Origin: Lachnospiraceae bacterium
GTDB lineage: Bacteria; Bacillota; Clostridia; Lachnospirales; Lachnospiraceae
Assembly (NCBI GenBank): GCA_900765975.1
Contig: CAAFTS010000118.1
Location: forward strand, 1-34,196
Direction: 5' to 3'
DNA: 34,196 nt
The translations under genes and the position numbers were made by a program. Numbering within the stretch: position 1 is the stretch's first letter; every line of letters begins with the position of its first letter. Below the pieces are notes generated by a model, which was given only the letters and a program-made list of their open reading frames with translations, was not told the origin of the DNA and made no database searches. Of this stretch, positions 1 to 34,196 are shown in pieces.

Positions 1-235
1 TCCTGTAATTACTGTTTTAGGAATGATGATTGCAGATATGATCGCCAATAGTATTGTGATTGAGCAGGTTTTTGGTATTCCGGGGCTTGGAAGAACCTTG
101 ATTTCTTCCATTTCTAAAAGGGATTATCCAGTAGTATCTGCAATTATTGTATTAATTGCAATTGTAATATTGGTGTCAAATATGCTTGTAGATCTTTTGT
201 ATCAAAAATTAGATAAAAGGATTGTATTACAGTAA
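1..235 (+). CDS. Peptide/nickel-type ABC transporter permease, DppB-like, C-terminal part only
   Basis: The frame is open from the left edge (first full codon at base 2) and ends at TAA 233-235, so about 77 residues are visible. They contain the hallmark of the DppB/OppB permease family: a Glu-x-Val-Phe followed by PGLG, then a segment ending in KRDYP, then a last membrane helix rich in Ile/Val/Leu. Members form a membrane heterodimer with a DppC-type permease, and one follows 30 bases downstream in the same direction. The substrate cannot be told from this fragment; oligopeptides, nickel and some sugars are all moved by this family. An in-frame ATG at base 23 exists, but the upstream codons already fit the family, so the true start lies outside the window. 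Confidence 0.85.
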   Translation, partial: PVITVLGMMIADMIANSIVIEQVFGIPGLGRTLISSISKRDYPVVSAIIVLIAIVILVSNMLVDLLYQKLDKRIVLQ

Positions 236-265
236 AGGCAAAGTAGAAAAGTTGAGAGGTTTTAT

Positions 266-1084
266 ATGAAGGAAAAGAAAAAGAAACATTCTTATAATTT
301 TACTGTCGGATGCATTCTTACATTGGTTATGGTGGGGGTTATCTTGCTTGGATTTTTCTGGACACCTTATGATCCTGAGGCGATGAAGGGGACTTTGAAG
401 TTGAGTGGACCTACAATGGCACATTGGTTTGGATGTGATCAATTTGGAAGAGACGTGTTAAGCCGCGTATTAAGTGGAGCGGGGAGTACATTATTGATAG
501 GGAGTGGGACTGTTTTAATCGGAGGTGGCTGCGGAGTACTGTTAGGCGCTGTGACTGGATATTTTGGGGGCTGGCTGGACGAGGGGATTATGCGTCTGAA
601 TGACGCCTTGGCAGCATTCCCGAGTGTTTTATTGGCTCTTGTAATTATTGCTGTAGCAGGAAGTGGAACGTATCGGGTGATGATGGCATTAGGACTTGCA
701 TTTATACCTAGTTTTGCACGTGTGGTAAGGGGAGAGTTTTTACGATATAAAGAGATGGATTATGTGACCAGTGCAAAATTAATCGGAGTTTCTACGCCGC
801 GGATTTTGTTTGTACACATATTACCAAATATATTACCGACACTGCTGTCTTCTTTGGCAATTGGATTTAATAATGCGGTGCTTGCAGAAGCCGGACTTAG
901 TTATTTAGGAATTGGTGTGCAGCCTCCGGACGCAAGTTTGGGAAGAATGCTTTCAGAATCACAGACTTATCTGGCGAGCGGCCCATGGTGTGCTATTTTT
1001 CCTGGGGTATTTCTTGTATTACTTGTGCTTGGTATTGGGATGCTGGGGGAAGGCGTTCTGGATCGGTTCGGAGGTGGACGATAA
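266..1084 (+). CDS. Peptide/nickel-type ABC transporter permease, DppC-like
   Basis: This is a 272-residue inner-membrane permease. A first hydrophobic helix lies at about residues 14-33, preceded by a Lys-rich cytoplasmic start, and a short outer segment follows with the family-typical GCDQFGRDVLSR at 56-67. Several more helices follow. The cytoplasmic EAA-like loop that contacts the ATPase is at about 169-190 (SAKLIGVSTPRILFVHILPN). Length and pattern match DppC/OppC. The ATG at 266 has GAGAGG (254-259) upstream. The stop TAA overlaps the next gene's ATG by one base (TAATG), so translation is probably coupled with the fused ATPase. It should pair with the DppB-type protein at the left edge. 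The substrate is unknown, and the binding protein is not in the window. Confidence 0.9.
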   Translation: MKEKKKKHSYNFTVGCILTLVMVGVILLGFFWTPYDPEAMKGTLKLSGPTMAHWFGCDQFGRDVLSRVLSGAGSTLLIGSGTVLIGGGCGVLLGAVTGYFGGWLDEGIMRLNDALAAFPSVLLALVIIAVAGSGTYRVMMALGLAFIPSFARVVRGEFLRYKEMDYVTSAKLIGVSTPRILFVHILPNILPTLLSSLAIGFNNAVLAEAGLSYLGIGVQPPDASLGRMLSESQTYLASGPWCAIFPGVFLVLLVLGIGMLGEGVLDRFGGGR

Positions 1085-2568
1085 TGCTGAAAGTAGAAAA
1101 TCTGACGATTCATTTTGAGGAGGATGCGGAACAGCAGGAAGTGGTGAAGCATGTTTCATTTGCTATGGAACAAGGCGAGATTTTAGGGTTGGTTGGAGAA
1201 TCTGGTTCCGGAAAATCAATGACTGCATTGACAATAGCAGGATTGTTAAAGCGGGGAGCTGTACTGGAAACAGGGAATATTTATTTTTGTTGTAAAAACG
1301 AAATGGAAACGAATCTGGTCGGATTACAGGAAACCCAGATGCGTAAACTGCAGGGCGCAGAAATAGGAATGGTCTTTCAAGAACCAATGACGGCACTGAA
1401 TCCGACAATGAAAATCGGAAAGCAGGTAGAAGAGGCTCTTTGTATTCATACGGAATTGACAAAAGAAGAACGGAAAAAAGAAGTGTTAAAGGCGCTGGAA
1501 GAGGTTGAATTAGAGCATCCGGAGCAGCTGATGGAAAAATATCCGCATGAATTATCCGGGGGGATGCGTCAAAGAGTTATGATTGCATCTGCAATCATAT
1601 GTCACCCAAAGCTTTTAATTGCGGATGAACCGACAACTGCATTGGATGTAAGGACGCAAGAGAGTATTCTTCAGCTTATGAAAAAAATAAATGAAAAATA
1701 TGGGATGAGTATTCTGTTCATTTCACATAATTTAAGAGTTGTAAATCAATTATGCCAGCGTGTGCTCGTAATGAAAGATGGGGAAATTGTGGAAGAAGGA
1801 ACTACAGAATCCATTTTTCGAAATCCACAGCATGATTATACAAAAGCATTGATTGCTGCAATTCCTAAAAAGACAGAAAGACTTCTCAAAGATTCCAAAA
1901 GCGTTTTGCCAGAGTCAGTACAGAAAAAGAAAGTACTGGAATTGCAAAACGTGAATGCATTTTATCAGGAAAATAAACAAAGATGTCAGATTTTAAAAAA
2001 TGTTTCCTTTGCACTCTATGAGGGAGAAATTGTGGGATTAGCAGGAATGAGTGGAAGTGGAAAATCAACATTGTGTAAGTGTATTTTAGGACTTCTGAAA
2101 GACTATGAAGGAACCATTATCCATGGTACAAAGCGTCCCCAGATGGTATTTCAGGATCCGTATGCTTCTTTAAATCCAAGAAAGACAATTGGATGGATAT
2201 TGGAAGAGCCGCTTCGTCTGGAAAAGAAATACGGCAGGCAGGAAAGGCGGGAGAAAGTGTTGGAAATGCTGAAAAGAGTGAAAATGTCGGAAGAGCTTGC
2301 CGGCCGTTATCCGCGGGAATTGAGCGGGGGACAGAGACAAAGAGTCAGTATTGCTCTTGCATTAATTACTGGGACACGGTTTATACTAGCGGATGAACCG
2401 CTGTCTGCCTTGGATGTAACTGTACAGGCACAAATGCTACAATTATTAAAAGAATTACAGACACAAGAAAAAATCTGCTATTTATTTGTGTCGCATGATA
2501 TAGATATTGTGAATCAGATATGTGATCGAGTGCTTGTTTTGGAAGATGGAAGTATCAGAGAAGTTTAA
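1084..2568 (+). CDS. Fused double ATP-binding protein of a peptide/nickel-type ABC importer (DppD-DppF fusion)
   Basis: This is a 494-residue cytoplasmic ATPase with two complete ABC domains. Domain 1 has Walker A GESGSGKS at about 38-45, signature LSGGMRQRV near 157 and Walker B LLIADEPTTALD near 178. Domain 2 has Walker A GMSGSGKST near 321, signature LSGGQRQRV near 413 and Walker B ILADEPLSALD near 434. In most peptide importers DppD and DppF are separate; fusions of the GsiA/YejF kind are known. The open frame extends upstream to 985, but the start at 1084 is chosen because it overlaps the permease stop and the protein then begins with a standard ABC first strand (MLKVENLTIHF). It energises the two permeases upstream. 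Several peptide-type features (Q-loop FQEPM, FQDPY) are intact. Confidence 0.92.
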   Translation: MLKVENLTIHFEEDAEQQEVVKHVSFAMEQGEILGLVGESGSGKSMTALTIAGLLKRGAVLETGNIYFCCKNEMETNLVGLQETQMRKLQGAEIGMVFQEPMTALNPTMKIGKQVEEALCIHTELTKEERKKEVLKALEEVELEHPEQLMEKYPHELSGGMRQRVMIASAIICHPKLLIADEPTTALDVRTQESILQLMKKINEKYGMSILFISHNLRVVNQLCQRVLVMKDGEIVEEGTTESIFRNPQHDYTKALIAAIPKKTERLLKDSKSVLPESVQKKKVLELQNVNAFYQENKQRCQILKNVSFALYEGEIVGLAGMSGSGKSTLCKCILGLLKDYEGTIIHGTKRPQMVFQDPYASLNPRKTIGWILEEPLRLEKKYGRQERREKVLEMLKRVKMSEELAGRYPRELSGGQRQRVSIALALITGTRFILADEPLSALDVTVQAQMLQLLKELQTQEKICYLFVSHDIDIVNQICDRVLVLEDGSIREV

Positions 2569-2590
2569 ATGAAAAACAGGAGGAAGCGGG

Positions 2591-3208
2591 ATGGAAAAAT
2601 CCACAATGCGTTGGATTTATGAATATAGCAGGAGTAATCTGATCTGGGTACTTTTACTGGCAGTTCTCAGTGGAGGGATTGCCGGAAGCTTTATTATGTT
2701 AGCGCTTATGTCAAGGCGTTTTCTAGATATTGCAACAGGGGTGGAACAAGGAAACTTAAATGTGCAGATATTATTTATCCTTGGACTGATTCTATTTCAG
2801 GCAGTTTTGAATATTATATGCAGCTATGTGCGAATGCGTGTGACAGCAAAGTTGGAAATACAAATACGAACAGGTATTTTTTCAACTATATTACGGAAAA
2901 AATATCACAAAATTGTGTATATGCATTCAGGAGAAATACTGAATCGTATGACAAGCGATATTGATATTGTGGTTGGTGCTGTTGTGGGAATGATACCGCA
3001 GGCGATTTCAATGTTTACAAAAATAGGTGCGGGTCTTATTGTATTGTTTGTTATGGATTCCGGCTTTACAGCAGTGGTATTAGGGATTGGTGTTCTGGTT
3101 TGTATATGTAGCCGCATTTATAGTAGGCATTTTAAGTATCTTCATAAAGAAGTACAGAGAACGAATGAAAAGGTGCGATCATATTACAGGAGTGCGTTGA
3201 AAATCTGA
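2591..3208 (+). CDS. ABC exporter, N-terminal membrane fragment (frameshifted)
   Basis: This 205-residue frame covers the first half of the membrane domain of an ABC exporter (ABC_membrane, type IV fold), with hydrophobic helices near 17-40, 53-78 and 138-175. The ATG at 2591 has AGGAGG six bases upstream (2579-2584). It stops at TGA 3206-3208 in the middle of the conserved segment that normally precedes VIKSF. The remainder of the transporter is in the next reading frame and its ATG (3208) overlaps this stop as TGATG. Adding one A to the A-run at 3200-3203 would join both parts as ...ALKNLMVIKSF..., exactly the family pattern. This is therefore best read as one gene of about 566 codons broken by a one-base deletion, real or a sequencing error. 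Confidence 0.85.
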   Translation: MEKSTMRWIYEYSRSNLIWVLLLAVLSGGIAGSFIMLALMSRRFLDIATGVEQGNLNVQILFILGLILFQAVLNIICSYVRMRVTAKLEIQIRTGIFSTILRKKYHKIVYMHSGEILNRMTSDIDIVVGAVVGMIPQAISMFTKIGAGLIVLFVMDSGFTAVVLGIGVLVCICSRIYSRHFKYLHKEVQRTNEKVRSYYRSALKI

Positions 3209-4290
3209 TGGTGATCAAATCCTTTACAAATGAAGAGGCAGTTTGTGATAAGTTAAAAGAATTTCAGCGTGAGAATTATCATATCCGGGTAAAAAGAAAT
3301 ACAGTAAGTAATTTGGCAAATACATTGCTGTATGTGATGTTTACATCAGGATATTATGCAGCACTTGTATGGGGAGCACTGCAGATTTCTGTGGGAGCAA
3401 TGACATTCGGAACATTAACCGCGTTTTTACAAATTATCCAGCAGATTCGGACCCCGTTTCAGAACGTTTCCGGTCTGATACCTCAATATTATAGTATGCA
3501 GGCGTCGGCAGAGAGATTAATGGAAATTGAGCAGATGGAAGAAGAAAGTTTCCAGCCAATGCTTTTGAATCTTTCAGAGTTCGAAAAAGATTTTCAAGCC
3601 ATTATAGCGGAGCAGGTTACAGTTTCTTATGAAGATGGAGATCCTGTTTTGGAACAAGTCTCATTGCGTATAAATAAAGGAGATTTTGCAGTCATTGTTG
3701 GAGAATCGGGATCTGGGAAAAGCACGTTAATGAAATTGCTGCTGCAGCTGATAACGTGTGAACAAGGACAGCTTTATTTTGAAACAGCACAAGGGAAAAT
3801 TCCAATTCATGCAGGTACAAGAAATGTGTTTTCCTATGTCCCACAGGGAAATATGATTATGTCAGGAACAATTCGTGAAAATATTACATTTTGTAATGAT
3901 AAAACGGATGAGAGTGCAATTTGTAATGCAGCAAAGGCGGCCGGTATCTGGGAGTATATAAAAACATTGCCGCAGGGGTTAGATACAATGCTGAGTGAAA
4001 GAGGAGAAGGTTTATCAGAAGGTCAGATTCAGCGGATTGCAATTGCGCGCGCATTGTTGAATGATGCACCTATTTTGCTTTTGGATGAGTGTACTTCCTC
4101 GTTGGATAAAGAAACCGAGCGGAGTGTACTTCAAAATCTGAAGAAGATGAGTGGCAAGACGATTATTTGTATTTCACACACAGAGGCAGGAATTTCATGC
4201 TGTAATCGTGTGTTCAGAATCAAGAACAGAATGTTGAAAGAGGAAATGAATGGAAAAGAAGACGTGGGATCAATTATTGGAATTGATTGA
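3208..4290 (+). CDS. ABC exporter, C-terminal membrane and ATPase fragment (frameshifted)
   Basis: This 360-residue continuation of the exporter starts at VIKSFTNEE, has two more helices (about 30-60) and then a nucleotide-binding domain. That domain has Walker A GESGSGKST near 170, a signature in the degenerate form LSEGQIQRIAIARAL, Walker B ILLLDECTSSLD and switch His in CISHT. The EGQ instead of the usual GGQ signature is seen in some exporters and need not inactivate. As it stands the frame can only be translated by re-initiation at the TGATG overlap, which would give a protein without its first helices. It would move an unknown compound outward. The adjoining nucleotidyltransferase-family gene overlaps its 3' end. 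The cargo is not identifiable; a modified peptide is possible. Confidence 0.85.
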   Translation: MVIKSFTNEEAVCDKLKEFQRENYHIRVKRNTVSNLANTLLYVMFTSGYYAALVWGALQISVGAMTFGTLTAFLQIIQQIRTPFQNVSGLIPQYYSMQASAERLMEIEQMEEESFQPMLLNLSEFEKDFQAIIAEQVTVSYEDGDPVLEQVSLRINKGDFAVIVGESGSGKSTLMKLLLQLITCEQGQLYFETAQGKIPIHAGTRNVFSYVPQGNMIMSGTIRENITFCNDKTDESAICNAAKAAGIWEYIKTLPQGLDTMLSERGEGLSEGQIQRIAIARALLNDAPILLLDECTSSLDKETERSVLQNLKKMSGKTIICISHTEAGISCCNRVFRIKNRMLKEEMNGKEDVGSIIGID

Positions 4291-4390
4291 TTTTGCTTTG
4301 GCAGATGGAACTGCACCGGAGATAGAGACTGAGGAAGTTTGGAAATCGCAAGAGATACGGTGCAAAAAGCAGCGCAAATGGAATTGCTGA
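4250..4390 (+). pseudogene. Out-of-frame 5' end of the nucleotidyltransferase-family gene
   Basis: An ATG at 4250, inside the end of the exporter frame, has a good ribosome site (AAGAGG about 4238-4243) and encodes 46 residues beginning MEKKTWDQLLELIDFALADG. That is the kind of start expected for NTP_transf_5-type proteins (helical LL-x-L-x-x-AL). The frame then runs to TGA at 4388-4390 with nonsense-looking sequence after residue 30. If one T is added to the T-run at 4338-4340 the frame passes into the 4339 frame as ...TEEVLEIARDTVQKAAQ..., which reads naturally. So the true gene probably starts at 4250 and carries a one-base deletion. An actual deletion and a sequencing or assembly error cannot be told apart here. 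Confidence 0.65.
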
Positions 4391-5286
4391 CTGCATTTGA
4401 AAAAGCAGGGATTGCAGTTTTGCCGTTGAAAGGATTTTTGATAAAACAATTTTATCCGGATACGAGTATGCGGATGATGGCAGATCTAGATATCTTGTTT
4501 CCTGTGGAAAAAGAAAAAGAGACAGAGGGAGTTCTGACAGCGTTAGGATATGTATGTGAACATAAAGATAGTCATCATAGCGTGTATATGAGACATCCGT
4601 TTATGAATATAGAAATGCATTATAATATGATTGGAAATGATTCCCTTTTGGATGCTTATTATGATAATATATGGGAAAGACTTGAATTAGAGCCCGGGAT
4701 GTCGTATATTTATCGATTGAAGTGGGAAGATTTTTATATTTTTATGATTGCCCATCTGGCAAAACATTTTCAAGGCGGCGGTTCTGGAATCCGCTCAGTT
4801 ATAGATATCCAACAATTTTTGGATAAAATGGAGGAAAAACTAGACTGGAAGTATATTAATGAAGAATTGAGAAAAATAGAATTAACTCAGTTTGAACAGC
4901 ATATGAGAAAATTAACTGCAATCTGGTTTGGAGGAGAGAAAGAAACGGAATTCTATGCACAGCTTAGAGAGTTTATACAAAACAGTGGAATTTACGGAAC
5001 TCTGGAGAATTTGGGCGTGCAAAGAGCTGTTCGTGCCGGCAGAAAAGGCTGGATAGGAAAAATGCAAATGTGGCTGAATGTTATTTTTTTGCCCTATAAA
5101 GAAATGAAAATGCAATATCCTTACCTTTTAAAATGTCCGGTGTTACTTCCTATCGCGTGGATACAGCGATTTTTTCGTACTATATTTTTGAGACGTAAAA
5201 AAGCGAAAAGAATATTATCTAGTATGAATGCAGAGCGTGATGTTGTAAAAGCGCATCAGGAATTATTTGAAAAATTGGGGTTTTGA
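4339..5286 (+). CDS. Nucleotidyltransferase family protein (NTP_transf_5-like), frameshifted at its 5' end
   Basis: The open frame gives 315 residues from a TTG codon at 4339, but no convincing ribosome site precedes this TTG and the better start is the out-of-frame ATG at 4250. The protein has the family core: VLPLKGFLIKQFYPD, then RMMADLDILFP (the paired acidic residues of the polymerase-beta fold), then a large C-terminal region with HYNMIG and AHLAKHF. Family members often sit in modified-peptide (including lasso peptide) and capsule loci, where they act as putative nucleotidyl or phosphoglycosyl tailoring enzymes. Here the neighbour is an ABC exporter. The substrate is unknown. The C-terminal 60 residues are rich in Lys/Arg and aromatic residues and may touch the membrane. 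Confidence 0.7.
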   Translation: MEIARDTVQKAAQMELLTAFEKAGIAVLPLKGFLIKQFYPDTSMRMMADLDILFPVEKEKETEGVLTALGYVCEHKDSHHSVYMRHPFMNIEMHYNMIGNDSLLDAYYDNIWERLELEPGMSYIYRLKWEDFYIFMIAHLAKHFQGGGSGIRSVIDIQQFLDKMEEKLDWKYINEELRKIELTQFEQHMRKLTAIWFGGEKETEFYAQLREFIQNSGIYGTLENLGVQRAVRAGRKGWIGKMQMWLNVIFLPYKEMKMQYPYLLKCPVLLPIAWIQRFFRTIFLRRKKAKRILSSMNAERDVVKAHQELFEKLGF

Positions 5287-5301
5287 GAGAAGAGGAAATG
5301 G

Positions 5302-6087
5302 ATGAGAACGTATCAATTGATAATTGCATATGATGGATCGAGATTCAGAGGCTGGCAGAGACAGCCTGATACAGAACTGACGATACAGGGGATTTTAGAA
5401 AAGCAAATTAGTGCGCTGGCAGGATATCCGGTAGAAGTGCAGGGAGCTGGACGAACGGATGGGGGTGTTCATGCTGCGGCACAGACGGCAAGTATTCAAT
5501 TGGCTGGAAAAATAGAACCAGAATATTTTCGGGAAAAATTAAATCAATGTTTACCGGAAGATATCAGAGTATTAGGCGTAAAATTGATGAAAAATAGTTT
5601 CCATGCTAGATATAGTGCATGTGGAAAGCGCTATGAGTATGCTGTAGATACTGGAGTGCGTCCGAATGTGTTTTTGCGAAAATATACATTTCATTATCCG
5701 GAAAAACTAGATATTCAGAAAATGAGACAGGCGGCAGCGATTTTAGAGGGAACACATGATTTTACGGCATTTACAGATCGGCCGGATGAACATTCTGCGA
5801 GACGGAGGATTTATCAAATACAGATTACAGAGTCTGGAAATCTTGTGAATATTAAATATATCGGAAGTGGATTTATGTATCATATGGTTCGAATTTTGAC
5901 AGGAACGTTGTTGGAAGTAGGAATCGGAAAACGGACGCCGGAAAATGTCAAAAGTCTCTTGGAACATGGTGTGCGCGCAGAAGCTGGCTTTTTAGCACCG
6001 GCTTGCGGACTTTGTGTGAAGCGTGTTTATTATGAAAAAAAAGAGTTGCGTGCTATACAATGCAAATGCGGAGAAGGAGAACTTTAA
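5302..6087 (+). CDS. truA: tRNA pseudouridine(38-40) synthase TruA
   Basis: TruA converts uridines 38-40 in the tRNA anticodon arm to pseudouridine. The 261-residue protein matches the family length. It begins with the typical [15 protein letters not shown] at 8-22 and has the catalytic motif [11 protein letters not shown] with the nucleophile Asp53. Further family segments are the [13 protein letters not shown] region and the C-terminal RFMVR-like [20 protein letters not shown]. The ATG at 5302 has an AGAGGAAATG-type ribosome site just upstream, and the gene follows the nucleotidyltransferase frame by 15 bases. The exonuclease gene begins two bases after its stop, so the two are almost certainly co-transcribed. 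Nothing unusual is seen. Confidence 0.97.
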
Positions 6088-6089
6088 AG

Positions 6090-6842
6090 ATGAAATTAGT
6101 GTCATGGAACGTAAATGGGATTCGTGCATGTGTGCAAAAAGGTTTTCTGGAGTCTTTTCAGAAAATAGATGCGGACGTGTTTTGTCTGCAGGAAACAAAG
6201 ATGCAGGAAGGGCAGTTAGAATTAGAATTGCCTGGATATTATCAATATTGGAATTATGCTGTGAAGAAAGGGTATTCCGGTACAGCAGTATTTACCAGAA
6301 AAAGGCCGATCAGTGTGGTAAATGGAATTGGAATTGAAGAGCACGACCAGGAAGGACGCGTAATTACATGTGAATTTGAAGATTTTTATTTTGTAACTGT
6401 ATATACGCCTAATTCGCAGGATGGATTAAAGCGGTTAGAATACAGAATGCGGTGGGAAGATGATTTTCGGGCATATCTCAAGAAATTAGAAAAAGCAAAA
6501 CCGGTAATTGTTACAGGAGATATGAATGTTGCGCATAAAGAGATTGATTTGAAGAATCCGAGGACAAATCGAAAGAATGCCGGTTTTACAGATGAAGAGA
6601 GAACGAAATTTACAGAACTCCTGGATGCCGGTTTTATTGATACATTTCGATATTTTTATCCAGATAAAGAGGGGGCTTATTCCTGGTGGTCTTATCGGTT
6701 TAAGGCAAGAGAAAAAAATGCAGGATGGAGAATTGATTATTTTTGTGTATCTGAATCGTTGAAGGAAAGACTTTTGAATGCGGATATTTTGACAGAGGTG
6801 TATGGCTCGGATCACTGTCCGGTGGTGCTAGAGTTAAAATAA
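6090..6842 (+). CDS. exoA: Exodeoxyribonuclease III (AP endonuclease, ExoA/Xth family)
   Basis: This DNA repair enzyme cuts at abasic sites and degrades 3' ends. The 250-residue protein has all family motifs: SWNVNGIRA at 5-13 (Asn7), LQETKM at 33-38 (metal ligand Glu35), [12 protein letters not shown] from 143 (Asp144, Asn146), GWRIDYF near 212 and SDHCPV at 240-245 (Asp241, His242 of the catalytic pair). The open frame extends upstream to 6060 inside truA. The ATG at 6090 is chosen because GGAGAAGGAG (6070-6079) is correctly placed and the protein then starts at the conserved MKLVSWN. It sits two bases downstream of the truA stop. Length is close to the ExoA of Gram-positives. Confidence 0.96.
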
Positions 6843-6868
6843 AAAGATTTATTTAGGAGGCGGTTATA

Positions 6869-7915
6869 GTGACCAAAATTGATATTGTATCAGGATTTTT
6901 AGGAGCTGGAAAAACAACATTTATTAAAAAGATGCTGAAAGAGTCTTTTTTGGACGAGCAGGTAGTCTTGATTGAAAATGAGTTCGGAGAGATTGGAATC
7001 GACGGTGGATTTTTAAAAGATTCAGGAATTCAGATAAGAGAAATGAATTCGGGGTGTATATGTTGTTCTTTGGTGGGAGATTTTGGAACATCATTAAAAG
7101 AAGTGGTAGACACGTATCATCCGGACCGAATCTTAATAGAGCCGTCCGGTGTGGGAAAATTATCAGATGTTATAAAAGCTGTGCAAGGAGTGCAGGAGGA
7201 AATTGATGCAAAATTAAATAGCTTTATTACGGTAGTAGATGTTATGAAATGCAGGCTTTATCATAGAAATTTTGGTGAGTTTTTCAGTAATCAGATTACT
7301 TATGCCGGAGCAATTATTTTAAGCAGGACTGACAAGGCAAAACAGGAAAAAATAGAAGAAAGTATTGCTATTTTGCGTGAGTTAAATAAAAAGGCTCCGA
7401 TTATCACAACTCCGATTGAACAGTTATCGGGGGAAAAGCTATTGGAAACAATGGAAGGAAACCTCTCACTGGAAGAAGAATTAATGTCGGAACTTGCATG
7501 CCCAATTTGCGGTGACCATCACCATGACCATCACCATGAACATGAGCATCACCATGACCATCACCAGGATCATTGCGAATGTGAACACGATCACCATCAT
7601 CATGATCATTGTGAATGTGAACACGATCACCATCATGCGGATGAAGTGTTTACCAGCTGGGGTTGTGAAACAACGAGAAAATATACGAAAGAACAAGTGG
7701 AAAATATTCTCGTAACATTGGAACAAGAAAGTATATATGGTACGATTCTTCGTGCAAAAGGAATGGTTGCGGCAGAAGCAGGAGAGTGGATTTATTTTGA
7801 TTTTGTTCCGGAGGAGTATGAAATACGTAGTGGCGCACCGGAATATACCGGAAGAATCTGCGTGATAGGTTCACAATTAGAGGAACAAAAGCTGAAAGAA
7901 CTATTTGAAGTGTAA
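6869..7915 (+). CDS. CobW/COG0523-family GTPase with His/Cys-rich metal-binding insert
   Basis: This family hydrolyses GTP and is linked to metal (often zinc) delivery. The 348-residue protein has Walker A GFLGAGKT at 9-16, the family metal motif CICC (Cys63, Cys65, Cys66), ENEFGEIGIDG near 36-46 and a short CobW C-terminal domain. The guanine-specificity loop reads LSRTDKA rather than NKxD, a variant seen in part of the family. Between the G domain and the C-terminal domain, about residues 211-257, lies a very unusual insert beginning CPICGD and made almost only of His, Asp, Glu and Cys, partly an internal duplication. The GTG start at 6869 has AGGAGG at 6855-6860. A second P-loop protein follows directly, suggesting a two-protein metal system. 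The metal is not proven. Confidence 0.92.
   Translation: MTKIDIVSGFLGAGKTTFIKKMLKESFLDEQVVLIENEFGEIGIDGGFLKDSGIQIREMNSGCICCSLVGDFGTSLKEVVDTYHPDRILIEPSGVGKLSDVIKAVQGVQEEIDAKLNSFITVVDVMKCRLYHRNFGEFFSNQITYAGAIILSRTDKAKQEKIEESIAILRELNKKAPIITTPIEQLSGEKLLETMEGNLSLEEELMSELACPICGDHHHDHHHEHEHHHDHHQDHCECEHDHHHHDHCECEHDHHHADEVFTSWGCETTRKYTKEQVENILVTLEQESIYGTILRAKGMVAAEAGEWIYFDFVPEEYEIRSGAPEYTGRICVIGSQLEEQKLKELFEV
7568..7636 (+). repeat. Tandem 36-bp repeat inside the metal-binding insert
   Basis: Two copies of a 33-base block (7568-7600 and 7604-7636) differ at one base and are separated by CAT, giving a 36-base period in frame. Each encodes DHCECEHDHHH. The upstream His-rich part is less regular. The repeat likely grew by slippage and supplies two equal Cys-x-Cys plus His clusters for metal binding. 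Confidence 0.9.
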
Positions 7916-7940
7916 AAGACAGAAAAGAGGTAAATATAAA

Positions 7941-8888
7941 GTGAGTCAACCAGATGTATTGGTATATTTAATGACAGGATTTTTAGACAGCGGAAAAACA
8001 CAGTTTCTGGATTTTACATTGAAACAAGATTATTTTCAGATTGATGGGACAACTCTTTTGCTGCTTTGCGAAGAAGGAGAAGAAGAGTATGATGCAGAAG
8101 AACTGAAAAAATTTAATGTTATAATAGAAACTGTTGAGAGTCAGGAAGAATTAACGGAAGAGTATTTATTGGAGTTAGATATTAAATATCGGCCGGAGCG
8201 GGTTGTTGTTGAATATAATGGAATGTGGAAGGTCAGTGATTTTGAAAAGCTTACATTACCGACTGGCTGGGGAATAGAACAAAAGCTGACGACTGTAGAT
8301 GCCAGCACGTTTCAGATGTATCTGACAAACTTGAAACCGTTGTTTGTAGAAATGGTAAGAGGGGCTGAAATGGTACTTTTTAATCGCTGTACAGATTTAA
8401 AACCGTTGGCTGGATATCGGAGAAGCGTTAAAGTAGTAAGTCCTCAGGCAGAAGTGATTTTTGAAGATGAAGAAGGAGAAATTGAGAATATTTTTCAAGA
8501 TGATGTTCCGTATGATATGAGTGCGCCGGTGATTCGGATCCGACCGGAAGATTATGGAATCTGGTATGTGGATGTAATGGAAAATCAGGAGAAGTATCGT
8601 GGGAAAGTGGTGGAATATACGGCACGTGTATTGAAACCGAAAAGTTTTCCGTCTAAGTTATTTTTTCCGGGAAGAATGGCGATGACTTGCTGTGCAGATG
8701 ATACGACGTTTTTGGGGTATATCTGTAAGAGTGCATATGCTCCTAAATTAAAGGTGGGACAATGGGTGACAATCCGGGCGAAAATCAGATATGAAAACCT
8801 GGCAATGTATCATGGAAGCGGTCCGGTGCTGGAAGCGGAGTTTATAGAGGAGGCAGAGCCGATTCCGGAGTTGGTTTATTTTAATTAA
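7941..8888 (+). CDS. CobW-like P-loop protein fused to a DUF1980/YcgQ-like C-terminal domain
   Basis: The 315-residue protein begins with a CobW-type strand and P-loop (VLVYLMTGFLDSGKTQFLDF, GFLDSGKT at 13-20). It lacks the CxCC metal motif and a clear NKxD. From about residue 219 there is a separate domain starting YRGKVVEYTARVLKP, with GRMAMTCCADD near 244-254 and KVGQWVTIRAKI. The GR-x-x-MTCCA-x-D signature and the G-x-W-V strand resemble the C-terminal domain of the YcgQ/TIGR03943 family, whose members also lie near COG0523 GTPases and are thought to serve zinc homeostasis. This link is from memory, not a search. The open frame starts at 7905 inside the previous gene; the GTG at 7941 is preferred because AAGAGG (7925-7930) precedes it. 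It is probably a partner of the GTPase upstream. Confidence 0.8.
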   Translation: MSQPDVLVYLMTGFLDSGKTQFLDFTLKQDYFQIDGTTLLLLCEEGEEEYDAEELKKFNVIIETVESQEELTEEYLLELDIKYRPERVVVEYNGMWKVSDFEKLTLPTGWGIEQKLTTVDASTFQMYLTNLKPLFVEMVRGAEMVLFNRCTDLKPLAGYRRSVKVVSPQAEVIFEDEEGEIENIFQDDVPYDMSAPVIRIRPEDYGIWYVDVMENQEKYRGKVVEYTARVLKPKSFPSKLFFPGRMAMTCCADDTTFLGYICKSAYAPKLKVGQWVTIRAKIRYENLAMYHGSGPVLEAEFIEEAEPIPELVYFN

Positions 8889-8937
8889 GGAAAGAAGTGG
8901 AGCAGATGCTCAACAGATAAAAGAGCATATGGTAAAA

Positions 8938-8972
8938 AAACAGGCATGATTTTGGTGGAATCATGCCTGTTT
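8938..8972. terminator. Bidirectional rho-independent terminator between convergent operons
   Basis: A 14-base perfect inverted repeat (AAACAGGCATGATT, 8938-8951, and its complement at 8959-8972) encloses a seven-base loop, with an A-run on the left and a T-run on the right. It can end the plus-strand metal-GTPase operon and the minus-strand PHP gene, whose stop codon (8972-8974) touches the stem. Confidence 0.92.
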
Positions 8973-9697
8973 TAGTGATATTTTTCAGCCAGAAAACTTC
9001 GCAGTTTCCCAGGAGAGTAATTTAAGATTAAATGATCAGGTACTTGAGCTAACTTTGCAAGTTCTTGTGCGTGAACACAATCTCCAACATGTTTTATGCC
9101 ATGACTATCGCTGGAAAGAAGTACTGGATAATGGAAATGTTTACAAAGATTTAAAATCATTAAATCATTGAAACGGGTATCCCCGCGGTATCCATCAGGA
9201 CGCAAGGAACTGCTGTTGATTTCCAACAGTACATGATGTTCGATAGCTGATCTGACCAACGCAAGGTAGTCGACTGGATAACGCTCATCATCACAATGTC
9301 CAATCACGCAGACGTAGGGGTTTTTCATTGCTTCGATATAAGCTGTCGTATTTTCATCTATAGAGCCCGGCTTTTTAACAGGTTTATGAACGCTGGCGAT
9401 AACAAAATCCAGTCCCTTTAGAATAGAGTCTTCCAAATCTAATTTTCCCTGATTGTTTAAAATATTGACTTCAGCACCATAGAGCATGTCAATGCCGAGA
9501 CGGTTTTTAGGAGCGTAAGTAAGATTACGGAAATAGGATGTACGTCCGCCGCCCAGAGTAGCTGGCCCATGATCTGAAATTCCAAGTAATGTTAAGTTGT
9601 TGGCTGCGGCTGCTTTTGCCATATCGGTAATCGTGGCGGTGGAAGCGTGACCGCTGGCAATCGTATGTGTGTGTATATCTAACTTAACAAAGCTCAT
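8972..9697 (-). CDS. PHP-domain phosphatase, YcdX-like
   Basis: The PHP family comprises metal-dependent phosphoesterases with a trinuclear site. The 241-residue protein starts MSFVKLDIHTHTIASGHAS (His9, His11), continues with GISDHG (Asp42, His43) and later has ASVHKP, GHCDD, EINSSSL and SSDSHG. This is the order seen in YcdX and related 240-residue bacterial phosphatases. The open frame extends seven codons upstream to a GTG, but ATG at 9697 is preferred: AAAGGA lies about 12 bases upstream and the protein then starts as YcdX relatives do. The gene points away from the microcompartment locus, with which it shares a 374-base divergent region, and converges on the GTPase operon. Its substrate is not known, and no link to propanediol metabolism can be seen. 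Confidence 0.9.
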   Translation of the reverse strand: MSFVKLDIHTHTIASGHASTATITDMAKAAAANNLTLLGISDHGPATLGGGRTSYFRNLTYAPKNRLGIDMLYGAEVNILNNQGKLDLEDSILKGLDFVIASVHKPVKKPGSIDENTTAYIEAMKNPYVCVIGHCDDERYPVDYLALVRSAIEHHVLLEINSSSLRPDGYRGDTRFNDLMILNLCKHFHYPVLLSSDSHGIKHVGDCVHAQELAKLAQVPDHLILNYSPGKLRSFLAEKYH

Positions 9698-9731
9698 AAC
9701 AACGATAAATCCTTTCACTATAATAATGGAA

Positions 9732-9760
9732 AAATACCATACAAAAAAATACTATACAAA
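9732..9760. repeat. Short tandem repeat upstream of the PHP gene
   Basis: AAATACCATACAAA (9732-9745) and AAATACTATACAAA (9747-9760) are the same 14-mer with one change, 15 bases apart. On the minus strand they read as TTTGTATAGTATTT and TTTGTATGGTATTT, containing TATAGT and TATGGT, so they may hold the -10 region or an operator of the minus-strand PHP gene. Confidence 0.55.
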
Positions 9761-9851
9761 GTAAAATAAAATTCTTTAATATACAGTATGAATTGTTTTT
9801 GGGTGGATGTCAATAGGAAAAATGGAAAAAACAAAGAAGTCAAAATAAAAA

Positions 9852-9925
9852 CCAACAATAAAAGTGTGAGATTGTGTTGGGTTATAAATTGTATAAGGAA
9901 ACATAATGTTGGGTTGTGTTGGATT
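9852..9925 (+). promoter_or_regulatory. Candidate regulator-binding repeats (TGTTGG boxes) upstream of the dehydratase promoter
   Basis: TGTTGGGTT occurs at 9875-9883 and again at 9908-9916, 33 bases apart (about three helical turns), followed at once by TGTTGGATT at 9917-9925, which ends five bases before the -35. An inverted CCAACA lies at 9852-9857. The position upstream of the -35 suits an activator. The encoded DeoR protein or the YesN-like regulator are candidates; which one binds is not shown by the sequence. Confidence 0.5.
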
Positions 9926-9929
9926 TGCG

Positions 9930-9958
9930 TTGACTTAAAGAGTGGACTAGAGTATAAT
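9930..9958 (+). promoter_or_regulatory. Sigma-A promoter of the microcompartment operon
   Basis: TTGACT (9930-9935), a 17-base spacer and TATAAT (9953-9958) form a near-perfect vegetative promoter. Transcription would begin near 9965, leaving a leader of about 105 bases before the dehydratase ATG at 10072. Confidence 0.85.
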
Positions 9959-10071
9959 AACCTTAACTGGGTGGAGAAGAGAACTTCTTTTCCTGAAAAG
10001 TTAATTTAATATGAAACCGGTATTCGTAAGGATCATAATCGGTATTTCATATGGAAAGGAGATACAAGAAG

Positions 10072-12603
10072 ATGGGGTTATATACCTATGACAGTACGGA
10101 GATTCCAAAAACAGAGCGTATTTCAAAATTGGTTGAGAATCTGTATGCGAAGATGCCGGAGATTGAGTCTGCACGTGCCGTCTTGATCACAGAATCTTAT
10201 AAACAGACAGAAAATGAGCCTATGGTAATCCGTAGGGCAAAGGCGTTTCAGCATATTTTGGAAAATATTCCGATCGTCATCCGGGATTTGGAACTGATTG
10301 TTGGAAGTACGACATTGGCTCCACGAGGATGTCAGACATATCCGGAGTTTTCGTACGAATGGCTAGAAGCTGAATTTGATACTGTTGAGACAAGAAGTGC
10401 AGATCCATTTTATATTTCAGAACAGACCAAAAGAGAGCTGAAAGAAGCTAATGCCTACTGGAAGGGGAAAACTACAAGTGAATTGGCGACAGCTTATATG
10501 GAACCAGAGACATTGCTGGCAATGGAGCATAATCTATTTACTCCGGGAAATTATTTTTATAACGGAGTTGGCCATGTAACGGTAAAGTACTGGGAAGTTC
10601 TTGAAATTGGATTTGGAGGTATCAAGGAAAAAGCAGAGGAGGAACTGGCAAAGCTTTGTCTTGCAGACGGAGATTACCAGAAAAAGTCACGCTTTTTACA
10701 GGCGGTTATGATCAGCTGTGATGCAGCTATCACATATGCTAGACGGTATGCGGAGCTGGCGCTCAGTGAGGCACAGAATTGTACAGATCCGGCCAGAAAG
10801 ATGGAATTGCTACAGATAGCGCAGAACTGTGCAAATGTTCCGGAAAAGGGAGCAACTAGTTTTTATGAGGCATGCCAGTCATTCTGGTTTGTGCAGCAGT
10901 TACTTCAGATTGAGTCTAGTGGACATTCTATTTCGCCAGGACGTTTTGATCAGTATATGTATCCGTATTATAAAAAAGATCTGGACAGCGGAAAACTGAC
11001 GAGAGAGTTTGCACAGGAATTGATGGATTGTATCTGGGTGAAGTTAAATGACTTGAACAAATGTCGTGATGCTGCATCTGCAGAAGGATTTGCAGGATAT
11101 AGTTTGTTTCAGAATCTGATCGCAGGCAGACAAAACAGTGAAGGAATTGATGTGACAAATGATCTTTCTTTTATGAGCATACAGGCTTCTATGCATGTAT
11201 TTTTGCCACAGCCATCGCTGTCAGTACGTGTGTGGAATGGAACACCGCATGAATTTTTGATTAAAGCAGCAGAATTGACACGAACAGGAATCGGACTTCC
11301 GGCGTACTATAATGACGAAGTAATCATTCCGTCCTTATTAAGTCGGGGATTAACATTAGAAGATGCACGCGATTATAACATCATTGGCTGTGTAGAACCG
11401 CAGAAAGCTGGAAAAACAGAAGGTTGGCATGATGCGGCGTTCTTTAATATGTGCCGGCCATTGGAATTGACTTTCCATAATGGAAAAGACAAGGGAGTCC
11501 AGGTTGGACCGCAGACAGGCGATGTGGAGAACATGCAAAGTTTTGAAGAATTCTACCGGGCTTATAAGATTCAGATGGATTATGCAATCAAGCTGCTTGT
11601 AAATGCAGACAATGCAATCGATATGGCTCATGCAGAGCGTTGTCCTCTTCCGTTTTTATCGTCTATGGTGGATGACTGCATGAAGAGTGGAAAAACAGTT
11701 CAAGAAGGTGGAGCTGTATACAACTTTACCGGACCGCAGGGGTTTGGTGTTGCCAATATGGCAGATTCACTCTATGTGGTAAAGAAACTAGTTTATGATG
11801 AAAAGAAACTGACGATGAAAGAACTGAAACAAGCGTTGACAGTGAATTATGGAAAAGGTCTAAAAGAAGAAGATATTGCAGCAATGACCAGTGAGATTGT
11901 GAGCGAGATGGAAGCGGCAGGACAGAAGGTTGGTGAAAGAGAAATTTCTGCAGTTCTTCAGACTGTTATAGCGGCGACAGAGTCACCGGAGATGAAAGCA
12001 AAGGGTGATCGGATTCTGGAGATGATCGAGGAAGTTCCGAAGTTTGGAAATGACTTACCAGAGGTGGATGCGTTTGCAAGGGATGTGGCATATACATATA
12101 CAAAGCCGCTTTTGAAATATCGGAATCCACGAGGTGGACAGTTCCAGGCGGGCTTATATCCGGTATCTGCAAATGTTCCTTTGGGAGCGCAGACAGGTGC
12201 CACACCGGATGGACGGCTTGCATATACGCCGGTTGCAGATGGCGTTTCACCATCGGCTGGAAAGGATGTAAGCGGACCGACAGCGGCGGCCAATTCTGTT
12301 TCCAGGCTGGACCATGGAATTGCATCAAACGGGACCTTATTTAATCAGAAATTCCATCCATCAGCGTTGAGTGGACGAAGAGGTCTTGAGAATTTTGTAG
12401 GGTTGATCCGTTCTTATTTTGATCAGAAGGGAAGCCATATGCAATTTAATGTAGTAAGTAGAGAAACACTTTTGGATGCGCAGAAACATCCGGAACAATA
12501 CAAGCACCTGGTTGTACGTGTGGCAGGCTACAGCGCGTTGTTTACAACTTTATCGAAGTCTTTGCAGGATGACATCATTCGCAGAACAGAGCAGGGATTC
12601 TGA
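10072..12603 (+). CDS. Glycyl radical diol dehydratase (1,2-propanediol/glycerol dehydratase type)
   Basis: This B12-independent enzyme removes water from a 1,2-diol by radical chemistry; with propanediol it yields propanal. The 843-residue protein is of normal family length. The thiyl-radical cysteine is Cys440 in IIGCVEPQKAG, the GCVEP form shared by diol dehydratases and choline lyase. The glycyl radical site is Gly819 in RVAGYSALF, 24 residues from the end. The ATG at 10072 is chosen (frame open from 10051) because AAAGGAG lies at 10055-10061 and the protein then begins MGLYTYD. It needs the activase encoded next. Neighbouring aldolase, PduL and PduQ genes favour propanediol over choline or glycerol. 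No long N-terminal targeting extension is visible. It is oxygen-sensitive by family, as expected for a gut anaerobe. Confidence 0.93.
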   Translation: MGLYTYDSTEIPKTERISKLVENLYAKMPEIESARAVLITESYKQTENEPMVIRRAKAFQHILENIPIVIRDLELIVGSTTLAPRGCQTYPEFSYEWLEAEFDTVETRSADPFYISEQTKRELKEANAYWKGKTTSELATAYMEPETLLAMEHNLFTPGNYFYNGVGHVTVKYWEVLEIGFGGIKEKAEEELAKLCLADGDYQKKSRFLQAVMISCDAAITYARRYAELALSEAQNCTDPARKMELLQIAQNCANVPEKGATSFYEACQSFWFVQQLLQIESSGHSISPGRFDQYMYPYYKKDLDSGKLTREFAQELMDCIWVKLNDLNKCRDAASAEGFAGYSLFQNLIAGRQNSEGIDVTNDLSFMSIQASMHVFLPQPSLSVRVWNGTPHEFLIKAAELTRTGIGLPAYYNDEVIIPSLLSRGLTLEDARDYNIIGCVEPQKAGKTEGWHDAAFFNMCRPLELTFHNGKDKGVQVGPQTGDVENMQSFEEFYRAYKIQMDYAIKLLVNADNAIDMAHAERCPLPFLSSMVDDCMKSGKTVQEGGAVYNFTGPQGFGVANMADSLYVVKKLVYDEKKLTMKELKQALTVNYGKGLKEEDIAAMTSEIVSEMEAAGQKVGEREISAVLQTVIAATESPEMKAKGDRILEMIEEVPKFGNDLPEVDAFARDVAYTYTKPLLKYRNPRGGQFQAGLYPVSANVPLGAQTGATPDGRLAYTPVADGVSPSAGKDVSGPTAAANSVSRLDHGIASNGTLFNQKFHPSALSGRRGLENFVGLIRSYFDQKGSHMQFNVVSRETLLDAQKHPEQYKHLVVRVAGYSALFTTLSKSLQDDIIRRTEQGF

Positions 12604-12638
12604 ATAGAGCGGGATTCTTGTGGAAAGGAACAAAAACA

Positions 12639-13433
12639 ATGCAGGACTATTTGAAAACAAAAGGACGGATTTTTGATATTCAACGTTATTCCATCCATGA
12701 TGGAAATGGAATTCGAACTATTGTATTTCTGAAAGGGTGTGCACTGCGATGCCGGTGGTGCTGCAATCCGGAATCTCAGTCTTATGAGATTCAGACCATG
12801 ATGGTGCAGGGAAAGCCTAAGGTAATCGGAGAAGATGTTACAGTAGAGGAAGTAATGGAAACGGTGGAAAAGGACCGCGCATATTATTGGAGAACCGGAG
12901 GCGGAATGACTTTATCCGGTGGAGAAAGTCTCTGTCAGCCGGAATTTGCCACTGCATTGCTGCGTGCGGCGCAGGAACGTGGAATCAATACAGCCATGGA
13001 AAGCATGGGGTATGCGAAATGGGAAGTAATTGAAACACTGCTTCCGTATCTGGATCAATATTTGCTGGATATTAAACATATGAATCCACAGAAACATAAA
13101 GAGTATACCGGGAAGAGCAATGAATTGATGTTGGAAAATGCAATGAAGATTGCGAAATCTGGGCAGACGGAGCTTAGTATCCGGGTACCGGTAATTCCGG
13201 GATTTAATGACACTCCAGAAGAAATTCAAGAAATTGCAGCATATACGAAACAGCTGGAACATGTGAAAAGGCTGCATCTTCTTCCATATCATCGTCTGGG
13301 ACAGGATAAGTATGATGGTCTTGGCAGGCCGTATTTGATGGGGGATGTGAAACCTCCGGAAAATGTGCAGATGGAAGAACTGTTAAAGATAGCCGAGGAT
13401 GTTTCCGGAATAGAATGTCAAATCGGAGGCTGA
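12639..13433 (+). CDS. Glycyl radical enzyme activating enzyme (radical SAM)
   Basis: This enzyme uses S-adenosylmethionine and a 4Fe-4S cluster to place the radical on the dehydratase glycine. The 264-residue protein has IFDIQRYSIHDGNGIRTIVFLKGC, the cluster motif Cys34-x3-Cys38-x2-Cys41, the SAM-binding GGGMTLSGGES near 88-98 and RVPVIPGFND. Most dehydratase activases carry an extra ferredoxin-like domain with two more clusters right after CNPES; here that stretch (about 45-75) has no cysteine at all, so the protein is built like pyruvate formate-lyase activase. ATG 12639 is preferred over the TTG at 12618 because GGAAAGGA (12622-12629) is well placed. It follows the dehydratase stop by 35 bases. 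Confidence 0.93.
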   Translation: MQDYLKTKGRIFDIQRYSIHDGNGIRTIVFLKGCALRCRWCCNPESQSYEIQTMMVQGKPKVIGEDVTVEEVMETVEKDRAYYWRTGGGMTLSGGESLCQPEFATALLRAAQERGINTAMESMGYAKWEVIETLLPYLDQYLLDIKHMNPQKHKEYTGKSNELMLENAMKIAKSGQTELSIRVPVIPGFNDTPEEIQEIAAYTKQLEHVKRLHLLPYHRLGQDKYDGLGRPYLMGDVKPPENVQMEELLKIAEDVSGIECQIGG

Positions 13434-13513
13434 TGAGAACTACAGATAGATGGTTTGGCAGAAGAATTACAAAAAACAACATAAATACAACACAAAAACC
13501 ACAAGAAAACAAG

Positions 13514-13542
13514 TTGACTGATGTGGGATTGTGTGGTAATAT
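13514..13542 (+). promoter_or_regulatory. Second promoter, ahead of the aldolase and shell genes
   Basis: TTGACT (13514-13519), a 17-base spacer and TAATAT (13537-13542) mirror the first promoter's -35 and spacing, with a weaker -10. An ACCACA lies at about 13498-13503, with TGTGGT at 13532-13537 overlapping the spacer and -10. It lies in the 166-base gap between activase and aldolase and would allow the aldolase and shell genes to be expressed apart from the dehydratase. Confidence 0.65.
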
Positions 13543-13561
13543 CAAATTAGCAACAACAAAA

Positions 13562-13577
13562 TACAACAATCGTTGTA
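13562..13577. promoter_or_regulatory. Palindromic operator candidate TACAAC-AATC-GTTGTA
   Basis: A perfect six-base inverted repeat with a four-base centre lies about 20 bases downstream of the second promoter's -10, just before the aldolase ribosome site. CAACA also occurs repeatedly nearby (AGCAACAACAAAATACAACA). A position after the start point suits a repressor; the DeoR protein encoded in the locus is the natural candidate. The same core (CAACA/TGTTG) occurs in the first promoter region. Confidence 0.5.
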
Positions 13578-13599
13578 ACAATCCAAGGAGGATAAAAGG

Positions 13600-14406
13600 A
13601 TGCAAAACGAATACGAAATTAAAAAAGAAATGTGTGAAATCGGAAAACGAGTTTACAATCGTGGAATGGTTGCAGCAAACGATGGTAACTTCTCTGTAAG
13701 AATCAGTGAAAATGAAGTTCTGTGTACACCAACAGGTGTCAGCAAAGGATTTATGACACCAGAATACATTTGTAAAGTAGACCTGGATGGAAATGTACTT
13801 CAGGCAAACAAAGGTTTCAAACCTTCATCAGAAATTAAGATGCACCTTCGTGTATACAAAGAGAGACCGGATGTAAAATCAGTTGTACATGCTCATCCAC
13901 TGTATGCGACAACATTTGCTATCGCAGGTATTCCGCTGACACAGCCAATTATGCCTGAGGCAGTAATCGCTTTGGGATGCGTGCCGATCGCAAAATATGG
14001 TACACCATCTACAGTTGAGATTCCGGATGCTGTATCTGAGCACCTTCAGTATTTTGATGCAGTTCTCCTTGAGAACCATGGAGCACTTGCTTATTCAGAT
14101 ACACTTTTGAATGCATATCACAAAATGGAGTCTTTGGAGTTCTATGCACGTCTCTTATGGCAGACAATGCAGATTGGCGGACCTCAGGAACTGAACGAAG
14201 AGCAGGTTGAAAAATTATACGAAATCAGAAGACAGATGGGACTTCCAGGAAAGCACCCAGCAAATCTTTGTCCGAATGCAATCGCTGGCAAACCAAGCTG
14301 CCATAGCTGTGGCGGATGTGGAAGCAGCGCAGCAGAAGCACCGGCAGCAGATGCAGATTTGATTGCTTCTATTACAAAAAAAGTAATGGAACAGCTTGGT
14401 AAATAA
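13600..14406 (+). CDS. Class II aldolase (L-fuculose-1-phosphate aldolase type) with C-terminal encapsulation peptide
   Basis: This zinc aldolase is expected to split a deoxyhexulose phosphate into DHAP and lactaldehyde, the precursor of 1,2-propanediol. The catalytic core covers about 1-215: NDGNFSVR, TPTGVSKG (substrate phosphate), PSSE with acid Glu78, and zinc ligands His97, His99 (VVHAHP) and His160 (ENHGAL). After the core comes a linker with Cys224, Cys234, Cys237 and Cys240 (C-x9-C-x2-C-x2-C), then Ala/Pro-rich sequence, then an amphipathic helix ADLIASITKKVMEQLGK at the very end that looks like a microcompartment targeting peptide. Plain FucA is about 215 residues, so the 53-residue tail is an addition. 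The ATG at 13600 has AAGGAGG upstream. An aldolase inside the shell is the mark of GRM5-type loci. Confidence 0.92.
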   Translation: MQNEYEIKKEMCEIGKRVYNRGMVAANDGNFSVRISENEVLCTPTGVSKGFMTPEYICKVDLDGNVLQANKGFKPSSEIKMHLRVYKERPDVKSVVHAHPLYATTFAIAGIPLTQPIMPEAVIALGCVPIAKYGTPSTVEIPDAVSEHLQYFDAVLLENHGALAYSDTLLNAYHKMESLEFYARLLWQTMQIGGPQELNEEQVEKLYEIRRQMGLPGKHPANLCPNAIAGKPSCHSCGGCGSSAAEAPAADADLIASITKKVMEQLGK

Positions 14407-14431
14407 GAATCACTAGACTAGGAGGCCTGCT

Positions 14432-14953
14432 ATGAATGAACAGGAAATCTCTAATGCGGTAAAAAAAGTATTGGAAGAGATGAAACAGCACGATTCCCAT
14501 ACAGAGATCGGTCATGTGTGTACCTGCAATAAATACAAGATGACGTTAGAACTTGCCAACGCTTTGATTGAAAAGGTTAAGGCGAAGGCTCAAGAGGTTG
14601 GCGTTCCTGTAGTGATTGCGGTGGCAGATAAGGCGGGACGGCCGGTGGCTGTTCAATGTATGGACGATGCGTACATAGCAAGTTTTGATATTGCGGTGAA
14701 TAAAGCCTTCACCTCGGCAAGTTTAAAGATGTCAACAGAGACATTGAGTACTTTGTGCAGACCGGGAGATTCCCTTTATGGCCTGCAATTCACAAATGAC
14801 GGTAAGATTGTGATTTTCGGCGGTGGTGAATTATTAGAGGTAGAAGGTAAAATAATAGGAGCACTTGGGGTGAGCGGCGGAAGTGCAGAGCAAGATACTG
14901 CAATTGCGGCTTACGGCAAGGACGCTCTGAAGGAGGTAATAGCGTGTCTGTAA
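14432..14953 (+). CDS. GlcG/HbpS family protein (PduO C-terminal-like) with N-terminal encapsulation peptide
   Basis: The 173-residue protein starts with an amphipathic helix (MNEQEISNAVKKVLEEMKQ) like those that target cargo to microcompartments, then a linker with His20, His23, His28, Cys30 and Cys32, then a GlcG/DUF336 domain from about 36 to the end (TLELANALIEKV, VVIAVADKAGRPVAVQCMDDA, SLYGLQFTNDGKIVIFGGGELL, GALGVSGGSAEQD). This domain is the C-terminal half of PduO and is known to bind haem in some relatives. The cobalamin adenosyltransferase half of PduO is absent, as fits a B12-free pathway. Its role in glycyl radical compartments is not settled; electron transfer or protection is possible. 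AGGAGG (14420-14425) precedes the ATG. Confidence 0.9.
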   Translation: MNEQEISNAVKKVLEEMKQHDSHTEIGHVCTCNKYKMTLELANALIEKVKAKAQEVGVPVVIAVADKAGRPVAVQCMDDAYIASFDIAVNKAFTSASLKMSTETLSTLCRPGDSLYGLQFTNDGKIVIFGGGELLEVEGKIIGALGVSGGSAEQDTAIAAYGKDALKEVIACL

Positions 14954-16332
14954 ACGAACAAATGGTTCAAGACATTGTACAGGAAGTCGTTGCCAAGATG
15001 CAGATTGCGTCAGACGTAAAAGGCAATCATGGCGTATTTTCTGATATGAACGAGGCAATCGCAGCTGCGAAAAAGGCGCAGAAGGTTGTTGGAAAAATGT
15101 CTATGGACCAGAGAGAAAAGATTATTTCCAATATTCGTACAAAAATCAAAGAAAATGCAGAAGTTTTTGCACGAATGGGAGTACAAGAAACCGGCATGGG
15201 AAATGTCGGTCATAAAATTTTGAAACATATGCTGGTAGCTGAAAAAACTCCTGGAACAGAAGATATCACTACAACAGCATGGTCCGGAGACAGAGGATTG
15301 ACTTTGATCGAGATGGGACCTTTTGGTGTGATTGGAGCAATTACACCATGTACGAATCCAAGTGAGACAGTATTATGTAACACTATGGGAATGCTGGCTG
15401 GAGGAAATACAGTTGTATTTAATCCACATCCGGCAGCAATCAAAACATCCATTTATGCAATCAATCTATTAAATGAAGCTTCTCTGGAAGCTGGCGGACC
15501 GGATAATATTGCAGTAACGGTAGAAAAACCAACGATGGAAACAAGCGATATTATGATGAAACATAAAGATATTCCGCTGATTGCAGCAACAGGTGGCCCG
15601 GGAGTTGTAACAGCAGTACTTTCTTCTGGTAAGAGAGGAATTGGAGCTGGAGCTGGAAACCCACCGGCATTGGTTGATGAAACAGCAGATATTCGTAAAG
15701 CAGCTGAAGATATTGTTAATGGATGTACATTTGATAACAATCTTCCATGTATTGCTGAAAAAGAAATCGTTGCAGTAGATTCTATTGCAGATGAATTGAT
15801 TCATTATATGGTATCTGAGCAAGGATGCTATATGATTACAAAAGAAGAGCAAGATGCTTTAACAAATGTTGTATTGAAAGGCGGACGTTTGAATCGTAAA
15901 TGTGTTGGACGTGACGCAAAGACATTGTTAGGTATGATAGGAATAACTGTTCCGGACAATATCAGATGTATTACATTTGAAGGACCAAAGGAACATCCGT
16001 TGATCGCAGAAGAGCTGATGATGCCGATATTGGGAGTTGTTAGAGCAAAAGACTTTGATGATGCAGTAGAGCAGGCAGTATGGCTCGAGCATGGAAACAG
16101 ACATTCAGCACACATCCATTCCAAGAATGTAGATAATATTACAAAATATGCGAAAGCAATTGATACTGCAATTCTTGTTAAGAATGGACCGTCCTATGCG
16201 GCTCTTGGATATGGCGGAGAAGGTTTCTGCACTTTCACTATAGCGAGTCGTACTGGTGAAGGATTAACAAGTGCAAGCACATTTACAAAGAGAAGACGTT
16301 GTGTAATGACAGACTCTCTGTGTATTAGATAA
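14944..16332 (+). CDS. pduP: CoA-acylating propionaldehyde dehydrogenase (PduP/EutE-like)
   Basis: This enzyme oxidises propanal with NAD and CoA to propionyl-CoA inside the shell. The 462-residue protein begins with a targeting-type helix (MSVNEQMVQDIVQEVVAKMQ), followed by a short linker and the aldehyde dehydrogenase fold: GPFGVIGAITPCTNPSE, ATGGPGVV (NAD/CoA site) and the catalytic Cys269 in NNLPCIAEKE. Length and order match PduP. The GTG start at 14944 overlaps the end of the GlcG gene by ten bases and has AAGGAGG inside that gene, so translation is coupled. Next in the pathway are PduL (acyl phosphate formation) and the alcohol dehydrogenases that regenerate NAD. Confidence 0.95.
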   Translation: MSVNEQMVQDIVQEVVAKMQIASDVKGNHGVFSDMNEAIAAAKKAQKVVGKMSMDQREKIISNIRTKIKENAEVFARMGVQETGMGNVGHKILKHMLVAEKTPGTEDITTTAWSGDRGLTLIEMGPFGVIGAITPCTNPSETVLCNTMGMLAGGNTVVFNPHPAAIKTSIYAINLLNEASLEAGGPDNIAVTVEKPTMETSDIMMKHKDIPLIAATGGPGVVTAVLSSGKRGIGAGAGNPPALVDETADIRKAAEDIVNGCTFDNNLPCIAEKEIVAVDSIADELIHYMVSEQGCYMITKEEQDALTNVVLKGGRLNRKCVGRDAKTLLGMIGITVPDNIRCITFEGPKEHPLIAEELMMPILGVVRAKDFDDAVEQAVWLEHGNRHSAHIHSKNVDNITKYAKAIDTAILVKNGPSYAALGYGGEGFCTFTIASRTGEGLTSASTFTKRRRCVMTDSLCIR

Positions 16333-16346
16333 TGGAGGAAATAAAA

Positions 16347-17564
16347 ATGGAAATGAATTCTTCTAATGTAGAAGCTGTTGTAAAACAGGTACTGGAAAGT
16401 ATGCTGAATCAGCAGGTTTCTGCTCCTGCAGCAAAAAGTGCAGCAGCAGGAAGTCAGGCAATTCCAAAAACAGCACATGTAGCAATGTTGACTGCTTTGG
16501 AACATTATGAAATTAAAGAATTCCCGATGCCGGAAGTTGGCGACGGAGATATTCTTGTAAAAGTTGAAGGATGTGGTGTCTGCGGAACAGATGCACACGA
16601 ATTCAAAAGAGATCCATTTGGATTGATTCCGGTAGCTTTGGGACACGAAGGAACCGGTGAAATCGTAAAGATGGGTAAAAACGTAAAAGTTGATAGCGCT
16701 GGAAAACCACTTAAAGTTGGAGATAAAGTTGTTACATGTATGATCTTCAAAGATGATCCGGATATTGAGATGTTTGATTTGAACAAGAAAAACATTGGTG
16801 GAGCTGATGTATACGGATTGCTTCCGGATGATGACATTCACTTGAATGGATGGTTTTCAGATTACATTTTAATTCGCGAAGGATCTTCCGTATTCAATGT
16901 TAGTGATCTGGATCTGAAGTCTAGAATTTTAATCGAGCCATGTGCAGTATTGATTCATGCGGTAGAGAGAGCAAAAACAACAGGTATTCTTAGATTCAAC
17001 AGCAGAGTTGTTGTTCAGGGATGCGGACCGATCGGTTTGATTTGTATTGCAATTCTTCGTACAATGGGTATTGAGAATATCGTTGCTGTAGATGGAAATC
17101 AGCAGAGACTTGATTTTGCAAAAGAGATGGGAGCAGAAAAATCAGTTAATTTCATGAACCATAAAGGGATTGATGCGTTATCAGATGCTGTAAAAGAGGC
17201 ATTTGGTGGACATGCAGCTGACTTTGCATTCCAGTGTACAGGATCTCCGGTTGCTCATGCAAATATCTACAAATTTATCCGCAATGGTGGTGGACTTTGT
17301 GAACTTGGATTCTTCATCAATGGTGGAGATGCTACAATTAATCCACATTTCGATCTTTGCGCGAAAGAAATTACATTGGTAGGATCTTGGGTATATACAC
17401 TGAGAGACTACGCTACAACATTTGATTTCTTGAAGAGAGCAAAAGGAATCGGACTTCCGATGGATAAACTTATTACACATGAGTTCCCGCTTGAGGAAAT
17501 TAACGAAGCACATGTGACCAATCTCAAACAGGCAGGTTTGAAGATTGCAATTGTGAATAAATAA
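16347..17564 (+). CDS. Zinc-type alcohol dehydrogenase (MDR family) with N-terminal encapsulation peptide
   Basis: The 405-residue protein has a targeting-type helix at about 5-20 (SSNVEAVVKQVLESML), an Ala/Ser-rich linker to about 42 and then a medium-chain dehydrogenase. Catalytic zinc ligands are Cys79 (GVCGTD) and His100/Glu101 (GHEGTGE); the NAD-binding turn is VVQGCGPIGL. The lobe that normally holds four cysteines for structural zinc is replaced by FKDDPDIEMFDLNKKNIGG with none. ATG 16347 is preferred over 16332 because GGAGG (16334-16338) is then correctly spaced. An iron-type dehydrogenase (PduQ-like) is also encoded, so this enzyme may do a different step, perhaps reducing lactaldehyde made by the encapsulated aldolase to 1,2-propanediol. 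That assignment is inference. Confidence 0.88.
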   Translation: MEMNSSNVEAVVKQVLESMLNQQVSAPAAKSAAAGSQAIPKTAHVAMLTALEHYEIKEFPMPEVGDGDILVKVEGCGVCGTDAHEFKRDPFGLIPVALGHEGTGEIVKMGKNVKVDSAGKPLKVGDKVVTCMIFKDDPDIEMFDLNKKNIGGADVYGLLPDDDIHLNGWFSDYILIREGSSVFNVSDLDLKSRILIEPCAVLIHAVERAKTTGILRFNSRVVVQGCGPIGLICIAILRTMGIENIVAVDGNQQRLDFAKEMGAEKSVNFMNHKGIDALSDAVKEAFGGHAADFAFQCTGSPVAHANIYKFIRNGGGLCELGFFINGGDATINPHFDLCAKEITLVGSWVYTLRDYATTFDFLKRAKGIGLPMDKLITHEFPLEEINEAHVTNLKQAGLKIAIVNK

Positions 17565-17597
17565 CAATAACGCAATCCCAGTAAAAGGAGAAATGAT

Positions 17598-17942
17598 ATG
17601 GGAGAAGCAGTAGGCATGTTGGAGGTATTCGGGTTGGCAACTGCGTTTGCAGCAGCAGATGCAGGATGTAAGGCAGGAAATGTCACGCTTGAAACCTTTG
17701 ATAAAAATAAACCGGCAAATGCAGATGAATTACCTGTACCTTTGATCGTTATGGTCAAGTTCCGCGGGAGTGTATCAGATGTTCAGGCAGCGTTAGATGC
17801 TGCTAAAGCCAGAGCAGAAGAACTGGCGGGTGTTGTCAATGAATATGAAATTGCGAGACCTACAGCGGATACAGAAAAAATGCTAAAAATCAGCGGTTTA
17901 GATAAAGGAACACCAAACAAAATATTTATAGAAGAAGTTTAG
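17598..17942 (+). CDS. Microcompartment shell protein, BMC-H with loop insertion and C-terminal extension
   Basis: This is a single BMC domain of 114 residues that should form hexameric tiles. It starts MGEAVGMLEVFGLATAFAAADAGCKAGNV, as BMC-H proteins do. The pore loop between strands 2 and 3 is longer than usual (DKNKPANADELPVP) and lacks the GSG of its neighbours, and a 20-residue extension (GLDKGTPNKIFIEEV) follows the normal end. A different pore and an extra tail suggest a specialised tile. AAGGAG (17585-17590) sits seven bases ahead of the ATG. It opens a run of four shell genes. Confidence 0.9.
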   Translation: MGEAVGMLEVFGLATAFAAADAGCKAGNVTLETFDKNKPANADELPVPLIVMVKFRGSVSDVQAALDAAKARAEELAGVVNEYEIARPTADTEKMLKISGLDKGTPNKIFIEEV

Positions 17943-17955
17943 GAGGATATAAAAA

Positions 17956-18231
17956 ATGGCACAGCAGGCATTAGGAATGGTAGAAACAAGAGGTCTTACA
18001 GCAGCAATCGAGGCAGCAGATGCAATGACAAAAGCAGCTGAGGTTACATTGGTAGGAACAGAGAAAATCGGTTCTGGACTTGTAACAGTTATGGTACGTG
18101 GAGATGTTGGAGCTGTTAAGGCAGCTGTTGAAACAGGAGCAGATGCAGCAGGAAGACTTGGAGAGCTTGTAGCTACACACGTAATCCCGAGACCGCACAA
18201 CGATGTAGAGAAAATCCTTCCTACCGTTTAA
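17956..18231 (+). CDS. Microcompartment shell protein, canonical BMC-H (PduA/EutM-like)
   Basis: This 91-residue protein is a textbook hexamer-forming BMC domain: [23 protein letters not shown], the pore loop [24 protein letters not shown] and the end motif [18 protein letters not shown] at the pore is the usual narrow, small-polar-metabolite opening. AGGAGG at 17941-17946 overlaps the previous stop. The gene is closely similar in protein and DNA to the body of the shell gene at 18728-19006, so the two arose by local duplication. It is likely a major facet protein. Confidence 0.96.
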
Positions 18232-18272
18232 TTTGAGGAGAAAACCGTTAACAATAGCAAAGGAGCAGTCTC

Positions 18273-18557
18273 ATGGGACAGGCATATGGATTTTTTGAAA
18301 TTCCGAGTGTGACCGCTGCGGTTGTAGCTTTGGATATTATGTGCAAAACTGCAGATGTACAGATGGTCACATGGGAGAAAAAATTAGGTGGAAGACTTGT
18401 AACAATTATTATTCGCGGAGATGTTTCTGCGGTAACACAAGCGATTGAAACTGCCGCAGCCAACGGAATTAAGAAACCTGTTGCTCATGTGGTGATTGCG
18501 AGTCCTCATGAAGAAGTTATCAAGCTGGTAAACAGCAGCGCAAATCGAATTGCGTAA
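18273..18557 (+). CDS. Microcompartment shell protein, divergent BMC-H with an Arg-containing pore loop
   Basis: This 94-residue single BMC domain ([29 protein letters not shown] ... [12 protein letters not shown]) is clearly different from its neighbours. Its pore loop reads [11 protein letters not shown] in place of [10 protein letters not shown], which would put Arg at or near the pore and could select anions such as phosphate esters, acyl phosphates or CoA compounds; this is inference from the loop. Cys23 lies in helix 1. A ribosome site AAGGAG (18260-18265) precedes the ATG. It is otherwise of normal length, with no extension. Confidence 0.93.
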
Positions 18558-18571
18558 GGAGGGCAGTTACA

Positions 18572-19006
18572 ATGGCAGAGGAAAAAAAGACTACAGCGAA
18601 AGCTGCAGCAACAAAGAAAACGACAACTGCCAAGTCTCCTGCAAAAACTGTACAGAGAGTTCGTAAGACAGTACAGAAGGCGGAGACAAAGGCAGAAACA
18701 ATCACAATTCAAAAGGAGGAAAAAAGAATGTCACAGGAAGCATTAGGAATGGTTGAAACAAGAGGTTTAGTAGCATCAATCGAAGCAGCAGATACAATGC
18801 TGAAAGCTGCAAACGTAGTTTTAGTAGGAACAGAGAAAATCGGATCTGGACTTGTAACAGTTATGGTACGTGGAGATGTCGGAGCTGTTAAATCTGCAGT
18901 TGAGTCTGGAGCAGAAGCAGCAGGAAGACTTGGAGAGCTTGTAGCTACACACGTAATTCCAAGACCTCATACAGATGTTGAGAAAATTCTTCCGGCAATC
19001 AAATAA
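18572..19006 (+). CDS. BMC-H shell protein with Lys/Ala-rich histone-like N-terminal tail (possible dual start)
   Basis: From the ATG at 18572 (AAGGAGG at 18557-18563) this frame makes 144 residues. The first 52 are disordered-looking and very basic: repeated Ala, Lys and Thr ([20 protein letters not shown]..., then [14 protein letters not shown]), much like a histone H1 tail. The rest, from Met53, is a full canonical BMC-H of 92 residues ([14 protein letters not shown] ... [15 protein letters not shown] ... [15 protein letters not shown]). Met53 (18728) has its own strong ribosome site (GGAGG, eight bases upstream), so two products are likely: the plain tile and a tailed tile. The tail could bind nucleic acid, anionic cargo or neighbouring shells. 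No such tail is known to me in canonical PduA/EutM proteins. Confidence 0.9.
18715..18730 (+). promoter_or_regulatory. Internal ribosome-binding site and in-frame start inside the tailed shell gene
   Basis: GGAGG (18715-18719, within AAAAGGAGGA) is followed eight bases later by ATG at 18728, in frame with the long product. Its strength equals that of the other shell genes. It marks where the canonical 92-residue shell protein begins and argues that both forms are translated. Confidence 0.75.
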
Positions 19007-19020
19007 TTGTTTTGCTAATT

Positions 19021-19119
19021 ATATGATATGAGCAGGGTATCACCTGGAGGGGGAATAAACTCTTTTCTGGTGATACCCTTGTATCAAAATATCATATATG
19101 CAATAACTATATTGCATAT
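19021..19119 (+). promoter_or_regulatory. Large nested hairpins between the shell genes and pduL
   Basis: AGGGTATCACC (19034-19044) pairs perfectly with 19069-19079 across a 24-base loop. Outside it ATATGATAT (19021-19029) can pair with 19089-19097. A second hairpin, ATATGCAAT (19096-19104) with 19111-19119, follows at once and shares two bases with that outer arm. The first stem has no T-run, so it is not a plain terminator; the second is followed by only a short CTTTT. mRNA processing, stability or attenuation between shell and enzyme genes are possible roles. Confidence 0.6.
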
Positions 19120-19137
19120 ACTTTTAGGAGAATTGAT

Positions 19138-19782
19138 ATGGACAATAATAACGTAGCATTAATTACAAAAATGGTATTAGATGCAATTGAAAACCAGAAA
19201 ACGGCAAAAGAAAACGGCTATATGGTTCCGGTTGGTGTATCTGCAAGACATGTACATTTGACACAGGAGCATGTAGAAGCGTTATTTGGCGAAGGGTATC
19301 AATTGACAGAGAAAAAAGAACTGATGGGTGGACAGTTTGCTTCAAATGAAACTGTTACAATTGTTGGTTTAAAACTTCGTGCAATTGAAAATGTTCGTAT
19401 TCTTGGACCTGTAAGAAGTAAATCTCAGGTAGAAGTGTCTGCTACAGATGCTATTCGTTTAGGGGTAAAGGCTCCGATTAGAGAGTCAGGAAATATTGCA
19501 GGTTCTGCACCGATTGCTGTTGTAGGACCAAAAGGTGTTATTTATCTAAACGAAGGTTGTATCGTTGCAAAGAGACATATTCATATGTCTCCAAAGGATG
19601 CAATGGCAGCTGGAGTGCATGACGGCGATATTGTTTCTGTAAAAGCTGATAATGAGCGCGGAACTGTATTTAACAATGTACAGATTCGTGTAGATGACAG
19701 CTTTACACTGGAAATGCATATCGACACAGACGAAGCGAATGCAGCAAAAATTGCAACTGGAGATACAATGCGTATCATCTAG
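19138..19782 (+). CDS. pduL: Phosphate propanoyltransferase PduL
   Basis: PduL converts propionyl-CoA and phosphate to propionyl-phosphate and CoA, recycling CoA inside the shell. The 214-residue protein begins with a targeting-type helix (NNVALITKMVLDAIENQ, about 4-20), as in encapsulated PduL. Then come the two PduL half-barrels with the zinc ligands in VSARHVHL (His38, His40) and in AKRHIHMSP (near 148-150). Length matches the family. TTTTAGGAG precedes the ATG. The 131-base gap before it, filled by hairpins, is among the longest between genes of this locus. Confidence 0.96.
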   Translation: MDNNNVALITKMVLDAIENQKTAKENGYMVPVGVSARHVHLTQEHVEALFGEGYQLTEKKELMGGQFASNETVTIVGLKLRAIENVRILGPVRSKSQVEVSATDAIRLGVKAPIRESGNIAGSAPIAVVGPKGVIYLNEGCIVAKRHIHMSPKDAMAAGVHDGDIVSVKADNERGTVFNNVQIRVDDSFTLEMHIDTDEANAAKIATGDTMRII

Positions 19783-19806
19783 GCATTTGCATGAGGAGAG
19801 ATTATT

Positions 19807-20073
19807 ATGTTGATAGGAAAAGTTGCAGGCAGTGTTGTTTCAACACGAAAAAGCGACAATTTGATTGGAAATAAGTTCATGATTGTAGATGTGTTGGAGC
19901 ATATGCAGACTGGAGCAAAGCAGATTATTGCAATTGATAAGATTGGAGCAGGAATCGGCGATTATGTACTTGTAGCACAGGGAAGTGCAGCAAGAGTGGG
20001 CTCCGGTATGCCAGACGCACCTATCGATGCTGCAATCGTTGGAATTATTGACGATGGAACAGGACTGGAGTAA
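19807..20073 (+). CDS. Microcompartment vertex protein, EutN/CcmL family (BMC-P)
   Basis: This is an 88-residue pentamer-forming protein that caps shell vertices. It shows the family start MLIGKVAGSVVSTRKSDNLIGNKFMIVD, the middle IAIDKIGAGIGDYVLVAQGSAAR and the end DAAIVGIIDDGT. One such gene is enough to close the shell, and no second copy is in the window. An AGGAG site (about 19793-19797) lies upstream of the ATG. The next gene starts seven bases after the stop. Confidence 0.95.
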   Translation: MLIGKVAGSVVSTRKSDNLIGNKFMIVDVLEHMQTGAKQIIAIDKIGAGIGDYVLVAQGSAARVGSGMPDAPIDAAIVGIIDDGTGLE

Positions 20074-20080
20074 AAAAATT

Positions 20081-21424
20081 ATGGATATGAAAGAATTAAG
20101 CAGCATATTGCAGCAAAGTGGTATTGTCGGTGCAGGTGGTGCGGGATTTCCTACATATGCTAAGTTAAATGAAAATGCTGAAACACTGATTATGAACTGT
20201 GCAGAGTGTGAACCACTTCTGAGATTACATAGACAGTTGTTAGAAAAATATGCACAGGAGATTGTGGATACATTCCATTTAATCGGACAGGCTGTTGGTG
20301 CGAAAGAACTTGTAATCGGTATTAAAAAAGCCTATACAAAGACAATTGAAGCATTACAGGGTGTTATTGGTGCATATCCGGAAGTACGTTTGGGATTACT
20401 TGATGAAGTATATCCGGCCGGCGATGAGGTTGTATTGATTTATGAAGTAACCGGTAAAGTAGTTCGTCCGGGAGGACTTCCGATTGAACAAGGCGTTGCA
20501 GTATTCAATGTAGAAACCGTATACAATGCATATAGAGCAATTAACCAACAGACTCCAGTAGTAGATAAACTGGTGTCAGTTGTTGCAGAAGTAGAGAATC
20601 CAATTACTGTACGTGTTCCGATTGGAACATCAATTGAAGAAACAGTAAGATTAGCTGGTGCATCTACAACAAAGAACCCGGTATATTTTGTCGGGGGACC
20701 AATGATGGGAAATATAGGAAGTGGCTCACAGCCGGTTACTAAGACAACAAATGCTGTTTTGGTACTTCCAGAAGATCATTATATTATTCAGAGAAAGAGA
20801 CAAAAAACATCTATTGATCTGAAGAGAGCAGCCGCAAGTTGTTGTCAGTGTACAATGTGTACAGATTTGTGTCCAAGAAATAGACTGGGACACCCGATCG
20901 AACCACATTTATTCATGCGTGCGGCTACATGTAAAGATGTTCAAGATCCGAATATCTTTGTTAATACATTTTTCTGTTGCTCTTGTGGACTTTGTGAATT
21001 GTATTCTTGTTTCCAGGGACTTTCACCAAGAACATTGATGGCAGAATACAAGGCAGGATTACGTGCAAATGGATTAAAACCACCGCAGGTAACTGCAGCT
21101 CCGGTAGGACCTGAAAGAGAATATCGTAAGGTGCCTATGGAAAGACTGATGGCAAGATTAGACTTGACAAAATACAACAAAGAAGCTCCATTGGATGAAT
21201 CTGTTGTACCGGTGCCGAGAGTTAAAATCTTACTTGGTCAGCATATTGGAGCGCCTGCTTCTCCAATCGTTAAGCAGGGCGATACTGTGACAAAGGGACA
21301 GATGATCGCAGAACCGGCAAAAGGTTTAAGTGTAGGAATTCATGCATCTATTGACGGTACCGTAGTAGAAGTCAGTGATAAGTATGTAATCATAGAAACA
21401 CAGGGAGGACGTGCAGATAAATGA
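20081..21424 (+). CDS. pduS: PduS-like RnfC-family flavoprotein with two iron-sulfur motifs
   Basis: PduS is an FMN and 4Fe-4S protein that passes electrons from NADH. The 447-residue protein has the RnfC/NuoF-type nucleotide region VGAGGAGFPTYAKL near 13-26 and NCAECEP near 41, then two ferredoxin-like cysteine groups, CCQCTMCTDLCPRNR near 253-267 and CCSCGLCELYSC near 298-309. A biotinyl/SLBB-like end (GASIDGTVVEVS-type region) completes it. In B12 systems it serves cobalamin reduction; here there is no B12 enzyme, so a redox role such as NADH reoxidation or electron export through the PduT-like trimer encoded next is more likely. The frame is open from 19985, but ATG 20081 is chosen as it follows the EutN stop and has GGAG (20067-20070). 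It overlaps the next gene by four bases (ATGA). Confidence 0.93.
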   Translation: MDMKELSSILQQSGIVGAGGAGFPTYAKLNENAETLIMNCAECEPLLRLHRQLLEKYAQEIVDTFHLIGQAVGAKELVIGIKKAYTKTIEALQGVIGAYPEVRLGLLDEVYPAGDEVVLIYEVTGKVVRPGGLPIEQGVAVFNVETVYNAYRAINQQTPVVDKLVSVVAEVENPITVRVPIGTSIEETVRLAGASTTKNPVYFVGGPMMGNIGSGSQPVTKTTNAVLVLPEDHYIIQRKRQKTSIDLKRAAASCCQCTMCTDLCPRNRLGHPIEPHLFMRAATCKDVQDPNIFVNTFFCCSCGLCELYSCFQGLSPRTLMAEYKAGLRANGLKPPQVTAAPVGPEREYRKVPMERLMARLDLTKYNKEAPLDESVVPVPRVKILLGQHIGAPASPIVKQGDTVTKGQMIAEPAKGLSVGIHASIDGTVVEVSDKYVIIETQGGRADK

Positions 21425-21969
21425 GTAAGGCAATTGGAATGGTAGAATATAAGACTGTTTCAGCAGGTATCACAGCAGCAGATGCTATGGTAAAAACTTC
21501 TGAAATCAGTATCATTGAATCTCAGACTGTATGCCCGGGTAAATATATTGTAATTATTTCAGGTGATTTAAGTGCTGTAACAGCAGCAGTTGAGACAGCT
21601 AAAACATTACATGGCACACATTTGATCAACAGTTTCGTGCTTGGTAATCCGCATGAATCAATCTTCCCAGCTATTTATGGGGCTACACATATTGAAGATG
21701 TATCCGCTCTTGGTATAATGGAGACATATGATGCGACTACAATTATTGTAGCTGCTGATGAAGCTGCAAAAACTGCAATCGTAGATTTGATTGAGCTTCG
21801 TGTAGCAAGGGGAATGTGTGGTAAGTCATATTTGTTGCTGACAGGAGAAGTTGCAGCTGTTGAAGCGGCAATTGAGCGTGCAAAAAATGTGGCGGCAGAA
21901 GATGGAATGTATTTAGATTCATCTGTAATTGCACATCCGGACAAACAAATAAGGGATGCAATATTGTAA
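21421..21969 (+). CDS. pduT: PduT-like tandem-domain shell protein (BMC-T) with pore cysteines
   Basis: This 182-residue protein of two BMC domains forms trimers that look like hexamers. Domain 1 (1-90) has VCPGKY with Cys38, the same position as the cluster-binding cysteine of PduT, where three subunits hold a 4Fe-4S cluster at the pore. Domain 2 (95-182) has GMCGKSY with Cys133 at the equivalent place, four residues before the same Tyr. The trimer would then show six cysteines around its pore, unlike standard PduT. The ATGA overlap with pduS couples their translation, fitting a partnership in which PduS feeds electrons to the shell cluster. Confidence 0.93.
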   Translation: MSKAIGMVEYKTVSAGITAADAMVKTSEISIIESQTVCPGKYIVIISGDLSAVTAAVETAKTLHGTHLINSFVLGNPHESIFPAIYGATHIEDVSALGIMETYDATTIIVAADEAAKTAIVDLIELRVARGMCGKSYLLLTGEVAAVEAAIERAKNVAAEDGMYLDSSVIAHPDKQIRDAIL

Positions 21970-21980
21970 AAAATTAAGGC

Positions 21981-22020
21981 AGGGTCATGGACCTTCTATA
22001 GCTAGAGGGAACATGACCTT
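21981..22020 (+). promoter_or_regulatory. Long hairpin between the PduT-like gene and the regulator gene
   Basis: AGGGTCATG (21981-21989) pairs with CATGACCTT (22012-22020, one G-U), and inside it CCTTCTA (21992-21998) pairs with TAGAGGG (22003-22009) around loop TAGC. This is a 16-pair stem with a 2x2 internal loop. No T-run follows (GGAGTG), so it is not a standard terminator. It resembles the hairpin at 19034 in its GCAGGGT start and may set the 3' end or stability of the upstream mRNA. Confidence 0.6.
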
Positions 22021-22059
22021 GGAGTGTATAAGAAATATATGAGACCGGGAGGCAGTGCT

Positions 22060-22824
22060 ATGCTTGCAATTGAGAGACGAAAAGAAATTTTGATGAAGCT
22101 GCAGGCCGAACGGCGGGTAGTGGTAAGTGAATTAAGTCAGCTTTATGATGTGTCAGAAGAGACGATACGACGTGATTTGGAAAAACTTGTAAATGACGGC
22201 GTTGCAATCAAAAGCTATGGCGGAGCAGTTTTGAATGAAAATTCGAACTTAGATCTTCCGTTTAATATTAGAAAAAATCGAAATGTAATCGGAAAACAAC
22301 GAATTGCCGAGCAAATCGTGAAACTGGTAAAGGATGGAGACAGTATTATGCTGGATGCCAGCTCTACTGCAGTATATATCGCGAAAGCGTTAAAAGAAAA
22401 GAAGAACTTAACGGTAATTACCAATTCAATTGAAATTATTATTGAATTGTTGGACATGCCGGAGTGGCATGTGTTTTCAACCGGCGGATTGACAAGAGAA
22501 GGTTCCTTTGCTCTTGTAGGGCCACAGACAGACAAAATGTTAAAGTCTTTTCATGTTAATAAAGCGATTATATCTTGTAAGGGTGTTGGAACAGATAAAT
22601 ATCTGACAGATTCGGATGAACTTCATGCAAACAATAAGCTGACAATGTTAGAATCCGCAGAAATGAAAATTCTGGCAGTAGACAGCAGTAAATTTGACAA
22701 CACAGCATTTACAGCAATAGGAACGCTGGATGATATCACGACTGTCGTTACCAATGAAGAACCGGAAGCAAAATGGCTTCAGTTGTTTGAGGAAACCGGG
22801 GTAGAATGTATTTATCCTAGATAG
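22060..22824 (+). CDS. DeoR-family transcriptional regulator
   Basis: This 254-residue regulator has a winged helix-turn-helix at about 4-55 (IERRKEILMKLQAERRVVVSELSQLYDVSEETIRRDLEKL, ending YGGAV) and a DeoR sugar-phosphate sensor domain (MLDASSTAVYIAKAL, TNSIEI, TGG, KAIISCKGV). Such proteins usually repress sugar operons until a phosphorylated sugar binds; a fucose or rhamnose pathway phosphate would fit here. ATG 22060 is preferred over an upstream ATG at 22024 because GGGAGG (22047-22052) lies seven bases ahead and the family start follows. Likely operators are the CAACA/TGTTGG elements of the two promoters. It lies 90 bases after the shell genes and ten before the alcohol dehydrogenase. 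Confidence 0.94.
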   Translation: MLAIERRKEILMKLQAERRVVVSELSQLYDVSEETIRRDLEKLVNDGVAIKSYGGAVLNENSNLDLPFNIRKNRNVIGKQRIAEQIVKLVKDGDSIMLDASSTAVYIAKALKEKKNLTVITNSIEIIIELLDMPEWHVFSTGGLTREGSFALVGPQTDKMLKSFHVNKAIISCKGVGTDKYLTDSDELHANNKLTMLESAEMKILAVDSSKFDNTAFTAIGTLDDITTVVTNEEPEAKWLQLFEETGVECIYPR

Positions 22825-22833
22825 AGGGAAAAG

Positions 22834-23979
22834 ATGAAAAGTTTTGATATAAAGACAAAGGTATTTTTTGGAGATCAGGCTTTGGACAGGCTGGAAGAGA
22901 TACCGTATAAAAAAGTGCTTGTTATTACGGATCCATTTATTGCAGAAAGCAGTATGATCAAGCTGGTAACCACACCATTGGAAAAGGGGCAGAAAGAGTA
23001 CGAAATCTTTAAAGATGTAGTACCGGATCCGCCAATCGAGAAGATATCAATCGGTGTAGAAAAGATGCTTTCTTATAAACCGGATGCAATCGTGGCAGTG
23101 GGCGGTGGTTCTGCAATTGATTCTTCCAAATCGATACGAGAGTTTGCACTTCGTGTAGAAAATTATGGAGATGTTGGGCTGATCGCAATTCCAACAACAA
23201 GTGGAACTGGATCAGAAGTGACGTCTTTTGCCGTAGTGACTGATCCAAAAGAACAAGTAAAATACCCGCTTGTTTCCAGGAGTATGATGCCAGATGAGGC
23301 AATCCTGGATGCAGAGCTGGTAAAAAGTGTACCACCTGCGATTACAGCAGATACGGGAATGGACGTATTTACCCATGCATTAGAGGCATGTGTAAGCATT
23401 AATCGAAATGAGTTTGCAACGGCGCTTGCGGAAAAAGCAATTGAGATTTGTGGTGTATTTTTATTGAGGGCTTACCTTGATGGAAATGATACTCATGCAA
23501 GACAGAAGATGCATGTCGCATCTTGTCTGGCGGGATTGGCTTTTAATTCAGCTTCTTTAGGACTGAATCATGGAATGGCACATCAGCTTGGTGCTGTTTT
23601 CCATATTCCACATGGACGCGCCAATGCAATGTTACTGCCACATGTCATTGAGTTTAACAGTGATATTAACAAACACAGTAAGAGTAGAAAAGAGTATCTG
23701 CCGGCTGTGAAGAAATATTCGACCGTGGCACAGATTTTGGGACTGAGCAGTTATAATAAAATTATGACAGTGCGTTCCCTTGTAAACTGGGTACAGTTTA
23801 TGTTGAAAGAAATGGATATCCCATTGTCGATCTCACAGATGGGAACAATTTCGGAAGAAGAGTATTTCAGAGCGATTGATCGAATGGCAGATGCAGCTCT
23901 GGAAGATGCTTGTACGGAAACGAATCCACGTGTACCGACAAAAGAAGATGTTGTAGCAATTTATCGTGCATTGTGGTAG
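22834..23979 (+). CDS. pduQ: Iron-type alcohol dehydrogenase, PduQ-like 1-propanol dehydrogenase
   Basis: This enzyme reduces propanal to 1-propanol and regenerates NAD for the aldehyde dehydrogenase. The 381-residue protein has the group III dehydrogenase marks: FFGDQALDRL at the start, AVGGGSAIDSSKS near 88-100 for NAD, IPTTSGTGSEVTSF, and metal-ligand histidines in NHGMAHQLGAVFHIPHG near 246-262. Length matches PduQ. No extra targeting helix is visible at the N-terminus; PduQ is often brought in by contact with PduP. A strong hairpin follows its stop, so the gene ends the microcompartment operon. A lactaldehyde reductase (FucO) role is an alternative within the same family. Confidence 0.93.
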   Translation: MKSFDIKTKVFFGDQALDRLEEIPYKKVLVITDPFIAESSMIKLVTTPLEKGQKEYEIFKDVVPDPPIEKISIGVEKMLSYKPDAIVAVGGGSAIDSSKSIREFALRVENYGDVGLIAIPTTSGTGSEVTSFAVVTDPKEQVKYPLVSRSMMPDEAILDAELVKSVPPAITADTGMDVFTHALEACVSINRNEFATALAEKAIEICGVFLLRAYLDGNDTHARQKMHVASCLAGLAFNSASLGLNHGMAHQLGAVFHIPHGRANAMLLPHVIEFNSDINKHSKSRKEYLPAVKKYSTVAQILGLSSYNKIMTVRSLVNWVQFMLKEMDIPLSISQMGTISEEEYFRAIDRMADAALEDACTETNPRVPTKEDVVAIYRALW

Positions 23980-23980
23980 A

Positions 23981-24024
23981 AAAATACCCTGTATGGAAGG
24001 AAAAACTTCTGTACAGGGTATTTT
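23981..24024 (+). terminator. Terminator at the end of the microcompartment operon
   Basis: AAAATACCCTGTA (23981-23993) pairs perfectly over 13 bases with 24012-24024, and an inner GAAG/CTTC can extend the stem. The right arm ends in TTTT. It begins two bases after the PduQ stop codon and can also work on the opposite strand. Confidence 0.85.
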
Positions 24025-24071
24025 GAATATAGTACTATTCTGCTAGCAGCAAGAAAAGAATCACAAATATC

Positions 24072-24100
24072 TGGATTAGGGAAAGAAGATGTTGTATAAT
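24072..24100 (+). promoter_or_regulatory. Candidate promoter of the two-component system
   Basis: TATAAT at 24095-24100 is a perfect -10; the -35 at 24072-24077 (TGGATT) is poor, with a 17-base spacer. It lies in the 182-base gap after the PduQ terminator and 62 bases before the GTG start of the response regulator. A weak -35 suggests activation or low basal expression. Confidence 0.5.
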
Positions 24101-24161
24101 AAATTTGCAAATATACAGATTGTAGAAAAGATTTGAATAATGACTTCGGGAGGATAAAGAG

Positions 24162-25772
24162 GTGTATAAAGTTCTACTGGTAGATGATGAAATTCTGGTG
24201 CGTGATGCAATCCGAAAGAAAATTGAATGGAATAAGATTGGGTTTGAATTGGTGGGAGATTGTGAAAACGGTCGAGATGCGATTGAATTTGTTCAAAATA
24301 ATCCTGTAGATCTTGTTCTGACGGATATTTGTATGCCGCATGTAGATGGAATGGAACTGAGCCGGTATCTGTATGAGAACTATCCCCAGATTTCGATTAT
24401 TATTTTTAGTGGGTACAGTGATTTTGAATATGCAAAGCAGGCTATCCAATATAAAGTCTCTGAGTATATCCTAAAGCCGGTTACAGCCAAAGAGCTGACA
24501 GAAGTATTGGAACGGTTAAAAAAGAAACTGGATAGTATTCGAAAAGAAGAGCAAAAGATTGATAAACTTCAGAAGGTTTATCATAATTATACAAAAAACG
24601 AAGCCTTAATTATTGCAAAGGCGTTGTCTCGTCTGGTGAAGGGAACACAAAAAGTAGAGCGAAGTATGGAGGAACTGGAAGAATTTGGAATTTCTATACG
24701 TGGAACTGCGTTTCGTGTAGTAGCAGCGGATATCGATATTTACTCAGAGTGGTGTGAAAACGGCACAAATGGATTGAAAAAAGAAAGTGCCTTGATGTCT
24801 TTTGTTGTGGAAAATATCAGTAACGAAATAGTAGAAGATTATCAGGCTGGAATAGCGTTTCGAGATTCTGATAATCGGGTTTGTATGTTGTTATGGACAG
24901 ATTCACCGCAGAAATTTCGGGAAGTAGTTCCGAAGATGTGTAGGGAGATTCAGGAACAGGTGAGCGCTGCAATGAATTTTAGCATTTCTATGGGAATCGG
25001 ACGTTATGTAAAGTCCGTGGATGATCTATCAGAATCTTATGAGTCAGCAGCAGAAGTATTAAAATATCGTTATAGCAAAGGGATTGGAATTATCATAGAT
25101 TGTGAGCAGGAGATTAAAGAAGGAAATTTTCTTGAATTGGAGCCAAAATTGAGAGAAATCGTATCAGCGCTCAGGGGCAGTGATGAAGAAGGCGTGGTAG
25201 AACTGCTGGTAGAGATTGGAAAATGGGTGAAGCAGCGATATGTTAGCCGCAACAAGGCGTCGGCATATTTAAATCAGGTACTCCATGTAATTCATAGAGC
25301 AGTGTCTGAGACGAATGAGACATTTGAATTAAAAGAGTCTTTGCTGTCCGGCGTGGCTGAAGCCAGAGGCATCGAGCCGGCAATGAAAATGACGATTGAT
25401 TATGCGCGTGAAGGTATTAAAGCTATGGCGGATTCGGGGCGGTCCAGTGCAGAACGCCAGGCCAATCTAGCAGTGGACTATATGCAGAAAAATTATGGGG
25501 ATCCGGAGCTTGGGTTGAATCAAATCTGTGATTATTTAAACATTAGCACCAGTCATTTCAGTAGTATTTTTAAAGAAGCGACAGGAAAAACATTTATCGA
25601 GGTGTTGACCAATATCCGGATGGAGAAAGCAAAGCAGCTATTACGTCAGACAACTCTGAAGAATTATGAAATTGCAGAGAAAGTTGGGTTTAGTGATCCG
25701 CATTATTTTAGTATAGCATTCAAAAAAACGACTGGTATGACTCCAAAAGAATATGCTAAGGGGAATAGCTAA
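24162..25772 (+). CDS. Response regulator with AraC DNA-binding domain (YesN-like)
   Basis: The 536-residue protein has a receiver domain at 1-120 (LLVDDEILVRDAIRKKI, phospho-acceptor Asp55 in LVLTDICMPH, switch Lys in YILKPV), a long middle region of about 280 residues and an AraC-type double helix-turn-helix at about 435-530 (LAVDYMQKNYGDPELGLNQICDYLN, then AEKVGFSDPHYFSIAFKKTTGMTPKEY). The long middle part is usual in YesN regulators of gut Firmicutes that control sugar transporters. The GTG start at 24162 has GGGAGG upstream. Its stop overlaps the kinase ATG (TAATGG), so the pair is co-translated. The likely target is the ABC importer downstream, by position. Confidence 0.94.
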   Translation: MYKVLLVDDEILVRDAIRKKIEWNKIGFELVGDCENGRDAIEFVQNNPVDLVLTDICMPHVDGMELSRYLYENYPQISIIIFSGYSDFEYAKQAIQYKVSEYILKPVTAKELTEVLERLKKKLDSIRKEEQKIDKLQKVYHNYTKNEALIIAKALSRLVKGTQKVERSMEELEEFGISIRGTAFRVVAADIDIYSEWCENGTNGLKKESALMSFVVENISNEIVEDYQAGIAFRDSDNRVCMLLWTDSPQKFREVVPKMCREIQEQVSAAMNFSISMGIGRYVKSVDDLSESYESAAEVLKYRYSKGIGIIIDCEQEIKEGNFLELEPKLREIVSALRGSDEEGVVELLVEIGKWVKQRYVSRNKASAYLNQVLHVIHRAVSETNETFELKESLLSGVAEARGIEPAMKMTIDYAREGIKAMADSGRSSAERQANLAVDYMQKNYGDPELGLNQICDYLNISTSHFSSIFKEATGKTFIEVLTNIRMEKAKQLLRQTTLKNYEIAEKVGFSDPHYFSIAFKKTTGMTPKEYAKGNS

Positions 25773-27580
25773 TGGAAAAACCTACTATATTTACGCGATT
25801 ATTTGGGAGATTTAGAAGCATTCAAAGTACTATGATGCTATCCTTTTCTGGACTGATGGCAGTTGCGGTGCTCATTTTTTTGATGATTGCTTTGAATTTT
25901 ACCAGTCAGACAATTTATGAAAACAGTAATAATTATACATCCCAAATTGTTCGTCAGGTTAATTATGATATAGATGCATATATTGATTATATGGAGAATA
26001 TCTCATCAGTAATGGCGAAGAGTGGTGATATATCTTTGTATTTGTTTGAGGAGGAACAGTCAGAGGAAGATATCGAAGAAGAGCGGGAACGAATTCTGAC
26101 ACAATTCAATACAATTATGGAAAGCCGAGAGGATATTTATAATGTAGCGGCTGTTGCAGAAAACGGGAGATATATTATGAATCGTGGGGAAGAAGATTTG
26201 ACGCCGTATATTGATATTCGGAAGTTAGATTGGTATCAGGCTGCGATGGAGTCTCCTACAGGGATTGCTGTTTCTTCTTCTCATGTGCAAAATGCAATCA
26301 AATCCAGTTACAAATGGGTGATTACTCTGAGCAGGGTTTTAGTGAATAATCGAACCGGTGCGAAGGAGGGACTCTTTTTCATAGATTTGAATTATAGTGC
26401 GATCAGTGATTTGTGTAATAATAATACAATTGGAAACAAGGGATATATTTTTGTCCTGGATGATAAGGGCAATGTAATTTATCATCCAAAGCAGCAACTC
26501 ATGTATGGAGGGCTGCATACAGAACACATTGAAGAAATTATGGCCTGCGAGAAGGATTCGCTAACTGTTAGAGATGGAACGGAACGTAAGCTGTATACGT
26601 TGTCCAGATCTCAAAAAACAGGATGGACAGTTGTGGGGGCGGCTTATACATCTGAATTGCTGAAAAATAATAAACAGGCTAGAATGTTGTATATTCTGGC
26701 CGCGGCAATATTGATTTTGGCTGTTTTTGCGATCTCCAGTATTTTGTCCAGAGAAATTACAAAGCCGTTGCGAAGATTGAGTGAATCTATGAGTCGAGTA
26801 GAAAAGGGTGAGTTTGACCGAGCAAACGTCGATGTGACCATGGAAAATGAAATTGGAAGTCTTGGAAAATCCTATAATTTGATGACAGAGAGAATTCATA
26901 CTTTGATGGAAGAAAATGTATATGAACAGAAACAAAAAAGAAAGAGTGAATTGAAAGCACTGCAGGCGCAGATCAATCCTCATTTTTTGTATAATACACT
27001 TGATTCCATTATCTGGATGTCAGAAGCAGGACAGAGTGATGAGGTCGTTGAAATGACTTCAGCGCTGGCAAAACTATTGCGACAGAGTATCAGCAATGAC
27101 CATGAACAGGTGGAACTTGGTCAGGAAATGGAATATGTAAAAAATTATTTGACAATTCAGAAAATGCGATATCAGGATAAGCTGGAGTATACGATTGAAG
27201 TTGATCCCCAAGTTCGACATGTGATGATTGTAAAACTAGTGCTGCAGCCAATTGTAGAAAATGCAATCTATCATGGGATTAAATATAAAGGAAGTAAGGG
27301 GACGCTTCGGATTCGGGCTTTTGCAGAGTCAGAAGATGTGTGTATTGTGATTGAAGACAATGGAATTGGTATGGATGATACTGCATTGAATATTATTTTT
27401 GATGAAACACAAAAGATACATAAGCAAAATGGAGTCGGAGTTCCGAATGTACAGAAACGATTGAAACTGTATTACGGTGATAAATACGGTATTACATATG
27501 AAAGTAAGGTTGGAATCGGAACAAGGGCAACGATTAGAATTCCGCAGCGGGGAGATCGGGAAAATGAAAAAATGGAGTAA
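25772..27580 (+). CDS. Sensor histidine kinase, YesM-like
   Basis: This 602-residue membrane kinase has a first helix at about 22-43, an outer dCache-like sensor region to about 304, a second helix at about 305-326, a HAMP segment (SREITKPLRRLSESMSRVEKG), a His-kinase domain with His404 in QINPHFLYNTLDSIIWM, and an ATPase domain (IVENAIYHGI, EDNGIGM, GVGVPNVQKRLKLYYG). The NPHFLYN box marks the LytS/YesM group. It should phosphorylate the YesN-like protein. Its 3' end overlaps the gene for a membrane-anchored sugar-binding protein by 17 bases, which suggests the three work as one sensor, with the binding protein presenting sugar to the kinase. Confidence 0.94.
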   Translation: MEKPTIFTRLFGRFRSIQSTMMLSFSGLMAVAVLIFLMIALNFTSQTIYENSNNYTSQIVRQVNYDIDAYIDYMENISSVMAKSGDISLYLFEEEQSEEDIEEERERILTQFNTIMESREDIYNVAAVAENGRYIMNRGEEDLTPYIDIRKLDWYQAAMESPTGIAVSSSHVQNAIKSSYKWVITLSRVLVNNRTGAKEGLFFIDLNYSAISDLCNNNTIGNKGYIFVLDDKGNVIYHPKQQLMYGGLHTEHIEEIMACEKDSLTVRDGTERKLYTLSRSQKTGWTVVGAAYTSELLKNNKQARMLYILAAAILILAVFAISSILSREITKPLRRLSESMSRVEKGEFDRANVDVTMENEIGSLGKSYNLMTERIHTLMEENVYEQKQKRKSELKALQAQINPHFLYNTLDSIIWMSEAGQSDEVVEMTSALAKLLRQSISNDHEQVELGQEMEYVKNYLTIQKMRYQDKLEYTIEVDPQVRHVMIVKLVLQPIVENAIYHGIKYKGSKGTLRIRAFAESEDVCIVIEDNGIGMDDTALNIIFDETQKIHKQNGVGVPNVQKRLKLYYGDKYGITYESKVGIGTRATIRIPQRGDRENEKME

Positions 27581-28559
27581 AACACAGTGGACAGGAACTG
27601 TATTAAGCTGTATTTTAATGGGACTCATTCTTTTGGTGATGTTAATATTAGCATGGCCGAATACAAAAGAACAGGATCCCTATAAATTGATCTTTATTCC
27701 AAAGACTATTGATCCAAACAATGGATTCTGGACGTCCCTGATTGAGGGAGCGAAACTTGGGGCGACAGAACTGGGAGCAGAAATAGAAGTATATGGAGCG
27801 GATGCAGAAGAAGACGTAGAGGAACAAATTGATTTGATTTATTCCTGTATTGAGAAAAAGCCAGACGCGCTGCTAGTTGCGCCGGCAGACTATTCTCGTA
27901 CGACAGATGCCTTACGGAAGGCAAAAGAAAGCGGGATTAAAATAATCCTCCTGGATTCGAAGATTGATCAGAACATTGCTGACGCAGTAGTGTGCACAGA
28001 TAATTATGTGGCAGGAAAGGAATTGGGAGAGTATGCCAGTCAATTTCTGAATGAGGATTCTGTTATTGGAATTGTTGCACATGTGCAAGGTACTTCGACA
28101 GCGGTTGATCGGGAAACGGGCATTCGCGAAGGATTGGGCAGATTTGAAAGCCAGATTATAGATGTGGTTTTTTGTAATTCTTCTTATCAAAAGGCATATG
28201 ATCTGACGAAAGCGATGCTGGAAAAATATCCAAACATTACGATGATGATTGGTACGAATGAATATTCAGCTGTAGGCGCAGCTCGAGCAATTTGTGATCT
28301 AAATCTTATAGATCAGATTAAAATGGTTGGTTTTGATAGCTCAATTGAAGAAATCCAATATCTGGAGTCAGGAATTTTTGAAGCGATTGTTGTTCAAAAA
28401 CCGTTTAACATGGGGTATTTGGGAGTAGAGCAGGCAATCAATGTACTCACCAATCGGGAAGTGGAACATGATGTGGATTCGGGAAGTGAAATGATTACTC
28501 AGGAGAATTTGTATGAAGAGGAAAATCAAAGACTTTTATATCCGTTTTCTGGTCAATAA
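27564..28559 (+). CDS. Membrane-anchored periplasmic-binding-like sugar sensor protein
   Basis: The 331-residue protein has one uncleaved-looking helix at about 11-31 (SCILMGLILLVMLILAW) after a basic start, then a type I sugar-binding fold (Peripla_BP_4/RbsB-like): FIPKTIDPNNGFWTSLIEGAKLGATELGAEI, KKPDALLVAPAD, GIKIILLDSKID, TDNYVAGKELGEY and MVGFDSS. There is no lipobox cysteine. The frame is open from 27477 inside the kinase gene; ATG 27564 (GGAG at 27550-27553) is preferred because it gives the membrane anchor at the right place. It is probably an accessory sensor for the YesM-like kinase rather than the transporter's own binding protein, which is encoded at 32287-33405. Confidence 0.85.
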   Translation: MKKWSKTQWTGTVLSCILMGLILLVMLILAWPNTKEQDPYKLIFIPKTIDPNNGFWTSLIEGAKLGATELGAEIEVYGADAEEDVEEQIDLIYSCIEKKPDALLVAPADYSRTTDALRKAKESGIKIILLDSKIDQNIADAVVCTDNYVAGKELGEYASQFLNEDSVIGIVAHVQGTSTAVDRETGIREGLGRFESQIIDVVFCNSSYQKAYDLTKAMLEKYPNITMMIGTNEYSAVGAARAICDLNLIDQIKMVGFDSSIEEIQYLESGIFEAIVVQKPFNMGYLGVEQAINVLTNREVEHDVDSGSEMITQENLYEEENQRLLYPFSGQ

Positions 28560-28673
28560 TTTGGTCGATAAAGGAATTTTTTAACCTTTTTTAGGAAGAT
28601 ATTCAATTACATTTTTTGCGAAAATCGTTCATAATTTATTCATAAATGAGGCGTGCTTCTCGTGTCTCAGGAA

Positions 28674-28694
28674 CTGTTTTGAAAAACAAAACAG
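28674..28694. promoter_or_regulatory. Inverted repeat ahead of the ABC importer
   Basis: CTGTTTTG (28674-28681), loop AAAAA, CAAAACAG (28687-28694): a perfect 8-base inverted repeat in the 164-base gap before the first permease. It may be an operator or a leader hairpin; no T-run follows. The gap also has AT-rich sequence (28600-28650), but no promoter with both hexamers is convincing. Confidence 0.45.
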
Positions 28695-28723
28695 AAAAAT
28701 GCAAAGGAATAGGAGGAAGAGAA

Positions 28724-29698
28724 GTGGAAAAGATTAAACAAAATCCTTTGGTAAAAAAGATAGGATTTAACAGAATTGTCCTGATTGTGTTACTGATACT
28801 TATGTATCTGGCATTCGGACTGATGACGGACGGAAGTTTCTTCACTACTTCACGTATTATGAATACGTTGAATTATGTATACTTCCTGGGATTTCTTTCT
28901 TTGGGTGTAACATTTGTTATTGCAACCGGAGGAATCGATTTCTCAATTGGACCAGTTATGTTCTGCTGTTCACTGGTTTCCGGATATAGTCTGGTGACTT
29001 ATGGTGTACCAATGGGAGCAGCGTTGGTGATGAGCATACTGATCGGTGTAGCATTTGGTGTGTTCAATGGATATTTGGTAGCTTATTGGAAGGTGCCGCC
29101 ATTTATTGTTTCTATGGCAAGTATGAATATTGCAAAAGGTATTGCTGCTGTATTTACCAAGACACAGTCCGTAAGTTGGCCACAGTTAGGTACAGAGGGC
29201 GGCTGGTTCCGTAACATCATTAGTTTTAATGGTATTCCGATGGGACTGATTATTTTCGCTGCAGCTGCTGTTATCTGTGCAGTTGTTTTGAACAAGACAA
29301 AATGGGGACGTTATATTCTCTGTCTCGGAAGCAACAAAGAAGCTGTCAGACTTTCTGGTGTTAATATTAAGAAATGGGAAATGCTGGCATATATTATCTG
29401 CGGAACCTTGGTTGGTATCGCATCTATCTTCTTTGTAGCTACATATACAACAGTTCAGCCAGGATATGGCGATCAGTATAACAACGAAGCGATTGCAGGC
29501 TGTGTTATGGGAGGAACTTCCATGGTTGGAGGACTTGCATCTATCAGCGGAACTGTAATTGGTGTAATTATTATCTCTCTTTTGCAGCAGGGTATTCTTG
29601 CTTTGGGATTCACAAAGGATTATCAGTATATTATTACTGGATTAATCGTTATCGCAGCAGTTTACTCAGATGTTTCTGCAAGACGCAGAAAGAATTAA
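28724..29698 (+). CDS. Ribose/galactose-type ABC transporter permease (first)
   Basis: This 324-residue membrane protein of the RbsC/BPD_transp_2 family has about eight to ten helices. Family marks are YFLGFLSLGVTFVIATGGIDFSIGPVM, GVFNGYLVAYWKVPPFIVSMASM, LGSNKEAVRLSGVNIKKWEMLAY (the ATPase-contact loop) and GTSMVGGLASISGTVIG. The open frame begins at 28646, but the GTG at 28724 with GGAGG at 28712-28716 gives the normal short start. A second, different permease lies after the ATPase, so the channel is probably a heterodimer, as in YtfT-YjfF type importers. Confidence 0.92.
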   Translation: MEKIKQNPLVKKIGFNRIVLIVLLILMYLAFGLMTDGSFFTTSRIMNTLNYVYFLGFLSLGVTFVIATGGIDFSIGPVMFCCSLVSGYSLVTYGVPMGAALVMSILIGVAFGVFNGYLVAYWKVPPFIVSMASMNIAKGIAAVFTKTQSVSWPQLGTEGGWFRNIISFNGIPMGLIIFAAAAVICAVVLNKTKWGRYILCLGSNKEAVRLSGVNIKKWEMLAYIICGTLVGIASIFFVATYTTVQPGYGDQYNNEAIAGCVMGGTSMVGGLASISGTVIGVIIISLLQQGILALGFTKDYQYIITGLIVIAAVYSDVSARRRKN

Positions 29699-29725
29699 TC
29701 ATCACATAAGAAAGGAGAGAAAATA

Positions 29726-31222
29726 ATGGGTGAGATTATTTTGACAATGAAAGACATTGACAAGTCTTTCCCCGGTGTACACGCACTTGACCACGTTGAT
29801 TTAGAGGTCAGAAAAGGTGAAGTCCTTGCACTTATGGGTGAGAATGGAGCTGGTAAATCAACATTAATGAAGGTGCTGACGGGTATTTATAAAAAAGATT
29901 CCGGTACGATTACATATGAAGGTAAAGAAGTGGAATTCAAAAATACAAGAGAAGCACAGGATGCAGGTATTGTAATCGTGCATCAGGAGCTGAACATGCT
30001 CGGTCATCTGACAGTTGCTCAAAACCTTTTCATTGGAAGAGAGTTTAAGAAGGGTATTAAAATTGATGATAAGAAGATGAATGAAGAAGCAAAGAAGCTG
30101 TTTGACAGACTTCATGTAGACATTGATCCTAAAGAGAAGATGTCAAATCTGACAGTTGGTAAGCAGCAGATGTGTGAAATTGCAAAAGCGGTTTCTTTTG
30201 ATGCAAAGGTTATCATCTTTGATGAACCTTCAGCAGCTTTGACAGAGTCTGAAATCGAAGAGATGTTTAAAATCATTCGTGACTTAAGAGAAAAGGACAT
30301 TGCAATGGTTTACATTTCACATCGTATGGATGAGATTAAAGTGATTACTGACCGTGTAACAGTAATGCGAGATGGTACATATGTAGGTACTTTGATTACA
30401 AAGGATTGTACAAAAGAAGATATCATTAACATGATGGTTGGTCGTGTTATTTACGAAGATCCTAAGACAGAGAGTGCTGTTCCAAAGGATGCACCGGTTG
30501 TTTTGAAAGTAGAACATTTGAATGCAGGTAAGATGGTACAGGATGTAAGCTTTGAACTTCGTAAAGGTGAAATCTTAGGTTTCTCTGGATTGATGGGTGC
30601 TGGACGTACCGAAACAGCGAGAGCATTGTTTGGAGCTGATCCGAAGGAAAGTGGAGATATTTATATCAATGGTGAGAAAGTAACCATTCACAGCCCTCAG
30701 GATGCAGTACGTTGTGGTATCGGTTATCTGTCAGAGGATAGAAAACGATATGGTATCGTTGTTCAGAAGACAGTCGCTGAGAATACATCTATGGCAAACA
30801 TGAAGGATTTCATGAATGGTATTTTTATCAATAAGAAGAAAGAAAGAGAAGTTGCAGAGAAGTATGTTGAGGCTCTTGCAACAAAGACACCGGATGTGGA
30901 TCAGTTAGTTGTAAACTTGTCCGGTGGTAACCAGCAGAAAGTCGTTATCGCAAAATGGCTGGCACGTGATTGTGATATCCTCATTTTTGATGAGCCAACC
31001 AGAGGTATTGACGTAGGTGCTAAAAACGAGATTTACAAGCTGATGAATAAGCTGGTAGCGGAAGGAAAATCTATTATTATGATTTCTTCCGAAATGACTG
31101 AGATTCTTCGAATGAGCGACCGTGTGGTTGTTATGTGTGAAGGTAAGAAGACTGGCGAGCTTGATATTTCAGAAGCAAAACAGGAAACAATTATGAATCT
31201 GGCAACAAGAGAATGTGAATAA
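29726..31222 (+). CDS. Sugar ABC transporter double ATPase (RbsA/MglA-like)
   Basis: This 498-residue cytoplasmic protein has two ABC domains. Domain 1 has Walker A GENGAGKST at 38-46, signature LTVGKQQMCEIAKAV and Walker B IIFDEPSAAL. Domain 2 has the altered Walker A GLMGAGRTE typical of RbsA/MglA second domains, then LSGGNQQKVVIAKWL and ILIFDEPTRGIDVG. It powers import of a monosaccharide by the two flanking permeases. A ribosome site AAAGGAGAG precedes the ATG. The substrate cannot be read from the ATPase; proximity to the propanediol locus makes fucose, rhamnose or another sugar feeding it a fair guess, but this is only inference. Confidence 0.95.
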   Translation: MGEIILTMKDIDKSFPGVHALDHVDLEVRKGEVLALMGENGAGKSTLMKVLTGIYKKDSGTITYEGKEVEFKNTREAQDAGIVIVHQELNMLGHLTVAQNLFIGREFKKGIKIDDKKMNEEAKKLFDRLHVDIDPKEKMSNLTVGKQQMCEIAKAVSFDAKVIIFDEPSAALTESEIEEMFKIIRDLREKDIAMVYISHRMDEIKVITDRVTVMRDGTYVGTLITKDCTKEDIINMMVGRVIYEDPKTESAVPKDAPVVLKVEHLNAGKMVQDVSFELRKGEILGFSGLMGAGRTETARALFGADPKESGDIYINGEKVTIHSPQDAVRCGIGYLSEDRKRYGIVVQKTVAENTSMANMKDFMNGIFINKKKEREVAEKYVEALATKTPDVDQLVVNLSGGNQQKVVIAKWLARDCDILIFDEPTRGIDVGAKNEIYKLMNKLVAEGKSIIMISSEMTEILRMSDRVVVMCEGKKTGELDISEAKQETIMNLATRECE

Positions 31223-31236
31223 GGAGGGGTGAGAAG

Positions 31237-32208
31237 ATGTCAAAGAATAAAAAGTTTCTCGGATTAAAAGGGCGAGAGGCAATGGTATTGGGAATCAACC
31301 TTGCAATGATTGTTCTCTTCAGTATTCTCAGCCCGGCATTCAGATCTTATCCAACAGTGGTAAGTGTTCTGGATATTTCATACTACATAACATTGATGGC
31401 AATTGGTGTAACCTTCCCGCTTATTACAGGAGGTGTTGACCTGTCCATCGGTACAGGACTTGTAACTTATGCGCTGATTGGAGGATATCTGGTAGTGCAG
31501 AAAGATATGCCTGTAGTAGTTGGTTTGATCGCATGTGTTTTAATGGGAGTTTTGATTGGATTACTCAACGGTGTTTTGGTAGCAATCATGGATCTTCCAC
31601 CATTCTTGGCAACACTGTGTACTTGCATGATTACTCGTGGTCTCGGACCAGCACTTTGCGGTGGTATGGGTATTTCATGGCCGTCAGCAATGTCTGAACA
31701 GGGAGCATTTAGAAGTTTATTCAAGTTTACAACAGCAGAAGGAACGATTATTCCAATCGGTATCGTATCCATGGTTGTACTTGTAATCGTAATGTCCTTT
31801 GTATTGAATCATACAAGAGTAGGTCGTTACATTATTGCAATTGGAAGTAACAAAGAGGCAACAAGACTTGCCGGAGTAAATGTAAAATTCTATCATACAC
31901 TGGCTTATGTAATTTGTGGTCTGTTTGCAGGACTTGCCGGAGTTGCATATGCGGCATATGTATCTACAATCTATCCGGGAACCGGAGCAGGATTTGAGTT
32001 GGATGCAATTGGTGGAGCAATCGTAGGAGGTGTATCTACAACAGGTGGTGTAGGAACAATCCTCGGAACATTCTTCGGTGTATTCGTTATCTGTCTGATG
32101 AAGGTAGGTCTTCCGTTTATCGGACTGCAGGCAAACTGGCAGCAGATTTTTACAGGTCTTGTATTAATTGCAGCTGTATTGATTGACTTGGTAAAAAAGA
32201 AAAAATAG
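31237..32208 (+). CDS. Ribose/galactose-type ABC transporter permease (second)
   Basis: This 323-residue RbsC-family membrane protein shares the family pattern with the first permease (YYITLMAIGVTFPLITGGVDLSIGTG, GLLNGVLVAIMDLPPFLATL, IGSNKEATRLAGVNVKFYHTLAY, GGAIVGGVSTTGGVGTILGT) but differs clearly in sequence, so it is not a recent copy. It starts 14 bases after the ATPase stop with AAGGAGGGG upstream. The two permeases around one ATPase suggest a heterodimeric channel. A 78-base gap separates it from the binding protein. Confidence 0.93.
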   Translation: MSKNKKFLGLKGREAMVLGINLAMIVLFSILSPAFRSYPTVVSVLDISYYITLMAIGVTFPLITGGVDLSIGTGLVTYALIGGYLVVQKDMPVVVGLIACVLMGVLIGLLNGVLVAIMDLPPFLATLCTCMITRGLGPALCGGMGISWPSAMSEQGAFRSLFKFTTAEGTIIPIGIVSMVVLVIVMSFVLNHTRVGRYIIAIGSNKEATRLAGVNVKFYHTLAYVICGLFAGLAGVAYAAYVSTIYPGTGAGFELDAIGGAIVGGVSTTGGVGTILGTFFGVFVICLMKVGLPFIGLQANWQQIFTGLVLIAAVLIDLVKKKK

Positions 32209-32286
32209 GAAAAATAAAACAAAACAGAGTATGTTGTTCGCAGAAGAACTTCATATAAAACATCTATTTCAAGGAGGAAATGAAAA

Positions 32287-33405
32287 ATGAAAAAGAAACT
32301 TGTAGCTGTTTTACTTAGTACAGCAATGGTATTTTCACTGGCAGCATGTGGTGGCGGAGATGCAAAGACAGAAGAAGGCGGAGACAAAGCAGAAAGCGGA
32401 GATAGCAAAGGTTATCACTTCGAAGTAATCGTTAAGAGTTTCCAGTCAACATATTGGCAGGCAGCTGTTCAGGGTATCGATAAAGCTTGTGAGGAGCTTG
32501 GTGTTACAGCTAAATCTAACGGACCGGCTACAGAGTCTGATATCGCTGATCAGGTTACAATGCTGAACGATGTTATCGAAAAGAAACCAGATGGAATCGG
32601 TCTTGCAGCATGTGATACAAACTCTGTATTGAAGTCTCTTCAGGCAGCATTAGACGCTGGTATCCCGGTTGTATGTTTCGATACAGGTGTTGACAACGCT
32701 CCAGAAGGTTCTGTATACGCTACAGTAGCTACAGACAACGCTCAGGCTGGTGGAGTAGCAGCAGAGAACATGTTCCCAGTAATCGAAGAGAAGATTAAAG
32801 CAGCTACACCTGACAAACAGGTTCGTATCGGAGAAGTAAACCAGGATGCTACAGCTCAGAACATTCAGCAGCGTGGTAACGGATTCATCGCTAAGATGAT
32901 TGAACTGTGTACAGATGCTGGAAAGAAAGTTGCAGTAGTTGGTAACGAATTTTATGTAAACGCAGCAGAAGGAGCAGTAGCAGAGGCAGAAGCTGATGTT
33001 ATCATCGAAGTTGGTGTTCCGGCTCAGACAACACCAGACCTTGCAGCTACAGAGGCTCAGAAGATTATGTCTAAAAAGGACACAATTGCTATCTTTGGTT
33101 CTAACCAGGTAACAGCAGAGGGTGTTATCCAGGCTAACAATACACTGAACGTATTGGATGCAGATCCGGCAAAAGGAATTGTTGCAGCAGGATTTGATGC
33201 TGGTACACCACAGAAAGAAGCTATCAAGAGCGGAAAATTCATTGGATCAGTAACACAGTCTCCATTGATGATGGGATATAAATGTATCTATACATTGACA
33301 GATATCTGTGAAGATAAAGAAGTATCAGATATTCCGATGGATGGTTACTGGTATACAGCAGAAACTATGGATTCTGAAGATATTGCTCCTAACCTTTACG
33401 ATTAA
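32287..33405 (+). CDS. Sugar-binding lipoprotein of the ABC importer
   Basis: This 372-residue outer-surface lipoprotein has a signal peptide ending in lipobox SLAAC with Cys21, then a Gly/Glu/Lys-rich flexible linker to about residue 40, then a type I periplasmic-binding fold (YWQAAVQGIDKACEELGV, KKPDGIGLAACD, GIPVVCFDTGVDN, TDNAQAGGVAAENM, GFDAGTPQKEAIKSG). It should catch the sugar for the two permeases upstream. Its codons are strongly biased (GCT, GGT, AAC, ATC), unlike the regulators nearby, which suggests very high expression. AAGGAGG precedes the ATG, and a strong terminator follows. The ligand is unknown; fucose, rhamnose, ribose and galactose are all possible for this fold. Confidence 0.95.
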   Translation: MKKKLVAVLLSTAMVFSLAACGGGDAKTEEGGDKAESGDSKGYHFEVIVKSFQSTYWQAAVQGIDKACEELGVTAKSNGPATESDIADQVTMLNDVIEKKPDGIGLAACDTNSVLKSLQAALDAGIPVVCFDTGVDNAPEGSVYATVATDNAQAGGVAAENMFPVIEEKIKAATPDKQVRIGEVNQDATAQNIQQRGNGFIAKMIELCTDAGKKVAVVGNEFYVNAAEGAVAEAEADVIIEVGVPAQTTPDLAATEAQKIMSKKDTIAIFGSNQVTAEGVIQANNTLNVLDADPAKGIVAAGFDAGTPQKEAIKSGKFIGSVTQSPLMMGYKCIYTLTDICEDKEVSDIPMDGYWYTAETMDSEDIAPNLYD

Positions 33406-33450
33406 TTGGCAATAGGGATTTCATAAGTATCTCTGGAATAAAGCAAATAG

Positions 33451-33482
33451 AGACCGGGCTAAATGCCCGGTCTTCTTATTTT
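33451..33482 (+). terminator. Rho-independent terminator after the sugar-binding protein
   Basis: AGACCGGGC (33451-33459) pairs with GCCCGGTCT (33465-33473) around loop TAAAT, followed by the T-rich tail TCTTATTTT. The GC-rich nine-base stem is a strong terminator and ends the importer operon 45 bases after the stop codon. Confidence 0.95.
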
Positions 33483-33601
33483 GGAACGAATTGAAAATGA
33501 GGCAAAATGTTTATGTGAATTTTATTATATAAAGGTAGAAGATGGGAACAGATTCGTGTATAATCAATAATATATAATTATGGAAATACAGGAGGATGGC
33601 T

Positions 33602-34039
33602 ATGCTTCAGGGAATTGAAAGAATATTTGAAGATAAAAAGGAGATGCTTAAGCATCTAAAAAAGAAATCATTTGAAAAAAATACCCAGGAATTTTTAGAA
33701 AAGAACGGACATTATTTTAGAGAAATGGAAAACTATGTTGAACAGGCAGAAGATAAGACAATAGCGGCAGAAGAAATTGGGCAGAGGATTGTAGATGCAG
33801 TGAAGCAAACGTTTACCAACAAAAGAGGTAAGATTGATGGAAGAACACAGATTGATCTGAATTTCTTTATGATTTATTTCGTTTTTCCAAGTATTCTGCA
33901 AATCGGTGAGAATGGTACTGTTATTGCAGACGGAGTACGAGATGTCTGGAGTCGTTCTTTCAAAGATGGAGATATTCAGTATACGGATTATGATACGTTG
34001 TATAATTCGTTTCGTGAAAAGATCTTCGGGATTTTCTAA
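33602..34039 (+). CDS. Small soluble protein of unknown function
   Basis: This 145-residue protein is not recognised. It has no signal peptide or membrane helix. The first 70 residues are highly charged and helical-looking (MLQGIERIFEDKKEMLKHLKKKSFEKNTQEFLEKNGHYF is the pattern, with Lys/Glu alternation); the middle holds VKQTFTNKRGKIDGRTQIDLNFFMIYFVFPSIL, and the end YDTLYNSFREKIFGIF. Two ATGs lie at 33596 and 33602; AGGAGG (33590-33595) touches the first, so 33602, six bases away, is the better start. TATAAT at 33559-33564 may be its -10. It stands alone between two terminators, so it is probably a single-gene unit with no functional link to its neighbours that can be seen. Confidence 0.75.
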   Translation: MLQGIERIFEDKKEMLKHLKKKSFEKNTQEFLEKNGHYFREMENYVEQAEDKTIAAEEIGQRIVDAVKQTFTNKRGKIDGRTQIDLNFFMIYFVFPSILQIGENGTVIADGVRDVWSRSFKDGDIQYTDYDTLYNSFREKIFGIF

Positions 34040-34066
34040 TCAAATCTTTAGAGGAATTTACATAGA

Positions 34067-34116
34067 AAAACAGGAAACGAAACAAAGGGATGCAGATGTT
34101 TCATTTCCTGTTTTTT
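34067..34116 (+). terminator. Rho-independent terminator after the small unknown gene
   Basis: A 17-base arm at 34067-34083 pairs with 34098-34114 with one mismatch (AAAACAGGAAA against TTTCCTGTTTT, then GAAAC against GTTTC), and the T-run extends to 34116. It is a clear intrinsic terminator. The presumed group II intron begins two bases later. Confidence 0.9.
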
Positions 34117-34117
34117 A

Positions 34118-34196
34118 GTGCGCCTTGCGGCGCACGTCGCTAATGGATGAAAGTTCCTAATCCGCCCTAGTAGTGGGAAGGATACAGCCAAGACCA
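34118..34196 (+). mobile_element. 5' end of a probable group IIC intron, cut by the window edge
   Basis: The sequence from 34118 starts GTGCG, the 5' consensus of group II introns, continues as a short hairpin (GTGCGCC, loop TTGC, GGCGCAC, 34118-34135) and then reads GTCGCTAATGGATGAAAG, TTCCTAATCCGCC and GGATACAGCC. This order resembles the first 80 bases of domain I of class C introns such as the Oceanobacillus one, as I remember it. It begins one base after the T-run of an intrinsic terminator, the preferred insertion site of class C introns. The reverse transcriptase gene and the 3' end would lie to the right, outside the window. Confidence 0.7.

Follow-up and report, generated by a model that had tools for sequence, protein, structure and literature searches.

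A shell-protein gene of a Lachnospiraceae bacterium appears to encode the same BMC-H tile in two forms, one plain and one carrying a lysine-rich N-terminal tail, from two in-frame starts within a single reading frame. The gene lies in a fucose/rhamnose BMC locus of the GRM5 type, in the window, which is the whole stretch of 34,196 nucleotides that was analyzed (contig CAAFTS010000118.1). On balance, the gene is best explained as a dual-start tailed tile, the lysine-rich tails of which would form an outward fringe that serves as a tether or spacer. The features concerned are:

10051..22824, + strand: GRM5 fucose/rhamnose BMC locus, complete, recognized by family searches
17956..18231, + strand: plain BMC-H paralog that shares 85% identity with the body of the tailed gene
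18273..18557, + strand: divergent BMC-H gene directly upstream of the tailed gene
18556..18562, + strand: Shine-Dalgarno AAGGAGG of the upstream start (tailed form), sharing bases with the TAA stop that ends the BMC-H gene before it
18572..19006, + strand: tailed BMC-H gene, 144 aa (52-aa tail plus 92-aa body), read directly
18572..18727, + strand: N-terminal tail, 52 aa, Lys/Thr/Ala/Glu-rich, net charge +9, start ATG at 18572
18713..18720, + strand: internal Shine-Dalgarno AAGGAGGA, coding for Lys-Glu-Glu in the frame of the tail
18728..18730, + strand: internal in-frame ATG, putative start of the plain BMC-H form
18728..19006, + strand: canonical PduA/EutM-type BMC-H body, 92 aa plus stop, from PF00936 and a structure model
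19138..19782, + strand: pduL phosphate propanoyltransferase, the syntenic marker adjoining the tailed gene

The tailed protein contains a single PF00936 domain (residues 57-132, E 5.8e-30) with the canonical BMC-H motifs KAAN (residues 78-81) and PRPH (130-133), and an AlphaFold monomer model of the 144 residues, built on a diverse alignment of 45 sequences, reaches pLDDT 90-95 in the blocks spanning 61-130, with PduA and EutM as the best structural matches. BMC matches extend to residue 141 of 144, so that a C-terminal extension of the PduK/EutK type is absent. As in PduB/PduB', there are two in-frame starts with a ribosome site each; there is one PF00936 domain rather than the two fused BMC domains of PduB. 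That the body has its own ribosome site and an in-frame ATG at 18728 had been proposed in a preliminary description of this DNA, and this holds, with AAGGAGGA at 18713-18720.

The GRM5 locus encodes a glycyl-radical enzyme, its activase, a class II aldolase, an aldehyde dehydrogenase, a zinc alcohol dehydrogenase and PduL, together with an HbpS-like protein, shell genes, BMC-P, PduS-like and PduT-like proteins and a DeoR regulator. GRM5 loci are recognized by a glycyl-radical enzyme and activase, a class II aldolase, a lactaldehyde reductase (PF00107/PF08240) and PduS and PduT homologs, the activase being without a ferredoxin insertion (PMC6325248). The window's locus contains the corresponding PF02901/PF01228, PF04055, PF00596 and PF00107/PF08240 matches, and PF00037 is not among the Pfam matches listed for the PF04055 activase; the PduS-like (RnfC-type matches) and PduT-like assignments both fall under the curated cut-offs. 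The plain paralog at 17956..18231 is a possible co-assembling partner of the tailed tile. In the same locus, the N-terminus of the HbpS-like (PF03928) protein at 14432-14953 resembles an encapsulation peptide. Elsewhere in the window, what appears by eye to be an ABC exporter occupies two ORFs at 2591-4290, which overlap through TGATG at about 3206-3210 and may represent either two coupled halves or one gene broken by a frameshift, and two neighboring CobW-like GTPase-type ORFs, also recognized by eye, lie at 6869-8888, the first with long His-rich runs.

It is very probable that one gene makes both the plain and the tailed tile by dual initiation, because an in-frame tail, retention of the internal AAGGAGG and Met, and purifying selection on the tail codons are all found in sequence comparisons. 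Of 154 pduL-adjacent BMC-H genes (taken from 160 loci and the window, seven of these sources yielding none; the set is redundant and partly picked by similarity), 119 have an in-frame tail that is 25 aa or longer, a threshold of our own setting, with tails of 14-24 aa also occurring (L116, L123, L127, L143). AAGGAGG stands within 20 nt before the internal ATG in 116 of the 119 tailed genes, and the distance from AGGAGG to the ATG is identical in 116/119. In three of the 119, Val replaces Glu at the third codon (KEV), so that the protein is altered and AAGGAGG is kept. AGGAGG is found at that same distance in 18 of 27 genes with fewer than 10 aa upstream. At the protein level, two homology searches listed 238 homologs, of which 231 are tailed (at least two of the 231 being fused to the shell gene upstream); the internal Met is retained in 231/231, and Lys-Glu-Glu/Asp precedes it in 223/231.

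The codons used at this site point in the same direction. The Lys-Glu pair just before the internal start is encoded by AAGGAG in 78/78 tails, as against 0/30 for Lys-Glu at other places in these tails and an expectation from codon usage of about 10% per gene; these 78 rows (the window and 77 of 80 loci, with L049, L065 and L079 left out by the start rules) are related sequences and not independent events. Of 525 confirmed relatives, these 80 loci are the best 80 when ordered by their resemblance to tailed proteins, an order that favors tailed genes. Among them, tails of differing length remain in frame, and in 80/80 the body Met of the long frame has AAGGAGG before it, one of the two search patterns behind the locus set having contained that Met. 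The upstream site is a clear AGGAGG (AGGAGGC-type) in most relatives of the window's clade and less regular outside it, with AGGGGG in Blautia-type loci and weak sites in L047 and L074. The preliminary expectation that one gene gives both forms thus agrees with the recurrence of both ribosome sites in relatives; conservation of the two sites, which was to be checked, is seen in nearly all tailed genes for the internal one (AAGGAGG in 116/119) and in most relatives of the clade for the upstream one. In a simple energy model that adds pairing with the ribosome and unfolding cost, and that covers 73 of the 78 genes, the internal site beats the upstream site in 69/73, a result that correction of three start choices leaves unaltered; the window's own internal start is favored by only about 1.3 kcal/mol. 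From this we infer that the plain form is probably the majority product and the tailed form the minority in most species.

The tail itself is almost certainly translated and selected as protein, judging by its codons. Upstream of the pduL-adjacent gene, the median number of open in-frame codons is 53, with at least 25 in 120/146, compared with a median of 5 before the start of the plain paralog upstream of it, with at least 25 in 4/140. Over 82 gap-free, non-independent pairs, pN/pS is 0.16 at pS 0.24 for the tail and 0.03 at pS 0.24 for the body; over 15 non-overlapping pairs it is 0.21 at pS 0.14 and 0.03 at pS 0.17, respectively, and the tail evolves several-fold faster than the body. Because tail synonymous sites outside the ribosome site are not unusually constrained, the signal of selection lies at the amino-acid level. 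A chance open frame is ruled out by the purifying selection on the tail and by an upstream frame far longer than that of the paralog.

The composition of the window's tail (K12 T11 A9 E6 V3 Q3 R3 I2 M1 S1 P1 over 52 aa) largely bears out the earlier remark that the residues before the body are nearly all Lys, Ala, Thr, Glu and Val (41/52). The stretch that was quoted there as histone-H1-like is present, yet the term was overstated and fits a short stretch only: with one Pro and six Glu in 52 aa, the tail shows neither the KPAA-type repeats nor the Lys/Ala/Pro-rich character of the H1-like tails of AlgP and PhaF. Across 98 distinct tails, K makes up 19%, A 17%, E 13% and T 12%, aromatics are nearly absent, and the hydrophobic fraction is 0.11-0.12. 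Net charge has a median of +6 and is positive in 92/98; six of the 98 are neutral or acidic, the lowest at -4. An AP-x-K/R-T/A core is present in 49 distinct tails, of which 49/49 are net positive, and the other 49, without this core, range from slightly negative to positive. Tail length among the 231 tailed homologs is 24-151 aa, the fusions included, and 210 of them are net positive and 21 are not; the idea that the tail is always basic is rejected on these counts. In 26 homologs selected from the top matches, A20 K21 P23 A24 T26 R29 V30 form an invariant core. AlphaFold gives the tail pLDDT 50-59 per block over residues 1-50 and places a low-confidence helix at 25-53, so that disorder is a prediction only; the tail is read here as a predicted disordered, lysine-rich, mostly net-positive polyampholyte of low hydrophobicity. 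Pfam searches with the full-length protein, its tail and three homologs returned, beyond PF00936, only weak low-complexity matches that are not credible (best 0.0085). The tail alone matches two designed barrels among solved structures (E 0.003), for which homology is not claimed.

How widespread the tail is was also gauged in a draw of 397 genomes from the family of one relative, which is less biased than the 80-locus set, though its query was also tailed. A close BMC-H is present in 112 of the 397, and 78 of these 112 yielded 76 pduL-adjacent genes, of which 43 reach the 25-aa threshold and 33 have a shorter tail or none, indicating that the tail is dispensable over evolution. One locus each from 30 of the other 34 genomes, with one of the 30 adjoining pduL, showed no lysine-rich tail among upstream frames of more than 20 codons. 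On a tree of 132 distinct body-plus-PduL rows, made by a quick method and counting as tail at least 14 aa with Lys/Arg, tail state requires at least 15 changes, by which a tail conserved everywhere is rejected; with 61 of 129 inner branches open, gain and loss are inseparable on this tree. As for whether the tail sequence would prove conserved in relatives, the in-frame lysine-rich extension is kept, and the exact sequence is not.

The 80 loci are labeled mostly as Mediterraneibacter, Faecalicatena, Blautia or Lachnospiraceae bacterium, and some only as Ruminococcus, Eubacterium, Clostridium or Eubacteriales. The carriers so labeled we take to belong to Lachnospiraceae. Several details bear on individual entries of the survey: L081-L110 partly duplicate L001-L080; among the 35 genes classed as untailed, contig ends truncate L034 and L049; L069, L071 and L075 are tailed and stand outside the 154, the pduL pattern having missed pduL there; starts were set by a scoring rule and three lie too far upstream (L061, L066, L077), so that individual tail lengths may be off; and the weak cases L107 and L158 may not be true tails. 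The mini-tails of 14-23 aa in L127 and L143 (also L116 and L123) show the same Lys-rich style and an internal ribosome site, and perhaps represent steps in the gain or loss of a tail. In P0005 (222 aa) and P0130 (212 aa), on one contig each, an upstream shell gene of the type at 18273 is fused to tail and body into a tandem shell protein, which could be genuine or the product of misassembly. In L065, the tailed gene (L065:10130) and the plain paralog (L065:9396) both start with an unusual MVQQALGM and share the ribosome-site spacer, suggesting gene conversion between paralogs.

For function, initiation at the upstream ATG would yield tailed BMC-H and initiation at the internal ATG plain BMC-H, and both kinds of subunit, perhaps with the 85%-identical paralog, would mix in hexamers; such mixing would give a shell with a tunable number of tails, the tailed subunits probably in the minority. 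Mixed hexamers of this kind are consistent with the reported cross-compatibility of BMC-H paralogs (PMC12058022). The N-terminus of PduA lies on the concave face, which is cytosol-facing in recombinant shells, with ambiguity stated for native shells (PMC6109187), and in a GRM2 particle the convex faces are turned toward the lumen (PMC6971018). With the N-terminus of canonical BMC-H placed in this way, the tails most likely fringe the shell exterior. By this analogy an outside position is probable, and it is rather likely that the tail acts as an outward spacer or tether of some kind.

A more tentative prediction, drawn by analogy with PhaF/AlgP, is that in the window's clade, where each distinct tail counted with the core is net positive, the fringe would anchor compartments to a polyanion, for example the nucleoid, and would keep them from clumping. 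The absence of KPAA repeats and the many Glu argue against an AlgP-like role. Since 6/98 distinct tails and 21/231 homologs are not net positive, polyanion binding is not a universal role, and since basicity is clade-dependent (92/98 net positive, down to -4), the nucleic-acid tethering suggested in the preliminary description is not to be assumed group-wide. A scan for the ParA-type Walker motif KGG[VTAS]GKT found none in the window and L001-L190 (loci of about 3 to 20 kb). That dual initiation sets the number of outer lysine-rich tails, and that fucose/rhamnose compartments are nucleoid-borne or nucleoid-spaced without a ParA-type motor, is conceivable and rather doubtful.

The alternative that survives best, itself unlikely, is that the tail is an entropic, polyampholyte bristle that spaces compartments or sheets, or tunes curvature or size, with no specific partner. 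Tail length varies from 24 to 151 aa, the sequence drifts as composition and low hydrophobicity persist, and acidic tails are tolerated, all of which would suit a bristle, as would the report that an altered, slightly longer C-terminus of CmcC increased particle yield in recombinant GRM2 shells; truncated CmcC likewise gave large particles (PMC6971018). However, the invariant core in the 26 selected homologs and a tail pN/pS of about 0.2 exceed the need of pure bulk. Improbable to a further degree is a PduB-like luminal tether for cargo or assembly, by which the tailed tile, and not the plain one, would grip the enzyme core. PduB/PduB' provide a published long/short pair in which the first 37 PduB residues link shell and core (PMC9132943), and native shell orientation is not fully settled (PMC6109187). 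Nevertheless, canonical BMC-H proteins have their N-terminus on the concave side, and the core piece of the tail, with a hydrophobic fraction of 0.13 and net +5, is far less hydrophobic than five helical cargo peptides picked from the GRM5 locus (0.32-0.45, net -2 to +1), making it unlike an encapsulation-type helix and a luminal grip on cargo less likely. There is very little to be said for the upstream start as a coupling or regulatory device with an incidental tailed product: the stronger internal site in 69/73 genes of the energy model and the non-consensus upstream site in some loci would fit, but a regulatory leader could leave the frame and would be free to change its residues, whereas the tails show protein-level selection, no stop before the body and ordinary synonymous divergence. 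Least credible is that the tailed protein alone is made, with the internal AAGGAGG and ATG as remnants of an ancestral plain gene, since a relic in drifting coding sequence should decay, yet AAGGAG is kept in 78/78 and Met in 231/231, even if AAGGAGG before the body in 22 of 35 genes without a 25-aa tail points to a possibly ancestral site.

PduB belongs to the trimeric shell proteins with two circularly permuted domains (BMC-T). Like the dual-start tile proposed here, PduB/PduB' of the Salmonella Pdu system comprise a long and a short form made from overlapping genes, which differ by a 37-aa N-terminal extension (PMC9132943). The tailed gene differs from PduB in its single PduA/EutM-type PF00936 domain and in a tail that is basic and poorly hydrophobic. 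PduK and EutK, for which no dual start is known to us, also join a BMC-H body to a long extension, theirs being C-terminal and partly structured. PduK influences the distribution of Pdu compartments in the cell (PMC9132943), and the EutK extension has a nucleic-acid-binding-type fold (PMC12058022). AlgP and PhaF likewise carry a Lys/Ala-rich tail on an organelle-bound protein, that of AlgP being disordered, and their basic tails are needed for granule spacing on the nucleoid (PMC13052382, PMC9239181); unlike the tailed tile, they have KPAA repeats, a C-terminal tail and an unrelated granule-binding domain, and DNA binding is reported for them.

In Clostridium phytofermentans, Cphy_1182 occupies the same position in a GRM5 locus, adjoining the PduL gene Cphy_1183, and a table footnote confines its PduA alignment to residues 73-161, which implies a tail of about 70 residues; its table values of 73.7 (fucose) and 47.4 (rhamnose) are taken here as fold induction (PMC3557285). 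In the accessible parts of that paper, no discussion of the extension or of an internal start was found. A catalogue of BMC loci records BMC-H extensions of up to 200 residues, mostly C-terminal (PMC8217296). The earlier remark that no such tail was known from studied PduA/EutM proteins overstates the novelty in view of the PduB/PduB' long/short pair (PMC9132943) and the Cphy_1182 footnote (PMC3557285). In the literature searched, which was seen in part and has most subscription journals outside its scope, no discussion of this BMC-H tail was found. The dual-start, N-terminally tailed BMC-H thus appears to be common and without description in the searchable literature, its principle being known from PduB/PduB' and AlgP/PhaF.

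The positioning of metabolosomes and their sharing at division are largely open beyond carboxysomes and Salmonella Pdu, according to a review (PMC13052382). In a common group of gut bacteria, one gene would supply its own internal control, a tile that comes both bare and tailed. Were the tail to tether compartments to the nucleoid, it would position them without a motor and offer a way to engineer shell surfaces.
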